This document shows positions 1 to 64,000 of a stretch of 64,000 bases of DNA, piece by piece. A program made the position numbers and the translations under genes. Source of the stretch: Thioploca ingrica (GTDB taxonomy: Bacteria; Pseudomonadota; Gammaproteobacteria; Beggiatoales; Beggiatoaceae); the NCBI GenBank assembly GCA_000828835.1, contig AP014633.1:2294001-2358000 (forward strand), given 5' to 3'. Numbering within the stretch: the first letter of the stretch is position 1; each line of letters starts with the position of its first letter. The notes beneath the pieces are model-generated. The model did not search any database and was not told the origin of the DNA. It saw only the letters and a list, made by a program, of their open reading frames with translations.

Positions 1-367
1 CGCCATTAGCCAAGTTAAATTAGCTAAAGCCTTTATTAGTCAGCTCAAAAGCTTTGAATGTCAATCGGCATTAGAACACTTCGGTACCGGCCTAAATTCG
101 TCAACCACGCTCAAACATTTGCCAGTCGATTATGTCAAAATTGATTCTTCTTATAGCAAAGGGTTATCAACCAATCCTGATAATCAAAAAGCCGTACAAG
201 AAATTGTCAAAATGGCACATGAGTTAGATAAACTGACGATTGCTGAAGCAGTAGAAGATGCTAACAGCCTAACGGTATTATGGTCATCAGAAGTGGATTT
301 TGCTCAAGGACATTATATTCAAGAACCGATGGATGAGCCGGAATTTGATTTTTCTGAGGAAGAGTAG
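1..367 (+). CDS. C-terminal end of an EAL-domain protein (partial)
   Basis: The reading frame is open from base 2, so the gene begins upstream of the window; any start codon inside it is not the real one. The visible ~121 residues match the end of an EAL (cyclic-di-GMP phosphodiesterase-type) barrel: FGTGLNS followed by LKHLPVDYVKID, then a helix with AVQEIVKMAHELDKLTIAEAVED, and FAQGHYIQEPMDEPEF, which corresponds to the usual G-x-x-QG-Y-x-x-P ending. The Asp in VDYVKID and the Glu in IAEAVED sit where metal-binding and catalytic acidic residues normally occur. Whether the enzyme is active cannot be judged because the EAL motif itself is outside the window. The tail ends in an acidic run. 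It converges with the deacetylase gene on the other strand. Confidence 0.8.
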   Translation, partial: AISQVKLAKAFISQLKSFECQSALEHFGTGLNSSTTLKHLPVDYVKIDSSYSKGLSTNPDNQKAVQEIVKMAHELDKLTIAEAVEDANSLTVLWSSEVDFAQGHYIQEPMDEPEFDFSEEE

Positions 368-428
368 TAGTAGAAGCCAGCGTGCGCACTGCTAAAAAAC
401 GCGGCGCGCACTTTACCTAGCTCGTTTC

Positions 429-1355
429 TCAATCCATCCGCATCAATACCTTTAAATGAGCAGCCACACTACGTCCGAGCGATTGGAGTTCATAACCCCC
501 TTCTAAAGTAGAAATAACGCGACCTTGGGCATATTTATCCGCTATAACTAAAATTTCTCGTGTTACCCAAGCATAATCATTCTCACGTAAGCGCAATTGG
601 GACATATCATCCTCCGCATGAGCATCAAAACCGGCTGAAATGAGGATAAGTTGCGGCGCAAATTTATATAAATTGGGGATCCAGTGCATTAAGACGGCTT
701 CTCGAAATTTATCACCACCGGTACCGGCTGCTAAAGGAACATTGATGATATGATTGCTCATGGTATCTGCACCACAATAGGGATAAAAAGGATGTTGAAA
801 AGTTGAACACAGCATGACACGGGGTTCATGAGCAAAAATATCTTCGGTACCATTCCCATGATGAACATCAAAATCAACAATAGCAACCCGGTTAAGACCA
901 TATTTTTCAATCGCGTGAGCAGCACCTACTGCCACATTATTAAAAAAGCAAAAACCCATAGCCCGATGACGTAAAGCATGATGCCCTGGTGGACGAATAT
1001 TACAGAAAGCGACTTTGTGTTGATCCATTAATACTAAATCGACTGCTTGAATCATAGCACCCGCCGCACGTAAAGCCGCCTGAGGTGTTGCGGACATTAA
1101 CACCGTATCGGGATCAAGATAAACCACACCCGATTTGTCAGTAAAATTTAGAATAGTATCAATGTATTCGGAATCGTGGACTCGGGTCAATTGTGCTCGA
1201 GTCGCTAGCGGTGCCTCATAATAACGCACGAGTTCCAGCAAACGACTCGCTTGCAATTGATCTTCTATCGCATTAATTCGACTGGCTCTCTCTGGATGAC
1301 CTTTACCCATATCATGCAATAGGCATTCAGGATGATGAAAATAAGCAATGGGCAT
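429..1355 (-). CDS. Histone deacetylase family protein (acetoin utilization/acetylpolyamine amidohydrolase-like)
   Basis: Zn-dependent deacetylase of the HDAC/AcuC/AphA superfamily, 308 residues, full length. Visible hallmarks in order are HPERASRI near residue 20, RPPGHHA (tandem active-site His), GFCFFNNVAVGA, DFDVHHGNGT (metal Asp and His) and SAGFDAHAEDDM (second metal Asp), with a LEGGYEL ending typical of the family. No signal peptide, so cytoplasmic. In bacteria such enzymes remove acetyl groups from small amines or proteins; the substrate cannot be read from the sequence. It is the last gene of a minus-strand group: the photolyase ends 40 bases upstream. The start ATG gives MPIAYFHHPECLLHD, the usual family N-terminus. 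Confidence 0.9.
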   Translation of the reverse strand: MPIAYFHHPECLLHDMGKGHPERASRINAIEDQLQASRLLELVRYYEAPLATRAQLTRVHDSEYIDTILNFTDKSGVVYLDPDTVLMSATPQAALRAAGAMIQAVDLVLMDQHKVAFCNIRPPGHHALRHRAMGFCFFNNVAVGAAHAIEKYGLNRVAIVDFDVHHGNGTEDIFAHEPRVMLCSTFQHPFYPYCGADTMSNHIINVPLAAGTGGDKFREAVLMHWIPNLYKFAPQLILISAGFDAHAEDDMSQLRLRENDYAWVTREILVIADKYAQGRVISTLEGGYELQSLGRSVAAHLKVLMRMD

Positions 1356-1395
1356 AATTTAATTTCCTGTTATTCTCTTAAGGTGAATTAATTGA

Positions 1396-2799
1396 TTATT
1401 TTTTAAGATGTTGATAAGCACCCAAGGCTTCACGACGTGATTGCATGTAATCAATAATCGGTGTCGGATAATCGGGTTGAGGTTGAGCAAGCCAAGGTCT
1501 ATGTCGATATTGTGGTGGTAAATCGGCTAATTCTGGCAGCCAACGTTGCAAATAATCTCCTTGGGGATCAAAGTGAGTGCTTTGTAATAACGGATTGAAA
1601 ATTCGATAATAAGGTACGGCATCAGCACCACAACCGGCAACCCATTGCCATCCCAGGGTATTATTGGCTAAATCCGCATCCACCAGATGTTCCCAAAACC
1701 AATAAGCGCCTTCTTGCCAAGGAATTGCACAGTTTTTAGTTAAAAAAGAAGCTGTTACCATTCGTACTCGATTGTGCATCCACCCGGTCGTTAATAATTC
1801 CCGCATCCCGGCATCCACGAGTGGATAACCGGTTTGTCCTTGTTGCCAAGCTTTTAATAGCTTTTGATAATCAGTCCGCCACGGAAATTTTTTAAATACC
1901 GGCCGCAAGGGTTGTTCTGGGGTATAGGGATAGTGATAGAGCAAGTAATAAGCAAATTCGCGCCAAAAAAGTTGACGTTCATAATTTTGTACCCCTCGAA
2001 CACGACCATTAAGATGATGTAAAGCATATTCGACTGCCCCTAAAACTTGCCGTGGTGATATTTCGCCAAAATGTAAATGCGGCGATAAGCGAGATACGCC
2101 ATCTATTCCAGGAAAATCTCGTTGTTCGGCATAATGACTAATGGGACCACTACACCATTGTTGTAGCTGTTGCCATGCTCCAGTTTCACCGGGTTGCCAA
2201 AATTGGGCAAATTCGTTAGTACTTAGCGCCGCTAATAATTTTAAATCAGCTAAATTAAAACTGGGGGGCCATGGTTGAGGCGCCGTAAAAATAGGAGGAG
2301 CGGTTAACGGTAATTCTGTCAGCAGGGAACGTTGGCAAGTTCGCCAAAAAGGGGTAAATAATTGATAGGGTTTGCCCGCTTGAGTGTGAATAGTCCCAGG
2401 TTCGTGTAATAAATCGGCTTTAAAACTTTGCACCGTAATGCCTTGGGAGCGTAAAGCCGTTTTAATCGTTTTATCACGAGTGATAATCGCGGGTTCAGAT
2501 AAACGGTTCCAGTAGATAGCTTTAGTTCGAGTGGATTCAACCAGCTTTTGCAAAATCGGTAAACTACACCCTTGAAAAAATAAGAGTCGTGAATTTTTAG
2601 CCCGCAGGGCCATATCAAGCGCTTGTAAACTGTGATGTAACCACCAGCGGCTAGCACGTCCGCTTGGCCAAGGGGTTTCCTCTTCCGGTGCATAAATATA
2701 AACCGGAATAACTTGATATCCTTGAGCCACAGCATGATGTAATGCCGGATTATCTTGTAACCGTAAATCACGACGAAACCAAACGATAGCATGGGACAT
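1396..2799 (-). CDS. phrB: Deoxyribodipyrimidine photolyase (class I CPD photolyase)
   Basis: 467-residue FAD-dependent photolyase that repairs cyclobutane pyrimidine dimers using blue light. The N-terminal alpha/beta antenna domain starts AIVWFRRDLRLQDNPALHHA. The C-terminal FAD domain shows SRLSPHLHFGEISPRQV, FWREFAYYLLYHYP, MRELLTTGWMHNRVRMVTASFL and LANNTLGWQWVAGCGADAVPYYRIFNP-type blocks (FAD and dimer-binding regions). The length equals the usual 450-480 residues and no block is missing. The G-C-G in the WQWVAG block where G-S-G is more common is a minor variation. It lies between a lipoprotein gene (13 bases upstream) and the HDAC-like gene, so the three probably share a transcript. 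Confidence 0.95.
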   Translation of the reverse strand: MSHAIVWFRRDLRLQDNPALHHAVAQGYQVIPVYIYAPEEETPWPSGRASRWWLHHSLQALDMALRAKNSRLLFFQGCSLPILQKLVESTRTKAIYWNRLSEPAIITRDKTIKTALRSQGITVQSFKADLLHEPGTIHTQAGKPYQLFTPFWRTCQRSLLTELPLTAPPIFTAPQPWPPSFNLADLKLLAALSTNEFAQFWQPGETGAWQQLQQWCSGPISHYAEQRDFPGIDGVSRLSPHLHFGEISPRQVLGAVEYALHHLNGRVRGVQNYERQLFWREFAYYLLYHYPYTPEQPLRPVFKKFPWRTDYQKLLKAWQQGQTGYPLVDAGMRELLTTGWMHNRVRMVTASFLTKNCAIPWQEGAYWFWEHLVDADLANNTLGWQWVAGCGADAVPYYRIFNPLLQSTHFDPQGDYLQRWLPELADLPPQYRHRPWLAQPQPDYPTPIIDYMQSRREALGAYQHLKK

Positions 2800-2812
2800 C
2801 GGTTGTCAAAGT

Positions 2813-3292
2813 TTAAGGCGCAATTTGACGCTCAATTTGGTTAATCTTTGACCATATTTGTTGTAAAGCAGGTGGAACCGCTTGGAGTTGTGAAAAAGTG
2901 ATCGTCTTTTGTTGCTCATTGAGCGTAAATTGCAGGGTGTGATACGAATGGTTTTTTGAGCAGTTATTTTGACAACCGTAACTTTCTCGCAACTCGAAGA
3001 TCTGGCTATCATTCACTAATTTTTTAAATGCTTGGATATCGTTTTCAGCTAATTGTTCGGCTTTAATGACTTGATTTCGATAGCTTTGCTCAGCCGGTGG
3101 CTGTTCCACAACGGTTACTAAGCCATTATTTTTAATAGTCACTGTCTTGCGCCAACCGGTTTGATAGGGATGAGTAGAATAAATAACTTCTACCGTAGTT
3201 GGCGGAAACGTCTCTGATTGAAGATGTGAACAACCTAAATTGAAACAAGCGGTTTCAAGGATAATACTTATAATAATTATTTTTTTCAGCAT
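2813..3292 (-). CDS. Hypothetical lipoprotein
   Basis: 159 residues, family not recognised. The N-terminus is a lipoprotein signal: charged MLKK, a hydrophobic IIIISIILETACFN stretch and a lipobox LGC, so the mature protein would start at Cys21 and be acylated. The remainder is a small alpha/beta domain with TTVEVIYSTHPYQTGWRKTVTIKNNG followed by a helix and a CQNNC pair around residue 105 that could form a disulphide in the periplasm. The layout (strand-turn-strand, ITFSQLQAVPPALQQIWSKIN at the end) is reminiscent of emfourin-type small inhibitor-like proteins, but that is only a resemblance. It is the first gene of the photolyase group. Confidence 0.7.
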   Translation of the reverse strand: MLKKIIIISIILETACFNLGCSHLQSETFPPTTVEVIYSTHPYQTGWRKTVTIKNNGLVTVVEQPPAEQSYRNQVIKAEQLAENDIQAFKKLVNDSQIFELRESYGCQNNCSKNHSYHTLQFTLNEQQKTITFSQLQAVPPALQQIWSKINQIERQIAP

Positions 3293-3408
3293 ATCTCATC
3301 AGTTACCAGTGAACAGTTATCAGTGAATAGTTATAATATTTAGTTCGTTATCAATTATTAAGCGATCATTATCAACTCTGATCTATCCATTATCAATCAT
3401 TTTTCTCG
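3293..3408. other. Intergenic, short direct repeats
   Basis: No gene seen. A 14-base unit of the CAGTTATCAGTGAA type occurs twice head to tail at 3300-3327 and decays into AT-rich TTATCAATTATTA repeats. Similar cagttatcag strings recur in other gaps of this window (for example near 5310, 8680, 22487 and 32750), suggesting a dispersed low-complexity repeat family. Confidence 0.5.
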
Positions 3409-3595
3409 TTTTTCTCGTTCCCACGTTGGAGCGTCATTACCATTAAGTTAAGATGGGTTACTTCCCCCTTTGAAAAAGGGGGATTGAGGGGGATTTTTAG
3501 ATTTCAACCACCTAAATCCCCCCTAACCCCCCTTTTTCAAAGGGGGGAATTCTTAACTTAATAGTAGTGACGCTCCAACGTGGGAACGAGAAAAA
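3409..3595. mobile_element. MITE-like palindromic element with 45-bp terminal inverted repeats
   Basis: Bases 3409-3453 and 3551-3595 are inverted copies with only two mismatches; the ends read TTTTTCTCGTTCCCACGTTG on both strands. The inner parts of the arms (ATTAAGTTAAGA) and the C-run/G-run core are shared with the element at 27171-27302. The interior holds further inverted C/G blocks (CCCCCTTTGAAAAAGGGGG and its partner), so the single strand would fold end to end. No coding capacity. It fits a non-autonomous miniature element. It sits between ettA and the lipoprotein gene and has not interrupted a gene. Confidence 0.8.
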
Positions 3596-3606
3596 CTGAT
3601 AACTGA

Positions 3607-5280
3607 CTAAACGGTTAGTTTTTTATATTTAATCCGGTGTGGATTGTCTGCATCTATTCCCAAACGGCGATGGCGATCCACTTCATAATCAGCATAATTA
3701 CCTTCAAACCACACCACTTGACTATTTCCCTCAAATGCTAACATATGGGTAGCGATTCGATCTAAAAACCAACGATCATGTGAAATGACCACTACACATC
3801 CCGGAAAAGCTAACAAAGCTTCTTCAAGGGCACGCAGTGTTTCTACATCCAAATCATTGGTGGGTTCGTCTAAAAGCAATAAGTTACCACCACTCTTAAG
3901 TAACCTCGCCAAGTGAACTCGATTACGTTCACCCCCGGATAATTCTTTAACTCGCTTTTGTTGATCTGGACCTTTAAAATTGAAACGTCCAACGTAAGCT
4001 CGGGAGGGAATTTCATATTTACCCACGACAATATTATCTAAACCACCGGAGATAACTTCCCATACTGTTTTTTCGCCCTCCAAGCTATCTCGACTTTGAT
4101 CAACATAAGCCAATTGAACCGTCGGTCCAATTCTGATTTCACCGTTATCGGGTTGTTCTTGCCCCACCATCATCCGAAATAGGGTCGTTTTTCCGGCCCC
4201 ATTGGGTCCAATGACACCCACAATACCACCGCGTGGTAAATTGAAATTGAAATTTTCTATTAAGAGGTGATCATCAAAACCTTTACTAATATTAACAGCT
4301 TCTACCACTAAATCACCTAAACGTGGACCGGGTGGAATATAAATTTCTTGAGTCGCATTCCGTTTCTCGATATCTTGATTCGCCAATTCTTCAAAGCGAG
4401 CGAGACGCGCTTTACTTTTAGCATGACGACCTTTGGGATTGCTGCGTACCCATTCTAATTCAGCTTTCATGGTCCGTTGCCGTGCCGTTTCTTGTTTTTC
4501 TTCAACTTCTAACCGCTGTTCTTTCTGTTCTAACCAGGAGGAATAATTGCCTTCCCAAGGAATTCCCCGCCCGCGATCGAGTTCCAAAATCCAACCCGCA
4601 ACATTATCTAAAAAGTAACGATCATGCGTAACCGCGATGACAGTACCGGGATAATCTTGGAGAAACTTTTCTAACCAAGCCACTGATTCAGCATCAAGAT
4701 GGTTAGTCGGTTCATCCAATAACAACATATCGGGTGCGGAGAGCAAAAGCCGACATAGGGCAACCCGACGCTTTTCGCCACCGGAAAGTTGATTAACCTC
4801 ACTTTTCCAGTCTGGCAACCGTAGAGCATCTGCGGCTATCTCCAACTGGCGATCTAATTCCCAAGCATTAGCTGCATCGATCGCATCTTGTAATTGACCT
4901 TGTTCTGCTAACAAAGCATTCATTTCCTCATCGCTCATCGGTTCGGCAAATTTCATACTGATTTCATTAAAGCGATCTAATAAAGCTTTCGTTGCGGCAA
5001 TCCCTTCTTCGACATTACCACGGACATTTTTTTGCAGATTTAATTGGGGTTCTTGAGATAAATAACCAATGCGGATACCCGGTTGTGGACGTGCTTCGCC
5101 GTGATATTCTTTATCAATACCCGCCATAATGCGTAATAAAGTCGATTTACCGGCGCCATTTAATCCCAGTACGCCAATTTTAGCCCCGGGAAAGAAAGAT
5201 AACGAAATATCTTTAAGAATTTCACGCTTAGGTGGCACCACTCTGCCAACCCGATTCATGGTATAAATATATTGAGCCAT
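3607..5280 (-). CDS. ettA: Energy-dependent translational throttle protein EttA (ABC-F ATPase)
   Basis: 557-residue ABC-F protein with two ATPase cassettes and no membrane domain. It binds the ribosomal E site and gates entry into elongation according to energy charge. Cassette 1 has Walker [10 protein letters not shown] (~44), signature [12 protein letters not shown] and Walker [13 protein letters not shown]; cassette 2 has Walker [10 protein letters not shown], signature [12 protein letters not shown] and [12 protein letters not shown]. Between them lie the arm and linker helices ([20 protein letters not shown]). The N-terminus [20 protein letters not shown] and the C-terminus [10 protein letters not shown] are EttA-specific, distinguishing it from Uup and YheS. 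Length matches E. coli EttA. The start ATG is unambiguous; the gene stands alone. Confidence 0.96.
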
Positions 5281-5402
5281 GCTTTGCCTTTATTAATTAA
5301 CAGTTGTCAGTAAACACTTAATCTGTTGTGTTCACCTCATGGATATAATTAACTATCAATTATCAATTAACTGTTCCCAGTTATCAAGGAATTTCAAGGT
5401 AG

Positions 5403-6644
5403 TTATTGTTCTTCGGGTGGCTTGATGGCTTTAAAGGCAGAATAAAGCAGGATATCGTAACCGATTTTCATTGTGGCACCGATGATCAAGGGAATAGCCG
5501 GCGCAACACTTTGCATCAACCATCCCGCTATAGAGGGCGCTATAGCCCACCCCCCCATCCGGACTAAATGCGTCACTCCAGAAGCGAAAGTCCGTTCTTG
5601 GGGACGCACCACCGCCATGACATAGGATTGACGAGTGGGGACATCCATCTCCACGAGACCTTCACGCAAGATGAACAGTAAAGCCGCTATTCCAAAATTG
5701 GGTGCAATAGCTACGGTCATTAAGAGTAGACTGGAGGGAATATGAGTAAACACCATCGTATTGACCAAACCAATCCGTTTAGCCAACCAAGCTGCGCCTA
5801 AATGAGAAAGGGCATTAGCCAGTCGTGCTCCCAAAAATAATATTCCTAGTACCGCTTCATTCACCCCAAAACGCGTGTAAAAGTAAAATGAAATCAGTGC
5901 AGTACCCACAAATCCCCCAGCGATGCTATCCACCGCAAACAGCGCAGAAATTTTGGTTAAAATAACCCGACTTTGCGGTGACAAGACTAAGCGTTCTGGA
6001 GTACGTACCGTTTCGGTTAGCGCTGACAAGTGCAGATAAGCCCCAAAAACCGGTAAATAAAAACTCGCGTAGAGTAACATCGTGAGACGAAAAGAAGTTT
6101 CTTCTTCCACACCCACTAAACGGAGCAAAACCGGTATCCCAGCTAATAACCCGCCTAAAGCGTGGCCAACATCCTGTAATAGGTTATACCAAGCAAATAC
6201 CTGAGTACGTTCTTGATCAGTTACCGTCAGCGGCAGAATCGCTTGTTCCAATACCAGTGACGCACCACGATCTCGCCCCATACCATTGAGCATTCCTAGA
6301 AAAGCAGCCACACCAAGGAACAACTGCTCGGAAAAAAGGGCTGCCATAATACCCCCGACCATACTCAACAGAGTCAACAGCAGTAAAGCACGTCGACGTC
6401 CCCAATGGTCTCCAACCAAGGTGACTACCAAGGTTGCAGTGGCGGCTCCCAGTAATCCAGCGCTAATAACTAAGCCAATACTGATTACCTTCAGACCCAC
6501 TCGAGCCAGATAAATTCCTAATAACACGCCCATCATCCCAGTCGCTAGGGCACGCGCAAAAGTACTGAAGTAAAGTAGAGAACGATCATTTATGGTCATA
6601 ATATCAACGCTAACTCCAATCGGTGGAGCGGTAAATGGTTTCAA
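5403..6644 (-). CDS. MFS transporter
   Basis: 413-residue major facilitator superfamily permease with about 12 hydrophobic segments. The loop after the second helix contains GDHWGRRRALLL, the usual G-x-x-x-D-R/H-x-G-R-R motif A. An 'ALATGMMGVLLGIYLARVGL' first helix and 'FILREGLVEMDVPTRQSYVMAVV' in the seventh-to-eighth helix region resemble bacterial drug-efflux-like MFS proteins, but the substrate is unknown. The chosen start is TTG at 6644 because an AAGGTGAG ribosome-binding site lies 8 bases before it; an internal ATG at residue 16 (MTINDRSLLYF) is the alternative. The gene is divergent from the V-ATPase D gene and not in an operon. Confidence 0.88.
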   Translation of the reverse strand: MKPFTAPPIGVSVDIMTINDRSLLYFSTFARALATGMMGVLLGIYLARVGLKVISIGLVISAGLLGAATATLVVTLVGDHWGRRRALLLLTLLSMVGGIMAALFSEQLFLGVAAFLGMLNGMGRDRGASLVLEQAILPLTVTDQERTQVFAWYNLLQDVGHALGGLLAGIPVLLRLVGVEEETSFRLTMLLYASFYLPVFGAYLHLSALTETVRTPERLVLSPQSRVILTKISALFAVDSIAGGFVGTALISFYFYTRFGVNEAVLGILFLGARLANALSHLGAAWLAKRIGLVNTMVFTHIPSSLLLMTVAIAPNFGIAALLFILREGLVEMDVPTRQSYVMAVVRPQERTFASGVTHLVRMGGWAIAPSIAGWLMQSVAPAIPLIIGATMKIGYDILLYSAFKAIKPPEEQ

Positions 6645-6679
6645 ATTGATTTACTCACCTTACGCATTTGCATATCGGC

Positions 6680-6707
6680 TTGACTTTTTACGGTGATGAA
6701 TTATCAT
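6680..6707 (+). promoter_or_regulatory. Candidate sigma-70 promoter
   Basis: TTGACT (6680-6685) and TATCAT (6702-6707) are spaced by 16 bases, each differing from consensus at one position. Transcription would start near 6714 and run into the hairpin that ends at 6817. Confidence 0.45.
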
Positions 6708-6713
6708 AATAAT

Positions 6714-6817
6714 TCCTCTCTTAAAATAAGTTCCTCTCTTAAAATAGTCTTCGTGAAGAAGAGGGATTATTATCATCCCGCCGTCAGCTGGAAATCCAGC
6801 GGGCGGGATGATTTTTT
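6714..6817 (+). ncRNA. Candidate small RNA or attenuated leader
   Basis: About 104 nt are bounded by a plausible promoter and an intrinsic terminator and hold no credible ORF. The 5' part has the C/U-rich string TTCCTCTCTTAAAATA twice at exactly 18-base spacing (6713-6728 and 6731-6746), which could pair with Shine-Dalgarno sequences. Next comes a small hairpin TCTTC-gt-GAAGA and then the GC-rich terminator stem. Either it is a free-standing regulatory RNA or it is the terminated leader of the V-ATPase D gene that starts at 6963. Function is inference. Confidence 0.4.
6773..6817 (+). terminator. Rho-independent terminator
   Basis: TCATCCCGCC pairs with GGCGGGATGA (6802-6811), followed by TTTTTT. 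No protein-coding gene on the plus strand ends just before it, which is why it is linked to the candidate RNA. Orientation is set by the T-run on the plus strand. Confidence 0.6.
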
Positions 6818-6962
6818 CTGCAGTCATCTCATCCCAACTACACACGCCATTGAGGGTTGGAGGTTAACACCAAGCAGATGTTCTACTCTAAATTAACTGG
6901 CTTGGAACTCCAATAAAAGTGTTTTAAAATAACTCACCATTCACTTTCTCAACCCTAACACC

Positions 6963-7592
6963 ATGGCGAATAAACGTTTAAAAATCCCGCCGACCAAAAG
7001 CGCGCTACTTACCCTGAAAAGAAAAGTCGCTTTTTTAGAACAGGGATACACCCTCCTGGAACGCAAAAAAGAACTCTTAACTCGGTTAGTCTATGAACGT
7101 TTAAAACAATATCGTATTCTTCGCCAAGAAGCGAAAGTAGCTTTAGAAAGAGCCTATTTTTGGCTCGGAATCACGCAGTTACGCATGGGAAGTTTAGCTT
7201 TACAGCAATCGGCTTTAGGACTAAAACCATCTTTAGAGGTTAACATACTGCCGCGTAGTAGTGTTGGCGTTCAGTACCCCGTGGTGAGTGCTAAAAGCCT
7301 GCCGCTACAACCCGTCGGCTTAATGGGTACCGATACCAGCTTTGATGAAACCCGTCGGCATTTGACTGATATGGTACTGTTGTTAGCGCGCCTGGGTGAA
7401 GCCGAAACCGCTTTATGGCGCTTGCTAGAAGAACAACGTAAAACGCAAAAACGGGTCAATGCGCTGAAATATAATGTCATTCCGCAATACCGTGCGACAA
7501 TTCATTTTATTAAATCAACCCTCGAAGAGGAAGAACGTAATACCTTATTCCAAATCAAGGTACTTAGAGAGCAGCGTCACTCAGTTATTTGA
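6963..7592 (+). CDS. V-type ATPase subunit D
   Basis: 209 residues, matching the V/A-type ATPase subunit D family, the central rotor shaft that couples the A3B3 head to the membrane ring. Typical features are the N-terminal IPPTKSALLTLKRKVAFLEQGYTLLERKKELL helix (family pattern P-T-K-x-x-L-x-x-L-K-x-x-L-x-x-A/G-x-x-L-L-x-x-K), a central beta-hairpin-like region (residues ~85-120) and a long C-terminal helix with RVNALKYNVIPQYRATIHFIKSTLEEEERNTLFQIK. No other V-ATPase subunit gene is next to it; the next genes are a small ORF and pyrE, so the rest of the complex must be encoded elsewhere, or this is the last gene of a split cluster. Start ATG at 6963. Confidence 0.88.
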   Translation: MANKRLKIPPTKSALLTLKRKVAFLEQGYTLLERKKELLTRLVYERLKQYRILRQEAKVALERAYFWLGITQLRMGSLALQQSALGLKPSLEVNILPRSSVGVQYPVVSAKSLPLQPVGLMGTDTSFDETRRHLTDMVLLLARLGEAETALWRLLEEQRKTQKRVNALKYNVIPQYRATIHFIKSTLEEEERNTLFQIKVLREQRHSVI

Positions 7593-7613
7593 ACGAATAA
7601 TGGAGATTATTTT

Positions 7614-7757
7614 ATGAGATGGTGGCGAATATCTTTGCTCGTGAAGTTGCGCATAATCCGTGTCCTTAATGAGATAGGTCATTTTTTAGCACCATTCGGA
7701 TTACGACTGCTACTGGCTTGGGAATTTTGGGAAGCGGGTCATCATATTCGTAAATAA
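7614..7757 (+). CDS. Small ORF resembling the start of a DoxX/HvfX-type membrane protein
   Basis: 47 codons starting ATG with GGAG 11 bases upstream, 21 bases after the V-ATPase D stop. The peptide carries LAPFGLRLLLAWEFWEAG, which resembles the first transmembrane helix of DoxX-like proteins (L-x-L-R-L-x-L-A-x-E-F-W-E-A-G). It then stops after HHIRK, where full members continue for another 100 residues. Either a truncated relic or a genuine single-helix protein. No remaining DoxX-like helices are visible downstream, as pyrE begins 27 bases later. Confidence 0.45.
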   Translation: MRWWRISLLVKLRIIRVLNEIGHFLAPFGLRLLLAWEFWEAGHHIRK

Positions 7758-7784
7758 GATCTGGAAAAATTCGCTATTCTTTTT

Positions 7785-8429
7785 ATGCAACCTCACCAAC
7801 AAGCCTTTATAGATTTTATTATCCGTGAAAATATTCTTCGCTTTGGGCAATTTACTCTCAAATCGGGACGGCAAAGTCCTTATTTCTTTAATGCGGGTTT
7901 ATTTAATACCGGTCACGCCTTAGCTCAGTTAGGTCGTTTCTATGCGCAAACGATACAAAGTACTCAAATACCTTTTGATATGCTATTTGGTCCAGCTTAC
8001 AAAGGCATTCCGTTAGTGACTGCCACCGCGATTGCCCTAGCTAACGACTATCAATGCAATGTACCCTATTGTTTTAACCGTAAAGAAACTAAAGATCATG
8101 GTGAGGGCGGAAACTTAGTGGGTGCGCCATTAAATGGGCGAGTGTTACTCATTGATGATGTTATCACTGCGGGTACTGCGATACGTGAAGTCATGCCCAT
8201 TATTCAAACTGCTGGCGCTCAACTAGTCGGAATTATCATTGCACTGGATCGTCAAGAACGAGGACAAACCGAACGTTCCGCCATTGCCGAAATAGAACAG
8301 ATTTATGAAATACCGGTGAGAAGTATTATCAACTTAACCACTTTAATTAACTATTTAAAAGTGCAATCCACTGATCAAGCCCTATTAAAATCGATGCAAA
8401 CCTATCAAGAACAATATGGTGCGCAGTAA
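7785..8429 (+). CDS. pyrE: Orotate phosphoribosyltransferase
   Basis: 214 residues, full length. It transfers the phosphoribosyl group of PRPP to orotate to give OMP in de novo pyrimidine synthesis. The N-terminal [19 protein letters not shown] is the OPRTase signature; [19 protein letters not shown] is the flexible catalytic loop with Lys/Glu/His; [13 protein letters not shown] is the PRPP-binding motif. Cytoplasmic dimeric enzyme. It is preceded by the small ORF and followed by an unusual 21-bp repeat array, so it may be the end of the V-ATPase D transcript. The Shine-Dalgarno is weak, but the start [13 protein letters not shown] is the family N-terminus. Confidence 0.95.
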
Positions 8430-8438
8430 AAAATTTTT

Positions 8439-8690
8439 TGCTAGTCACTTTAACTGGGTAAAGTATCATTTTTAACCATAAAATTGTCACTAGAAATGAT
8501 AAATTTGTCACTATAACTCAGGAAATTGTCACTGGCAGTTAAGAATTTGTTACTTTAAACTGGAAATTTGTCACTGACAATGAAAAAATTGTCACTTAAA
8601 ACTGGAGAGTTATCACTGGCAATGAGGAATTTGTCACTTTAAACTGGTAACTCGTCACTCCAAACTGGTAATTACTAACTGATAACTGAA
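8439..8690. repeat. Array of 12 degenerate 21-bp direct repeats
   Basis: A GTCAC-like core recurs at 8444, 8465 (ATCAT), 8486, 8507, 8528, 8549 (GTTAC), 8570, 8591, 8612 (ATCAC), 8633, 8654 and 8675 (CTAAC): every step is exactly 21 bases with no insertion or deletion. The unit approximates AATTTGTCACTTTAAACTGG. Stops occur in the frames examined, so it is not a coding repeat. There are no unique spacers, so it is not CRISPR. A 21-base period is two turns of B-DNA, which puts all cores on one helix face. It fills the gap from pyrE to the start codon of ccmC. Confidence 0.85.
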
Positions 8691-9446
8691 ATGCTTATGT
8701 GGAATTTTTTACATAAACTCGCTTCACCAAAATATTTCTATTACTTCTCCAAACGGTTAATCTTCTGGTTTGGCTGGCTATGTCTCGCTTTTATGTTGGT
8801 GGGATTATATTATGGTTTATTGGTCGCACCACCGGATTACCAACAAGGTGAAAGCTATCGGATTATGTTTATCCATGTTCCGGCTGCCTGGATGTCGATG
8901 TTTGTTTACATAGTGATGGCTATTAGCGGCGGTATTGGACTCATCTGGCGAATAAAATTGGCGGAAGTGATAGCAGCAAGTTCTGCTCCATTAGGCGCCT
9001 CGTTTACTTTTTTAGCTTTAGTTACCGGTTCATTATGGGGTAAACCGATGTGGGGTACCTGGTGGGTTTGGGATGCCCGGTTAACTTCGGAATTAATTCT
9101 ATTATTTTTATACTTAGGCGTAATTGCTCTCAACTCTGCTATCGAAGATAAGCGCACGGCTGCCCGGGCAAGTGCTGTTTTAGCCTTAGTGGGTGTCGTC
9201 AATATTCCGATTATTCATTATTCAGTGGAATGGTGGAATACGCTTCATCAAGGTCCGACCGTCACTAAATTTGATGCCCCTTCTATTCACATTTCTATGT
9301 TAATTCCTTTACTGTTGATGGCCATTGCCTTTAAATTGTATTACCTAACCGTAGTACTGATGCGAGCGCGTTGTGAAGTGTTGGAAAGAGAAAGGAATAC
9401 GAGCTGGGTGCAAGAGTTGGTGAGTAGCTATGATGGCAATGGATAA
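8691..9446 (+). CDS. ccmC: Heme exporter protein CcmC
   Basis: 251-residue integral membrane protein of the heme-handling family. CcmC loads heme onto CcmE in system I cytochrome c maturation. About six hydrophobic helices are visible. The diagnostic Trp-rich periplasmic motif is WGKPMWGTWWVWDARLTSE (~residues 118-136), and conserved His residues lie in FIHVPAAWMS and IIHYSVEWWNTLHQG. Length matches the family (240-250). No ccmA, ccmB, ccmD or ccmE lies next to it, so the ccm cluster is split. The start ATG at 8691 immediately abuts the repeat array; the ATG two codons later is an alternative. Confidence 0.94.
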   Translation: MLMWNFLHKLASPKYFYYFSKRLIFWFGWLCLAFMLVGLYYGLLVAPPDYQQGESYRIMFIHVPAAWMSMFVYIVMAISGGIGLIWRIKLAEVIAASSAPLGASFTFLALVTGSLWGKPMWGTWWVWDARLTSELILLFLYLGVIALNSAIEDKRTAARASAVLALVGVVNIPIIHYSVEWWNTLHQGPTVTKFDAPSIHISMLIPLLLMAIAFKLYYLTVVLMRARCEVLERERNTSWVQELVSSYDGNG

Positions 9447-9520
9447 TGCTAAATTTGTAGTGATGTTAACAATATCACCATAATGTGGCTCATTATTATC
9501 TGAATCTTTACGGTCAGAAT

Positions 9521-9606
9521 CAGAATTTTCAGGAGGTAAGAATTAACAGAATGACGTAATTGATCTTCAACCTAATTCTGTGAATTCTACCATTCAGAAA
9601 ATTCTG
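9521..9606. repeat. Imperfect palindromic element (86 bp)
   Basis: CAGAATTTTC (9521-9530) is exactly inverted at 9597-9606, and the similarity continues inwards through GTAAGAATTAACAGAAT against GGTAGAATTCACAGAAT read on the other strand. The whole can fold into one long stem. No coding potential. Built on the AGAATTC-type motif; a small dispersed palindromic repeat is likely. Confidence 0.6.
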
Positions 9607-9642
9607 CTTCCGAGAGGGATAGGAAGAAAATAATTCAGGATG

Positions 9643-10119
9643 TTAAGAGGATTTTTCCGTTCGTAATGCCCGTGCTAGCGCTTGTGCCCGATTACGCGCT
9701 TCCTGAGCGCAATTAAAATCACCCAGTCCTTCACAAGCTCGGGTAACGATGACCCAATTTCTTAAGCGCAATTCTCTATAATCGTTGTTACTACCCGCCA
9801 AAGTATTGGATTTGGTTGCAAGGTTGGCAGCCCGTTTCCAATCTTCTTGGGCTAAACGGATTCCGGCTAGATTGTGCCAAAGAATAGGATTACGCGGGTC
9901 GATCCGCAGTGCTCGTTCCAGCAAAGCAGCGGCTTGTTCAAATTGCTTCATTTCATAATAAGTCTTGGCATCATTGAGTAAGGACTCAACCGCCGAGGTG
10001 GAATCAACTGGGATTAACTGATTAGCTAAGGCGTAAGCATTTCCTCCGGCTATCAGCAGAGTGATTGTCAGTAGTCGGTTAAATAGTTGCCTTGGTTTAT
10101 TGGAATAAGATACTTTCAT
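9643..10119 (-). CDS. Secreted tetratricopeptide-repeat protein
   Basis: 158 residues. N-terminal signal peptide: RQLFNRLLTITLLIAGGNAYALA, predicted to be cut near ALA-NQ. Two to three TPR-like helical pairs follow: AKTYYEMKQFEQAAALLERALRIDPRNPILWHNLAGIRLAQEDWKRAANLATKSNTL, then a third pair with a possible disulphide between CEGLGDFNC. Probably periplasmic; TPRs bind proteins, so a scaffold or adaptor role is inferred. It is encoded 101 bases downstream of mrcB on the same strand, so it may be co-transcribed with the PBP1B gene and act in envelope synthesis. No enzymatic motif. Confidence 0.8.
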   Translation of the reverse strand: MKVSYSNKPRQLFNRLLTITLLIAGGNAYALANQLIPVDSTSAVESLLNDAKTYYEMKQFEQAAALLERALRIDPRNPILWHNLAGIRLAQEDWKRAANLATKSNTLAGSNNDYRELRLRNWVIVTRACEGLGDFNCAQEARNRAQALARALRTEKSS

Positions 10120-10220
10120 TTGAATTTCCTCATCAGGCTCACTGAGATAGCAATCTTATTACGAGTGAGTATCGTTTTCCAAATGCTGGCTTGAAGATTG
10201 TTTCCTGGAGCCGAAATAAA

Positions 10221-12506
10221 TTAATTACTTCGATCAGCTACCGTGTTATTGAAATGGTGATTGACAATAAAAGGAATACGAGTTGTACCTTCGATTACAC
10301 GCCATTGTACGCTATTAGGCGTAACCGGTGCCAAAGATTGTGGCCGAATTTTTTGAATAAAATCTCCCCAAATAACCATCGCACCGGAACCCCCACTTAA
10401 TCCCATCGGCTTATTATCATCACGACCTACCCAAGTAACCGTTAACAACTCGGTGCCAAAACCGGCAAACCAACTATCACGCAAATCATTACTGGTACCG
10501 GTTTTGCCAGCTAAGATGAGATTACTCGGTAGTGTTTGAGCTACTTGACGTCCAGTACCCTCTCGTACGGCGTGTTGTAGTGCATAATTAAGTAAAAAAA
10601 CTGGGGCAGCATCAAAACGTTGATCCACCGATAGGGCGTAACGTTGTAGCGGTTTGCCCTCATGATTGAGCACTTCGCGAATAGATCGTAATGGAACTCG
10701 AAAGCCACCGCTCGCAATCGTTTGGTACATTTGAGCGACTTCGAGAGGCGTTAGCGAAACGCTCCCGAGCAACATGGAAGGATAAACTTCAAATTCACGT
10801 TCTACCCCTAAACGGTGTAAAGTTTCACGGATTTTGTTTAATCCTAATTCCATTCCTAAACGAACCGTCGCCAAATTATAAGAGTTAGCTAGAGCGCGGT
10901 ATAAGGGAATTCGACCATGAGAACGAAAATCATAATTTTGTGGTTTCCAGACTTCACCGGTATATTTATCTACCCATTGATAAGGCATATCATCAAGAGG
11001 ACTGAGCAAAGAATAAGTGCGACTACGTTCTAAAGCGGTTAAATACACAGCCACTTTAACTAAAGAACCAATGGGACGCACGGCATTAAGTGGACGATTA
11101 AATCCAGCATAATGAGGATTTTTACCATTAACGAAGCCTAATACCTCTCCATTATCACTATTGGTAACGACCATAGCACCTTCCAGATGGTTGGTTTGGC
11201 GATGACTTCTTTCTAGTTTTCTTAAACCTTTCACCATCGAATTTTCACCCACTTTTTGAATATACGGATCGAGGGTGGTAAATATCTGTAGTCCTTCTGA
11301 ATGGAGATCTTCTTCCCGATAATCTTGTCGCAGTTGAGAACGGACCAAATCAATAAAAGCCGGGTATGGAAAGACACTCCCAAAGGGTTTTTCAGTGATT
11401 CCTAATGGTGCATTTTTAGCAATTTCAGCATCTACTGAGGTAATCATGCCTTGTTCAGCCATTTTATCTAACACTAAGTTCCGGCGTTCTATCGCTCGTT
11501 GGGGGTGCTTACGCGGATTATACATAGAAGCACCTCGTACTAAGCTGACTAGCAAGGCTAAATCCGATAATTTTAGTTCTTCTAGCGGACGATTGAAATA
11601 GAATTGAGCCGCGATACCCATACCGTGAATCGCACGATCGCCATCTTGACCTAGGAAAACTTCGTTTAAATAAGCTTCCAAAATTTGTTCTTTGCTATAA
11701 TGCCATTCCAATAACAAAGCCATTATCGCTTCATTGAGCTTCCGTTTTACAGTCCGTTCATCGGTGAGGTAAAAATTTTTGACCAACTGTTGAGTTAACG
11801 TACTACCCCCTTGGACCAAATCACCCGCTTTCAAATTCGCAATGAAAGCCCGCAACATCCCTCGTATACTTATCCCGTAATGACTAAAAAAATTCCGATC
11901 TTCCATCGCAACTAAAGCATTAACCAATAAATTCGGTACTTCATTGACTCGAACTAAAATGCGATCTTCATTATGAGTGGGATAAATTTTACCGATTAAC
12001 TTCGGTTCTAAACGTAATAAAGCTAACTGTCGTTCCGGTTTGGATTCACTAATAGAACTCACTTTATCACTTTGAAACCGCACTTGTACTATTCGTGGCG
12101 GATCCGTGGCATCCCAAAACTTAAAAGCCCGCGTATTGATTAAAAAATCATTGCCTTTACGCCAATATTGTCCTGGTTCAGACAAAGTTTCGATTTTTTC
12201 ATAACCCAGTGCTTTTAACTCCTCATCAAGCGTGTCGGACATGAGGCGCATTCCCGTGTAAAGTTCTAAAGGACGAGCGTAAACTCGTGCCGGTAAAGCC
12301 CAACGTTTGCCTTCAAATTGTTCACGGACTTTGACATCCAACATGCTAACATAGCTTACTGAAGGAATCATAAGAATGATTAAGGCTAACCAACGCCATT
12401 TAAAACGAAAGCCCGTGGTTTGACGGCGTGATGGCGAACGTTTAGCCTTGGAATGCGGCTGACGATCTGAGCGATAAGTCGGTCTGGTTTTACGTGTGCG
12501 AGTCAT
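10221..12506 (-). CDS. mrcB: Penicillin-binding protein 1B (bifunctional transglycosylase/transpeptidase)
   Basis: 761 residues. Class A PBP that polymerises lipid II and cross-links peptidoglycan. Cytoplasmic Arg/Lys-rich tail, one membrane helix (~WRWLALIILMIPSVSYVSML), UB2H-like region, then the GT51 domain with ALVAMEDRNFFSHYG (catalytic Glu) and QGGSTLTQQLVKNFYLT. Transpeptidase: SLVK (nucleophile Ser in S-x-x-K, preceded by RPIG), SYN in ALANSYNLATVRLG, and KTGTSNDLRDSWFAGF. The UB2H-type segment and domain order indicate 1B rather than 1A. I start it at the ATG (MTRTRKTRP); a TTG five codons upstream also lies in frame. Complete and apparently functional. Confidence 0.93.
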   Translation of the reverse strand: MTRTRKTRPTYRSDRQPHSKAKRSPSRRQTTGFRFKWRWLALIILMIPSVSYVSMLDVKVREQFEGKRWALPARVYARPLELYTGMRLMSDTLDEELKALGYEKIETLSEPGQYWRKGNDFLINTRAFKFWDATDPPRIVQVRFQSDKVSSISESKPERQLALLRLEPKLIGKIYPTHNEDRILVRVNEVPNLLVNALVAMEDRNFFSHYGISIRGMLRAFIANLKAGDLVQGGSTLTQQLVKNFYLTDERTVKRKLNEAIMALLLEWHYSKEQILEAYLNEVFLGQDGDRAIHGMGIAAQFYFNRPLEELKLSDLALLVSLVRGASMYNPRKHPQRAIERRNLVLDKMAEQGMITSVDAEIAKNAPLGITEKPFGSVFPYPAFIDLVRSQLRQDYREEDLHSEGLQIFTTLDPYIQKVGENSMVKGLRKLERSHRQTNHLEGAMVVTNSDNGEVLGFVNGKNPHYAGFNRPLNAVRPIGSLVKVAVYLTALERSRTYSLLSPLDDMPYQWVDKYTGEVWKPQNYDFRSHGRIPLYRALANSYNLATVRLGMELGLNKIRETLHRLGVEREFEVYPSMLLGSVSLTPLEVAQMYQTIASGGFRVPLRSIREVLNHEGKPLQRYALSVDQRFDAAPVFLLNYALQHAVREGTGRQVAQTLPSNLILAGKTGTSNDLRDSWFAGFGTELLTVTWVGRDDNKPMGLSGGSGAMVIWGDFIQKIRPQSLAPVTPNSVQWRVIEGTTRIPFIVNHHFNNTVADRSN

Positions 12507-12969
12507 TTTTAGGTTACTCAAACAAAGTGATCTTTAATTATAACAAGTTAAAATATAAACTTGTTATGCTGCTTAAAAAAACACTTATTATTTATTGATA
12601 ATACTTGTTTAATTAAAGCAAAGGATAAATCAAAAGTGAAGAGGGTATGGATAATGAAAACAAATTACAGAATTTATTTTATTTATAATCAAATATATAC
12701 TACATCTTTTATTTTTTAACACCAGGAACTGATAAATAATGATATATTTTTCTGGATGACAGATTTTTCAGTTTCCTACCTAAAATTGATGATGTTCTAA
12801 AATTGTTTTATAAGTCGGATCCGGATATGAATAAACATCATACACCTTCTATTACGTTAAAAAAATACTCATCGTTTGTTCATACGGGGTGAGAGAATTC
12901 GGTTGTCAATAAGAATTGACGGTATTGCTCGCCATGTGGACGTTATAATCTCAATGGGGAAAATTGATT
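12507..12969. other. 463-bp AT-rich divergent intergenic region
   Basis: No gene or clear repeat seen. It separates mrcB (minus) from the chemosensory operon (plus) and must carry both promoters. A TATAAT at 12944-12949 lies 21 bases before the MCP start, but no good -35 is found at 16-18 bases; GGGG at 12956-12959 serves as the ribosome-binding site for the ATG at 12970. Confidence 0.4.
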
Positions 12970-14655
12970 ATGTCAAGTCAGAAAATCTTTTTAACAATTT
13001 ATTTAGTTAATATATTAATTATTATAAGTTTAGGTATTCTAACGATTTTATTATTTAAGCTGCAAGGTCAACTGCTGCAAAGTCAACAGGTTCGCTATCA
13101 ATCTTACCTCGTTGCTGATGAACTGCGTCAAAGTTCAGATGATTCAACTCAATTAGCCAGAAGTTATGTCGTTACTGGCGATCCGCAATATAAGAAACGC
13201 TATCGGGAAGTATTAAATATTCGTGATGGTAAACAACCTCGTGCGGATGGTAGAGCGATTACGTTACAAAAAATCATGGAAGAATTAGGTTTTACCTCGG
13301 CTGAATTGGATAAATTAAAAGCAGCAGAAAATAAATCCAATGCTTTAGTTAAAACGGAGCAAATTGCGATGAATGCCGTTAAAGGGTTATTCGATGATGG
13401 TAATGGACATTTTACTAAACAAGGTCAACCGGACTTAGCTTTAGCGCAGCGGCTCATGTTTGATGACAACTATCATCAACAGCAACTCGTTATTATGAAA
13501 CTGATTGATGAATTTTTTAGTCTATTGGATCAAAGAACTAAAACCGCCGTTGATACTTTATCTCAACAAAGTTTTTTTTATCTGACTTCCATATTGAGTT
13601 TGATTGCTGCCCTCATTTTTATGGCAATCGTTTCTTATAGTATTATAAAAATAAAAATATTAAATCCATTAGGTGGTGAACCACTGGTGATGGCAAAAAT
13701 AGCTCAAATGATATCTCATGGCAATTTAACGGTGCAATTTGATGCTATTAGTAAAAAAGTCACTGGGCTTTATGCCGAATTGCAAAAGATGGTCATTAAC
13801 TTGAATGTGTTAATAAAACAAATTCAACAAACCGGTATTCAGGTGACTTCTTCAGCGACCGAGTTAGCGGCGACAGTTAAACAACAAAAAGCCACCATGC
13901 TAAATCAAGTTGAGTTTTCTGAACAAGTGAAAGAATCGGTCAAAGAAATTTCTGAAGTGATAACCAAGCTGGTCCAAACCATGCAGCAAGTCGCCATGCA
14001 ATCAGCAGAAGCAACCGAATTTGCCACTCACAGTCAAATTGATTTGTCGCGGATGGAGTCGACGATGCGTAATATGGAAAATGCTTCTAAATCAATCTCC
14101 TGTCGACTCAGTGCGATTAACGAAAAAATGGAAAATATCACCACGGTCGTCACCACCATCACTAAAGTGGCTGATCAGACTAATTTATTGTCTTTAAATG
14201 CGGCTATTGAAGCTGAGAAAGCTGGGGAATATGGACGTGGTTTTAATGTGGTGGCACGAGAAATTCGCCGGCTGGCTGACCAAACGGCGGTAGCGACTTT
14301 AGATATCGAACAGATGGTTAAAGAAATGCAGGCAGCGGTCACCACCGGCGTCATGGAAATGGATAAATTTATTTCTGAAGTTAAACATAGTGCGGAAGAT
14401 GTCAATAAAATTAATGGTCAAATGAACCGTATTATCGAACAAGTTCAAGCATTATCTCCTCAATTTGAAGAAATCAACATTGCGATGACTAATCAGTCAC
14501 AAAATACCCAAAAAATTAATTATGCTATACAAGAAGTCAGTGAAGGCATGCGCCAAACCGCAGAAGCTTTAGAAGAATCTTTCCAAGCGATCGAGCAACT
14601 GAATGAAGCGGCCAGTTCTTTGCAAAAAGAAATATCCTGTTTTAAAGTTAATTAA
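12970..14655 (+). CDS. Methyl-accepting chemotaxis protein, WspA-like
   Basis: 561 residues. First gene of a seven-gene chemosensory operon in Wsp order. TM helix 1 (~5-28), a helical extracytoplasmic sensor of ~170 residues, TM helix 2 (~200-222, SILSLIAALIFMAIVSYSI), a HAMP-like segment starting NPLGGEPLVMAKIAQMISHGNLTV, then the kinase-control coiled coil. The hairpin tip NLLSLNAAIEAEKAGEYGRGFNVVAREIRRLADQ is nearly canonical. There is no C-terminal CheR/CheB-tethering pentapeptide; the CheR of this operon carries TPRs instead. I prefer the ATG at 12970 (GGGG 10 bases upstream) to the TTG two codons earlier. WspA responds to surface contact in pseudomonads; the stimulus here is unknown. 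Confidence 0.9.
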   Translation: MSSQKIFLTIYLVNILIIISLGILTILLFKLQGQLLQSQQVRYQSYLVADELRQSSDDSTQLARSYVVTGDPQYKKRYREVLNIRDGKQPRADGRAITLQKIMEELGFTSAELDKLKAAENKSNALVKTEQIAMNAVKGLFDDGNGHFTKQGQPDLALAQRLMFDDNYHQQQLVIMKLIDEFFSLLDQRTKTAVDTLSQQSFFYLTSILSLIAALIFMAIVSYSIIKIKILNPLGGEPLVMAKIAQMISHGNLTVQFDAISKKVTGLYAELQKMVINLNVLIKQIQQTGIQVTSSATELAATVKQQKATMLNQVEFSEQVKESVKEISEVITKLVQTMQQVAMQSAEATEFATHSQIDLSRMESTMRNMENASKSISCRLSAINEKMENITTVVTTITKVADQTNLLSLNAAIEAEKAGEYGRGFNVVAREIRRLADQTAVATLDIEQMVKEMQAAVTTGVMEMDKFISEVKHSAEDVNKINGQMNRIIEQVQALSPQFEEINIAMTNQSQNTQKINYAIQEVSEGMRQTAEALEESFQAIEQLNEAASSLQKEISCFKVN

Positions 14656-14687
14656 TAACCTTAGCTTATTCATTTAAGTCAGTTAAT

Positions 14688-15146
14688 ATGTTGTTATTAG
14701 TTTTTTATTTAGGTGATGAAAAATATTTAATTAAGCACGATAGCATCCGAGAAATTTCTCCAATGGTCGTGCTGAAAAAAATGCCGCATATGCCGGATTA
14801 TTTCGCTGGTTTTTTTAATTATCGCGGTCAAGTTGTCCCGGTGATTGATCTTTGTCAATTCATCCAGGGCTATCCTTGTCGAATGCAGCTGAGTACCCGA
14901 ATTATGTTAGTCGATTATCAACAAGCCAATCAGCCAGCCGCTATTTTTGGGTTGATGGCAGAAAAACTAACCGAAGCCATTAGAAAACCCGCCGCGACTT
15001 TGATCTCATCTGGTCCCACTTTGCCGAAATCACGTTATCTAGAAGGTTTCATTATCGAACGCGATAAAATGATTCCTTGTCTCAATTTAGAAACTTTGTT
15101 AAGGCAGTTATATTTGGACACTGATTATGTCTCAACAACAAATTGA
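14688..15146 (+). CDS. CheW-type coupling protein, WspB-like
   Basis: 152-residue CheW domain linking the receptor to the kinase. The domain spans almost the entire protein: LLVFYLGDEKYLIKHDSIREISP, PDYFAGFFNYRGQVVPVIDLCQFI (conserved N-Y-R-G-x-V-V-P-V-x-D block) and a final LNLETLL. It starts 32 bases after the MCP gene and its end overlaps the cheR start by 20 bases, which indicates translational coupling. The operon has two CheW genes, as Wsp systems do; this short one corresponds to WspB. Confidence 0.88.
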   Translation: MLLLVFYLGDEKYLIKHDSIREISPMVVLKKMPHMPDYFAGFFNYRGQVVPVIDLCQFIQGYPCRMQLSTRIMLVDYQQANQPAAIFGLMAEKLTEAIRKPAATLISSGPTLPKSRYLEGFIIERDKMIPCLNLETLLRQLYLDTDYVSTTN

Positions 15147-16404
15147 GTGGTTATTAGCGAAAAAAATCGGCTTATCGGCACAAATTGTTGGCAGTAAAAT
15201 GATTGCTCAAGCGATTCAAACGCGAATGGCACAGTGTGGATTAACGGATAAGCAAACCTACTGGCAACTGTTGCAATCGACTGCAACCGAATGGGAAAAA
15301 CTGCTCGCCATGGTGGTCGTACCCGAAACTTGGTTTTTTCGCAATCAATCGGCTTTTACTTTTATAAATCAATATGTAAAATCAACTTGGCTATCTCAAC
15401 CTAAACCTTTGCGGGTATTAAGCATTCCTTGTTCTACCGGTGAAGAACCTTACTCGATTGCGATAACGCTCTTGGAAGCTGGTTTATCAATACACCAGTT
15501 TCAAATCGATGCGGTGGATATCAGTCAACCCGCGCTGGAGCAAGCCCAACAAGGTCTTTATCCGCCCACCGCTTTTCGTGGTCAAATCGACCGTACTTTG
15601 CAACAGCGTTATTTTGCGTCAACCCCGGCGGGTTATCAAATTCGGGCTGACGTGCAAAGTGCCGTCCGGTTTATGAAAGGAAATTTACTGGATTCACAAT
15701 GGCTCCCCGTTGCCAATCCTTATGACCTCGTATTTTGCCGTAACCTGTTAATTTATTGGGAAGAACCAGCTAGGAAAATCGGTATCAAGCAGTTAAAGCG
15801 ATTATTAAGTAACCGTGGCATTTTATTGGTTGGACACGCCGAAGCGAATTATTTTTACCAGCATGGGTTTGAGAAAAATGATTCAGTCGGGGCTTTTTCT
15901 TGTCGTAATAGCCCGCCTTCTCCAGATAAACCCGCTAAGCTTGATTCAGCAGTTAAGCCGACGAATTTAACTCATCCGCCGTTTTCTCATGTGGTGAGCA
16001 CGCCACGAGCCAAACCAGTTTCGGCAACGGTCAATCAAACTCAGCCAATTCATCCGGTTAATAACGCTGAATTTCACTCTGCAGAAACTCAGTTAGCGGA
16101 AGATTGGTTAAGTATTGCTCAACAAGCCGCTGATCGGGGTCAATTAAAACCAGCCTTCAATTTATGTAAAAAATGTTTAGCTAAACAATTGGATCACGTA
16201 CCAGCCTATTTTTTGATGGGAATTATCTGTCAAGCGCTGGGTTGGAATAGCCAAGCCGAAGATTATTTTAATAAAACGGTTTACTTAGAACCGAATCATA
16301 CCGAGGCGCTAAATCATTTAGCGGGTTTGGTTGAATATCGTGGTGATAAAAAGCAAGCCTTACATTTACGGCGACGTGTGCAACGAATTCGTCAACGAGG
16401 GTGA
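15127..16404 (+). CDS. CheR methyltransferase with C-terminal TPRs, WspC-like
   Basis: 425 residues. N-terminal CheR-type SAM-dependent glutamate methyltransferase: VVPETWFFRNQSAF, LSIPCSTGEEPYSIAI (SAM site), DLVFCRNLLIYW. A Pro/Thr-rich linker (~residues 258-325) leads to a TPR tail (DWLSIAQQAADRGQLKPAFNLCKKCLAKQLDHVPAYFLMGIICQALGWNSQAEDYFNKTVYLEPNHTEALNHLAG). CheR-TPR is the WspC architecture; the TPRs substitute for receptor pentapeptide tethering. It would set the methylation level of the adjacent MCP. Overlaps the upstream cheW end; next gene starts 3 bases after its stop. Confidence 0.92.
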   Translation: MSQQQIEWLLAKKIGLSAQIVGSKMIAQAIQTRMAQCGLTDKQTYWQLLQSTATEWEKLLAMVVVPETWFFRNQSAFTFINQYVKSTWLSQPKPLRVLSIPCSTGEEPYSIAITLLEAGLSIHQFQIDAVDISQPALEQAQQGLYPPTAFRGQIDRTLQQRYFASTPAGYQIRADVQSAVRFMKGNLLDSQWLPVANPYDLVFCRNLLIYWEEPARKIGIKQLKRLLSNRGILLVGHAEANYFYQHGFEKNDSVGAFSCRNSPPSPDKPAKLDSAVKPTNLTHPPFSHVVSTPRAKPVSATVNQTQPIHPVNNAEFHSAETQLAEDWLSIAQQAADRGQLKPAFNLCKKCLAKQLDHVPAYFLMGIICQALGWNSQAEDYFNKTVYLEPNHTEALNHLAGLVEYRGDKKQALHLRRRVQRIRQRG

Positions 16405-16407
16405 ACA

Positions 16408-17085
16408 TTGAAAAACGTTGTTAAACAACACATTAACTGTTGGAAAACGACTGGGGTGTGGGGACAAGAGAAACCACGTTGTCCCAAATTAACTCAAGTC
16501 ATTCATTGCCGCAACTGTGAAGTCTTTACTAAAGCCGGACGCAACCTGTTAGAACGGGATTTGTCAACGGAGTCTGTGCAAGAATGGACTCGAGTGTTAG
16601 CGGCTAAGAAAGAAGAAGAAAGTGTTGGTACACTCGCTGTGGTTATCTTTCGGTTGGCAAGCGAATGGTTAGCCTTACCCGCTGCCATTTTCGCCGAAAT
16701 TATTCCCCTCGCGCCGACTCACACGATTCCTCAGCGTCACAGTTCCGTGTTATTGGGTATTGTTAATGTTCATGGCGAAATCCAGATTTGTGTATCATTA
16801 CAGGCATTGCTTGGTATCGAAACGGATCCAGAGCAAAATAGAAATCATCACCGAACTTATAAACGCATGATGGTCATCAACCGTGCAGAAGAACGCTGGG
16901 TATTTCCAGTTGATGAGATCCATGGCATTTATCATATTCATCCCCACCAACTCCAAAACGTACCGGTGACCGTTTCTAAATCAGAACCGGCTTTTACCCA
17001 GGGATTGTTTCCATGGAAAGATAAATACGTTGCTTTTCTGGATGATGAACTTTTGCTCTATAAACTGAATCGGGGTATGCAATGA
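16408..17085 (+). CDS. CheW-type protein with Cys-rich N-terminal extension, WspD-like
   Basis: 225 residues. The first ~60 residues contain NCWKTTGVWGQEKPRCPKL and HCRNCEVFTKAGRNLLERD, the C-W...C...H-C-R-N-C pattern typical of WspD, which precedes the CheW domain (VVIFRLASEWLALPAAIFAEIIP, GIVNVHGEIQICVSLQALLG). The Cys/His cluster could bind metal, which is inference. TTG start with GAGGGTG about 8 bases upstream. The stop overlaps the start of the kinase gene (ATGA). Acts as the second coupling protein of the array. Confidence 0.88.
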   Translation: MKNVVKQHINCWKTTGVWGQEKPRCPKLTQVIHCRNCEVFTKAGRNLLERDLSTESVQEWTRVLAAKKEEESVGTLAVVIFRLASEWLALPAAIFAEIIPLAPTHTIPQRHSSVLLGIVNVHGEIQICVSLQALLGIETDPEQNRNHHRTYKRMMVINRAEERWVFPVDEIHGIYHIHPHQLQNVPVTVSKSEPAFTQGLFPWKDKYVAFLDDELLLYKLNRGMQ

Positions 17086-19871
17086 CCGCAGCAGTTCCTC
17101 CAGAATTGGCTTTGTTAGCGCTATTTCGCTCAGAAGTTGCTCATCACACCGTGGTGTTAGAAGAAGGTTTAGCGGGATTAAAGCAGAATCCAAATGCGGT
17201 TAAGCCATTAGAACGGATGAAACAGGAAGTGCATGCCATTTGGGGCGGTGCGCGGATTGTGGAATTGGAGTCAATCGTTCATCTCGCGCAAGCCATGAAA
17301 GAGAGTTTGCTCGCGTTACAAATCCATAAAATTACTTTATCATCAGCACAGTTGGATTGTTTAACTCAAATCATTATTTTGTTTCACCAATTGGCGGAAA
17401 CAGCGGTTGAAGAAATAGTCACTTGGGTAAAGGGACATCAAGCCGAAATTGAGCGCCTGATTGTCACTATCAGCGGCTTAGTTGCGGAAACATTAACTCG
17501 CACTGAATTAGTTGAGCAACCCCAAAATTCGGTCGCCTTGTCAACTCAGGTAACCGACTCTGACAACCGCATCATTACTGATCCGGCTTTATTGGGGCTA
17601 TTTTTGAGTGAAGTAGAAGCCCATACGGTTATCTTAAATGAGGGCTTATTAGCGTTAGAAATAAATCCTAGTGCCACAGAGCAATTAGCTGCGCTAATGC
17701 GTTCCGCTCATTCTATCAAAGGCGCTGCTCGGGTAGTGGGATTAGAAATGGTGATTAAATTAGCCCATTTGATGGAAGATTGTTTTGTCGCTGCCCAACA
17801 GGGTAAGTTAACCTTTGTCTCTGAACACATCGATATTCTGTTACATAGTGTGGATAGGTTGACCACGATGGCTCAAGTAGTTAAGTCAGGCACTTACCAG
17901 GATTTAACTCAGTTGAGCCAAGAAAACGAATCATTAACAGTGGCACTTAATTCGATATTGACCGGATCCTTATCACCAATTCCTCTTCCAGTCACTCAAT
18001 CAATATCGGAGCTAATGATTCCTAAAATGCCGCCGCCCTCCTTAACTCCTGCGGTAGAATCGATTTCCCAGTCAGCGGTACTCGTTAATGGAAATACGGA
18101 ATTCAACTCCCCGGCGGTTAGAAGAAAAGCCTTGGCGAATACTGACCGGACGGTAAAAGTAACCGCAACTAAAATAGAACGGCTGATGGGATTAGCCGGA
18201 GAAATTGTCGTCAGTACCCGTTGGTTGTCGCCTTTCTCTGAGTCCTTATTAGCCTTAAAAAAAAGCCATATCGAATTAGCACGTATCTTAGAGAAGCTAC
18301 AAGAAACCTCGGAACATGAGCAAACTTTTTTCAAATGGGTAAAAAAAGCGCAGGCTAAAACCAAAGAATGTAAGTTATTTCTGGCAGAAAAATTAAACCA
18401 GTTGGATATTTTTACTAGTCATACCACCACCCATTCGGATCATCTTTATCATGAAATGATTGGTGTTAGAATGCGTCCCTTTGCAGATAGCATTCAAGGT
18501 TACCCGCGGATGGTTAGGGATTTAGCGAGGGAATTGGGTAAAAAAGTTCATTTTGAAATGATAGGTAAAACCACCGAAGTGGATCAAGACATTCAAGAAA
18601 AATTAGAAGCACCGCTTAATCATTTACTCCGCAATGCCCTTGACCATGGCATTGAATTTCCTGAAGAACGCCTGGCAATCGGTAAAGCCGAAACCGGTTA
18701 CCTACGTCTCGAAATTGGACATCGTTCGGGGATGTTAATGATCACCGTGGCAGATGATGGGCGTGGGCTCGATTTAGCACGCTTACGCCAAAAAATTGCC
18801 CAAAAAAAATTAGCCAGTGTGGAAATGATCAAGCAACTCACGGAAACTGAATTAATAAATTTTCTGTTTCTACCGGGCTTTTCTACCATGGAACAGGTGA
18901 CAGAAATTTCTGGACGGGGTGTCGGTTTAGACGTGGTACATAACATGGTGCATGAAGTCGGTGGCGTGGTTCGTGCAGTATCTACCCCCGGTAAAGGCAT
19001 GAGTTTTCAGCTTGAGCTACCGATCACGCTATCCGTGGTTCGCACTTTTTTAGTCACTATTGCTGGCGAGCCCTTTGCATTTCCTTTAGCGCGGATCGAA
19101 CGTTGCCTAAAATTGCCTAAAGCTAACATTGAGCGAGTGGAAGATCGTCAATACTTTCGTTTTGGTAATACTAACATTGCTTTAATCGACATTCATGATG
19201 TATTGGATAAAATCCAACCCACTTATCAACAAAATGAATTAGCGGTGGTCGTTATCAGCGACCGGTTAAATGCGTATGGTTTAGTCGTTGATAAATTCTT
19301 AGGTGAATGTGATCTCGTCGTCCGTCCCTTGGATCCGCGTCTGGGTAAAGTCGCTAACATGAGTGCCGCTGCCATTATGCTCGATGGTTCACCGGTCCTG
19401 ATTTTTGATATTGATGATTTAGTCCGTTCTATTGATAATTTATTGATTGGCAAACGGTTACGTAAATTGGATGAATTATCTGAGCCAAGCCCAAGTAGAC
19501 GCAAACGGGTTTTAGTCGTGGATGACTCGATTACCGTTCGAGAAATGGAGCGCAAAATTCTTGAAAATCAAGGCTATGAAGTTGAAGTCGCCGTGGATGG
19601 AATCGAAGGGTGGAATGCCATCCGCATTGAGCATTTTGATTTATTGGTCTCTGATGTGGATATGCCGCGAATGAATGGCATTGATTTAATTAGTCGCATT
19701 AGACAACACGAAGAATTAAAATCACTTCCCATTATTATTATTTCGTATAAAGATTCCAAAGAACATCGACTCCAAGGATTAGAAGCGGGTGCCAACTATT
19801 ATTTAACTAAAAGTAGCTTTGAAGATAATTCTTTTATAGAGGCGATCGTTGATCTCATCGGTGAGGCTTGA
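17082..19871 (+). CDS. CheA hybrid histidine kinase with C-terminal receiver, WspE-like
   Basis: 929 residues. Two N-terminal Hpt-type domains: the first has HAIWGGARIVEL (His51, with the usual Lys of H-x-x-K-G replaced by Trp), the second the canonical HSIKGAARVVGL (His210). Then the dimerisation domain (TATKIERLMGLAGEIVVSTRW), HATPase (HLLRNALDHGIEFPEERL, DDGRGLD, GRGVGLDVV), CheW-like P5 domain, and a receiver from ~805 (RVLVVDDSITVREMERKIL; acceptor Asp in LLVSDVDMP). CheA-REC fusion is the WspE architecture. The doubled Hpt is unusual for WspE. ATGA overlap with the upstream cheW, 6 bases to cheB. Should phosphorylate the response regulator at 20966. Confidence 0.93.
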   Translation: MTAAVPPELALLALFRSEVAHHTVVLEEGLAGLKQNPNAVKPLERMKQEVHAIWGGARIVELESIVHLAQAMKESLLALQIHKITLSSAQLDCLTQIIILFHQLAETAVEEIVTWVKGHQAEIERLIVTISGLVAETLTRTELVEQPQNSVALSTQVTDSDNRIITDPALLGLFLSEVEAHTVILNEGLLALEINPSATEQLAALMRSAHSIKGAARVVGLEMVIKLAHLMEDCFVAAQQGKLTFVSEHIDILLHSVDRLTTMAQVVKSGTYQDLTQLSQENESLTVALNSILTGSLSPIPLPVTQSISELMIPKMPPPSLTPAVESISQSAVLVNGNTEFNSPAVRRKALANTDRTVKVTATKIERLMGLAGEIVVSTRWLSPFSESLLALKKSHIELARILEKLQETSEHEQTFFKWVKKAQAKTKECKLFLAEKLNQLDIFTSHTTTHSDHLYHEMIGVRMRPFADSIQGYPRMVRDLARELGKKVHFEMIGKTTEVDQDIQEKLEAPLNHLLRNALDHGIEFPEERLAIGKAETGYLRLEIGHRSGMLMITVADDGRGLDLARLRQKIAQKKLASVEMIKQLTETELINFLFLPGFSTMEQVTEISGRGVGLDVVHNMVHEVGGVVRAVSTPGKGMSFQLELPITLSVVRTFLVTIAGEPFAFPLARIERCLKLPKANIERVEDRQYFRFGNTNIALIDIHDVLDKIQPTYQQNELAVVVISDRLNAYGLVVDKFLGECDLVVRPLDPRLGKVANMSAAAIMLDGSPVLIFDIDDLVRSIDNLLIGKRLRKLDELSEPSPSRRKRVLVVDDSITVREMERKILENQGYEVEVAVDGIEGWNAIRIEHFDLLVSDVDMPRMNGIDLISRIRQHEELKSLPIIIISYKDSKEHRLQGLEAGANYYLTKSSFEDNSFIEAIVDLIGEA

Positions 19872-19877
19872 GCAAAT

Positions 19878-20966
19878 ATGCGAATTGGAATAGTCAATCA
19901 CTTAGTGGCGGAAAGTTTACAGCAAATTCTTACCCAAGAATCCAGTTATAAAATTGCCTGGATTGCACGCGATGGTGCCCAAGCCGTTGCCCAGTGTATA
20001 AAAAATACTCCCGATTTAGTGTTAATGGAACTGAATATGCCGGTCATGAACGGGGTTGAAGCCACTCGTTGTATTATGAAAGAATCGCCCTGTCCCATTT
20101 TGATCGTGACCACGACGGTCGATAAGAATACGGCTCAGGTATTTGAAGCGATGGGCTATGGCGCTTTAGATGCCGTCGATACCCCGCTGATAGGGAATGA
20201 TAGTCACGCGCAGAGTAGCCGGGAGATTTTTTTAAAGAAAATCAAAGTGATTGCTAAATTGCATACCTTCTCGGGGTTACCTCATTTAAAACGCCCATCG
20301 CCATTGATCAGTCCAGTACGCCAAGCACCGCTTACTCAGTCGGTTGCGCCTCATTTAATCGCTATCGGTTCTTCTACCGGGGGACCAAAAGCTTTAGCAG
20401 AATTATTAGCTAATTTACCTAACACCTTACCAGCGACCCTAGTTATTATTCAACATGTCAATCAAGAATTTTCAGTCAGTTTAGCGGCTTGGTTAAATGC
20501 TCATTCCGCTTTGCCAGTACAGTTAGCCTTAAGCCATCAACGACCGCAAATCGGCACGGTCTACCTAGCCAGTAGCAATGATCATTTAATTTTAACTAAG
20601 CAACTCACTTTTGCTTATACACCCGAACCACACAGTATCCCTTACCGTCCCTCAGTAAACGTTTTCTTTCAAAGTGTTGCTAAACATTGGCCTCAAAAAA
20701 GTGTGGCGGTGTTACTGACTGGAATGGGGCGAGATGGCGCTGAAGGCTTAGCCTTATTGCGAACAGCGGGTTGGTACACGATTGCGCAAGATGAAGCCAC
20801 TAGCGTCATTTACGGTATGCCTAAAGCCGCTAAAGAGCGAGGTGCCGCTACAGACATTTTACCACTGAGTGAAATCAGTAAAGCGATTATTCATTTTTTG
20901 CAGTGCAATGGTCTTGATATGGCTAACCAGTTAAAGCTTACCCAATTAATTGATTCTTCTTCATAA
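19878..20966 (+). CDS. CheB methylesterase with degenerate receiver, WspF-like
   Basis: 362 residues. The C-terminal methylesterase domain is intact: AIGSSTGGPKALAELL (Ser nucleophile), IIQHVNQEFS (His) and TGMGRDGAEGL (Asp). The receiver begins MRIGIVNHLVAESLQQIL and continues WIARDGAQAVAQC, clearly WspF-like, but the acceptor Asp is Glu (DLVLMELNMPVMNG, Glu51, codon gaa) and one acidic-pocket Asp is His8 (family: MRIGIVND). Phosphorylation by WspE therefore looks impossible in the usual way, and Asp-to-Glu can mimic the phosphorylated state, so constitutive demethylation is a reasonable inference. Its stop overlaps the next start by one base. Confidence 0.92.
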   Translation: MRIGIVNHLVAESLQQILTQESSYKIAWIARDGAQAVAQCIKNTPDLVLMELNMPVMNGVEATRCIMKESPCPILIVTTTVDKNTAQVFEAMGYGALDAVDTPLIGNDSHAQSSREIFLKKIKVIAKLHTFSGLPHLKRPSPLISPVRQAPLTQSVAPHLIAIGSSTGGPKALAELLANLPNTLPATLVIIQHVNQEFSVSLAAWLNAHSALPVQLALSHQRPQIGTVYLASSNDHLILTKQLTFAYTPEPHSIPYRPSVNVFFQSVAKHWPQKSVAVLLTGMGRDGAEGLALLRTAGWYTIAQDEATSVIYGMPKAAKERGAATDILPLSEISKAIIHFLQCNGLDMANQLKLTQLIDSSS

Positions 20967-22483
20967 TGAACTTTGTTAGCGATAATGATAAATCGGTTAT
21001 CCCGACTGCAGCGGCTGCTTTGACTCCACATCGGATTACGGTGTTACTCGTTGATGATCAAACTATTATTGGCGAAGCAGTCCGCCGCTTATTAAGTACC
21101 GAACCGGATATTGATTTTCATTACTGTCGAGATCCCACCCAAGCGATTAAAATAGCGAATCAAATTTCACCGACCGTTATTCTGCAGGATTTAGTGATGC
21201 CAGAAATTGATGGCTTGACCTTAGTTCGTTATTTTCGCGCCAATCCCGCTACTCAGCAAGTCCCCCTGATTGTGCTATCGAGTAAAGAAGAAGCTAATAC
21301 CAAGGCGGAAGCATTTACCTTAGGTGCTAATGATTATCTCGTCAAATTACCCGACCGATTAGAACTGATTGCTCGAGTTCGCCATCATTCCAGAGGTTAT
21401 ATTAATCGATTAGAACGAGACGAAGCGCTAAAAGAATTAGCTAAAGCCAACCAATTTATTCGCCAAACTTTTGGTCGATATCTCTCTGATGATGTCGTTG
21501 CTACCATTTTGGAATCCCCGGCGGGAGCCGCATTAGGCGGTGAAAAGCGATATGTGACCATTATGATGACTGATCTGCGCGGATTTACCTCAACTTGTGA
21601 GCAGTTACCCGCAGAAGATGTCGTCACAATTCTGAATATTTACCTCGAAACCATGACTGAGATTATCTTGAAATATCAAGGTACGATCAATGAATTTATT
21701 GGCGATGCCATTGTCGTCGTGTTTGGTGCCCCCATTTTGCGTGATGACGATGCCCAACGAGCCGTTGCCTGTGCGTTAGAAATGCAAGTGGCTATGGCGA
21801 AAGTCAATAAGCAATGTCAAGTTCGCGGCTACCCCTGGGTAGAACAAGGTATTGGAATTAACACTGGCGAGGTTATCGTGGGTAATATCGGCTCCAAAAA
21901 ACGCACGAAATATGATGTAATTGGACATAATGTTAACCTCACTTCTCGCATTGAATCCTATACCGTTGGCGGGCAAATTTTTATTTCGCAAAGTACCGTA
22001 ACCGCCTGTGGTCCGATTGTACGAATCACTAATCAAATGGAAGTGATGCCCAAAGGCATAAAAAAACCCATTATCATCTATGAAATCAGTGGCATTGAGG
22101 GTCAATTCAATTTGTTTTTACCCGAGCAGGAAGTGGTTCAATGGGTAGAATTATCCACACCATTACCGGTAAAGCTGACCATCTTGTCTGGAAAACACGC
22201 CAGTGAGGAAGCCTACCTAGGTAATCTGCTGCGATTGAATCATAAAGGCGCGGAAATACAAGCTAATATGAGCGGTGAAAAATTACTTAACCTCAAAATA
22301 GCGCTATTTGATGAAACCGGACAGGAAATTACCACCGATCTCTATGCGAAGATTACGCACACTTTTGAACACCAGCCCACCCTGTTTCAAGTCCATTTTA
22401 CGGCGATTCCCGCTGAAGCTAAAGCTTTTTTCGACAAAAGCTTAGCTCCCTCCGCTTTATATCAACTTAACCTGATTTATTAA
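20966..22483 (+). CDS. WspR-type receiver fused to a class III nucleotide cyclase
   Basis: 505 residues. Receiver (~25-140) with VLLVDDQTIIGEAVRRLL, EPDIDFHYCRDPTQA and VILQDLVMPEIDG (Asp75), and GANDYLVKLPDRLELIARVRHHS: this is the WspR receiver pattern. A helical linker (LKELAKANQFIRQTFGRYLSDDV) leads to a class III cyclase domain (~193-350), not GGDEF. Metal Asp203 (MTDLRGFT) and Asp247 (FIGDAIVVVFG) are present, as are Asn324 and Arg328 (VNLTSR). The purine-specifying Lys position carries Glu243, while Asp317 is kept, so cAMP versus cGMP is open. The C-terminal ~105 residues form a beta-rich domain, possibly PilZ-like. Last gene of the operon, the apparent output. Confidence 0.92.
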   Translation: MNFVSDNDKSVIPTAAAALTPHRITVLLVDDQTIIGEAVRRLLSTEPDIDFHYCRDPTQAIKIANQISPTVILQDLVMPEIDGLTLVRYFRANPATQQVPLIVLSSKEEANTKAEAFTLGANDYLVKLPDRLELIARVRHHSRGYINRLERDEALKELAKANQFIRQTFGRYLSDDVVATILESPAGAALGGEKRYVTIMMTDLRGFTSTCEQLPAEDVVTILNIYLETMTEIILKYQGTINEFIGDAIVVVFGAPILRDDDAQRAVACALEMQVAMAKVNKQCQVRGYPWVEQGIGINTGEVIVGNIGSKKRTKYDVIGHNVNLTSRIESYTVGGQIFISQSTVTACGPIVRITNQMEVMPKGIKKPIIIYEISGIEGQFNLFLPEQEVVQWVELSTPLPVKLTILSGKHASEEAYLGNLLRLNHKGAEIQANMSGEKLLNLKIALFDETGQEITTDLYAKITHTFEHQPTLFQVHFTAIPAEAKAFFDKSLAPSALYQLNLIY

Positions 22484-22504
22484 TCAGTTATCAGTTATCA
22501 AGAT

Positions 22505-22574
22505 GTAGGTCGGACAAAGTCCGACCAACCGCTAAAAAGATTGGGTCGGACACGCTTCGCTTTGTCCGACCTAC
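22505..22574. repeat. GTAG-headed REP palindrome pair
   Basis: GTAGGTCGGACAAAGTCCGA forms a hairpin at 22505-22526. An inverted copy ends GTCCGACCTAC at 22574, with its own internal GGTCGGAC/GTCCGACC stem (22543-22570). Two facing copies form a BIME-like unit just after the cyclase stop, where they may also limit transcript read-through. Confidence 0.75.
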
Positions 22575-22657
22575 CTGAATTTTTAGCCTCACAGTTGCTT
22601 AAGAGCCACAGTGTGTAAGGTAAGTTGGGTAATACTAAATTACATTCAAGAATAAAT

Positions 22658-22682
22658 GTAGGTCGGTAAGCCGTTGCCGACC
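22658..22682 (+). repeat. GTAG-headed REP palindrome
   Basis: GTAGGTCGG, a short loop and CCGACC make a small hairpin of the same family as the pair at 22505-22574, with a different loop. Confidence 0.6.
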
Positions 22683-22733
22683 AGCGTGGCTACTCAATGG
22701 CTCTCTTCTTAAAGGCAAGTTAGTATTAAAAAG

Positions 22734-23933
22734 TCAATTGCGAGGCAGATTGTCTATAACCCAAGGTCGTAAAGCATCGGCAATTAAGGCGTGTGTTAGT
22801 GAAGTGGGGTGACCGTCATCGGCAATCACCACCTGTGAATGAAACGGCTGATACTGTTTGACTATCTGAGTCATAGTTGGCAGCAGTGACAAAAAGGGTA
22901 ATTGTCTTCCCTTAGCCCACGAGGAGACATGTTCATCTAACATCCGAGCATGTTCACTATAAGCGGGGTTGAGACCCGGTTCTTGTCCGGTAATAGAAAT
23001 ATTCGCTATCATGACAGTAACACCCTGTTGACGACAAGTATCCACCACATAATCCAAATAAGCTTGACTCATTCTCCATTGTTTATCAAATACTATCGGG
23101 GCAACCAGATGTTTCGGTCGTATTTTTAAAGCATTCAATTGAGTTTGTTGTTCCTCAAATACTTGGATAGCCTGTTGTTCTGCTGGGGTATAAACATTTG
23201 CCTGGTTTTGGGCAATGATTTTTTCCGCCGCTGAATGAACCCAGTGACGCCAGCCGCGATGAAGTAAGGTATAAAGTCGCCATTGCGTAAAAAAGTTTTG
23301 AGTAGTGGTTTTCATCAACAACGCGGTTTCATCATCCAAAACCGGGAGCGTAAAGAACACGGATTCACTGGCTCGATCATCTGCAAGATCATTTTCAAAA
23401 ATGACTATCAGTATCGCATCGGGTTGCACCGCTAAATAACGTTTCAAATTAACCGCATAATAAAGCGGGCTAGCGCCTTGCACGCCCATATTTATTACTT
23501 CCCACTGATGAGGTCGAAGATTTTCACCTAGTACAGAAGAGAATGTTTTGTTAAATGGATTACCATGTCCTTCAGTGATAGAGTCACCTATCGTAATCAA
23601 TCGTTTTAAGCCCGTTTCCGGTTTAGGCGGAATTTCTGGACCGCGAAAGCCCAAACGATTAATTTCATAACTCACTTGATAAGTAGAACGGGCTTGTATG
23701 TATTTTGAATGCGGAATGTGGAAGTAAAGATAGGGGCGCATTCTGACGATGTAAGGATTGGGTTGATAAGGATCGATTGTGCTCAGCGGCGGTGGTTGCG
23801 GAATACCTTGAGGAATAACCCCAACCCGTGCGATTAATTCACCTATAAATAATAAAAATATCAAGGTTATAAGGGACATCAACAGGTGAAATAACAGTTG
23901 CCGCTGATTGGAAGGAGATGGGGTTATCGCCAT
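22734..23933 (-). CDS. Membrane-anchored SGNH/GDSL hydrolase-like protein
   Basis: 399 residues. An N-terminal membrane anchor (LLFHLLMSLITLIFLLFIGELIARVGV) places the rest in the periplasm. Catalytic block I is LITIGDSITEGHGNPF (Ser in G-D-S); the block with Gly is VINMGVQGASPLYYAVNL; the Asn-containing block is ILIVIFENDLADDR; the C-terminal Asp/His pair fits ADDGHPTSLTHALIADAL. Proteins of this build act on O-acyl groups of surface polysaccharides or lipids, but no substrate can be assigned. A second protein of the same type lies at 31646-32746, separated by secreted proteins and a glycosyltransferase, which suggests a shared envelope role. Confidence 0.82.
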   Translation of the reverse strand: MAITPSPSNQRQLLFHLLMSLITLIFLLFIGELIARVGVIPQGIPQPPPLSTIDPYQPNPYIVRMRPYLYFHIPHSKYIQARSTYQVSYEINRLGFRGPEIPPKPETGLKRLITIGDSITEGHGNPFNKTFSSVLGENLRPHQWEVINMGVQGASPLYYAVNLKRYLAVQPDAILIVIFENDLADDRASESVFFTLPVLDDETALLMKTTTQNFFTQWRLYTLLHRGWRHWVHSAAEKIIAQNQANVYTPAEQQAIQVFEEQQTQLNALKIRPKHLVAPIVFDKQWRMSQAYLDYVVDTCRQQGVTVMIANISITGQEPGLNPAYSEHARMLDEHVSSWAKGRQLPFLSLLPTMTQIVKQYQPFHSQVVIADDGHPTSLTHALIADALRPWVIDNLPRN

Positions 23934-23955
23934 ATCTGTTAAAATATAATTCTAC

Positions 23956-24693
23956 TTATTTACGTCGAGACAATAGTTTATTTAAACCTAATCGGGCTGT
24001 CAGAGAAGCCGGTAAAGGTTGGCGCTTCTTTTGTGCCCAGCCAATTCGACCCTCATGGGTTAAGTGAAAATTCTCAAAATCGGGGTGTTGTTGAACAGCT
24101 AATTCATAAACCATTTTCATTTGAAAAGTATCCAATTCTCTATCGGTATAATGACCATGCGTCTCTCGCCAACTGGGCATAATCCGAAAATAATAATTGA
24201 TGTCATCAATCGCTATCCAACCACCGGGTTTCAACAATCTAGCCACCAGGAAAAAGGCTAACGCATCCGGTTCCCATTCATGAGCACCATCCAATAAACA
24301 AAAATCAAATAAAGGCTGACATACACCATCATGGGTTTGCTGACGAATTAATTCGGGGAGATACCAATTGTAACCGAGTTCATCAACGACCACTTCAATA
24401 CTATCTTCACTCAGTCCGACCTGTTGCATTAATACTTTGACATTGACGGGTTGATGTAAATATTTATCGACGGTAATGACACGACCACCATTCAAAGTCT
24501 CAACTGCTGCGCCCATTACGCAAGAGGTTGCTCCAAAACCGGTACCTAATTCAATGCAGCGACGCAGTCTATTATCCACGATAAAGTGATAAATAGAGTG
24601 CATAGCTGCTTGGGGAAGCAGAAAAAGAGTACCTTGCCAATCAGTCGGTGGAACAAAGCTATTGAGAGAAGTGAATACTTTTTCTACTAACAT
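23956..24693 (-). CDS. Class I SAM-dependent methyltransferase
   Basis: 245 residues. Rossmann-type methyltransferase: motif I region CIELGTGFGATSCVMG (E-x-G-x-G-x-G), the acidic residue of strand 2 in GRVITVDKYLHQP, and PLFDFCLLDGAHEWEPDALAFFLVARLLKPGGWIAIDD, which matches the family seen in polysaccharide-associated methyltransferases (L-D-G-x-H; motif with L-K-P-G-G). Cytoplasmic. It lies 22 bases upstream of the SGNH gene on the same strand, so they probably form an operon together modifying an envelope glycan or lipid; the acceptor is unknown. Confidence 0.83.
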   Translation of the reverse strand: MLVEKVFTSLNSFVPPTDWQGTLFLLPQAAMHSIYHFIVDNRLRRCIELGTGFGATSCVMGAAVETLNGGRVITVDKYLHQPVNVKVLMQQVGLSEDSIEVVVDELGYNWYLPELIRQQTHDGVCQPLFDFCLLDGAHEWEPDALAFFLVARLLKPGGWIAIDDINYYFRIMPSWRETHGHYTDRELDTFQMKMVYELAVQQHPDFENFHLTHEGRIGWAQKKRQPLPASLTARLGLNKLLSRRK

Positions 24694-24708
24694 TCTTTTA
24701 ATCCAGTA

Positions 24709-24744
24709 ACAAACAAATAAGCGAGAAACGATGATCTCTCGCTT
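24709..24744 (-). terminator. Rho-independent terminator
   Basis: On the minus strand AAGCGAGA, a nine- to ten-base loop and TCTCGCTT are followed by ATTTGTTTGTT. It lies directly downstream of the gene at 24758-26905 and separates it from the methyltransferase gene. Confidence 0.7.
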
Positions 24745-24757
24745 AAATTTAAGTAAA

Positions 24758-26905
24758 TTATTTTACAACAGTGATAGTCGTTACAGCAGTACTATTGGGA
24801 TCATTGGCGTTAACGATTAAATCCACCGTACCTGGTTTTAACCCGAATAGGCCACAAGCAGAACTATTATTATCAAAAGAAACATTGGCAATTTTTTCAT
24901 CAATTATCTGACAAGAAGTGATTTTTCCTTCGCTACCCGCTTGTGAACTAATCACTTTAAATTCATTCACCTTAATTTCCATCACTTCTAGAGTTAACGG
25001 AACCGGTAATTGGAAAGTAATTGGCTGACTTACGTCATAAACAAATTTCCCTTCAGGTGGATCAGAAGGATTCATTGGTGCGATCCATATGCCATAGCCA
25101 ACAAAGAAATTAACGTATTTAGCTTGACCGAAACCTTCAATTGGAGGAGGTACTAATTTACCCGTAAATACATTAACTGGGTAACTTTCTCTACCGGTGT
25201 AAGTACCGTAAGGAATAACATGCAGTTTAGATAAATCAGGGCTCCATTCTACCCAACCGGTATTATCGAACATAGTTGAGGTTGGCGTTTTCTGATACCA
25301 ACGGGTTTGTTGTTGATTGTCCCAACCAGCCACTATCACAATATCGATAAACTGATGATTAGGATCGGGCGTAATAATGGCGTTAATATCCACTGAACGA
25401 CCGGCGGTTAGTTTTAATTGATCATCTCGAGTTAAGGGTTCAAAAATACCGTTGTTATTTTCTAAATTCGCAGTAACCACAATTTTTACTTTATCTGAAA
25501 AAAACGAAGTTCCTGGAGGAGTTACAAATTCTTGATTGCCTTTGTTAAGATTAAACGGATCGATCTGAACTACCGTTCCTTCAATAGTTAAATCAAAAGG
25601 ATTTTCATCCGCATCGTTATTATTAATCTTTAAATTACCGCTATAAGTCCCCTGAGCGATTGCGTCGAGTTGTATCGTAATCAAGGCAGAACTATTAGCT
25701 GGAATGAGATTAGGTAAATTACCGATTAAGCTGAAACCCGTTGGTAGGGTCAGGTTAGTCAAATTAAGATTACCCGTACCGGCATTTTGGATAGTAAGCG
25801 TTTTAGTTACTGGCTTACCCACGGTACTATAACCAAATTGAATTGGTGTTGGTGAACCATCACTTAAGTGATTTCCACCATCAAATAATTCAATTTCAGG
25901 TGGATTTTCAGGTATTTTCTCAAAGGTGGCGCTGCAAGTTTTATCACTGTTCATGGTTAACAAAGTTACGTTATCTGTGCCTCCACAACCATTACTCCAA
26001 TTGATAAAACGAGAACCAGACTGAGCAGTTGCCGTTAAGGTAACTTGGCTATTAGCGGTATAAGTTGCGTTACAATTCGTAGTACCCATCGTACCACCAC
26101 ATTGGATACCCAAGGGATTACTGGTTACTGAACCAGTAGTTGTAGGTACGACGCTGAGAGTAAATTGACCATTGGTAGGGGATTCTCCAATTCCATCAAT
26201 GGTATTTCCCAATGGACCACCAGCCCAAGGTCTGGCATTACGCCATTGCGTATATTTTTGAACATCTGATATGCCAAAGGTAATTCCTAAATTACTGCCA
26301 AAGTAAAAATCGCTGCTCGCTTGTGGTTGTTGGTACAAAACAAAATAAACATAACGTGGTTCTGTGGTTACCTTAGGTGAAGTAGATTCAGTCGGGTATA
26401 AAATATCACTTAACCTGGCTGTCACTGTATGTAATTTTTGAGGATAAACAAAAGTGCCGTTACCACAAGGAGTTGGTTTGCCAGCAGAAGGATCTTGAGT
26501 ACAAAATTCACCGGGATCATGATCAAATCCCCCCATAATCGGGCAACGAAGCGGGCTGGGTGAACCAGAAACCGGATCCGGTGCACATTGCCAATTATTG
26601 GATTGTGCAGTGATAGTAACGGTAGTAACCCCAGGTGGAACGAGTACTTGCATGCGAAATGTTTGCCCCCGTGGTATTCCATTGGTAACAGAATGAGCAA
26701 CCGTAACAATCTGTCGAGTCACGTCTGCAGGAATTTGAGGGTAATTTTGGGTATTGATGGATAATTGAGAAGTAAAATTCCAGGCGGTTGCATCTCGGAA
26801 TAAAAACCACATAACAACTAAAATTAAACGGTTTAATTGAGATCGAGTAAAAATTTTTCTTCCTTTTTCACTCTGAAAAGGTGTTTTAACATCATTGCTT
26901 ATCAT
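24758..26905 (-). CDS. Secreted protein with divergent InlB B-repeat and Ig-like choice-of-anchor domain
   Basis: 715 residues. A long signal sequence (charged start, then LNRLILVVMWFLFRDATAW). The segment VVPTTTGSVTSNPLGIQCGG to NSDKTCSATFEKIP is a divergent InlB B-repeat (G-x-V-T-S-x-P-x-G-I-x-C ... F-x-x-W-S-x-x-C). Next, GKPVTKTLTIQNAGTGNLNL to NPFDLTIEGTV is a choice-of-anchor D/ASPM-SPD-2-like Ig domain. The remaining N- and C-terminal halves have no recognisable fold; the last ~60 residues (ITSCQIIDEKIANVSFDNNSSACG) resemble Big-type Ig modules. Extracellular adhesion or matrix role is inferred. No sorting signal seen. Confidence 0.78.
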   Translation of the reverse strand: MISNDVKTPFQSEKGRKIFTRSQLNRLILVVMWFLFRDATAWNFTSQLSINTQNYPQIPADVTRQIVTVAHSVTNGIPRGQTFRMQVLVPPGVTTVTITAQSNNWQCAPDPVSGSPSPLRCPIMGGFDHDPGEFCTQDPSAGKPTPCGNGTFVYPQKLHTVTARLSDILYPTESTSPKVTTEPRYVYFVLYQQPQASSDFYFGSNLGITFGISDVQKYTQWRNARPWAGGPLGNTIDGIGESPTNGQFTLSVVPTTTGSVTSNPLGIQCGGTMGTTNCNATYTANSQVTLTATAQSGSRFINWSNGCGGTDNVTLLTMNSDKTCSATFEKIPENPPEIELFDGGNHLSDGSPTPIQFGYSTVGKPVTKTLTIQNAGTGNLNLTNLTLPTGFSLIGNLPNLIPANSSALITIQLDAIAQGTYSGNLKINNNDADENPFDLTIEGTVVQIDPFNLNKGNQEFVTPPGTSFFSDKVKIVVTANLENNNGIFEPLTRDDQLKLTAGRSVDINAIITPDPNHQFIDIVIVAGWDNQQQTRWYQKTPTSTMFDNTGWVEWSPDLSKLHVIPYGTYTGRESYPVNVFTGKLVPPPIEGFGQAKYVNFFVGYGIWIAPMNPSDPPEGKFVYDVSQPITFQLPVPLTLEVMEIKVNEFKVISSQAGSEGKITSCQIIDEKIANVSFDNNSSACGLFGLKPGTVDLIVNANDPNSTAVTTITVVK

Positions 26906-27170
26906 AAGATATCCTCTGTTTATAAATTATACTGGCTTTATTGATAGTTAATACTATCTACTCGTTAACTCATGAAATAGCATAAATATCTATCGGCAAA
27001 AAAGACCAAGCTAATATTTAATATTATATCCTACCGCTTTTACACTTGATATTTATTATAGAGTGCAAGATGGTAATTTTTTCAGAGAGCTATTAATCGT
27101 TGAAACAATTCTTAAAAACCTTTTTCTAAAATAAATTTTATTTATATCATTTATTTATCTAAAATCAATT

Positions 27171-27302
27171 CACTGCCATTAAGTTAAGAAAAAGTTCCCC
27201 CTTTAACGAAGGGGTAGGGGGAATTTCCTGGGAAGTTAACCTCTTAAAATCCCCCCTACCCCCCCTTTTTCAAAGGGGGAAATTCTTAACTTAATGGCAG
27301 TG
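27171..27302. mobile_element. MITE-like element with perfect 20-bp terminal inverted repeats
   Basis: CACTGCCATTAAGTTAAGAA at 27171-27190 is perfectly inverted at 27283-27302. The interior has C-run and G-run blocks that pair (GTTCCCCCTTTAACGAAGGG against CCCCTTTTTCAAAGGGGG). Shares the ATTAAGTTAAG arm and C/G core with 3409-3595, but lacks that element's outer CTCGTTCCCACGTTGGAGC part. No ORF. Located upstream of the secreted protein gene at 24758 and downstream of the one at 27502. Confidence 0.82.
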
Positions 27303-27412
27303 TAACAGCAGGTTGTTAATGCAACCGATTTTTAAAATTTTTCAAAAATATCTGCAAGATAAGAATTCTGATGTCTTTCATTCGGACGGAAATTAACCTA
27401 ACCAATAGACAT

Positions 27413-27448
27413 AAAAAAATACCTACCCCATTTCTTAATGGAGTAGGT
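27413..27448 (-). terminator. Rho-independent terminator
   Basis: On the minus strand ACCTACTCCATTA / AATGGGGTAGGT forms a strong stem (27421-27448) followed by ATTTTTTTAT. It is 54 bases downstream of the stop of the 27502-29205 gene. Confidence 0.75.
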
Positions 27449-27501
27449 ATATTTAAAAATTAGATTACTACAAACTGGCTAAAAATAGGGTGTAGATAAG
27501 A

Positions 27502-29205
27502 TTACCACATCATGGAAGGGCAACTATCTGTTGCACCTGCACTATCACAACTTCTAACCGGTTGATGAATCGTAGGCACAAACCAAGATTGAGTAAAGCC
27601 AGCACCTTTGTCAATATATTTATGTGTAAAAGAAAGTACTGGTGCACCCGGGTAGTAATCAGCACAACCATTTTTGGGTTCCGTTCTCGCTTCCAAAGTC
27701 ATGTCAAACCACCCTGAACGGAAATCAATAGTACCTGTAGCTGGTTTGCCATTAGCATCAATATTCGATGTTGGCCACTTAGGAATAAAATAGTTCACTT
27801 CGGCCAGTTTATTGACACATTCATTTTGTGGGGTATTGGGATCATCTTGGCAACCTCTTGGACCACCGGAGAAAGGCGTACCGGTAGTTACAGTGGTTTC
27901 TTCAAAATTGTTATAACCAATTAAGTTATAGAGCATTGCACCATCCGGTTGAAATGGCGGACTAAATTGGTTACCGGTTACGCCGGTTGCGCAAGGATCA
28001 ACTGTCGGATTGTGACGATACCGAGTTGGGAAAGTCACTAATAAACGGGTACGATACCCAGTATCCCGATTACTGCTACTTTCATCTTCAAAACTTTGTT
28101 GTAAATTGGTCGCCGCTAAAGCCGCTTCAATTTCGACCGTCTTATCAAAGTTTGAAATACCAAAGATATCAATACCAAAGTTGGCACCAATCCCGGTTTC
28201 ATTGGCTGAGTTGGCATCCCATCTGGGGTTGGCTACCACTAGCCCATCCCATTGTGCAGCAGTGGCATGTAGCCCAACAGGTATCATATAGGGAAATGAT
28301 ACATTATCCCCAATAGCACCGGCTAAAGCCGGAAAGCGATAGGCTACCCTATCAACACCACTCACCATCTCTACATTACCGATTAATTGAATCCAACTGG
28401 GATCGGTAGAACGAATACGACTAGTAGCCAGTGGTGCCAGCGGTGCGAGACTACCCATCAGCCGCTCAGTTTGTTCGCCCGGATCATTATCCCTTGTTCC
28501 ACTTCCGGTTCCGGTACGGTCATACTCCAAAGGGGTACCCCGGTAATAAAGGCTACTATCAAAATGCTCTATATAACGTGGCGTATCAAAGATCTGTGCT
28601 AAAGCAAATTTAGCCATACCTCGTTCGATTGTAACGGGTACTGCTCTATCATTGGCTGTACGTCCTACAACCGTACCATCAACAGCATATAAACCAAATA
28701 CTTCAATATGCCCCATTTTCGACGTATCATTTACGCCCAGATTTTGTATAAATAAAGGTTGAGTCACTGGGCTAATAGAAGCAAAAGTCGTCTTGGTTCT
28801 TTCAAGAGAATCTACTAAGGGGACCCCTTTTACTTCATCAGCTACTGGACTTTTAATGGAATCATCATCTGAGTACATCACGATTTTTCCATTTTCTTCT
28901 CTTATCTCAAAGCGACACACGTCTGCGGGAGTAAGATAACAAATAAAGTCAAGTAACTCAGTAGAAGCAACCGAGGAACGCAAAACAACTTTGGCTTTAA
29001 CTGCTTTAGTTGGGTTAGTATTTACAATAGCAACTTTAGTTTTATAACCAAAATCGGCTAAGTAAAGCGGCCCTAATAGGACTTGACCAATGCCATCCTC
29101 CGCCAAATGAATAGCATGAGCACTACCGGTGAAAGTAACGCCCGATACTAATGCTGCCGCCATTAAGGAAGGCAACAACTTCTTTTTTAATGAAAAATCC
29201 ACCAT
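27502..29205 (-). CDS. Secreted protein of unknown function
   Basis: 567 residues, family not recognised. A classic signal peptide (MVDFSLKKKLLPSLMAAALVSGVTFTG, cut after SAHA). The mature N-terminus, HLAEDGIGQVLLGPLYLADFGYKTKVAIVNT, looks like a beta-rich domain seen in some cell-surface proteins whose role is unknown. Eight cysteines occur in the mature protein, several in short spacings (ICYLTPADVC; RSCDSAGATDSC at the C-terminus), compatible with disulphides. It has its own terminator and long upstream region, so it is probably a single-gene transcript made at a high level. Function cannot be assigned; S-layer or sheath component is one possibility. Confidence 0.75.
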   Translation of the reverse strand: MVDFSLKKKLLPSLMAAALVSGVTFTGSAHAIHLAEDGIGQVLLGPLYLADFGYKTKVAIVNTNPTKAVKAKVVLRSSVASTELLDFICYLTPADVCRFEIREENGKIVMYSDDDSIKSPVADEVKGVPLVDSLERTKTTFASISPVTQPLFIQNLGVNDTSKMGHIEVFGLYAVDGTVVGRTANDRAVPVTIERGMAKFALAQIFDTPRYIEHFDSSLYYRGTPLEYDRTGTGSGTRDNDPGEQTERLMGSLAPLAPLATSRIRSTDPSWIQLIGNVEMVSGVDRVAYRFPALAGAIGDNVSFPYMIPVGLHATAAQWDGLVVANPRWDANSANETGIGANFGIDIFGISNFDKTVEIEAALAATNLQQSFEDESSSNRDTGYRTRLLVTFPTRYRHNPTVDPCATGVTGNQFSPPFQPDGAMLYNLIGYNNFEETTVTTGTPFSGGPRGCQDDPNTPQNECVNKLAEVNYFIPKWPTSNIDANGKPATGTIDFRSGWFDMTLEARTEPKNGCADYYPGAPVLSFTHKYIDKGAGFTQSWFVPTIHQPVRSCDSAGATDSCPSMMW

Positions 29206-29579
29206 CTATTAACACTCCTTAACATGATATTAACAAATACAATACTTCCACACCTTTGTTGAGTGGCATAAGGATACAGAATTAGCTTTTCATGTACAAG
29301 GGTACTACATTCTCTAAACTTATTTTTAAGATTTAAGTGTACCTTAATTATCTATTTTAAGGTATTTCTTGATTGACAGATGTCACTATACAAAGGTTGG
29401 TATGTAATTGCAACAGCTTTTTTCATAAAAACAACATATCTTGCAAAATGTTGTAAAAAAACAACGTACTTTACCATTTTAATCCGTTTTACTGCTCCAG
29501 CAATAAATTTGCCACAATTGTAGTTAGTGCTTTTAATCAGGGTGACATTGTTGCCAAGAACCTACAAAAAATGGGGTAG
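29206..29579. other. 374-bp intergenic region
   Basis: AT-rich, no ORF. The half near 29206-29400 must hold the promoter of the secreted protein gene; the half near 29580 holds a terminator-like hairpin for the glycosyltransferase gene. Nothing else seen. Confidence 0.4.
29425..29454 (-). terminator. Candidate terminator of the glycosyltransferase gene
   Basis: On the minus strand ACAACAT (from 29454) pairs with ATGTTGT (to 29431), followed by TTTTTATG. Modest stem, about 125 bases after the stop. Confidence 0.4.
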
Positions 29580-31634
29580 TTAGAACAAGCAATCTAAAAT
29601 CCGATAAGCCACTTTTTCTGGGTAAAAATGAACCATATCTTGACTCGCTTGATTCATTAATAACATACGTTGCTGGTCGTCGGTTATTAAGGTGCTTAAA
29701 GCCGTATAACATTGATAATAAGAAGTCGTATCGATGACCAAGGCATTGTGTTGATGAACAGCAAAACTTTGACTGCCACCCTGGTTAGGAACGATAACGG
29801 CTACCCCACACGCCATCGCTTCCATCGCGGTTAAACCCATTGCTTGGAAATTAGAAAAATCAACAAATATATCAATTTGGTTAAATAGTAATGCTAATTG
29901 TTCTGGTAAACAAATACCTAAGTTAGTGTAGTTGAAATCGCGTGGCAAGGCTAAAAATTGGGGATCATCCTCTCGCGCTCCAAACAAGATAATTTCGACT
30001 TGCTCAGCAAATTGCTGTTGAATATCTCGCAGTACTTGCATGGTCCGTAAGGCACCGCGCCGACTACTAGAGGGACGAATCATAGCGCTAATACGGATTT
30101 TTTTATGCGCTATTCGTTCTAACCGTGGCATGAATAAATCAATATGACAACTCGCACCAATAACCGTACAAGGTTGTTTAACTTGGGTTTCGATCTCGGT
30201 TTTATTCCAATCAGTTTTGGTAAAGCGTACCATCTGCGGAATTTGTAAATAGGAAACCCAAGCTTGACGAAATCCGGTCACCCAGCGGAAATAATAAGAA
30301 GCTAAGCGGCGACGTAGCCAAGCCGATTGCCAAAACCAGCGATAATGCGTCGGTTTTTCAACATAAAAGTAAGGTTCAAAATCTTGAATGTAATAAGCGA
30401 TCACCGGCGGATGAGGTAATTGAGCCAATGGCGCAATCCATTCTACTGAGTTGTGTAAAGTGGCAATGACTGCATCAAAATTATGACATAGTTGTGGAAT
30501 TTCAACCTCAGTAGCGGCATAAATAACCGGAATATCGAGTTGCGGATAGCAGCGTTCAAACTTGACTTGATGATGTAAAAAATTTAACAGATAAACCTCA
30601 ATGCCCATGGTCAACATCGCTCTCGCTTCCGCAAGGATGATATTTGCACCACCGCCAATTTCCATCACCGGTAAAATGAAGATAACTCGTTTACCTCGCC
30701 AATAATATTGTGCTTGCGCAATAAAATTCCAACGTTCTACCAATAATTTAGCTCGATGACGAATCCCTTGTAATACTTGGCTATAGCGACAAATTTTAAC
30801 GCCTTCATCAATAACACTTTGTCCATGTTTATCAATTAAAATCTGCATTCCTTGTTCAGCCAATTGTTTGCGTCGTTCATGAGAATAACTTTTCGATTGG
30901 CTATGATAAATGTAGACGTCATCGGCTACCGCTAATTCCCAACCGGCTTGACGCGCCCGAATACAGTAATCATTTTCTTCACCATAACCGGCCGGAAAAG
31001 CAATTTCATCAAAATAACCGATGGCTTTAATCAGTTGGCGTTTAATTAATAAACAAAATCCATTCAGAAAGGGTAAGCGTGGATATAACCGTGCGGAATG
31101 CGCAGCTACTCTGGCTGCCATTTGACTGACGGTCATATCGGTCGGTAAGGGGTTAGTTGCCCAATCACCGTTAGTTTCAATATCGGGAATCGATTGCCAA
31201 GAAGCGGTATTACTCAGTGGTCCAACCATCCCAATTTTAGCAGCAGATTCTGCGCAAATTATCAGGCGATCTAACCAAGTTGGCGAAACCACCGTATCAC
31301 TATTTAATAAGACCACATAAGGACTTTGAGCAATTTGTAATCCTTGGTTGGCTGCGCGAGTATAGCCATGAGCAGTCGAATTTCTTAATAATAATAGGGG
31401 ATGGAGAGTCGCAAAGTGGCGCAAATATCTCAGGGTTTCCATTTCACTACCATCATCAATAATAATAAGATTATAAGGCGAAGTGGTGTATTGATGAACG
31501 GAATCGAGACAACGTTGCACCTCGGCTAAAGCATTATGGACACAAATAATGATATCAACCGTTGGTTGATGTTGAACGACATCAGTATCCTCCAACTGAT
31601 AACTCGGCAAGGTGATAGGTAAATTTTCTAGCAT
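29580..31634 (-). CDS. Two-domain glycosyltransferase (GT2-GT4)
   Basis: 684 residues. The N-terminal GT-A domain of family GT2 (~25-270) has VDIIICVHNALAEVQRCLDS, YNLIIIDDGS, NQGLQIAQSPYVVLLNSDTVV (N-S-D in the D-x-D position) and FPAGYGEENDYCIRARQAGW. The second half (~310-684) is a GT-B domain of the GT4 type, with VIFILPVMEIGGGANIILAEARAM and, near the end, FVDFSNFQAMGLTAMEAMACGVAVIVPNQGGS containing the E-x-x-x-C-G sugar-nucleotide loop. Two transferases in one chain suggest sequential sugar additions on a surface glycan or O-antigen-like chain. It starts 11 bases downstream of the SGNH gene and is presumably co-transcribed. Confidence 0.88.
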   Translation of the reverse strand: MLENLPITLPSYQLEDTDVVQHQPTVDIIICVHNALAEVQRCLDSVHQYTTSPYNLIIIDDGSEMETLRYLRHFATLHPLLLLRNSTAHGYTRAANQGLQIAQSPYVVLLNSDTVVSPTWLDRLIICAESAAKIGMVGPLSNTASWQSIPDIETNGDWATNPLPTDMTVSQMAARVAAHSARLYPRLPFLNGFCLLIKRQLIKAIGYFDEIAFPAGYGEENDYCIRARQAGWELAVADDVYIYHSQSKSYSHERRKQLAEQGMQILIDKHGQSVIDEGVKICRYSQVLQGIRHRAKLLVERWNFIAQAQYYWRGKRVIFILPVMEIGGGANIILAEARAMLTMGIEVYLLNFLHHQVKFERCYPQLDIPVIYAATEVEIPQLCHNFDAVIATLHNSVEWIAPLAQLPHPPVIAYYIQDFEPYFYVEKPTHYRWFWQSAWLRRRLASYYFRWVTGFRQAWVSYLQIPQMVRFTKTDWNKTEIETQVKQPCTVIGASCHIDLFMPRLERIAHKKIRISAMIRPSSSRRGALRTMQVLRDIQQQFAEQVEIILFGAREDDPQFLALPRDFNYTNLGICLPEQLALLFNQIDIFVDFSNFQAMGLTAMEAMACGVAVIVPNQGGSQSFAVHQHNALVIDTTSYYQCYTALSTLITDDQQRMLLMNQASQDMVHFYPEKVAYRILDCLF

Positions 31635-31645
31635 CGTTATAAACT

Positions 31646-32746
31646 TTATTGAACTGGGAGGTAGCCTTGCTTTACTAGCAAATCAGCTAAGGCGATTGCC
31701 CAGCGTTGATGTGCAGCCGCATTGAGGTGATTATTCCAACCTAAACCGAATTGTTCTAGTAATTCTGCCCAACTACAGGCTTCAGGAAACAAAGCCAGTA
31801 ATTCTAAAGTAGGAATTTGTTCTTCTTCAGCGAGGTGAGCAAATAATTGTCGATAGTCCAAAATCGCATTAAAATTAGCCATAATAATGGGAATTCCTAC
31901 TTTTTTAACTTCATGAATCATCGTTTTTAAAGGCAGATAAACCGATTGAGCCAGTCGATCAGAGATCGTTCCTGCAAAAAAAGGACCTAACCAACAAGTC
32001 TGAGTCGCTGCAGAATGGGATAATTGACGACGTTGTTCTTGGGATTGGTTAGCTAATTGATATTTTTTTTTGAGCCAATAAAAATATAATAACAAATGGC
32101 TGTGTTTAGTTAGCCATGAAGCGGTAGCGGGTTGAATTTTCTGAATGGATTCATCAACAAGCGGCGATTGAGGAGTAGCGGATGAAAACCCACCATATAA
32201 CCAACCGTCTTGATCCACAAACGGGGTTGGATCATCATCATTACTGGAAGCAATCACAATAACTAAATCGGGATGATGAGGCAAGGCATAAGCCCGCAAT
32301 ACCGCTAATTCTTGCTGACTATTATAAGCACTCACGGCAAAATTGAGTACTTCATAATGAGCGTCGCCACGGGTATTTAATAAATCAGCTAATTTTTCTC
32401 CCACGGTATCTTTAAAAGGAACACCATAGCCAAAAGCGTGAGAATCACCTAATAAAGCAATTCTAAAAGTATTTTGGGGTTTGGCAACTGACCATTCTGG
32501 TCCGCGAAAACCTAAGTGGTTAGTAATTAAATCAACGCCAAAAGCAGTCCCTTGAAAATGAGGTTTAAGCGTATAACTGACACCTGGAGTATTAACCGAT
32601 TGATAAATATTACTAATAGGCCAAAAAGTTTCTTGAGGCACCAAAAGTCGTACTATTCCTTCAGCGGCGATAAACAATATTCCTATACTCAATAACAACG
32701 TTAAAATGATATAAAGAAAGCGGCGAGTTGGTTCCGATTTTTCCAT
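31646..32746 (-). CDS. Membrane-anchored SGNH/GDSL hydrolase-like protein
   Basis: 366 residues. Membrane anchor at RRFLYIILTLLLSIGILFIAAEGIVRLLVP; the rest would be periplasmic. Block I is IALLGDSHAFGYGVPFKDTV (Ser in G-D-S-H), then EVLNFAVSAYNSQQELAVLR, DLVIVIASSNDDDP (block III Asn), and near the end WNNHLNAAAHQRWAIALADLL, where the His of block V is expected. Same topology and a similar GFRGPEWS block as the protein at 22734-23933, so the two are probably paralogues. Together with the adjacent glycosyltransferase it points to acyl decoration of a surface polysaccharide; the substrate is not visible. Confidence 0.8.
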   Translation of the reverse strand: MEKSEPTRRFLYIILTLLLSIGILFIAAEGIVRLLVPQETFWPISNIYQSVNTPGVSYTLKPHFQGTAFGVDLITNHLGFRGPEWSVAKPQNTFRIALLGDSHAFGYGVPFKDTVGEKLADLLNTRGDAHYEVLNFAVSAYNSQQELAVLRAYALPHHPDLVIVIASSNDDDPTPFVDQDGWLYGGFSSATPQSPLVDESIQKIQPATASWLTKHSHLLLYFYWLKKKYQLANQSQEQRRQLSHSAATQTCWLGPFFAGTISDRLAQSVYLPLKTMIHEVKKVGIPIIMANFNAILDYRQLFAHLAEEEQIPTLELLALFPEACSWAELLEQFGLGWNNHLNAAAHQRWAIALADLLVKQGYLPVQ

Positions 32747-32939
32747 TGTCAGTTATCCGTTGTTAGTTATTATAACGGTTTATACTTAATTAGTAAGGGT
32801 ATCAATTTTTAATATCTTCGCCAACTGATTTAGAACAAGCCCGCGTAGAGTTTCAGGAATCGAAAAAATTTTGTCACTAGAAAATAATAATGATAAAATT
32901 TGAAGTTTAAAAGTGCGTTTAGTTTTCAAGGAGAGTTAT

Positions 32940-33626
32940 ATGAAAATAATTGAAAAAGTTGCATTATCCCTTCTATTACCTGCATTAATGATGATTAACG
33001 TTTATGGAGAAGAAACGTCTACCACCACAGTAAAATCCTGTTCTACACCACCAGCTTGTCCTCCTGACCCTGCAGCCTGTTGTAAAGAACCTACCAAAGA
33101 GGGACCGACTACCCAAACAACGACTAAGGAAACGTCTACCACCACAGTAAAATCCTGTTCTACACCACCAGTTTGTCCTCCTGACCCTGCAACCTGTTGT
33201 AAAGAACCTACCAAAGAGGGACCGACTACTCAAACAACGACTAAAAAAAGAATTACCACAAAAACGACTGCTACCAAAGAGGTACCGACTACTCAAAAAC
33301 CGACTGAAGAAAAAATTACTAGAAACAAGACTGCTACCAAAGAGAGGCCGACTACTCAAAAACCGACTAAGGAAACGTCTACCACCACAGTAGGAGCCTG
33401 TTCTACACCACCAGTTTGTCCTCCTGACCCCGCAACTTGTTGTAAAGAACCTGCCAAAGAGGTACCGACTACTCAAACAACGACTGAAGAAAAAATTCCT
33501 ACAAAAACGACTGATCCCATTAATGATATCTCAAAAGAAACTCCTGATACCGCAGAAGGCATTACTTGCCATTACCCACTACTTTGTCCTCCTCAATCAC
33601 CTTTATGTTGTTCAAAGAAAAGATAA
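32940..33626 (+). CDS. Secreted Thr- and Cys-rich repeat protein
   Basis: 228 residues from the ATG preceded by AAGGAG; an ATG nine codons upstream lacks such a site. Signal peptide KIIEKVALSLLLPALMMINVYG. The mature part is almost all repeats: three copies of ETSTTTVKSCSTPPxCPPDP followed by A-x-C-C-K-E-P-x-K-E-x-P-T-T-Q, the first two directly in tandem and the third after a Thr/Lys-rich spacer. It ends CHYPLLCPPQSPLCCSKK, a fourth degenerate Cys module. The C-x6-C-x6-CC pattern suggests small disulphide knots on a mucin-like Thr-rich stalk. DNA repeats are near-identical, so copy number probably varies. No family recognised. Confidence 0.75.
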   Translation: MKIIEKVALSLLLPALMMINVYGEETSTTTVKSCSTPPACPPDPAACCKEPTKEGPTTQTTTKETSTTTVKSCSTPPVCPPDPATCCKEPTKEGPTTQTTTKKRITTKTTATKEVPTTQKPTEEKITRNKTATKERPTTQKPTKETSTTTVGACSTPPVCPPDPATCCKEPAKEVPTTQTTTEEKIPTKTTDPINDISKETPDTAEGITCHYPLLCPPQSPLCCSKKR

Positions 33627-33633
33627 CCTACTA

Positions 33634-36174
33634 TTAGAATAATATTAAGGGATTAGCTTTTAGATCTTCTGGGCGAGGTGGGCTACCAGTAAGAGAATTA
33701 ATTTTAAATTGGCTGTGGTTTTTTTTGAGGTAAGACCGACTGCATGATTCTAAGAGAACGCTAACATCTAAAAAACCAATTGGTAAAATAACAAAACTTT
33801 CAGTTACATTCGTATCCGGTGAATTAATTTTTACCTCACCATCTAGACCAAACTCTGAAGAAGCATTGATGAATTCTTCTAAAGGCTCTGGCAAGAAGTT
33901 GTAAATACCAACCGTTTTAATGTCAATATGTCCGCCATTACCACTCACCGCTTTGGCAATAATTTGACCATCATCTAAGACAATAAAAGTGGGTTGTAAA
34001 ATGATATTACCACCATTACCATTTTCAGCCTTGACACTAGTAGAAATATTACTACGAGTTAAGCGCAGATAACCCGGAGAGGTAATCGTTATGTTACCAC
34101 CATCAGAACGTTGAGCCTCAGTAATAATCGAGCTATCTTCTAACACTAAAGTATCTCCTACAATAAATCTTAGATTTCCAGCATTACCTTGACTTTCGCT
34201 ACTTGCTGAAATCTCACTTCCCTTCGTTAAATGAAGATGATTAACATCTATCTCAATATTCCCACCAGGCTCTTTCCCTTTTGCAGTTGCCAGTATTTTA
34301 GCATGGTCTTTCAAATGAAGTTCTGGAGTTATTAGCTTAATTAGTCCGGCATGTCCATCTACTGATTCTGTAAAAATACCACCTTGATTAGAAAGATAAA
34401 TGCCTTTGAGAGCTTCAATAGATATGTTTCCGGCTACGCCAGATTCATCGGTTTGCGCAGTTATTTTCCCACCTTGTTCCAAAGTTAATTTTTCAGTTGT
34501 TAAGGTGATATCACCGGCATTGCCGTTGATTGAGAGTGTATAAATACCACTAAAGACATACAAATCAGCCCCATTTTCATCAACGGTGTGCCAAAAACCA
34601 GAAATAACAATATCTTTTACATCCATATACAGATCACCTCCTCTACCCGTTCCAGAAGTAAGTGATTGTATTTGTGCCCCCCCGTTAACAGTTAATTTTC
34701 TTGCGGCTAATCGTAAATCGCCGGCATCACCCGTTGCCAATCCCCATACCGACGCAGCAATCTCTGAGGAATTACCTTGACTTGAGGTACCAGAAACGAC
34801 TACATCGTCTACTATTCTTAGGTTAATACTTCCCGCTGGAGGGGTTCCAAAACTAGATGAATCAATTGCTCCTCCTTTGGTAACTTGCAATTGTCTAGCT
34901 CTTATATCAATCATTCCACTTTGCGGAGGATTATTATTTTCGGTATACATTTGCGCAAAAATACCACTAACTTGATCTGAACCATCCGCATTTTTACTGA
35001 TGGCTTCACCCGAAACATTCACAGTATTATTTGCGGTGATTAATATATTTCCCCCATTACCGGTACTATAGCTGGAAGTCGTTATTACAGCACCACCGGT
35101 TAAGTTGAGTTTATTAGTTGTTAGCAGAATATTACCGGAATTACCGATATTTTCTTCACTATTGTCATCCACCTGGCTTTTAGATTTTGCAAAAATACCA
35201 CTAACTCCCTGGTCATTCTCACCACTCAGTTCAATTTCATCGGTTGCTTGAATATTAATATTGCCACTGTTTCCTGAACCGCTAGTAGAACTAGATAGAG
35301 ATCCGCCTCGAATAGCCGCTAAACTTGTTACATTTAGGTTTATTTCATGACCATTTTCTGCACCTAAAGTTTTCGCAGCTATCGCACTGTTATCTAATAC
35401 TAAACGTCCGGCTCGAATGTAAACCGTACCACCGGCTTCACCACTAACATTTAGTTGAGAATCAGTTACAGTTAAATTGCCACGCTCACCCACCGAGGTT
35501 AAACCATCAACTTCAGGTACGACCTGACCTTCACCGACAATACTTGCTAAATTCAATCGTCCTGAAAATGCCTCAACCTGAGCCTGATCAACCTTTACCT
35601 GACCACCTATAATCGATAGGGTATTTTGGGGTGAAATCGATAGTTTGCTTCCTTGAATAGATAGATCCGCAGAAGAATTAGTCAGAAAACCAAAAGCCGA
35701 GGGTGCTGCTGAAGTTAAGAGACTATTACTCGGTTTAGTTGCATCGAATTTACCACCCTCTTGTAAATATAAAATATCAGCCGTGCTCACATGAAATGAA
35801 CCCGGTATATTTAAAGTGGCATTCGGTCCAAACACGACTCCAAATGGGTTGAGAAAATAAATATCTGCGTTAGGAATTGTGGAATATAAGCCACCATTAA
35901 TATTTGAAGGGTTACCACCGGTTACTCGGTTAATTATGTTATTAATATTCTCCGGTCCGGAAAAAGTGATACTTTCATCCGCATTTAAATTAAATTCGCT
36001 GAAACTATGAAATAAATTTGCCCCTACCTGCTTGCCTAATTGGGCATCCAATAAGTAATTTGGTCCGGTTAGTGCGTCTTTAAATCCCAAAGTACCGTCT
36101 AATATTATCTCAGCATAAAGCGTACTCTGAGTTAGCAATACCATTAGATACGAAATAACCCAAGTTTTTTTCAT
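33634..36174 (-). CDS. Two-partner secretion exoprotein (filamentous haemagglutinin N-terminal domain)
   Basis: 846 residues. Signal peptide WVISYLMVLLTQSTLYA, then a TPS secretion domain: IILDGTLGFKDALTGPNYLLDAQLG, NLFHSFSEFNLNADESITFSGPENINNIINRVTGGNPSNINGGL and ADIYFLNPFGVVFGPNATLNI, where the N-P-x-G-V-x-F-G-x-x-A block is diagnostic. The rest (~200-780) is a beta-helix of haemagglutinin-like repeats rich in N-I-x-I-x-A and G-G-x-I/L. The C-terminal LLESCSRSYLKKNHSQFKINSLTGSPPRPEDL matches a conserved tail of short TPS proteins in cyanobacteria and sulfur bacteria. No TpsB pore gene lies nearby, so export would need one elsewhere. Confidence 0.9.
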   Translation of the reverse strand: MKKTWVISYLMVLLTQSTLYAEIILDGTLGFKDALTGPNYLLDAQLGKQVGANLFHSFSEFNLNADESITFSGPENINNIINRVTGGNPSNINGGLYSTIPNADIYFLNPFGVVFGPNATLNIPGSFHVSTADILYLQEGGKFDATKPSNSLLTSAAPSAFGFLTNSSADLSIQGSKLSISPQNTLSIIGGQVKVDQAQVEAFSGRLNLASIVGEGQVVPEVDGLTSVGERGNLTVTDSQLNVSGEAGGTVYIRAGRLVLDNSAIAAKTLGAENGHEINLNVTSLAAIRGGSLSSSTSGSGNSGNINIQATDEIELSGENDQGVSGIFAKSKSQVDDNSEENIGNSGNILLTTNKLNLTGGAVITTSSYSTGNGGNILITANNTVNVSGEAISKNADGSDQVSGIFAQMYTENNNPPQSGMIDIRARQLQVTKGGAIDSSSFGTPPAGSINLRIVDDVVVSGTSSQGNSSEIAASVWGLATGDAGDLRLAARKLTVNGGAQIQSLTSGTGRGGDLYMDVKDIVISGFWHTVDENGADLYVFSGIYTLSINGNAGDITLTTEKLTLEQGGKITAQTDESGVAGNISIEALKGIYLSNQGGIFTESVDGHAGLIKLITPELHLKDHAKILATAKGKEPGGNIEIDVNHLHLTKGSEISASSESQGNAGNLRFIVGDTLVLEDSSIITEAQRSDGGNITITSPGYLRLTRSNISTSVKAENGNGGNIILQPTFIVLDDGQIIAKAVSGNGGHIDIKTVGIYNFLPEPLEEFINASSEFGLDGEVKINSPDTNVTESFVILPIGFLDVSVLLESCSRSYLKKNHSQFKINSLTGSPPRPEDLKANPLILF

Positions 36175-36299
36175 AATTTGCGTGACTCCTTGCGATAATT
36201 TAGCGTAAAAAACGGTTAAACATGCTAAAACATAACTTTATTTTCAGTTGGTTTACCATAGAATCATAATAGGTGGAATGATAAAGTAATGAGGAGGCT

Positions 36300-36416
36300 A
36301 TGGTCAAATTCTCAGCACATCATCGTGAACCTATCTTAGCCTACCAATTACTGGGTTATACTTTACTTTGTGGTACCATCTTTACCCTAGTAAAAAGGTT
36401 GCTGCAGCCCGCGTAG
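36300..36416 (+). CDS. Small ORF apparently cut by a REP element
   Basis: 38 codons beginning ATG directly after a strong GAGGAGG ribosome-binding site (36291-36297). The peptide has a hydrophobic stretch ILAYQLLGYTLLCGTIFTLV and ends at a TAG supplied by the GTAG head of the REP at 36412. It looks like the 5' end of a membrane-protein gene truncated by repeat insertion, but no 3' remainder is visible after the repeats. A true small protein is also possible. Confidence 0.35.
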   Translation: MVKFSAHHREPILAYQLLGYTLLCGTIFTLVKRLLQPA

Positions 36417-36533
36417 GATACGGTAAGCTGGCGGACCGCATCAATCGAGAGATCACTTATTTCACATGGGATATTCGGATATTGTCGAGCCTCCATCGCG
36501 AAATGATGCGGTTCCTTCGTCACCACATCCTAC
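36412..36533. repeat. Pair of facing GTAG REP palindromes
   Basis: GTAGGATACGGTAAGCTGGC with its return arm GCGGACCGCATC (36412-36442) faces GATGCGGTTCCTTCGTCACC-ACATCCTAC (36505-36533). Same GTAGGATGCGG family as the REP next to the RAYT gene at 44168 and the one at 57730. The ORF that can be read across it is a by-product of the repeats. Confidence 0.8.
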
Positions 36534-36592
36534 GAATTCTACAAAATCCAAACGATATCGAAACTCGCTAACCAAAATATGGAGAATTAATT

Positions 36593-36799
36593 ATGTTCCA
36601 TGAAGAACTTATTACGATTGATCCAGACCTTTTGCATGGTACGCCCGTGTTTCGTGGCACTAGAGTCCCGATAGAAACCTTATTTGACTACCTTATTAAT
36701 GGCAATTCTATCAATGAATTTCTGGATGATTTCCCCACCGTCAATGCCGATCTAGTCAAACAAGTCTTGGAACGTTCTAAACTCGCACTGGTAGCGTAA
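36593..36799 (+). CDS. DUF433 antitoxin-like protein
   Basis: 68 residues, full length for DUF433: LITIDPDLLHGTPVFRGTRVPIETLFDYLINGNSINEFLDDFPTV contains the family core G-x-P-x-x-x-G-T-R-x-x-V/I, a small winged-helix-like fold. Its stop is directly followed by the start of a DUF5615 gene, the usual toxin partner. GGAG 10 bases before the ATG. In such pairs the DUF433 protein is the putative antitoxin and repressor. Confidence 0.88.
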   Translation: MFHEELITIDPDLLHGTPVFRGTRVPIETLFDYLINGNSINEFLDDFPTVNADLVKQVLERSKLALVA

Positions 36800-37123
36800 A
36801 TGAGAATTTTATTAGATGAAAACCTACCCAGAAAACTTAAACAAGCATTTCCTGGTCACTTAGTTACTACGGTGGGCGAAATGGTGTGGGCTGGCAAAAA
36901 AAACGGGGAGTTGCTCAAGTTAGCCGAGGAAGTATTTGAAGTCTTGGTAACCGTAGATAAAAGCATTCAATACCAGCAAAACTTTACCAACCGGCAACTC
37001 ATTTTGGTCACATTGATTGTTGCTCACAACCAAATATCATACTTGTTACCTTTGATCCCAAGGGTGTTGAAGGAACTGCAAGTGGCAATCCCAGGACAAG
37101 TTATCAACGTTGGGTCGCCCTAG
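36800..37123 (+). CDS. DUF5615 PIN-like toxin
   Basis: 107 residues. Begins MRILLDENLPRKLKQAFPGH, the hallmark of DUF5615 (Mut7-C/PIN-like), and has VLVTVDKSIQYQQNFT, where the second acidic cluster of the fold lies (V-T-x-D). Stop and start codons of the pair abut (TAAATG), indicating translational coupling. Putative RNase toxin neutralised by the DUF433 protein; activity is inferred from family context only. Confidence 0.85.
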   Translation: MRILLDENLPRKLKQAFPGHLVTTVGEMVWAGKKNGELLKLAEEVFEVLVTVDKSIQYQQNFTNRQLILVTLIVAHNQISYLLPLIPRVLKELQVAIPGQVINVGSP

Positions 37124-37131
37124 AAAGCCCG

Positions 37132-37202
37132 CGTAGGGCGTATAAGCGAAGCGTCATACGCCGTATGGAATGGTGCATGACGCTTCGCTTATGCACCCTA
37201 CG
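37132..37202. repeat. Facing GTAG REP palindromes
   Basis: CGTAGGGCGTATAAGCGAAG (37132 onward, returning through TCATACGCC at 37162) faces GGTGCATGACGCTTCGCTTA ending CACCCTACG at 37202. Sits right after the toxin gene stop. Confidence 0.7.
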
Positions 37203-37257
37203 CTCGCTGGGCAATCCAACGAGCCGTCTGCCGAAGGGTCGGCGGTTGTTTAGCCAA

Positions 37258-37288
37258 GTAGGTCGGGTTAGCGGTAGCGTAACCCGAC
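37258..37288 (+). repeat. GTAG-headed REP palindrome
   Basis: GTAGGTCGGGTTAGCGGTAG followed by CGTAACCCGAC forms a hairpin with an 8-base outer stem. The remaining bases to 37438 hold no gene; they carry the promoter region of the next ORF. Confidence 0.7.
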
Positions 37289-37438
37289 ATTTCGTGCTGT
37301 GATAGATAATTAAATTTAGGATACCTTTCTTTGAAAAGGAAAAAGAACCTCTACAATACAATAGAAATTGAATACCTTGTTACCAAACTTAATAGCATTA
37401 ACCTTATACTTGCTTAAGATTTAGTTGGAGATTTTAAT

Positions 37439-38452
37439 ATGAAGGATGATCAGTTTACCAAACTAAGTGACTTAACCGGAATGTCAGCGATGGAAGTTTC
37501 TAAGTTCAAGGATCCGTTGGGCATTTCAGCGATGGAAACCGCTAATGGATTGCAAAGTCTTGTGCAACGTGCCAGTGAGTTGTCAAAGATGGAACTATTC
37601 CTAGACAAGATGAAAAGCATTAGTGGATTTGATGAGAATCTTGTGTGTGTAGAATTAGAACAAAAAACATTGCAATTCTCTCACTTAATGGAAGAACATT
37701 ATGATGATTGCGTCATTGATGATATCGCTACAATTACTGAATACCGCGCTAACTTCAATAATGCGATTGCTGATATAGAAAAACTTTTAGATTCTTCTAT
37801 TGATTCTACTATTGAAAACTGCTTTTATCGCTTACTTTATGCCAATGTCATCACCGCTTTAGAAACATATCTTTCTGACGCATTCATAAACGCTGTGCTT
37901 CCAAATCCCTCTTTTATACGTCGATTGGTTGAAAGTACACCGGAGTTTAAAAAGGAAAAAACTGCAGTTTCAGATATTTACAAAACTATTGAAGGCATAA
38001 AAGTCAAGGCTCGTGAATATTTGGTTGAGTTTCTTTGGCATAAGTTGTCTGCTGTAAGAAGAATGTATAAAGACACGTTAAATATCAATTTTCCTAACAA
38101 CATGGGTGCTGTATATAAGGCAATTCTTACTCGTCACAATATAGTTCACCGCAACGGTAAGGACAAGTCAGGAGAGGAAAAAGTAATTTGTCGACAGGAT
38201 GTTACGAATCTCATTGCCGAGATAGAGGCGTTAGTTCAACATGTTGATTCTTTACTTAGCGAACTAAAATTAGAGTTCTCGCTAAATCATGACGCGCTGC
38301 TAGAACAGCAAGTAGCCCCAACCGATACCAAAAATATTTGGGATGCCATTCAAACCTTCAGAAACCAACTTGAACCGGGTGACTTAGAACCGGATGAAGA
38401 TGTGTTTGCTGAGGTACGTGATTCATCCCCTGGTCGAGAGGTGTCTTTTTGA
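37439..38452 (+). CDS. HEPN-domain protein fused to a VapB/Phd-like antitoxin tail
   Basis: 337 residues. Residues ~100-275 form an all-helical domain with LTRHNIVHRNGKDKSGEE (Arg232-x4-His237), the R-x4-6-H motif of HEPN RNases, of the type found in RiboL-PSP/abortive-infection HEPN proteins. The last ~40 residues (NIWDAIQTFRNQLEPGDLEPDEDVFAEVRDSSPGREVSF) instead match the C-terminal toxin-binding tail of VapB/Phd-type antitoxins. The stop overlaps the TTG start of the vapC toxin gene, exactly where an antitoxin gene belongs. The N-terminus has two short repeats (GMSAMEVSKF, GISAMETANG). It may have arisen by fusion of a HEPN gene with vapB. No DNA-binding domain of VapB is seen. Confidence 0.8.
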   Translation: MKDDQFTKLSDLTGMSAMEVSKFKDPLGISAMETANGLQSLVQRASELSKMELFLDKMKSISGFDENLVCVELEQKTLQFSHLMEEHYDDCVIDDIATITEYRANFNNAIADIEKLLDSSIDSTIENCFYRLLYANVITALETYLSDAFINAVLPNPSFIRRLVESTPEFKKEKTAVSDIYKTIEGIKVKAREYLVEFLWHKLSAVRRMYKDTLNINFPNNMGAVYKAILTRHNIVHRNGKDKSGEEKVICRQDVTNLIAEIEALVQHVDSLLSELKLEFSLNHDALLEQQVAPTDTKNIWDAIQTFRNQLEPGDLEPDEDVFAEVRDSSPGREVSF

Positions 38453-38880
38453 AACGATTTCTTCTAGATACGAATATTCTCTCTCAACCAACGCATCCGA
38501 CACCTCATCCTAGCGTATTAGCTAAACTAGCGGAACATCGTCAGGAAGTGGCAACCGCCGCGGTGGTTTGGTATGAGCTTTGGTACGGTTGCCGACGGTT
38601 ACCACCTTCCCGTAAGCGACAGCGAATTGAAGCGTATTTGTTAGCTTTATTGAATACCGATTTACCTATTTTGCCTTATACCCCGCAAGCCGCCGATTGG
38701 CACGCCAAAGAACGTACTCGTTTAACCAGTTTGGGCAAAACACCTACCTTTGCTGATGGTCAAATTGCTGCAATTGCCTATGTCCACGGTTTAATTCTAG
38801 TTACCCGCAATCAGAGTGATTTTGCTAATTTTGAGAACCTGTTAATAGAAAACTGGTTTGCGGATGAACCAGCTAGGTAG
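38449..38880 (+). CDS. vapC: VapC-type PIN-domain toxin
   Basis: 143 residues. PIN nuclease with LLDTNILSQ (Asp7), VWYELWYG (Glu near 44), TFADGQIAAIA and LVTRNQSDF (two further Asp), giving the four acidic residues that bind Mg/Mn. Length is typical. TTG start overlaps the upstream stop (TTGA). VapC toxins cleave tRNA or rRNA and are blocked by the cognate antitoxin tail entering the active site; here that tail appears to be the C-terminus of the HEPN protein. Confidence 0.88.
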   Translation: MKRFLLDTNILSQPTHPTPHPSVLAKLAEHRQEVATAAVVWYELWYGCRRLPPSRKRQRIEAYLLALLNTDLPILPYTPQAADWHAKERTRLTSLGKTPTFADGQIAAIAYVHGLILVTRNQSDFANFENLLIENWFADEPAR

Positions 38881-38959
38881 CTGTAAATTCGATTAGACAT
38901 GCAAAGAAGCTCATAGAGAATCCAAACTTATCCGCTTTACACCAACAACGGCAAACAAG

Positions 38960-41900
38960 ATGAATCAAACTCAATGGCAATTTTGGATTGATCGCGGTGG
39001 TACTTTTACCGACATTGTTGCCCAACGTCCGGATGGCTCGTTATTAAATCACAAATTACTTTCTGAAAATCCACAACATTATCAAGATGCGGCAATCCAA
39101 GGTATCCGTGATATTTTTGGTTTAGCGCCCGATGAACCTTTACCAATTGACCAAATTGCCACGATCAAAATGGGAACCACGGTGGCAACCAATGCCCTAC
39201 TCGAACGGAAAGGTGAACGGACTGTTCTCGTGATTACTCAAGGTTTTAAAGATGCTTTAAGAATCGGTTATCAAAATCGACCGGATCTCTTTGCTCTCCA
39301 AATTATTTTGCCCGAATTACTCTATGAACAAGTGATTGAAGTGGATGAACGTTACACGGCACAAGGTGAAGAGTTAAAACCGGTTCCCTTAGCGGCAGTT
39401 CGTCGTGAATTACAAGCGGTTCGTCATCAAGGTATTGCTACCGTTGCCATCGTTTTCATGCACGGTTATCGTTATCCGCACCACGAACAACAAGTAGCGG
39501 CTTTAGCACGCGAGTTAGGCTTTACTCAAATTTCGGTTTCTCATGAAATTAGTCCACTCATTAAATTAATCAGTCGCGGCGATACCACCGTAGTAGATGC
39601 TTACTTATCACCCATTTTGCGCCGCTACATTGACAGTGTGGCACGGGAATTAGGTCAAGTTAAATTACTGTTTATGCAGTCTAACGGCGGTTTAACGGAC
39701 GCAAAATGGTTTCAAGGCAAAGATGCCATTTTATCGGGACCCGCTGGTGGCTATGTTGGTGCCGTTAAAACCAGTGCGCTAGCCGGTTTTACTAAAATTA
39801 TCAATTTTGACATGGGCGGCACTTCCACTGATGTTTCTCATTATGCCGGTGAATATGAACGCGATTTTGAAACCTTAGTGGCTGGCGTCAGAATGCGAAC
39901 CCCAATCATGCGAATTCATACGGTAGCGGCTGGTGGTGGTTCTATCATTCACTTTGATGGTTTGCGCTTGCGTGTCGGACCAGATTCCGCGGGTGCTAAA
40001 CCCGGACCCGCTTGTTATCGTCAGGGTGGTCCCTTAACAATTACTGACTGTAATGTTCTTTTAGGTAAATTGTCAGGACGGTTTTTTCCACAAGTATTTG
40101 GCGAATCCGGACGGGAACCTTTAGATGAAACTATTGTTAAAACTCAATTGACTACCCTAACAGCAGAGATTAATCAAGCCACTGGACAACAACTTACCCC
40201 TAACCAAGTCGCTGAAGGTTTCTTAAAAATTGCGGTTGAAAATATGGCGAATGCGATTAAAAAAATCTCAGTACAACGAGGTTATGATGTCACTGAATAT
40301 ACTTTATGCTGCTTTGGTGCTGCTGCGGGACAACATGCGTGTTTAGTCGCTGATGCGTTGGGAATTAAAACCATTTTGATTCATCCGCAAGCGGGGGTGT
40401 TATCGGCACTCGGGATGGGATTAGCCGACATTCGTACTCTACATGAACAAACCATTGCGGCTGAATTAGCCGAACCGCTCATGGAACAATTGACAACCGT
40501 TTTGACTCATTTAGAACAATGTGGTCGTGATGAATTACTACAACAAGGTGTTGCTGCAACCGCGATTCAAGTTCGTTATCAAGTTCAATTACGTTATACC
40601 GGAACCGATACGCCGTTATTGATTGATTTTGCTACCGTTGCCGAAATGACAGCCCACTTTGCTCATCTTCATCAACAACAATTTGGTTTCGTTCGTCATG
40701 ATTCCGCGCTCATCGTCGAAGCTGCGGCGGTGGAAGTCATTGGGACTGTCGTTAAGCCATTGCCTTTATTACCTCCTATCTTAACTTTCCCTCACCAAGA
40801 GGAGATGGAACCCAATAGCTATCCCAATGATAACCCGATAAATCCCCAATTTTTTCCTTTGCAGAAGATGGCTAAAGAGAAGAAAGAAATCCTTCCGCCC
40901 TGGTGGGGAAAGTTTACTACTTTAGAACCATCCCCCTCGCTTTCCCAAGACGCGGAGAAAGGACAAAACGACCAGCCCAACGATTATCCGCTGGATGATA
41001 CTGCGCCATTTCCTATCCCGTGGTGGAAAAAATTCGCTACCCTCGAACCCGCTCACTCCCCTCTTCATAACCAGGAAAAGGGAACGAACGACAAACCCGA
41101 CAGTCAGCCGCTAGATACCGCGCTATTTTCTTTTCCCTGGTGGGGAAAATTCGCTACCTCAGAACTGGCTCTCTCCCATGACGTAGCAAAAAAATCAACC
41201 GATTACCCCAATGGTAATCCAATTGATACGGTTACAATAACCACCGGTGACCAAACTTATCTGACCCCGGTCTATTCACGCCAATTGTTACCGATTAGTT
41301 ATCAACTCATTGGTCCAGCGATTATCATTGAAAAAACCAGTACCACCGTAGTTGAACCCGGTTGGCAAGCAGAAATCACCGCACGCTATGATATCGTTTT
41401 AACTCGGTATCAACCAATCCATTCGCAACTTATTTCCACTATGAGCACTGCCATCGATCCCATTCGGTTGGAAATTTTTAATAATCTATTCATGTCCATT
41501 GCGGAACAAATGGGGGTTACGCTAGCCAATACCGCTTATTCGGTCAATATTAAAGAACGCTTGGATTTTTCCTGTGCTCTCTTTGATAAAACCGGTCAAC
41601 TCATTGCCAATGCACCGCATATTCCCATTCATCTTGGTTCCATGAGCGATAGTGTCCAAACCGTCATTCACGCACAAGGGAATACCATGCAACCGGGTGA
41701 CGTTTTTGTCCTGAATAATCCTTACCACGGTGGAACCCATTTGCCCGACATTACCGTGATCACCCCGGTTTTCCTGCCCACTTCAAGCGATTCAACTCAA
41801 GCAAACTCAGTGCTATTTTATGTTGCTTCTCGTGGACACCACGCTGACATTGGCGGCATTACGCCGGGTTCCATGCCCCCCCAAAGTCGTACTTTGCTCG

Positions 41901-43009
41901 AAGAAGGCGTGATCATCGATATTTTCAAACTCGTTGATAAAGGACAATTACGAGAAGCTGAGATTCGCCAATTACTAACAAATCATCCTTACCCCGCTCG
42001 CAATATCGAACAGAATTTAGCCGATTTACGTGCACAAATCGCTGCTAATGCCAAAGGTGTTCAAGAACTACATCGGATGGTGCAGCATTTTGGTCTCGAA
42101 GTCGTACAAGCTTACATGCAACATGTCCAAGATCACGCAGAAAAGGCTGTACGACAATTGTTAACGCGATTAAACAATGGCGAATTTCGTTATGAATTAG
42201 ATGACGGTGCCGCTATTCAAGTGAAAATCACCGTTGATAAACCACAACAACGTGCCATCATTGACTTCAGCGGTACCTCACCACAACAAGCTACTAATTT
42301 CAATGCCCCTATCGCGGTGTGCAAAGCAGCAGTTCTTTATGTATTTCGTACTTTGGTCAACGAGGATATTCCGCTCAATGCTGGTTGCTTAAAACCTTTG
42401 CAACTCATCATTCCACCCGGTTGCCTACTCAATCCCACTTATCCAGCCGCTGTTGTCGCTGGCAATGTCGAAACTTCACAATACATTACCGATGCTTTAT
42501 ACGGTGCTTTAGGTGTCATGGCGGCTTCACAAGGGACGATGAATAACTTGACTTTTGGCAATGAAAAATACCAATATTATGAAACCATTTGTGGCGGTTC
42601 TGGAGCAGGTCCCCATTTTCAGGGTACAACCGCTGTGCAGACTCACATGACTAATTCTCGTCTAACCGATCCAGAAGTATTAGAATGGCGTTTTCCCGTA
42701 CTGTTAAAATCTTTCGCCATTCGTAACCACAGTGGCGGTGCTGGGCGTTATTATGGTGGTGATGGGGTGATAAGAAGAATTCAGTTTCGCGAAGCGATGA
42801 CAGCATCCATTTTATCAAGCCACCGGCGAATCCCGCCCCACGGTATGGCGGGTGGACAACCCGGACAAATTGGCCATAATTGGGTAGAACGAAGTGATGG
42901 TACCCAAGAAATTCTCACTGGAACAGCCACCGTTGCAATGCAAGCGGGAGATGTTTTGGTGATTGAAACGCCAGGTGGAGGTGGATATGGGGTAGCTAAG
43001 CCGGAATAA
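38960..43009 (+). CDS. 5-oxoprolinase / hydantoinase family protein (A-B fusion) with internal repeats
   Basis: 1349 residues. ATP-dependent 5-oxoprolinase-type enzyme, hydrolysing 5-oxoproline to glutamate. HyuA half: [86 protein letters not shown]. HyuB half from ~835: [69 protein letters not shown], and GGGGYG at the end. About 130 residues (~610-760) between the halves are not expected: three ~40-residue repeats containing P-W-W-G/K-K-F-A/T-T-L/S-E. Without these the length equals normal OplaH. Cytoplasmic; single-gene unit after the vapC module. Confidence 0.9.
40895..41260 (+). repeat. In-frame ~120-bp tandem repeats inside the 5-oxoprolinase gene
   Basis: TGGTGGGGAAAGTTTACTAC at 40901 recurs as TGGTGGAAAAAATTCGCTAC at 41021 and TGGTGGGGAAAATTCGCTAC at 41138, i.e. 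steps of 120 and 117 bases, both multiples of three. Flanking text between copies is also related (CCGCTGGAT/CCGCTAGAT before each unit, P-L-D). The frame is kept throughout. Confidence 0.75.
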
Positions 43010-43079
43010 TCAGCTTTTCCGTGGCTCACCCTACCTAATTTAAATGATGCGAAAGTCCTAAATACCGGAGTACCTACTA

Positions 43080-44129
43080 ATGAAGTCTATAATTAAGTCC
43101 ATGTTAAGTAAAAGTTTATGGCGTTACATTGCTCTTAAACGCCGCTTACCTTGGGGGCCCTATAAACGGATGTCTAGCCGTGACAGAAATTCTTTTGCTT
43201 CAATGCTTTCTATTTGGCGTCCCTCAAATGCGTTACCGGTTATCCTCCTAGAATGGAATATGACACGATGGTGTAATTATAAATGTTCTTACTGTAACCA
43301 ACCACATCAGCGTTTTGCAAGAAATGGCAAATATACTGCCCATGCTTTTGATAATTTTCCATTAGAAGATTGGTTGAGTGCCTTTGCTCGACACTTTGAG
43401 AACCGTCGGTTAGCACTGCTAATCAGTGGTGGCGAACCGATGATGGACAAGAAAAATATGCTTCCATTTCTTCAAAAATTGACGGTTATGCCAACGGTTG
43501 AATATATTAACATTAGCACAAATGCCTCATGGAACCCTAAAATGTATGAAGGGCTCGATCTTTCTAAAATAATGCTTCTGTTGAGTTATCATCCCACTCA
43601 GGTTGCCCAAGAATCTTTTTTTAATCGTCTAGATGAACTATTAGAATTTGGTTTTAAAATTGGGATGGTTAATTTTGTGATGAGCAAAGACAATTTTGCT
43701 CAATACAGTGACTTTAAAACCAAAATAGCCAAAAAAGGTGTTCCCTCGCACTCTAGCCCTCAATGGCAATTAAGAGGAAAGTATTCCAAGGAAGAACTCG
43801 CTATTTTGAAGCAAGAACTCCCCGAAATGGATTACAGTTATCGAACTGGAGTTATTTCTACTTTTGGAAAAAAATGTTTATTTCCGGCTGTAAGTTACCA
43901 AATGGACCAAACTGGACATATTTTGGTTAGCTGTCACCCTCAAGTCACCGGTAGCTTTTTTGATCAGAGTTTACCTTCAGTCTTCGCTGGACCAGTCCCT
44001 TGCCCACATATATCTTGTGGTTGTTTGCATAAGTACTCTTTATTAAAAGGAAGTAATCGCGACACCAACGTTAATATCTTGCAAATTTATTCAAATATAC
44101 TTAAGCAGAAACAAGGTATTAACTCTTAA
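43080..44129 (+). CDS. Radical SAM protein
   Basis: 349 residues. NMTRWCNYKCSYCNQPHQRF holds the C-x3-C-x2-C cluster that binds the 4Fe-4S centre and SAM, followed by LLISGGEPMMD (G-G-E-P motif). The C-terminal third has several Cys (KKCLFPAVSYQM, VSCHPQV, PCPHISCGCLHKY) that could ligate an auxiliary cluster, SPASM-like. The N-terminal ~45 residues are an extension rich in Arg/Lys. The reaction is not identifiable; no obvious peptide substrate or partner gene lies beside it (upstream oxoprolinase, downstream REP and transposase). Start ATG at 43080. Confidence 0.85.
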   Translation: MKSIIKSMLSKSLWRYIALKRRLPWGPYKRMSSRDRNSFASMLSIWRPSNALPVILLEWNMTRWCNYKCSYCNQPHQRFARNGKYTAHAFDNFPLEDWLSAFARHFENRRLALLISGGEPMMDKKNMLPFLQKLTVMPTVEYINISTNASWNPKMYEGLDLSKIMLLLSYHPTQVAQESFFNRLDELLEFGFKIGMVNFVMSKDNFAQYSDFKTKIAKKGVPSHSSPQWQLRGKYSKEELAILKQELPEMDYSYRTGVISTFGKKCLFPAVSYQMDQTGHILVSCHPQVTGSFFDQSLPSVFAGPVPCPHISCGCLHKYSLLKGSNRDTNVNILQIYSNILKQKQGINS

Positions 44130-44167
44130 CTGGATAGCCCACGTAGGATCAATGCCATTAAGTAGTA

Positions 44168-44197
44168 GTAGGATGCGGTGAGCTTGCGAACCGCATC
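44168..44197 (+). repeat. GTAG REP upstream of the RAYT gene
   Basis: GTAGGATGCGGTGAGCTTGC returning through GAACCGCATC. It lies 27 bases before the transposase start, and the same REP precedes the truncated transposase copy at 45618. Confidence 0.85.
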
Positions 44198-44224
44198 AAT
44201 CGAGATACCAACGGATCGGATTGA

Positions 44225-44755
44225 ATGACCGAATACCGCAGAGCCAAAATTGAAGGAGCGACCTATTTCTTTACGGTTAACTGTGCAGAACGGCACGGAA
44301 ATCGTTTATTGATCAACTATATCGACGTGTTGCGGCAAGTCTTCCGCAAAGTCAAGCAGGAACATCCCTTCCAAATAGATGCTATTGTCATTTTACCGGA
44401 GCACTTACACTGTATCTGGACTCTGCCAGAGGGTGATGCTGACTATAAAACACGATGGACCCTAATAAAGATAGGATTTTCTCGTGCGATCCCGCCTGGG
44501 GAAAGACGTTCCCAAAGCCGAATAGCAAGGGGTGAACGTGGTATCTGGCAGCGTCGTTACTGGGAACATCTGATTCGTGGCGACCGAGATTTTGAGCAAC
44601 ATGTAGACTACCTACATTGGAACCCGGTAAAGCACGGTTGGGTGAAACGGGTTAGGGATTGGCCGTATTCAAGTTTTCATGCTTATGTGCGGCGAGGTAT
44701 CTACCCGGCGGATTGGGCATGTCAACCGGCTGAGACAATAAATGGTGGAGAATGA
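44225..44755 (+). CDS. rayT: REP-associated tyrosine transposase (RAYT, Y1 HUH family)
   Basis: 176 residues. IS200/IS605-like single-strand transposase of the RAYT subgroup. EYRRAKIEGATYFFTVNCAER is the typical N-terminus; AIVILPEHLHCIWTLPEGD gives the HUH pair (H-L-H); WQRRYWEHLIRGDRDFEQHVDYLHWNPVKHGWVKRV contains the catalytic Tyr helix (D-Y-x-H-x-N-P-V-K-H-G). RAYTs cleave and move REP hairpins with a GTAG head, and such hairpins are present directly upstream and at many sites in this window. Full length and apparently intact. The start ATG follows the conserved upstream stretch shared with the partial copy. Confidence 0.92.
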   Translation: MTEYRRAKIEGATYFFTVNCAERHGNRLLINYIDVLRQVFRKVKQEHPFQIDAIVILPEHLHCIWTLPEGDADYKTRWTLIKIGFSRAIPPGERRSQSRIARGERGIWQRRYWEHLIRGDRDFEQHVDYLHWNPVKHGWVKRVRDWPYSSFHAYVRRGIYPADWACQPAETINGGE

Positions 44756-44788
44756 CACGATTGATGCTACTACTGCGAAATGATAATA

Positions 44789-44817
44789 CCAAGTAGGCTG
44801 TTGCCCACCCTACTTGG
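44789..44817. repeat. Palindrome after the RAYT gene
   Basis: CCAAGTAGG (44789-44797) is perfectly inverted as CCTACTTGG ending at 44817. Marks the 3' side of the RAYT unit with a GTAG motif on both strands. Confidence 0.65.
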
Positions 44818-44830
44818 CCGATTTACGTAA

Positions 44831-45088
44831 CTAGCGTTTATAAACTTCCTGTCGGTGCGCTATAGAAAAAATTTCTATTTTCTTTTGAGTCTCGTCTATC
44901 GAGTAAAGTATACGATAACGACCCATCCGAATTCTGTAACCTTCTCTACCCTGTAACTTTCTTGCACCCCTTGGTAGTGGATTTTCTTTCATTTCCAATA
45001 ATTTTTCAACGATTCTATCATGTGTTTTTCCAGTCAATTCGCCTAGTTCTTTTTCAGCTGAACGTTTAAGAAAAAGTTGATAACTCAT
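44831..45088 (-). CDS. RelE/ParE-family toxin
   Basis: 85 residues, a full RelE-fold protein: MSYQLFLKRSAEKELGELTG, NPLPRGARKLQGREGYRIRMGRYRILYSIDE and KKIEIFSIAHRQEVYKR. The R-I-x-x-G-x-Y-R-I-x-Y and H-R-x-x-V-Y-x-R blocks are those of RelE-like mRNA interferases, and the terminal Arg/His residues are the likely catalytic set. Start overlaps the antitoxin stop (ATGA). Target and activation are not visible. Confidence 0.9.
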   Translation of the reverse strand: MSYQLFLKRSAEKELGELTGKTHDRIVEKLLEMKENPLPRGARKLQGREGYRIRMGRYRILYSIDETQKKIEIFSIAHRQEVYKR

Positions 45089-45297
45089 TTACGTTTAGCC
45101 CTATCTGCCAGATAATCATCTAACGGACGAGAGGGTTCGTTACGACGTTGTTCTATCGTAACAACATCTAATAAATCTTCTATAAATTCATCCTGCGTAA
45201 GTAATTTTGCAATAAAGGCTTGTTTTTCCGCTTTAGATAAGGCAAGAAATGCGGTTAAGAAAACTTCAACTGTAGCATGGGTTGCTTCTAAAGGCAT
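45085..45297 (-). CDS. Antitoxin of the RelE-like module
   Basis: 70 residues from the ATG at 45297 (GGAG 8 bases upstream): MPLEATHATVEVFLTAFLAL then SKAEKQAFIAKLLTQDEFIE and a basic tail ending DYLADRAKRK. An open frame runs 50 codons further upstream, but that part is unrelated-looking and has no ribosome-binding site. An ATG two codons earlier is also possible. The short helical protein, positioned directly before and overlapping the toxin gene, fits a small antitoxin; no named DNA-binding motif is evident. Confidence 0.75.
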   Translation of the reverse strand: MPLEATHATVEVFLTAFLALSKAEKQAFIAKLLTQDEFIEDLLDVVTIEQRRNEPSRPLDDYLADRAKRK

Positions 45298-45526
45298 TGT
45301 CATTTCTCCGTGTGTTAAAGATGAAATAGCTAACTTACTTACTCGATTCATTTCAAATGAAACTGATACTAAGTTGCTTCCAGGAATAACTCCATTTCGT
45401 CTGGCGAGAATCCTTTCCCGCCACGCCGATCGGCAATGGCTTGCCAACCTACATTTATTCTGGCATTTATTCTTGAACGCAATTAAGTATGAAGATTAAT
45501 CTATTCTATTGCTAAAGCAAAGCCAA

Positions 45527-45550
45527 GTAGGGTGGGCACCGGTGCCCACC
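45527..45550 (+). repeat. GTAG REP palindrome
   Basis: GTAGGGTGGGCACCGGTGCC ending CACC: a perfect GGTGGGCACC/GGTGCCCACC hairpin with no loop bases. Confidence 0.75.
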
Positions 45551-45553
45551 AGA

Positions 45554-45669
45554 AGTAGTAGTAGGATGCGGTGAGCTTGCGAACCGCATCAATCGAGATA
45601 CCAACGAATCGGATTGAATGACCGGATACCGAAAAGCAAAAAGTGAAGGAGCTACCTATTTCTTTACAG
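45554..45669 (+). pseudogene. Truncated copy of the REP plus the start of the RAYT gene
   Basis: Bases 45554-45669 repeat 44161-44276 almost base for base: the GTAGGATGCGGTGAGCTTGC REP, the CAATCGAGATACCAAC linker, and an ATG (45618) followed by codons for TGYRKAKSEGATYFFT, the first 17 residues of RAYT with a few substitutions. Homology stops at the position of the intact gene's TTTACGG, and the sequence then runs into another REP. The remaining ~160 codons are missing, so it cannot encode an active transposase. Confidence 0.85.
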
Positions 45670-45675
45670 GAATTC

Positions 45676-45708
45676 GGTGGGCAACGATAAACCCGTTGCC
45701 CACCCTAC
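45676..45708 (-). repeat. Inverted GTAG REP palindrome
   Basis: GGTGGGCAACGATAAACCCG then TTGCCCACCCTAC: the reverse-oriented form of the GTAGGGTGGGCAAC family, abutting the RAYT remnant. Two short TGCATCCTAC strings follow. Confidence 0.7.
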
Positions 45709-45743
45709 TGCATCCTACTGCATCCGACACTCGCTTGTTAGAG

Positions 45744-46166
45744 CTAATATTTCCAATTGAATCCGCATTCTCGACATTTATGATGCTTTTTTCTCAATGG
45801 AAAAATAATAGCGAATATTCCAAATGTTAGCAGCACAGTTATTAGCGAAAATAGCGATAATCGACTTTCATATTGTTTCGCTTCGCACTGGGGACAATGA
45901 TTTTCTTCTATATCTGGAAATTCACTATCGAGATCACTTTCGTATGCACCTTTTAAATGCTTTTCCAAGACTAAATTAGCTGCTTCAACATTATTCTCTA
46001 ATACTTGGAGCTTTACGCCGCCCAATGCCTGGGAGTACATCCAATTGGCCCACACATGATTTTCATGTGCGACAAAAGCCGGAATACCTTCCACTTCTAA
46101 CCGCCCTTTGGCTAAATACGCCTCAATTGGGAACGTAAAAGACGCTACTGTTTTGAATTTTGCCAT
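45744..46166 (-). CDS. DUF2007 protein with Zn-ribbon motif and membrane segment
   Basis: 140 residues. KTVASFTFPIEAYLAKGRLEVEGIPAFVAHENHVW and GGVKLQVLENNVEAANLVLE make up the DUF2007 (putative signal-transducing) domain. The tail has CPQCEAKQYES, one to two hydrophobic helices (LFSLITVLLTFGIFAIIFPL) and then CRECGF: the two C-x2-C pairs together form a split zinc ribbon interrupted by the membrane segment. Role unknown; adjacent to the hybrid kinases but on its own transcript. Confidence 0.83.
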   Translation of the reverse strand: MAKFKTVASFTFPIEAYLAKGRLEVEGIPAFVAHENHVWANWMYSQALGGVKLQVLENNVEAANLVLEKHLKGAYESDLDSEFPDIEENHCPQCEAKQYESRLSLFSLITVLLTFGIFAIIFPLRKKHHKCRECGFNWKY

Positions 46167-46289
46167 GGTAATTTTTAACTCTAATTTAACCAGCTAAGTC
46201 GCTGCTGACAGAGAGAATGGTGAGCAATACTGCGCTTTTGCCTACCCTACCTAAACTCAGCCATAGTAATTAAGTCATGAATTATATAA

Positions 46290-49200
46290 TCACCGATGTA
46301 ACCACACCCGTAGTAAAGATAATAATTTATTCGCATCAAAGGGCTTAGCTAGATAATCACTGGCGCCCGCTTCAATACATTTGGCTTTATCTCCTTTCAT
46401 GGCTTTCGCTGTCAAGGCAATGATGGGCAGTTTACGGAAACGCACTTGGCTCCGAATTTGGCGAATCGTTTCATAACCATCCATGCCCGGCATCATAATG
46501 TCCATGAGAATCACACTAATATCCGTTTGTGTTTCTAAAATGGGTAACGCTTCCTGACCATTGTGGGCGACGACAATTTCCATTCCCTTATCTTCTAACG
46601 TGGCGGCTAAGGCAAAGACATTACGCACATCGTCATCCACAATTAATACTTTTTTACCGGTTAAAATCGCTTCTTTGTTACGAACTTTGTGTAAGAGTTG
46701 TTGGTGTTCTTGAGGTAATTGTGATTCAATTTGATGGAGAAATAGAGTCACTTCATCCACCAGCCGCTCTGGCGAGTAGACTTTTTTAATCGTGAGGATA
46801 TCGTGGTATTTTTGTAAAATCGCTTCTTCTGCTGAGGTCAATTCGCGTTCGGCATAAATAATCACTGGCATTTGCGCGAGATAAATTTCGTTATGCAATT
46901 GCTCAAGCCATTGTAAACCGGTATTTTTTCCAACACTGACATCTAAAACGATACAATCAAAGTGTTGAGATTGTAGTTGTTGTTGTGCCTCTGCTTCCGT
47001 AGTAACCACGGTAGTTTGAACGTCTCCGCTATTGATCCAGTGCAAAATCGCTTGCTGACGTTGTTGATCATCTACGATGACCAGTAAATCTTTTACAGTT
47101 TTGGTAATGAAAGTTTCTATATGCTTAAAAGCATCACTGAGTTGTGCCATGCTCACCGGCTTGAGGCAGTAACCAATTGCGCCCATTTTTTTAGCATCTT
47201 TGCTCTCATCGGTGCCCGAAACAAAGTGAACCGGAATATGACGGGTAACGGGATTGTCTTTGAGTTGTTCCATGACGCTCCAACCATCAACTTGTGGCAA
47301 TCCCAGGTCAAGAATAATTGCATGTGGTTGATAAGTCGCCGCCAGTTGTAACCCCATGTCACCGTCCGTTGCCAGTAAGCACTTGAAAAATTTCTCATGT
47401 GCTATTTCCATTAACACTTGAGCAAATGAGTGATCATCTTCAACGATCAAAAGAACTTTATCATCAGCCGTCAAATTATCTCGATCATCATTGGGAGGCG
47501 GTTGCGGTGGTAAGGTTACTTCATCAAGGGATTGTTTTAATGAATGTTTATCAATAGCGGGGGCTGGCTGACTAGCTATCGTTGGTGATCGGGTTAGAGA
47601 ACGTGGCGTCAATGTTTTATCAGTTTGAATTCGTTCCGGGAAGTAGCAGGTAAAAGTACTGCCTTGACCCATTTCACTTTGTAATTGAATCTCTCCACCT
47701 AACAGTTGCACTAACTGGCGAGAAATAGATAAACCTAAGCCGGTACCACCATAGCGGCGGCTAGTCGTGCCATCCGCTTGTTGAAACGCTTCAAAAATGA
47801 CCTTTTGTTTATCAGCAGGAATACCGATGCCGGTATCGGTCACCTGGATAGCAATGGTGGTATGCGGATCTAAGTGACTCCGTGATAAATTCGCTGCAGC
47901 CCGTGGTCGAGAAATGTTAACGGTAATACCGCCCTGACTGGTAAATTTAAAGGCATTAGCCAGTAGATTGTTGATAACTTGTATCAAGCGTTGAGAATCG
48001 GTATACCAACTCTCGGGTAAATCTTCGGCTAATTGAATCGTAAAATTAATCCCTTTTTCTTCCGCAATATGGCTGAATTTTTGTTCCAGCGAGTCAATTA
48101 AGTCGGTAAACAGAATTTCTTCCGGATGAATTTCCACTTTGCCGGCTTCAACTTTAGATAAATCTAAAATGTCGTTAATGAGTGACAGTAAATCGGAACC
48201 AGCGTTGTGAATGGTATTAGCATATTTAATTTGCGTGGCGGTCAGATTGTTGTCTTTATTGTCAGCGAGGAGTTGTGCCAAAATCAGCAAACTGTTTAAA
48301 GGTGTCCGCAGTTCATGAGACATATTCGCTAAAAATTCCGATTTATACTTACTCGCTAATTCTAATTCGTTAGCTTTGGTTTGTAATTCCAGTTTGGTTT
48401 TTTCAAGTACGGCATTTTTTTCTTGGATAGCGGCTTGTTGGCGTTCTAAATCGCGGGTGCGGATTTCAAGTTCTTCATTAATTTGGCGTAGTTCTTCTTG
48501 TTGGGCTTGGAGTTCTTCGGATTGATGTTGGAGTTCTTCGGCTTGTTTGGTTAGCCTATCGTTACTTTGTTGTAATTCCAATTGTTGAGATTGTAATGCT
48601 TCCGCTTGGGTTTGACTTTTCTCTAACAAGATTTGCATTTGCGTGCGCGATTCGGCGGTATTGACTGCAATCGCAATATTGGGCAGTACCTGATTTAAAA
48701 ATTCCAAATGTAATTCAGTGAAAGTCGCAAACGAAGCTAATTCAATCACCCCTTTTAACTGGTTCTCATATAAAAAAGGCGCTACTAAAATGGTATTCGG
48801 TAAAGCTTCTCCCAAACCGCTGCTAATGGTAATGTAGTTTGGTGGTGCTTTGGTGATCACAAATAGTTTTCGTTCCAAACCGGCTTGTCCCACAATTCCT
48901 TCGCCCATTTTAAATTCATAAATCGAATGATGACGCCAGATATAGGCATGACTCGCTATCATTTTTAAGTAAGGCGGTTGAGTTTCTTCGGCTTGATAAA
49001 GGTAAAAAGCACCAATCTGGGCTTCTAAGTAAGGCGTGAGAAAATTAATAATATTTTCAGTTAAATGGATAATATTCTGTTCACCACTAATACAATCATT
49101 GAGTTGGGTTTGACCGGTTTTAATCCAGTCTTGCTTAGCCTTTTGTATCGTGGCCTGTTGTAGCGCTTGGGTCATGTCTATTAAGGCTTGTCCCAACTGA

Positions 49201-50063
49201 TCTTCTTGGGAAAGGCGTTTAATTTCAGTGTTATAATTCCCGGTCGCAATGGCATGCGCTTGAGCAATAGTCGTTTTCATTCCTTCTTTGAGTTGTTGCG
49301 AAGAATGAACAATTTCACCAATTTCATCCTGAGCGCGGTAAACGACGACTTCTTCTATTAATTTACCTTGTGATAGTGCTTTGAGTTGAGTATTAATATG
49401 TACTAAGGGCTGAATTAATTGTCGAGTCAACCGAGTGATTAATACTAAAGCAATTAAGCCAACGAGGGTCGTTAGGAAAGTGATAGCCCAAGCCGCATTT
49501 TGTTGCGCACTGAGCGCAGAATCCCGCAATGCCTCCATCCTTTTTTGGTGACTTTCAATCAGGGTACTCAACGAATCAGTCATCTGCTGATAAGTTGTCC
49601 AGCCGGCGCCGCTAATCACTAATTGCATGGCTTCTTTTTTGTCATAGTCATCACTGAAATGTAACACTTGATGAATAATGTCAGTAAATTTTTCTTCCGT
49701 TTCTTGAAAAGCAAACCAGGGTTGACGACTGGATTCATCGGCGGTACCCATCTGCAGATAGCGCAGGGCAACTTGTTTCATTCGTTCGTTAAGCTTCTGC
49801 TCGAGTTCCGATAGTTCGCGCTTAACACGTTGCATGGTTTCCTCATCCGTCACACTGCTATGCAGAATTAGGCGTAACCAAATTTCTAAGATTATTTTTT
49901 CTAAACTCTTAATTTTCAAGATAGGAATGGCTTCGGTTTCCACTAATTTCATGGAAATATGCGCCACATAATAAGTATAAAAAAAACCAATGCCACCGCT
50001 AGTCACACTCAGAAATACCACAACTACAATCGATTGGAGCAGTAATTTAGAACGCAGATACAC
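46290..50063 (-). CDS. Giant hybrid histidine kinase with GAF and three receivers
   Basis: 1257 residues. TM1 ~10-30, a helical extracytoplasmic region (~31-190), TM2 ~190-212, HAMP ~213-265, GAF-like domain ~325-470, a Gln/Glu-rich coiled coil ~475-570, HisKA with MSHELRTPLN (His583), HATPase (VINNLLANAFKF, DTGIGIP, GGTGLGLSIS) to ~810, then receivers with Asp919 (IILDLGLP), Asp1041 (CIVLDVSVG, divergent) and Asp1188 (VILMDIMMP). GTG start with AAGGATAAG upstream. The gene follows a substrate-binding protein by 23 bases on the same strand, suggesting a periplasmic binding-protein/kinase pair. Its core is paralogous to the kinases at 51195 and 57980. Confidence 0.92.
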   Translation of the reverse strand: MYLRSKLLLQSIVVVVFLSVTSGGIGFFYTYYVAHISMKLVETEAIPILKIKSLEKIILEIWLRLILHSSVTDEETMQRVKRELSELEQKLNERMKQVALRYLQMGTADESSRQPWFAFQETEEKFTDIIHQVLHFSDDYDKKEAMQLVISGAGWTTYQQMTDSLSTLIESHQKRMEALRDSALSAQQNAAWAITFLTTLVGLIALVLITRLTRQLIQPLVHINTQLKALSQGKLIEEVVVYRAQDEIGEIVHSSQQLKEGMKTTIAQAHAIATGNYNTEIKRLSQEDQLGQALIDMTQALQQATIQKAKQDWIKTGQTQLNDCISGEQNIIHLTENIINFLTPYLEAQIGAFYLYQAEETQPPYLKMIASHAYIWRHHSIYEFKMGEGIVGQAGLERKLFVITKAPPNYITISSGLGEALPNTILVAPFLYENQLKGVIELASFATFTELHLEFLNQVLPNIAIAVNTAESRTQMQILLEKSQTQAEALQSQQLELQQSNDRLTKQAEELQHQSEELQAQQEELRQINEELEIRTRDLERQQAAIQEKNAVLEKTKLELQTKANELELASKYKSEFLANMSHELRTPLNSLLILAQLLADNKDNNLTATQIKYANTIHNAGSDLLSLINDILDLSKVEAGKVEIHPEEILFTDLIDSLEQKFSHIAEEKGINFTIQLAEDLPESWYTDSQRLIQVINNLLANAFKFTSQGGITVNISRPRAAANLSRSHLDPHTTIAIQVTDTGIGIPADKQKVIFEAFQQADGTTSRRYGGTGLGLSISRQLVQLLGGEIQLQSEMGQGSTFTCYFPERIQTDKTLTPRSLTRSPTIASQPAPAIDKHSLKQSLDEVTLPPQPPPNDDRDNLTADDKVLLIVEDDHSFAQVLMEIAHEKFFKCLLATDGDMGLQLAATYQPHAIILDLGLPQVDGWSVMEQLKDNPVTRHIPVHFVSGTDESKDAKKMGAIGYCLKPVSMAQLSDAFKHIETFITKTVKDLLVIVDDQQRQQAILHWINSGDVQTTVVTTEAEAQQQLQSQHFDCIVLDVSVGKNTGLQWLEQLHNEIYLAQMPVIIYAERELTSAEEAILQKYHDILTIKKVYSPERLVDEVTLFLHQIESQLPQEHQQLLHKVRNKEAILTGKKVLIVDDDVRNVFALAATLEDKGMEIVVAHNGQEALPILETQTDISVILMDIMMPGMDGYETIRQIRSQVRFRKLPIIALTAKAMKGDKAKCIEAGASDYLAKPFDANKLLSLLRVWLHR

Positions 50064-50086
50064 AGCTTATCCTTTTAATAAATTAA

Positions 50087-51079
50087 CTACTTAAAAATAG
50101 ATTGCGCTTCTGCTATAGCCATTTGGGTTTGGATATAGTCTTGGGGTTGCAAGGAATGAATGGGTTGACCCACTTGTTTGAGGTAAAGCAATAATTCTTT
50201 AATATAAATGGGTAACTCTTGTTCATTACTAGCGATAATCGTATTGAGGTCAGTATGAATTTTACCGCCGGCATAGAGGGTATCTAATTCTTCATCAGTA
50301 CGAGAACTCGTGCGAAACATAGTCGCTTTTACAATGGCATAAAAAGCGGGCCGATTATTGAGATCAGCTTGCCACTGCACGGCGCGTAACCAGCCGCGTA
50401 AAAATTTTTTGACGATTTCCGGTTGCTTTTGTAGCAGCGGTTTTTGAACACTAATACCTTCGGGAATAACCCCAGGAAAATTCGCTGAGGTAAATAACAA
50501 TTGTCCCACTTTCTCGGCGATGGCTTTGGATGCTTCCGGATCGTAACTCACAATCGCCGCCAATTTACCTTTCTTAAAGGCTTGATTTAAATCATAAGTA
50601 TTCGCTATTTCGACTAATTTGACTTCATCGATATTAATTTTAGCTTTATCAAGCACTTGTTTGATGAAAAACTGTATCGGCGCTGATTGAGTGTAAACGC
50701 CAATTTTTCCGCCTTTGACCTGCTCCAAACTAGAGAGACTGTGATGCAAAATAAATAAATCACCACCATGAGACCAATCATGCTCATAAATAATGACATA
50801 GCGGGGGGAACGATTGATCATTTCGATGGCATTACCCAACATACTGACCATAAAATCGGTTTTGTTATTTTCAAACGCTTTTAGATTTTCGGTTTCGTAG
50901 TCGGTAAATTGTTTAATAATTACGTCGATTCCTTCAGCTTGCCAAAATCCTTGTTGCTGCGCTACATAAGCCGTACTCCAAGGCATCCATTCTACCAGAC
51001 CTAATTTATAAGTTTCTGTTAATCCAGGTAAAGACCAACAAACTAGCCATAGCAACGTCATCAATTGATTTAATTTCAT
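50087..51079 (-). CDS. Periplasmic substrate-binding protein (NMT1/SsuA-like)
   Basis: 330 residues. Signal peptide QLMTLLWLVCWSLPGLTE. The mature protein follows the NMT1/SsuA/ThiY type II binding-protein pattern: YKLGLVEWMPWSTAYVAQQQGFWQAEGIDVIIKQF, DFMVSMLGNAIEMI, GGKIGVYTQSAPIQFFIKQVL, VSYDPEASKAIAEKVG and KKFLRGWLRAVQWQADL. No permease or ATPase gene is adjacent; instead the hybrid kinase at 46290 starts 23 bases downstream. A ligand-sensing role for that kinase is therefore more likely than transport. Ligand unknown, with aliphatic sulfonates, pyrimidines or nitrate-like anions among family possibilities. AAGGAG 8 bases before ATG. Confidence 0.87.
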   Translation of the reverse strand: MKLNQLMTLLWLVCWSLPGLTETYKLGLVEWMPWSTAYVAQQQGFWQAEGIDVIIKQFTDYETENLKAFENNKTDFMVSMLGNAIEMINRSPRYVIIYEHDWSHGGDLFILHHSLSSLEQVKGGKIGVYTQSAPIQFFIKQVLDKAKINIDEVKLVEIANTYDLNQAFKKGKLAAIVSYDPEASKAIAEKVGQLLFTSANFPGVIPEGISVQKPLLQKQPEIVKKFLRGWLRAVQWQADLNNRPAFYAIVKATMFRTSSRTDEELDTLYAGGKIHTDLNTIIASNEQELPIYIKELLLYLKQVGQPIHSLQPQDYIQTQMAIAEAQSIFK

Positions 51080-51108
51080 CGTTATCTCCTTAAGAAATGA
51101 TTTAGAGT

Positions 51109-51146
51109 GTAGGGTGGTATTTGCTGCGGCGCTCTTCCTACCCTAC
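51109..51146. repeat. GTAG REP palindrome
   Basis: GTAGGGTGGTATTTGCTGCG returning as CCTACCCTAC; GTAGGGT and ACCCTAC arms invert exactly. In the short gap between the binding protein gene and the next kinase. Confidence 0.6.
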
Positions 51147-51194
51147 AACTGGCTACCATTATGTTAAAAGCGAGCCCTTAAATTCGCCGACTTT

Positions 51195-54100
51195 TTAATG
51201 ATATAACCATACCCGCAGTAAAGACAATAAGCGTTCACCATCCACTGGTTTACTGAGGTAATCATTCGCACCAGCGGCAATACATTTGGCTTTATCGTCT
51301 CTCATGGCTTTAGCGGTTAAGGCAATAATCGGTAATTTGCGGAAGCGAATTTGTGCCCGAATTTTTCGAGTCGCTTCATAGCCATCCATTTCCGGCATCA
51401 TAATATCCATCAATACCACCGCCACATCGGGATGATTCTCTAAAGCTTGTAAAGCTTGTAAACCATTATGTGCCGCTACAATTTCCATATTTTTATCTTC
51501 TAAAGTGGCAGTCAGGGCGAACACGTTGCGAATATCGTCATCGACTATTAATACTTTTTTACCGGCTAAAATGGTTTCTTTATCTCGGACCTGATTAAGA
51601 ATTTGTTGTTTATCTTGCGGTAAAATCGCTTCTATTTGATGGAGAAATAAGGTTGCTTCATCCAAAAATCGTTCTGGGGAGTGGACTTGTTTAATGGTCA
51701 TGCTCTCAGCGCATTGTTGTAAAATAAGCTGTTCTTTATCAGTCAAATCACGCTGGGCATAGATAATCAGCGGTAATTGCGCCACCACCGGTTGCCGGTG
51801 AGATTGTTCTAGCCATTGCAAGCCGGTGTTCTGTTCGAGATCAACATCTAACACCATACAATCAAATTGTTCAGTTTGTAAATGTTGCCAAGCCGTTACT
51901 CGATTTGCCGCTACGGTCGCTTGAAATGAACCCTCTTGAACGATGTCAATCAGGGCTTGCTGATGTTGGGGATTATCGGTGACGATTAATAAGTTTTTGA
52001 CGGTTTTAGCGAGGAAATTTTCAATGTGTTTGAAGGCATTACTGAGTTCATCCATACTCACCGGTTTCAAACAGTAACCAATGGCTCCCATTTGTTTCGC
52101 TTCTTGACTCTGATCGGTTCCGGAAACAAAATGGACCGGGATATGGCGAGTGAGAGAATTTTCCTTCAATCGAGACATCACTTTCCAACCATTCATTTGC
52201 GGTAAGCCGATATCCAGAATAATGGCACTGGGTTTATATTTTTCAGCCAGTTGCAAACCGATTTGCCCCTCAGTAGCGAGTAAACACTTAAAGCCTTTTT
52301 CCCGGGCTAATTCCATCAGTAACCGGGAAAAGCGTTCATCATCTTCAACAATCAACAGTGATTTATCACCCGTTTGTAACTGGGCGCGATCATCTTCAGC
52401 CGGTTGGAGTGATTGAGTGTTCGTAGCTAAACTGGGAGCACGAGCCAGTGATTGAGCAACACCATTGGGCGGTGTGAAAGTCAATGGCGTGATTTGATCG
52501 GCAGGAGTTTGTTCTCCAACCACGGACAATTTTTCGGGTAAGTAAATCGTAAAAGTACTGCCTTTCTCTTCTTCACTGTGTAATTGAATTTCACCTTCGA
52601 GCAATTGGATTAATTGCCGCGAAATAGACAAACCTAAACCGGTGCCACCGTAGCGACGACTGGTGGTGCCATCGGCTTGTTGGAACGCTTCAAAAATCAC
52701 TTTCTGTTTATCTTTAGGAATGCCAATCCCACTATCACTCACACTAAATACAAGGGTTCGATTCGGATCCAGACCACTACGCAATAAATTAGTTTTTTGA
52801 TCCGGACGATGTATCGCTAGCGTAATTTGTCCTTGGGTGGTAAATTTAAACGCATTACCGAGTAAATTGGTTAAAATTTGGGTCAGTCGTTGTCCATCCG
52901 TGTTGATCACGGCGGGTAATCCCTCAGCGATTTGAGTCAGAAAATGGAGGTTTTTTTCCTCAGCCATATGCCGGAATCGCTTGTCTAATAACGCCACTAA
53001 CTCCACTAAAAAAATTTCCTCCGGATTAACCGTAATTTTACCCGCCTCAACCTTAGATAAGTCCAATATATCGTTAATTAAATTTAATAAATCTGTCCCG
53101 GCATTATAAATCGTGCGAGCATATTCGAGTTGTTTATCACTCAAATTGCCTTCTTTATTATTATTCAGTAATTGCGCCAAAATAAGTAAACTATTCAATG
53201 GGGTACGCAATTCATGCGACATATTAGCGAGAAATTCTGATTTATACTTACTCGCCACTTCTAATTCTTCGGCTTTGGCTTGCACAATCGCTTTAGCTTG
53301 TTCCAGTTCGAGATTTTTTTCCCGAATCGCATTTTGTTGTCGCTGCAATTCTTGGCTACGCGTTTCTAAAGCGTCATTGGTGCGACGCAGTTCATCTTGC
53401 TGGGCTTGGAGTTCTTCCGCTTGACTTTGGAGTTCTTCATTGGTTTGTTGTAATTCAGCTTGTTGAGTCTGGAGTTCTTTGGCTTGTCCTTGAGTTTGTT
53501 GTAACAGTTCTTGCATTTGGGTACGGGATTGTGCCGTGTTTACTGCAATCGCGATGATGGGTAATACTTGTTGTAGAAATTCTAAATGCGTGGCGGTGAA
53601 AGTCGTTAAAGTGGCTAATTCGATTACCCCTTTGAGTTCATTTTCATAAAGAAACGGTGCCACTAAAATAGCGCGCGGTGACGATTCACCTAAGCCCGAT
53701 TGGATAGTGATATAGTCAGCGGGTGCTTGTTGAATGACAAATTGTTTGCGTTCCCAAGCGGCTTGTCCAATGATGCTTTCACCGATTTTAAATTCATGCA
53801 CCGCGTTTTTACGCCAGACATACGCATGACTGGCTATCATTTTTAGACAAGGCTCTTGATTAGCGCAATCCGGTTGTAAGAGATAAAAAGCTCCGACTTG
53901 CGCCTGCAGATAAGGTGTTAAAAAGTTAATAATTTCCTCTGCCAGTTGTTGTAAATTTTTATCGCCACTGGTTCGCTCACCGAGTTGACTTTGGCCGGTT
54001 TTTAACCAAGTTTGGATATTATTTTGTTCCGTCGCTTGCGCTAATCGGCTCGCAGTCGTTTCTAGAGCCGATTTAATGTCATTAAAATCACCCGGAAATA

Positions 54101-55949
54101 CCTGAGTCACTTGAATAGCCATGTCACCAATTGCTAATTGGTTTAAAATACGACTGGTTTCGGTGATAATAGCTTGGAGATCATTCGCCATGGTATTAGC
54201 CGCGCGTTTAATTTCGGCAAAATCACCCGGAAAATCACTTACAATTCGAGCACTGATATCACCATTGGCTAACTGACTCAGCCGTTCACTGACTTCTTGA
54301 ATCAAGCGTTGGAGCTTTTCTGCCATCGTATTGGTCGCGTGTTTAATCCCACTGAAATCGCCAATAAAGTGCCCGGTGATCCGCGCAGAAATTTGACCGA
54401 CTGCCATCTGGCTCAGTACCGTATTAGTTTCCCGAAAAATCAGTTGGATTTGTTCGGCAATGCCATTGCAATCTTGTTGTAACCGGGCATAAGCACCTTG
54501 ATAAGGTTGGGTAACCCGCGCGGTGAGTTGACCCGCCGCTAATTGATTGAGATTATTGCCCACTTCGGTTAATACCCCACCCATAATTTCTAATACTTCA
54601 TTGAGTAATATTTTCAGTTGATTTAAGGCGGGGTTATGCGCAGTGGCGGTGACGCGATCTTCAAGTACTCCGAGTTTGGTTTTATTGACGACGGCAGCAA
54701 CATTATCAATTAATTGATTATCCTTAGAAATTCCTTTTTTGATGAGTTCGATATTATCATTGACTAATCGCGCCATCTGCCCCAGTTCGTCTTGATACTG
54801 GACTTCGAGGCGTTTAACGCTGGTACTTTGACCATTTAAGTAAGCAAAAAAACGCAGTAATCCCTCTTGAAAACGTTGCAGTGGCGCAATTAACCAAATT
54901 CTCAGGGCGAGTAAATTCACCAGCACGATACCCACCATAATAACAATGCCAATAATGAAAATTTGTTGGCGGAGGGCATAAGCGGTTTGTAAGACTTCGG
55001 CTTGATCAATTTCCGCCAAAATAACCCATTTGATCCCGGCTAAATTAATGGTATCGAAAGCCGAAACGACCGGAATATTTCGGTAATCGGTAATGATTTT
55101 ACTGCCTTGGTTACCGCTGAGTGCTGCCGTAACCGCCTCGGTATTAACCAGACCCTGTTGTGGATTCGCAAAAGAAACTTGCAGCGAATGATGCTGTGGA
55201 TCCAGATAACTATCACTGCGCATCAGTTTATCCGCACCCACTAAGTAAGTTTCGGCCGTTTTACCGAGTCCAGTACGTTCTTGCATGATAGTATTGATAT
55301 CTTTTTCATTCACTTGCAAGACAGCAATCCCAATGATCTGCTCGTTATCCCAAATCGGTGCGCCAATAAACATCGCCGGCTCATTATTAGCAGGGGGATA
55401 AGGCGCCATGTCAACCGCTGCTAGTTGACCACTGGTGGTAATTTTTTGCCACAATTGGGCTAAATTGCTCCGCTGCAATTCCCCGGTAGACAGATTAGTT
55501 CCTAAATCGGATTTTTTAGTTGCGGTGTAGAGAACATGCCCATGCTTTTTACAGATGATAAATAGATCTCGATAACCATAAGCACGAGCGTATTCCTGGA
55601 ATTGGGTATCATATTCCGCATAAACGGCTTTGACTTGCGGATCATAGATGGGAAACCCTTCGGCGGCGGGTACCTGCAGGTCATTGTGGATCTGAATGAG
55701 TTTACGAACAAATTGGCGAGTGACCTCCAACTGAGTGAAAATTTTAATGTTGGTTTCTAATACCCGTCCATAGCCCTCAACTTGATTTTTTTTCATGGTA
55801 CGGATACTTTCCATATGGGCAATACTTTCCTGTTCCATAGCGAATATCGCTTGTTTGACAGCCAGATAACTAATCACGATACCCACACTCAGCACAGCGA
55901 GTACACTGAGTAAGATCATCTTAAACTTGATGGAAAGATGATTAAGCAT
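51195..55949 (-). CDS. Giant hybrid histidine kinase with dCache sensor, poly-HAMP and three receivers
   Basis: 1584 residues. TM1 ~10-32, a double-Cache-like periplasmic sensor (~35-325, with YRDLFIICKKHGHVLYTATKKSDLGTN and FIGAPIWDNEQIIGIAVLQV), TM2 ~331-352, a HAMP ~355-405, then four HAMP-like units exactly 45 residues apart (A471, A516, A561, A606). GAF-like domain ~648-805, coiled coil ~810-895, HisKA His912, HATPase to ~1140, receivers with Asp1246, Asp1368 (only one acidic-pocket Asp, at 1325) and Asp1515. AAGGAG lies upstream of the ATG. Core is closely related to the two neighbouring kinases. Confidence 0.92.
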   Translation of the reverse strand: MLNHLSIKFKMILLSVLAVLSVGIVISYLAVKQAIFAMEQESIAHMESIRTMKKNQVEGYGRVLETNIKIFTQLEVTRQFVRKLIQIHNDLQVPAAEGFPIYDPQVKAVYAEYDTQFQEYARAYGYRDLFIICKKHGHVLYTATKKSDLGTNLSTGELQRSNLAQLWQKITTSGQLAAVDMAPYPPANNEPAMFIGAPIWDNEQIIGIAVLQVNEKDINTIMQERTGLGKTAETYLVGADKLMRSDSYLDPQHHSLQVSFANPQQGLVNTEAVTAALSGNQGSKIITDYRNIPVVSAFDTINLAGIKWVILAEIDQAEVLQTAYALRQQIFIIGIVIMVGIVLVNLLALRIWLIAPLQRFQEGLLRFFAYLNGQSTSVKRLEVQYQDELGQMARLVNDNIELIKKGISKDNQLIDNVAAVVNKTKLGVLEDRVTATAHNPALNQLKILLNEVLEIMGGVLTEVGNNLNQLAAGQLTARVTQPYQGAYARLQQDCNGIAEQIQLIFRETNTVLSQMAVGQISARITGHFIGDFSGIKHATNTMAEKLQRLIQEVSERLSQLANGDISARIVSDFPGDFAEIKRAANTMANDLQAIITETSRILNQLAIGDMAIQVTQVFPGDFNDIKSALETTASRLAQATEQNNIQTWLKTGQSQLGERTSGDKNLQQLAEEIINFLTPYLQAQVGAFYLLQPDCANQEPCLKMIASHAYVWRKNAVHEFKIGESIIGQAAWERKQFVIQQAPADYITIQSGLGESSPRAILVAPFLYENELKGVIELATLTTFTATHLEFLQQVLPIIAIAVNTAQSRTQMQELLQQTQGQAKELQTQQAELQQTNEELQSQAEELQAQQDELRRTNDALETRSQELQRQQNAIREKNLELEQAKAIVQAKAEELEVASKYKSEFLANMSHELRTPLNSLLILAQLLNNNKEGNLSDKQLEYARTIYNAGTDLLNLINDILDLSKVEAGKITVNPEEIFLVELVALLDKRFRHMAEEKNLHFLTQIAEGLPAVINTDGQRLTQILTNLLGNAFKFTTQGQITLAIHRPDQKTNLLRSGLDPNRTLVFSVSDSGIGIPKDKQKVIFEAFQQADGTTSRRYGGTGLGLSISRQLIQLLEGEIQLHSEEEKGSTFTIYLPEKLSVVGEQTPADQITPLTFTPPNGVAQSLARAPSLATNTQSLQPAEDDRAQLQTGDKSLLIVEDDERFSRLLMELAREKGFKCLLATEGQIGLQLAEKYKPSAIILDIGLPQMNGWKVMSRLKENSLTRHIPVHFVSGTDQSQEAKQMGAIGYCLKPVSMDELSNAFKHIENFLAKTVKNLLIVTDNPQHQQALIDIVQEGSFQATVAANRVTAWQHLQTEQFDCMVLDVDLEQNTGLQWLEQSHRQPVVAQLPLIIYAQRDLTDKEQLILQQCAESMTIKQVHSPERFLDEATLFLHQIEAILPQDKQQILNQVRDKETILAGKKVLIVDDDIRNVFALTATLEDKNMEIVAAHNGLQALQALENHPDVAVVLMDIMMPEMDGYEATRKIRAQIRFRKLPIIALTAKAMRDDKAKCIAAGANDYLSKPVDGERLLSLLRVWLYH

Positions 55950-55987
55950 ATTTTTTTAATGAACTCCTTTCAATAACAATAAGAGTA

Positions 55988-56018
55988 GTAGGATGGGTAG
56001 AACGAAGCGAAACCCATC
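55988..56018 (+). repeat. GTAG REP palindrome
   Basis: GTAGGATGGGTAGAACGAAG then CGAAACCCATC: arms GATGGGT and ACCCATC. In the divergent gap between the second kinase and the DNA methyltransferase; the rest of the gap is AT-rich and must hold both promoters. Confidence 0.65.
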
Positions 56019-56153
56019 AAATTGTTAGCTCGTAGCTCGTTACCAAACTCTGCGAACCGCAACCTCCGCGGGCTGGTGATATTTATTTTATATTTTCAAT
56101 AGCTTGTAATTAATTAATGATACACCCTAAAGTTTTATTATAATAGTCTAACT

Positions 56154-57503
56154 ATGATTAACGTTATCGAAATCCCCACTCAACTAGAAAATTTATCACC
56201 AGAAGCCATTCTTGAATTGTTTAAAGCGAAGGGTATAGACAAAGAGTGGTCCTTTGCGGAATCGAGGCCATCTGATACTGGAAAATGGACGCATGGTTAT
56301 CATCGATATCCGGCCAAATTTATCCCCCAGTTAGTTGAACGGTTGGCGGTTGAATACGTTTCCGGGCGCGAGGTTCATATTAACGATCCTTTTATGGGTT
56401 GTGGAACCACGATTGTCACAGCAATTTCCAAAAGTTTCTTTGCGAGTGGGACGGATATAAACAAAATTGCCTTTCTTATTACTAAAGTCAAATCGACTCC
56501 GATAGAACCAATTTATCTCGACAAAAAAATCCAACTGCTGCTGTCGAAATTAAGTTTTCTTGACACTTCATCGGTACCCTTATTTGGCGTCATCGAACCG
56601 CTAATCCCGGCAAAACATCTGGAAAAAATTAATTACTGGTTTACAGCGGCAAATAAAACCGAATTAGGCCTAATATTGCAAGCGATTCATGGCGAAGATG
56701 ATAAAGACCTCCGCGATTTTTTCTTGGTGGCTTTTAGTCATATTTTAAAAAATTGTTCAATCTGGTTGCAGGGTAGCACGAAACCAACCCGTGATTTAAA
56801 AAAACCACCGGTAAAACCTTACGCTATATTCAAGCGCCATTTAAAAAAAATGCAACGAGGCAATGAGGTTTTTTTCAATATTGTTCCAGTAGAAATCCGG
56901 CAAAGCCTCTCAACACGCTTAAATATTAAAAATGGTGATGCTAAACAACAACCGGTGGAAGATTCATCCGTTGACTTGATTGTAACGTCTAGTCCCTATG
57001 TCACCAGCTATGAATATGCGGATTTACACCAACTTTCCACCTTATGGCTAGATCTGTTTGACAACCTTTCGGAATACCGACAAGAATTTATCGGAACTGC
57101 CCATAAAAAATATCATGATAAGCACACGCAAAGCGCCATTGCTCAAAATATCGTCTCTCAAATGTCACTGGTCAGCCGGAAAATGGCTAGCGAAATTGAT
57201 GCCTACTTTATCGACATGCAAGCAGTTTTTAACGAAAGTTATCGGATACTAAAAAATGGCGGCCGGTGTTGTTACGTCATAGGAAACACCCAATTGAAGG
57301 GGGTTGAAATTCTTAATGCCGAGGTGTTTGTGGAAAGTTTACAACAATCTGGCTTTCTTATCGATAGAATCATTAAAAGAGAAATTCCGTCAAAAATACT
57401 TCCACAAACCCGGGATGATAAAACTGGCCGATTCGCCAGCGCCAATAAAGCCAGTCGGGACGCCTATCCAATTGAATATATCGTCATTGGGTTGAAGGAA
57501 TAA
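56154..57503 (+). CDS. Site-specific DNA methyltransferase (orphan)
   Basis: 449 residues. Amino-methyltransferase of the type with HGYHRYPAKFIPQLVERL near residue 45, INDPFMGCGTTIVTAISKSFFASGTDIN (motif I/II region, residues ~78-105), LDLIVTSS-type motif IV with SSPYVTSYEYADLHQLSTLWL (~283-305), and GGRCCYVIGNTQLKG (~365). The S-S-P-Y motif fits N4-cytosine or N6-adenine methylation; the choice and the recognition site cannot be read here. It is followed 3 bases later by a short ORF that looks like a cut-off restriction partner, so it appears to be an orphan. Divergent from the kinase genes, likely horizontally acquired. Confidence 0.85.
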   Translation: MINVIEIPTQLENLSPEAILELFKAKGIDKEWSFAESRPSDTGKWTHGYHRYPAKFIPQLVERLAVEYVSGREVHINDPFMGCGTTIVTAISKSFFASGTDINKIAFLITKVKSTPIEPIYLDKKIQLLLSKLSFLDTSSVPLFGVIEPLIPAKHLEKINYWFTAANKTELGLILQAIHGEDDKDLRDFFLVAFSHILKNCSIWLQGSTKPTRDLKKPPVKPYAIFKRHLKKMQRGNEVFFNIVPVEIRQSLSTRLNIKNGDAKQQPVEDSSVDLIVTSSPYVTSYEYADLHQLSTLWLDLFDNLSEYRQEFIGTAHKKYHDKHTQSAIAQNIVSQMSLVSRKMASEIDAYFIDMQAVFNESYRILKNGGRCCYVIGNTQLKGVEILNAEVFVESLQQSGFLIDRIIKREIPSKILPQTRDDKTGRFASANKASRDAYPIEYIVIGLKE

Positions 57504-57506
57504 AAC

Positions 57507-57743
57507 ATGAAATTTGAAGACTTAGTGAAATTATACTTAGAAAAAAAGGAGAGGTTGGGTGCAAATGTTCACCAACATATATCGGAAATCTTAAGGGAAG
57601 CCAAGAAACTTCATAAGCGAGATTGGCAGGAACAGCCCACCCGGAAAGGAGATCATGAACAGAGTTGGAGAGCATTTAAGGGAAAGGATCTGGAAAAGTT
57701 AATTGAATGTGAATTAAGAGCAAGCGAGTGTAGGATGCGGTGA
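57507..57743 (+). CDS. Truncated ORF, probably the 5' end of the partner restriction endonuclease
   Basis: 78 codons. MKFEDLVKLYLEKKERLGAN ... RKGDHEQSWRAFKGKDLEKLIECELRASEC resembles the N-terminal part of PD-(D/E)XK-type restriction enzymes that follow methyltransferases of this kind (S-W-R-x-F-K-G-K-x-x-E-K-x-I). The last codons and the TGA lie inside the REP at 57730, so the original reading frame was ended by repeat insertion or deletion; no catalytic core remains. The restriction assignment is inference. Confidence 0.6.
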   Translation: MKFEDLVKLYLEKKERLGANVHQHISEILREAKKLHKRDWQEQPTRKGDHEQSWRAFKGKDLEKLIECELRASECRMR

Positions 57744-57758
57744 GGAACGAACCGCATC
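57730..57758 (+). repeat. GTAG REP palindrome cutting the ORF
   Basis: GTAGGATGCGGTGAGGAACG then AACCGCATC, same family as those at 36412 and 44168, followed by CACTCGATATACCAACC like the linker next to the RAYT gene. Confidence 0.85.
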
Positions 57759-57795
57759 ACTCGATATACCAACCAGCGGCTTGAATTTAGCTTGT

Positions 57796-57930
57796 TACCA
57801 AGCTCTGCTTGGTAATGCCGGTTAGCCGAGCTTGGCTTGACGAGGTACGTTGACTCGTTATCAAGCTCGGCTAGAGGAACATTCTCGAAGCCAAGCTTCG
57901 AGTGCAGACACTACCAAGCCGAGCTTGGTA
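57796..57930. repeat. Cluster of 8-3-8 palindromes
   Basis: TACCAAGC-tct-GCTTGGTA at 57796-57814, CTCGAAGC-caa-GCTTCGAG at 57884-57902, and TACCAAGC-cga-GCTTGGTA at 57912-57930, plus a 12-base inverted pair TAGCCGAGCTTG (57823-57834)/CAAGCTCGGCTA (57862-57873). All are built on the GC-nnn-GC centre. No ORF. Fills the gap upstream of the third kinase stop. Confidence 0.75.
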
Positions 57931-57979
57931 GCGAGCAAGCAATATGTGAGCACTTAATTGGCATCAAAGTTCAATCAAA

Positions 57980-60900
57980 TTAAGGATATAACCATACTCT
58001 TAACAAAGAAATCAATTTTTCAGTATTCACCGGTTTAGCCAAATAATCGTTAGCACCGGCTTCAATACATTTTGCCTTATCACCTTTCATCGCTTTAGCG
58101 GTTAGCGCAATGATGGGAAGTTTGCGAAACGGCGGTTGCGCACGAATTTTCCGAGTGGCTTCATAACCGTCCATGTTAGGCATCATAATATCCATCAAAA
58201 CGACGGCAATGTCAGGATGCTCGCTTAACCGCGCTAAAGCATCTTGACCATTATGAGCCGTGATAACTTCCATGCCTTTATTTTCTAATGAAGCGGCTAA
58301 GGCAAAGACGTTACGCATATCATCATCTACTAATAAAAGTTTTTTACCACTTAAAATCGCTTGCGGATCATGAACTTTATGCAAAATTTGTTGCTGTTCT
58401 TGCGATAATTTCGATTCAATTTGATGCAAAAATAGGGTCACTTCATCTAATAGCCGCTCTGGTGAATGTACTTCTTTAATGGTGAGGGTTTCCGCACATT
58501 GTTGTAAAATCGCTGCTTCCAAAGCCGTTAATTCGCGTTCTGCATAAATAATCACTGGAATATCGTGAGGTAAGTTAGAATCATGGCAAAGTTGTTCGAG
58601 TAATTGCGTACCACGACGATGTTCGACATCAACATCTAATATCAAGCAATCAAATTGCTCCGACTGTAATTGTGGTTGGGCTTTAGCGCGATCCGATACC
58701 ATAACCAGTTGAATTCCTTCACCTTGAACTAATTTGACAATATTTTGTTGATGTTGTGGATCATCGGTTATCACCAGCAGGTTTTTAACGGTTTTATTGA
58801 TAAAGTTATCAATATTTTTAAAAATCTTAGTCAATTCGGTCATTCCCACCGGTTTGAGACAATAACCAATCGCTCCCAATTGTTTGGCTTCTTTACTTTG
58901 ATCCGAACCAGATACAAATTGGACTGGAATATGGCGCGTTTCCGGTTTACCTTTCAGTTTTTCCATGACGGTCCAACCATCAATTTGAGGTAAGCCAATA
59001 TCAAGAATAATGGCGCTAGGACGATATTGTTCTGCTAACTGTAAGCCGCTATAGCCATCGTGAGCGAGTAGACATTTAAATTGCTTTTCTTGGGCAATCC
59101 CCATCAGAATGTGAGAAAAATTAACATCGTCTTCGATAATGAGGAGTGATTTATCCCCAGGCTGAAGGCGATTTCTATCATCTTGAGGTATGGTTGTTGT
59201 GGTGAGAGGCAATTCGACTACTGCTGGTGTAGCGGGTGACGGAATCGTAGCGGGATTGGCTGGGGATGGGAATGTCAATTTTGGCGGTGATTCCAGGGGT
59301 TGCTGACCGGAAATATTCCATTTTTCTGGAAGATATGCCGTAAAAGTACTGCCTTGTCCTTCTTCACTGTGTAATTGAATTTCTCCACCCAGCAATTGGG
59401 CGAGTTGTCGAGAAATGGATAATCCCAGCCCGGTACCGCCATACCGCCGACTGGTCGTTCCATCCGCTTGTTGAAACGCTTCAAAAATGATTTTTTGTTT
59501 CTCTTTAGGAATGCCGATCCCGGTATCGATCACATTAAAGGCAATGGTTTGCTGGAGCTTAAGTTGACTGCGCGATAAATCGATCTGGGAAGTGGGACGC
59601 GCGATATTTAACGTTACGCCGCCAGTTTGCGTGAATTTAAACGCATTCGCTAACAAATTGGTAATAATTTGCTTGAGGCGTTGAGGATCGGTGTATACCG
59701 CTGCGGGTAAGTTTTCCGCTATTTGGACCGTGAAAGTAATCCCTTTCTTCTCCGCTAAGGGGCGGAATTTTTGTTCCAGCGAAGCGGTTAAATCGGTAAA
59801 GGCTAATTGTTCCGGATTAACTTCTAATTTACCGGCTTCCACTTTCGATAAATCCAAAATATCATTAATCAGCGTGAGTAAATCATTTCCAGAACTATGA
59901 ATGGTGCGCGCATATTCGGCTTGGGTGGCACTTAGATTACCATTTTTATTATCGGCTAACAATTGCGCCAGTATCAGCATACTATTTAAAGGCGTACGCA
60001 ATTCATGCGACATATTCGCCAAAAATTCAGATTTATACTTACTGGCTAATTCCAATTCTTCCGCCTTGGCTTGCACCACTGCGGTCGCTTGTTCCAGTTC
60101 CGTATTTTTGATTTGGACAGCGGCTTGCTGACGTTCTAGTTCTTGACCCCGCATTTGCAACATTTCATTGGTTTGGCGTAACTCTTCCTGCTGTGCTTGT
60201 AATTCTTCGGCTTGAGCTTGTAGTTCTTCGGCTTGACCTTGTAACTGCTCATTGGTTTGTTGCAATTCTTCTTGTTGGGCGCGTAATTCTTCGGCTTGTT
60301 GCTGACTTTGTTCGAGCAAAATTTGCATCTGTGTGCGCGATTCGGCGGTATTGATAGCGATAGCAATCAGCGGTAATATTTGATTTAAGAAATCTAACTG
60401 CGTTTTAGTGAAAGGCGTGAAAGCGGCTAATTCAATCGCCCCTTTTAAGCGATTTTCGTAGAGGAACGGCGCGATGAGAATCGCACGCGGCGGTGATTCG
60501 CCTAATCCTGACTGAATAAAAATATAATCCGCTGGGGCTTGTGCCGTAACGAACATTTTTCGTTCCAATGCCGATTGTCCTATAATTCCTTCGCCGATTT
60601 TGAACTCATACACCGCATTTTTTCGCCACACATAGGCATGACTGGCTATCATTTTCAGGTAGGGTTCTGCCTGATCTTCTTTGAAAATATAAAAAGCACC
60701 GACTTGGGCTTCCAAATAAGGTGTCAGGAAATTAATAATATCTTCAGCCAATTGAACGATATCTTTCTCGCCACTCGTTTGTTCACTGAGTTGACTTTGC
60801 CCGGTTTTTAACCAATTTTGGATATTATTTTGCGTGGTAGCGGTATTCAGCTTATCAGCAGTGGTTTCTAGGGCGGTTTTAATGGTACTAAAATCACCTA

Positions 60901-63088
60901 AAAATTGCCCACGCATTTGAATTTGCATATCACCCGCCGCTAATTGCGCCAAGGCTTGACTGGTTTCACTGATAATCAGTTGTAAATCATTCGCCATATG
61001 GTTAGAAGCTTGTTTAATCTTGGCAAATTCGCCAGGAAACTCGCCTTGAATTCGCGCAGTCATCTGACCCTGTGCCAATTGACTCAGTGTTTCATTCACT
61101 GCTTCGATCAATTTTTGAAATCGCTCTGCTAAATTATTCATGGCATTTAACAATAAACCCACTTCATCTTGAGTTTGGCGAATTTCAACCCGCGCCGCTA
61201 AATCACCCACCGTTAAGCGATGAGAAAGTGCGACCACTTGAGTTAACGGATGAACAATCCGCCGAGTCATAATGATGGCGATAAGGATCCCGATTATCAC
61301 CGCAATCGTTGCACCCATAATCAGGTAACGATGAATGACTGCAATTTCTTGAGACATCTTATGTTGCTGATCTTGCCGCGTGACTTCATTAGTGGTTTGT
61401 GCTTCTTGAGCCATTTGCATCATTTCTTGATTGGCTTGATTTTGTTGTGCAGTGAGATTCACATAACTTTGAAAAGCCGCTTGATATTTTTCTAGCGCCA
61501 CGATGACCCCTTTGCCTTGCTTGATATGTTTGTCGAGGGTAAAGCGATGAGTTAAATCCTGAGCTAATTTTAAGAGATCGGTTATTTTGCGGTTAACTTG
61601 TTCAGCGTATTGAGTTTCCCCGGCTGAAATAATGAATTGCTTTTCATCATGACGGGCTTCAAGAATGCCTTCAATAAGATGTTCCGCATCGTTAGCTTTA
61701 GCGAGTTTGTCATTGATAAGCAAGCTATTTTCTTGAAGTCGCTGAGTTAATTGTGCGGATTGATCTACATGAATCGCCTGCATTAGTTTCATGGCTTCCG
61801 TCATGGTACTGGTTAAACTCGCCAACCGTTGTTGTTGTTGGTTAGCTACATCACGGCGATTTTGCAAAAAATTCAAAAACAGTTGTTGATATTGTCCATA
61901 ACTGATTAACAGGGCATCAATTCGATCCCGATCAGCCGGTTGTTGAAACCGGGTTTTCAAGCTTCTAGCTAAATCGATAATATCCTGATTAATTTTCTGC
62001 CATTCAGCAAATTTCGCGGCATCTTCTTGTTGAAGTAGCGCAATATGTAACGTTTTAGCTATTAAACTTAATTTGATTAACTGATTAGCATCATCGACTT
62101 TAGCAATCGTATCTTGGAGAAAGCGAGCCGATTGCTGTCTCCGGTTTTCTAATGGCTTGACTTGCTCCGGTTGAATCGTTTTGGTTTCAGCTTGATCATC
62201 CACTTTAACCTTTAACTGGGCAGCTAATTGTGCCGATTGATCAGTATGAATTGCCTGCATTTCCTGTATGGCTTTCGCCAAGGCGGCTATCATGGTTTCT
62301 TGATCTTGATCTTGATGTTTGGCAAATTGTGCTTGCTCAGCGAGATAATGCTGAAAAACGGGTTGATATTGAGTGTAATTGCTTAGAACAATATTGATTT
62401 GATTGAGGTTTTCTTGCCGATGAAATCGAGCTTGCAAAGATTTAGCTAATTCAATGAATTGTTGATAATCATTTTGCCACTCGGCTAGCTTATCCGCATC
62501 TACTTGGGCGATCAAAGTCATCTGTAACCGCTTGAGATTATCAGCTAATTGCAACAAACGAGTGGCATCTGCCACGTTAGTTATTTTTTCTTGCAAAAAA
62601 GTTTCGGCTTGCTTCCTAATATCTTGTAGTTGTTGTTCTTGATCATCGTAGTTATCTCTAGCCGATTGCAATACCTTCTCTGCGGATTGTTGCATCGTAC
62701 CCATCGCAATGGCTTTTTGTTTTGCTAAATTGACATAATTCAAAAAAGACGCTTCATATTCATGGACTTTTTTAATAATATCATCCATCTGCTCTTTATT
62801 AACCGTCTGTTGAAATTCCTCTTTGGTTAACTGAGCTTGAGTTACCAAAGTGTTTACTTGTTCATTAACTTGTTTAATATGACTTTCTTGTTCAGTCAGC
62901 CGATAATCTTTTTCAGCTAACTGAGTTTTATAAATACCTTGTACCAGTTGATTAACATTATTCATTTTCTCAAATCGCTCAGTGATGCTAGCTAAACCAT
63001 ACCAACCCAACCCAGCGACTGTTATAGTGAGTATTAAAATCAGCCCAAAACCCATTCCTAACTTCACGCCCAAAGTCATACGGAACAT
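57980..63088 (-). CDS. Giant hybrid histidine kinase with reiterated helical sensor and three receivers
   Basis: 1702 residues. TM1 ~12-32; a very long all-helical extracytoplasmic region (~35-588) built from about four related units (~64-119, 198-249, 356-408, 489-543) with a shared pattern ending Y-x-x-F-x-x-Y/F-L; identical-looking MQAI-H-x-DQSAQL segments occur at 277 and 436. TM2 ~589-608, HAMP ~610-660 and two 45-residue HAMP units (671, 716), GAF-like ~760-915, coiled coil ~920-1010, HisKA His1028, HATPase to ~1255, receivers at Asp1363, Asp1485 (divergent) and Asp1633. AAGGAG upstream of the ATG. Third paralogue of the cluster. Confidence 0.92.
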   Translation of the reverse strand: MFRMTLGVKLGMGFGLILILTITVAGLGWYGLASITERFEKMNNVNQLVQGIYKTQLAEKDYRLTEQESHIKQVNEQVNTLVTQAQLTKEEFQQTVNKEQMDDIIKKVHEYEASFLNYVNLAKQKAIAMGTMQQSAEKVLQSARDNYDDQEQQLQDIRKQAETFLQEKITNVADATRLLQLADNLKRLQMTLIAQVDADKLAEWQNDYQQFIELAKSLQARFHRQENLNQINIVLSNYTQYQPVFQHYLAEQAQFAKHQDQDQETMIAALAKAIQEMQAIHTDQSAQLAAQLKVKVDDQAETKTIQPEQVKPLENRRQQSARFLQDTIAKVDDANQLIKLSLIAKTLHIALLQQEDAAKFAEWQKINQDIIDLARSLKTRFQQPADRDRIDALLISYGQYQQLFLNFLQNRRDVANQQQQRLASLTSTMTEAMKLMQAIHVDQSAQLTQRLQENSLLINDKLAKANDAEHLIEGILEARHDEKQFIISAGETQYAEQVNRKITDLLKLAQDLTHRFTLDKHIKQGKGVIVALEKYQAAFQSYVNLTAQQNQANQEMMQMAQEAQTTNEVTRQDQQHKMSQEIAVIHRYLIMGATIAVIIGILIAIIMTRRIVHPLTQVVALSHRLTVGDLAARVEIRQTQDEVGLLLNAMNNLAERFQKLIEAVNETLSQLAQGQMTARIQGEFPGEFAKIKQASNHMANDLQLIISETSQALAQLAAGDMQIQMRGQFLGDFSTIKTALETTADKLNTATTQNNIQNWLKTGQSQLSEQTSGEKDIVQLAEDIINFLTPYLEAQVGAFYIFKEDQAEPYLKMIASHAYVWRKNAVYEFKIGEGIIGQSALERKMFVTAQAPADYIFIQSGLGESPPRAILIAPFLYENRLKGAIELAAFTPFTKTQLDFLNQILPLIAIAINTAESRTQMQILLEQSQQQAEELRAQQEELQQTNEQLQGQAEELQAQAEELQAQQEELRQTNEMLQMRGQELERQQAAVQIKNTELEQATAVVQAKAEELELASKYKSEFLANMSHELRTPLNSMLILAQLLADNKNGNLSATQAEYARTIHSSGNDLLTLINDILDLSKVEAGKLEVNPEQLAFTDLTASLEQKFRPLAEKKGITFTVQIAENLPAAVYTDPQRLKQIITNLLANAFKFTQTGGVTLNIARPTSQIDLSRSQLKLQQTIAFNVIDTGIGIPKEKQKIIFEAFQQADGTTSRRYGGTGLGLSISRQLAQLLGGEIQLHSEEGQGSTFTAYLPEKWNISGQQPLESPPKLTFPSPANPATIPSPATPAVVELPLTTTTIPQDDRNRLQPGDKSLLIIEDDVNFSHILMGIAQEKQFKCLLAHDGYSGLQLAEQYRPSAIILDIGLPQIDGWTVMEKLKGKPETRHIPVQFVSGSDQSKEAKQLGAIGYCLKPVGMTELTKIFKNIDNFINKTVKNLLVITDDPQHQQNIVKLVQGEGIQLVMVSDRAKAQPQLQSEQFDCLILDVDVEHRRGTQLLEQLCHDSNLPHDIPVIIYAERELTALEAAILQQCAETLTIKEVHSPERLLDEVTLFLHQIESKLSQEQQQILHKVHDPQAILSGKKLLLVDDDMRNVFALAASLENKGMEVITAHNGQDALARLSEHPDIAVVLMDIMMPNMDGYEATRKIRAQPPFRKLPIIALTAKAMKGDKAKCIEAGANDYLAKPVNTEKLISLLRVWLYP

Positions 63089-63503
63089 ATGCTTTTCTCC
63101 TTAAGTTAACAATTGGATTACTAAATTAACTGATTTTTATTTATTTTTTTTGCCAATAGGAATTCCCGTGCTCATAAATTATTTACATTCTATACCAAGC
63201 ACTTGACTAATACTCTAAGTAATACTAAATTTTTGCGTATTTACTAAAACAAATCTAGATTAGCTCAAGGTTAGCAAGGGATTTTTTAACACCTAGAAGA
63301 GAAACTTGGACAAGAAGGGTATGATGTGTCGGGGGAGGGTATGCAGCTAGGTAGGGTGGACATTGCACACCAGGAAAGATGTGATTGGTGAGGGGTGTGC
63401 GGTGCACACCCTACAAGGCTCGCCAATATTTACAATTGGCTACAAACTCTGGTTTCCGTGAATTATAGTGACAGCGCTTTGTCCGTCACTTAGCATTTAG
63501 ATA
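63089..63503. other. 415-bp intergenic region with a GTAG REP
   Basis: AT-rich promoter side near 63089-63290. A REP-like palindrome runs from GTAGGGTGGACATTGCACAC at 63351 to GTGCACACCCTAC at 63414. A short coding-looking frame (LEEKLGQEGYDV) near 63293-63330 may be a gene remnant but is too short to support. No other feature seen. Confidence 0.5.
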
Positions 63504-64000
63504 TTAATCAATTGACACCGGTTGAGTAGAAACTAGATGAGGGGTTTTAGTTCCATCATAATCAACGTCTACAAGCGCGTAGCAGTATTTTGTACCAGCG
63601 GTAACAGCCGTATCAGTAAATTGGTAGGAAGCACCTGAAACTGAAGTGCCTCGAGAGTTGATCTGAGAAGAAGTATATCCAACATTTTTATAATTGTTAG
63701 GATCGAGGTCACAGACACCACTTGCGGGTTCATCACCTCTGGCAATAAGGAAGTGGGCGTTATTTTCTTCAGTAGCAGTTTCCCATTCGATTTTTACTTT
63801 GCCGTTTTCGGGTTTAGCGGTGAGGGAATCTAGGGTGATGGAGAGTGCGTGCCGACCGTCTAGGCAAGCTACAAGTTCATCATTTTCATTATACAATTTA
63901 GTTTTAGTTCCTTTAGGAGGAAAATGCCAATCGGTTGGAAGGATAAACTTTATTCCTTTAGCCCGCATAATATGTGGATCTATATTGTGCAAAGTACCTA
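63504..64000 (-). CDS. C-terminal part of a secreted or surface protein (partial)
   Basis: The frame is open to the end of the window, so the gene continues beyond it; the TTG at 63992 is not a likely start. The visible ~165 residues contain a beta-sandwich module: LTAKPENGKVKIEWETATEENNAHFLIARGDEPASGVCDLDPNNYKNV ... SYQFTDTAVTAGTKYCYALVDVDYDGTKT, the fibronectin-III-like pattern (V-x-I-x-W-x-T-x-x-E-x-x-N-x-x-F) found at the ends of many bacterial extracellular proteins, with two Cys that could pair. No sorting signal at the C-terminus. Function unknown. Confidence 0.75.
   Translation of the reverse strand, partial: GTLHNIDPHIMRAKGIKFILPTDWHFPPKGTKTKLYNENDELVACLDGRHALSITLDSLTAKPENGKVKIEWETATEENNAHFLIARGDEPASGVCDLDPNNYKNVGYTSSQINSRGTSVSGASYQFTDTAVTAGTKYCYALVDVDYDGTKTPHLVSTQPVSID

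What the first reader, a model, noticed from the sequence alone, without database searches (positions are those of the whole stretch)
12970..22483. Complete Wsp-type chemosensory operon whose output is a class III nucleotide cyclase instead of a GGDEF protein
Seven genes in unbroken Wsp order (MCP, CheW, CheR-TPR, Cys-rich CheW, CheA-REC, CheB, regulator) overlap or abut. The last gene keeps the WspR receiver (VLLVDDQTIIGEAVRR, VILQDLVMP, GANDYLVKLPD) but carries a class III cyclase with both metal Asp and the Asn/Arg pair, then a beta-rich C-terminal domain. Known Wsp systems make cyclic-di-GMP through a GGDEF domain. Here a surface-sensing array would instead drive cAMP or cGMP. The domain swap with retained receiver is direct; the physiology is inference.
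Basis: partly seen in the sequence, partly recalled or inferred. Interest (0 to 1): 0.9.

Follow-up and report, generated by a model that had tools for sequence, protein, structure and literature searches.

The report
Wsp sensing array driving cyclic GMP
A Thioploca-like bacterium carries a complete Wsp-type sensing gene set whose last protein keeps the WspR input domain but, in place of the cyclic-di-GMP enzyme, has an enzyme domain predicted to make a one-base messenger, likely cyclic GMP; the same arrangement recurs in relatives of sulfate reducers and in a cyanobacterium, so this sensing machinery has probably been wired to more than one chemical signal.

Summary
Confirmed: window 12964-22483 is an unbroken seven-gene Wsp-type operon (wspA-F order) ending in a 505-aa regulator with receiver, class III cyclase and a C-terminal domain predicted to be a degenerate PilZ fold. 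No GGDEF. The receiver is WspR-type (191 bits to solved WspR, 68 to the next receiver), shares one starred clade with ten GGDEF-WspRs, and has no second of its kind in the genome. It recurs: at least 21 of 389 sampled genomes of Desulfonema's class have it, CheB directly upstream at 17 of 22 places. The catalytic domain is closest to the guanylyl cyclase Cya2 and keeps its base-reading Glu, so cGMP is likelier than cAMP, but the second specificity residue is Asp here, so the nucleotide is unsettled. New: at 15 of 22 of those places an Apyc1-family (cyclic-mononucleotide phosphodiesterase) gene follows, a likely off-switch; the window's genome has none over the cut-off. GGDEF-Wsp operons form one clade beside a cyclase-Wsp operon, so a cyclase output may be the older state (weakly supported). 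Prior print: a 2012 survey lists cyclase outputs in CheR-TPR clusters in general terms. Activity, phosphorylation and stimulus are untested.

The parts
12964..14655 (+). wspA-like methyl-accepting chemotaxis protein (563 aa; possible ATG start at 12970)
   Evidence: PF00015 117.9 bits; 95% identical in the Thioploca MAG L022; matches canonical Wsp MCPs over about residues 205-563 only
14688..15146 (+). wspB-like CheW (152 aa)
15127..16404 (+). wspC-like CheR with a C-terminal TPR region (425 aa)
   Evidence: PF01739 146 bits; TPR_2 19.7 bits, under its cut-off of 27; NCBIfam TPR-type hits under their cut-offs
16408..17085 (+). wspD-like CheW with the four-Cys N-terminus (Cys 11, 25, 34, 37)
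   Evidence: all four Cys also in the 8 canonical plasmid WspDs
17082..19871 (+). wspE-like CheA-REC hybrid kinase with two Hpt stretches (929 aa)
   Evidence: WspE tree
19878..20966 (+). wspF-like CheB methylesterase (362 aa)
   Evidence: NCBIfam CheB 432.5 bits, cut-off 342
20966..22483 (+). wspR-position regulator: WspR-type receiver, class III cyclase, PilZ-like domain (505 aa)
21041..21469 (+). receiver and linker helix, residues 26-168
   Evidence: 191 and 182 bits to WspR structures 3bre and 3i5a, next receiver (PleD) 68 bits
21548..22087 (+). class III cyclase catalytic domain, residues 195-374 (D203, E243, D247, D317, N324, R328)
   Evidence: 55% identity to Cya2 2w01 in the structure match
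22106..22480 (+). C-terminal domain predicted to have a PilZ fold, residues 381-505, without RxxxR or [DN]x[SA]xxG

Best explanation
The window holds a complete seven-gene Wsp-type chemosensory operon whose last protein joins a WspR-type receiver to a class III nucleotide cyclase and a predicted PilZ-fold domain, so the array would likely switch on a cyclic mononucleotide, most likely cGMP, where known Wsp systems make cyclic-di-GMP. Proposed course: an unknown stimulus at the MCP (WspA) raises WspE autophosphorylation; CheR-TPR (WspC) and CheB (WspF) tune the array; WspE phosphorylates Asp75 of the regulator; the receiver and its linker helix drive cyclase dimerisation, by analogy with WspR (recalled); GTP (perhaps also ATP) is cyclised; the PilZ-like domain, which lacks the usual c-di-GMP motifs, serves as a dimerisation or partner surface. 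At 15 of 22 sampled places in one Desulfobacterota class a co-directional Apyc1-family phosphodiesterase gene follows and would remove the signal; in the window's genome that role must fall to another enzyme. Shown: gene content and order, receiver kinship, cyclase residues, recurrence, hydrolase linkage in relatives. Inferred: phosphotransfer, activation, nucleotide, PilZ role, stimulus, downstream effect.
For: Order and content; same seven genes in the same order in eight canonical Wsp operons and the WspD four-Cys motif in all 8. Receiver 191 bits to WspR against 68 for the next; 57-row WspR-type receiver clade, support 100/97*, holding the window and all 10 GGDEF-WspR rows. Only WspR-type receiver found in its genome. 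Co-occurrence with WspE in the window's order: the 7 genomes (window included) with a full-length regulator of 60% identity or more have it, the 5 others tested (45-54% full length, or a cyclase-part match of 66% in G028) do not at E<=1e-120, not all candidates being scored. In G021 and G041 the unlinked REC-cyclase is the only WspR-type receiver at E<=1e-25. CheB directly upstream at 17 of 22 places in Desulfonema's class. Metal and transition-state residues and base-reading Glu present; closest solved catalytic domain is Cya2 type. Apyc1-family gene directly downstream at 15 of 22 places; family present in 16 of 21 regulator-bearing genomes against 2 of 20 without (Fisher p 2.5e-5).
Against: No activity data. 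The pair Glu243-Asp317 is mixed: in a mycobacterial cyclase the Lys-to-Glu single mutant (same Glu-Asp pair) made more cGMP and much less cAMP than wild type but still preferred ATP by kcat/Km (PMC4215837, passages), and the Cya2 Tyr that boosts GTP use is Ser here. The window's own genome has no Apyc1-family gene over the cut-off, nor has its genus mate. The genome has 16 class III cyclase matches and 9 cNMP-binding matches, so no effector can be assigned. The MCP's sensor part is unlike canonical WspA by this comparison. In five other genomes of the family (G021, G004, G041, G003, G017) the regulator and the Wsp genes lie on different contigs with no CheB or CheA next to the regulator, so linkage is not needed there.
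Confidence: 0.66

Rival explanations
1. Same array and same regulator, but the product is cAMP (or both nucleotides), so this parallels the cAMP branch that Pil-Chp arrays are known for (recalled).
For: Asp317, the usual ATP-side residue, in the window, its genus mate and L021, 7 of 44 rows of A2 in all; a Glu-Asp pair kept ATP preference in Ma1120 K101E; two CRP-type proteins in the genome.
Against: Glu243 at the base-reading position in 44 of 44 aligned rows, which I picked from the best 120 hits, and Cya2 as the closest solved enzyme; Gly, as in Cya2, at the second position in 37 of 44 rows.
Confidence: 0.25
2. The regulator merely sits in the operon and acts independently, while WspE signals only through WspF and its own receiver.
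For: In five genomes of the same family the regulator is on another contig than the Wsp genes; cyclases of the same type occur without a WspR-type receiver.
Against: Receiver kinship with WspR, conserved phospho-acceptor set, sole WspR-type receiver in the genome, adjacency in different phyla, co-occurrence with WspE.
Confidence: 0.08
3. The cyclase is degenerate or strictly a PilZ-regulated scaffold, and the operon's true output is protein-protein signalling.
For: Nothing direct; the PilZ-like domain has lost both c-di-GMP motifs, so some parts have diverged.
Against: Catalytic residues complete in the window and in 43 of 44 aligned rows; hydrolase linkage in relatives.
Confidence: 0.05

Closest known systems
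Wsp system of Pseudomonas and relatives (wspA-F plus wspR)
   Same: gene order, CheR-TPR, four-Cys WspD, CheA-REC, CheB, WspR-type receiver with its linker
   Different: class III cyclase plus predicted PilZ-like domain replace GGDEF; MCP sensor part not recognisably alike
Response regulators in CheR-TPR gene clusters with a 'mononucleotidyl cyclase' output (PMC3447774, 2012, passages read)
   Same: REC fused to a class III cyclase in a chemosensory cluster with CheR-TPR
   Different: the passages I read give a domain category without naming WspR-type receivers, nucleotide, C-terminal domain or partner hydrolase; its supplementary table could not be read
Zetaproteobacteria SAG C09 wspABCDEF without wspR (PMC5513912, section 18 read)
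   Same: Wsp core without GGDEF WspR, an adenylate cyclase nearby
   Different: there the cyclase lies 6 ORFs away and is not described as having a receiver
Cya2 guanylyl cyclase of Synechocystis
   Same: catalytic domain 55% identical in the structure match, base-reading Glu
   Different: Gly and Tyr where the window has Asp317 and Ser327; only the catalytic domain was compared
Apyc1 / class II MBL phosphodiesterases (PMC9117128, passages read)
   Same: neighbour gene in relatives is over the PF23023 cut-off, one compared with PDB is closest to Apyc1 structures 7u2r/7u2s
   Different: sits beside a cyclase, often in a chemosensory operon, not in a phage; none over the cut-off in the window's genome
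cGMP signalling through CgrA in Rhodospirillum centenum (PMC4681086, abstract and passages)
   Same: bacterial cGMP signalling; a Che-like cascade also acts in encystment
   Different: the passages do not describe a cyclase as the array's receiver output

Membership tests
Wsp chemosensory system | wspABCDEF gene set in that order with CheR-TPR and CheA-REC | tested here: met
   TPR part only weakly matched
Wsp chemosensory system | WspD four-Cys N-terminus | tested here: met
   present in the window and in 8 of 8 canonical WspDs
Wsp chemosensory system | WspR-type receiver on the last gene | tested here: met
Wsp chemosensory system | GGDEF diguanylate cyclase output | tested here: not met
   no GGDEF; Guanylate_cyc instead. 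So it is a Wsp variant, not a canonical Wsp
Wsp chemosensory system | response to surface contact | not testable with these tools
   MCP sensor part not aligned with canonical ones
Class III nucleotide cyclase | two metal Asp, Asn/Arg transition-state pair | tested here: met
   D203, D247, N324, R328
Guanylyl cyclase (Cya2 type) | Glu at the first base-reading position | tested here: met
   E243
Guanylyl cyclase (Cya2 type) | Gly (not Asp) at the second position, Tyr before the Arg | tested here: not met
   D317 and S327 in the window; Gly at 317 in 37 of 44 rows, Tyr at 327 in 0 of 44
Guanylyl cyclase (Cya2 type) | GTP preferred over ATP | not testable with these tools
   needs enzyme assay
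PilZ domain | six-stranded barrel plus helix | tested here: met
   predicted model; Foldseek's best match is a PilZ domain at E 9.2e-4, TM about 0.5; PF07238 hit by 19 of 63 relatives at E<=1, best 1.8e-4, not by the window's own
PilZ domain | c-di-GMP motifs RxxxR and [DN]x[SA]xxG | tested here: not met
   absent in the window; RxxxR in 3 of 63, the second motif in 4 of 63, both in 0 of 63
Apyc1 family (neighbour gene of relatives) | over the PF23023 cut-off | tested here: met
   12 of 12 neighbours scanned, 73-104 bits, cut-off 50
Apyc1 family (neighbour gene of relatives) | present in the window's genome | tested here: not met
   best 26.9 bits against a cut-off of 50

The most novel reading that the evidence does not exclude
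Wsp began as a cyclic-mononucleotide pathway: arrays wired to a REC-guanylyl cyclase-PilZ protein with an Apyc1-type phosphodiesterase as off-switch are the older, phylum-spanning form, the well-known c-di-GMP Wsp is a later output exchange in one proteobacterial branch, and the Apyc1 enzymes that phages use against Pycsar immunity are borrowed from such bacterial signalling operons.
Probability: 0.2. Interest if true: 0.87.

Novelty: new variant of a known kind. Interest (0 to 1): 0.74.

Why it matters
Wsp is a textbook case of a chemosensory array that makes cyclic-di-GMP. A conserved branch in which the same kinase core faces a predicted guanylate cyclase would show that one array can be wired to different second messengers by changing the module behind one receiver, would add a regulated source to the short list of bacterial cGMP systems, and gives bacterial Apyc1 relatives a likely home in ordinary signalling, a possibility that the Apyc1 authors raised. 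All of it can be tested with purified proteins.

Tried and rejected

Limits: only 3 candidates a genome were scored and the 389 genomes are a draw from a larger class, so 21 is a lower bound; and part of 54 not all candidates were scored. The 20 control genomes were the first listed without the regulator, not a random or phylogenetically matched draw. Many loci are MAG contigs cut at ends. The eight canonical operons were picked from 30 listed plasmid hits. Rows of the receiver tree were chosen by hand; L192, L196, L200, L202, L207, L209, L212, L213, L215-L217, L219 and L221 were left out (several are duplicates; L196 and L200 are not), as was own-genome L112; L046 gave no match long enough; two of the eight SpoIIE rows are one and the same protein; one REC-cyclase row (L218) fell outside the WspR-type clade on a long branch.
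Full report
What is there. Window 12964-22483 carries seven same-strand genes that overlap or abut: MCP, CheW, CheR with a weak TPR, CheW with four N-terminal Cys, CheA-REC with two Hpt stretches, CheB, and a 505-aa regulator. The neighbouring ORFs of some size on both sides are on the other strand. The genome is a single 4.81-Mb contig. Its genus mate G040 shares contig length and regulator with the MAG 'Thioploca sp. SL_4_0', so I call it Thioploca-like.

Is it Wsp? Eight canonical Wsp operons, picked from 30 listed plasmid hits, of Cupriavidus (two), Azoarcus, Novosphingobium (two), Mesorhizobium, Variovorax and one Hyphomicrobiales bacterium, match all seven window genes in the same order. 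Their last genes are REC-GGDEF (7 of 8 by similarity; the eighth by Pfam). The WspD four-Cys motif is kept in the window and in all 8. The window's MCP matches the four MCPs only from about residue 205 onward, so the stimulus cannot be carried over.

The receiver. Against solved structures the window's receiver plus linker scores 191 and 182 bits to the two WspR structures and 68 to the next receiver, PleD. In its own genome the best of the 110 other receiver matches scores 66 bits. A tree of 73 receivers puts 57 in one clade (100/97*): the window, most of the REC-cyclases, REC-SpoIIE proteins, one REC-histidine kinase, and all ten GGDEF-WspRs, which form one subclade (100/99*). One REC-cyclase row and six divergent cyclase receivers fall outside, with the nine other receivers of the own genome. 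The SpoIIE and kinase outputs are confirmed by Pfam in the proteins scanned. So 'WspR-type receiver' is a family that has been joined to at least four output modules, GGDEF being one.

How common is it? Named genomes: of 80 loci found with the regulator's family, many sharing only the cyclase part, 10 have CheB directly upstream and 5 show all six other Wsp genes in the stretch held (L022 Thioploca; L023, L024, L026 Desulfobacterota or 'Deltaproteobacteria'; L037 the cyanobacterium Iningainema tapete, with the MCP moved). In Desulfonema's class, at least 21 of 389 sampled genomes have a match at E<=1e-150; of the 22 places, 17 have CheB within 600 bp upstream. In the window's order, 23 of 42 genomes match at E<=1e-90, 9 of them only from residue 70 or later; in the short stretches held, only the window and its genus mate have CheA and CheB next to the regulator. 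Of 12 genomes of that order tested for WspE, the 7 with a full-length regulator of 60% identity or more have it and the 5 others do not. In five (G021, G004, G041, G003, G017) the Wsp genes lie on another contig without a linked regulator in the stretch held. In G021 and G041 the REC-cyclase is the only WspR-type receiver at E<=1e-25, while G003 and G004 have one more (REC-SpoIIE) and G017 two more (REC-SpoIIE and REC-histidine kinase).

The cyclase. The catalytic domain's closest solved relatives are Cya2 (2w01) and the phytochrome chimaera 6fht; the two are near-identical in the printed stretch but differ at the base-reading position, Glu in 2w01 and Lys in 6fht. The window has Glu243, kept in 44 of 44 rows that I picked from the best 120 hits. 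Among Wsp-linked regulators it is Glu in 10 of 10 named loci and 16 of 17 of the class sample (the exception L196 reads Ala). The second position is Gly, as in Cya2, in 37 of the 44 rows, but Asp in the window, its genus mate and L021; the Cya2 Tyr is Ser. Literature passages say that Glu marks guanylyl cyclases and that Cya2 has a Glu-Gly pair; an engineered Glu-Asp pair gave more cGMP and much less cAMP than wild type but kept ATP preference by kcat/Km. I therefore put cGMP ahead of cAMP, at roughly 2.5 to 1; that ratio is judgement.

The partner hydrolase. At 15 of 22 places in the class sample an MBL-fold gene starts within 700 bp downstream on the same strand, 14 of them among the 17 CheB-linked. 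Twelve such neighbours scanned, from sulfate-reducer relatives, cyanobacteria, Riflebacteria and gammaproteobacteria, are all over the PF23023 (Apyc1) cut-off; for L039 and L100 the gene lies upstream. One compared with PDB is closest to Apyc1. None of 14 control genomes reaches the cut-off. Of 21 genomes with the regulator 16 have the family, 15 of them next to the regulator; of 20 without it, 2 (p 2.5e-5). The Apyc1 paper describes broad cNMP phosphodiesterases and suggests a role for host copies in other cNMP signalling. The window's genome and its genus mate have none over the cut-off; of the five other family members searched only G017 has.

Direction of change. In the WspE tree the GGDEF operons are one clade (98/100*) and the cyanobacterial cyclase operon is its sister (97/100*). 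With outgroups this makes a cyclase output the simpler ancestral state, but the outgroup branches are long and holding all cyclase operons together is rejected at p 0.048 with one outgroup and not at 0.126 with four. I treat it as a lead.

In print. Nine full-text searches, of which 6, 10, 11, 79, 81, 94 and 95 bear on Wsp or chemosensory cyclases, found a 2012 survey that lists mononucleotidyl cyclases among regulators in CheR-TPR clusters and a note on a Zetaproteobacterium with wspA-F but no wspR and a cyclase nearby. In their listings and the papers opened I found no description of a WspR-type receiver on a guanylate-type cyclase, of its PilZ-like domain, or of the Apyc1-family linkage. 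Subscription papers are mostly not in this library, and most listed papers were not opened.

Noticed in passing
L023:11114-12349, L024:9812-11026, L026:11613-12803: Right after the REC-cyclase (or its hydrolase) these Wsp operons carry a second WspR-type receiver fused to a SpoIIE-type phosphatase, so one array may feed two outputs.
   Followed up: partly
L255:1456-2655: A WspR-type receiver fused to a histidine kinase in G017, a fourth output module for this receiver family.
   Followed up: partly
L166:25-2850 (Desulfonema magnum): Two more WspR-type receivers fused to SpoIIE phosphatases lie side by side, away from the cyclase locus.
   Followed up: no
L023:12634-13632: A haem-NO-binding (HNOB) protein, followed by what reads as a sensor kinase, lies downstream of the Wsp-cyclase genes.
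   Followed up: no
L058, L065, L073, L075, L079, L081, L088: Seven loci of receiver-less cyanobacterial-type cyclases have an Apyc1-like gene within about 450 bp downstream; 5 of the 7 were checked against Pfam and are over the cut-off.
   Followed up: partly
L022/L221 (genus mate): WspE and the regulator of the Thioploca MAG are each split between frames; with a low-coverage MAG this may be assembly error.
   Followed up: no
G000:C1:4037805 and 2632716 (L113, L121): Two MscS-type channels with cyclic-nucleotide-binding domains, candidate effectors for a cNMP signal.
   Followed up: no
window 22484-22733: Short palindromic repeats of the form GTAGGTCGGAC...GTCCGACCTAC follow the operon (seen in the sequence).
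   Followed up: no
window about 46308-59164, minus strand: Several long multi-receiver proteins (open frames of 1258-1706 aa) cluster here.
   Followed up: no
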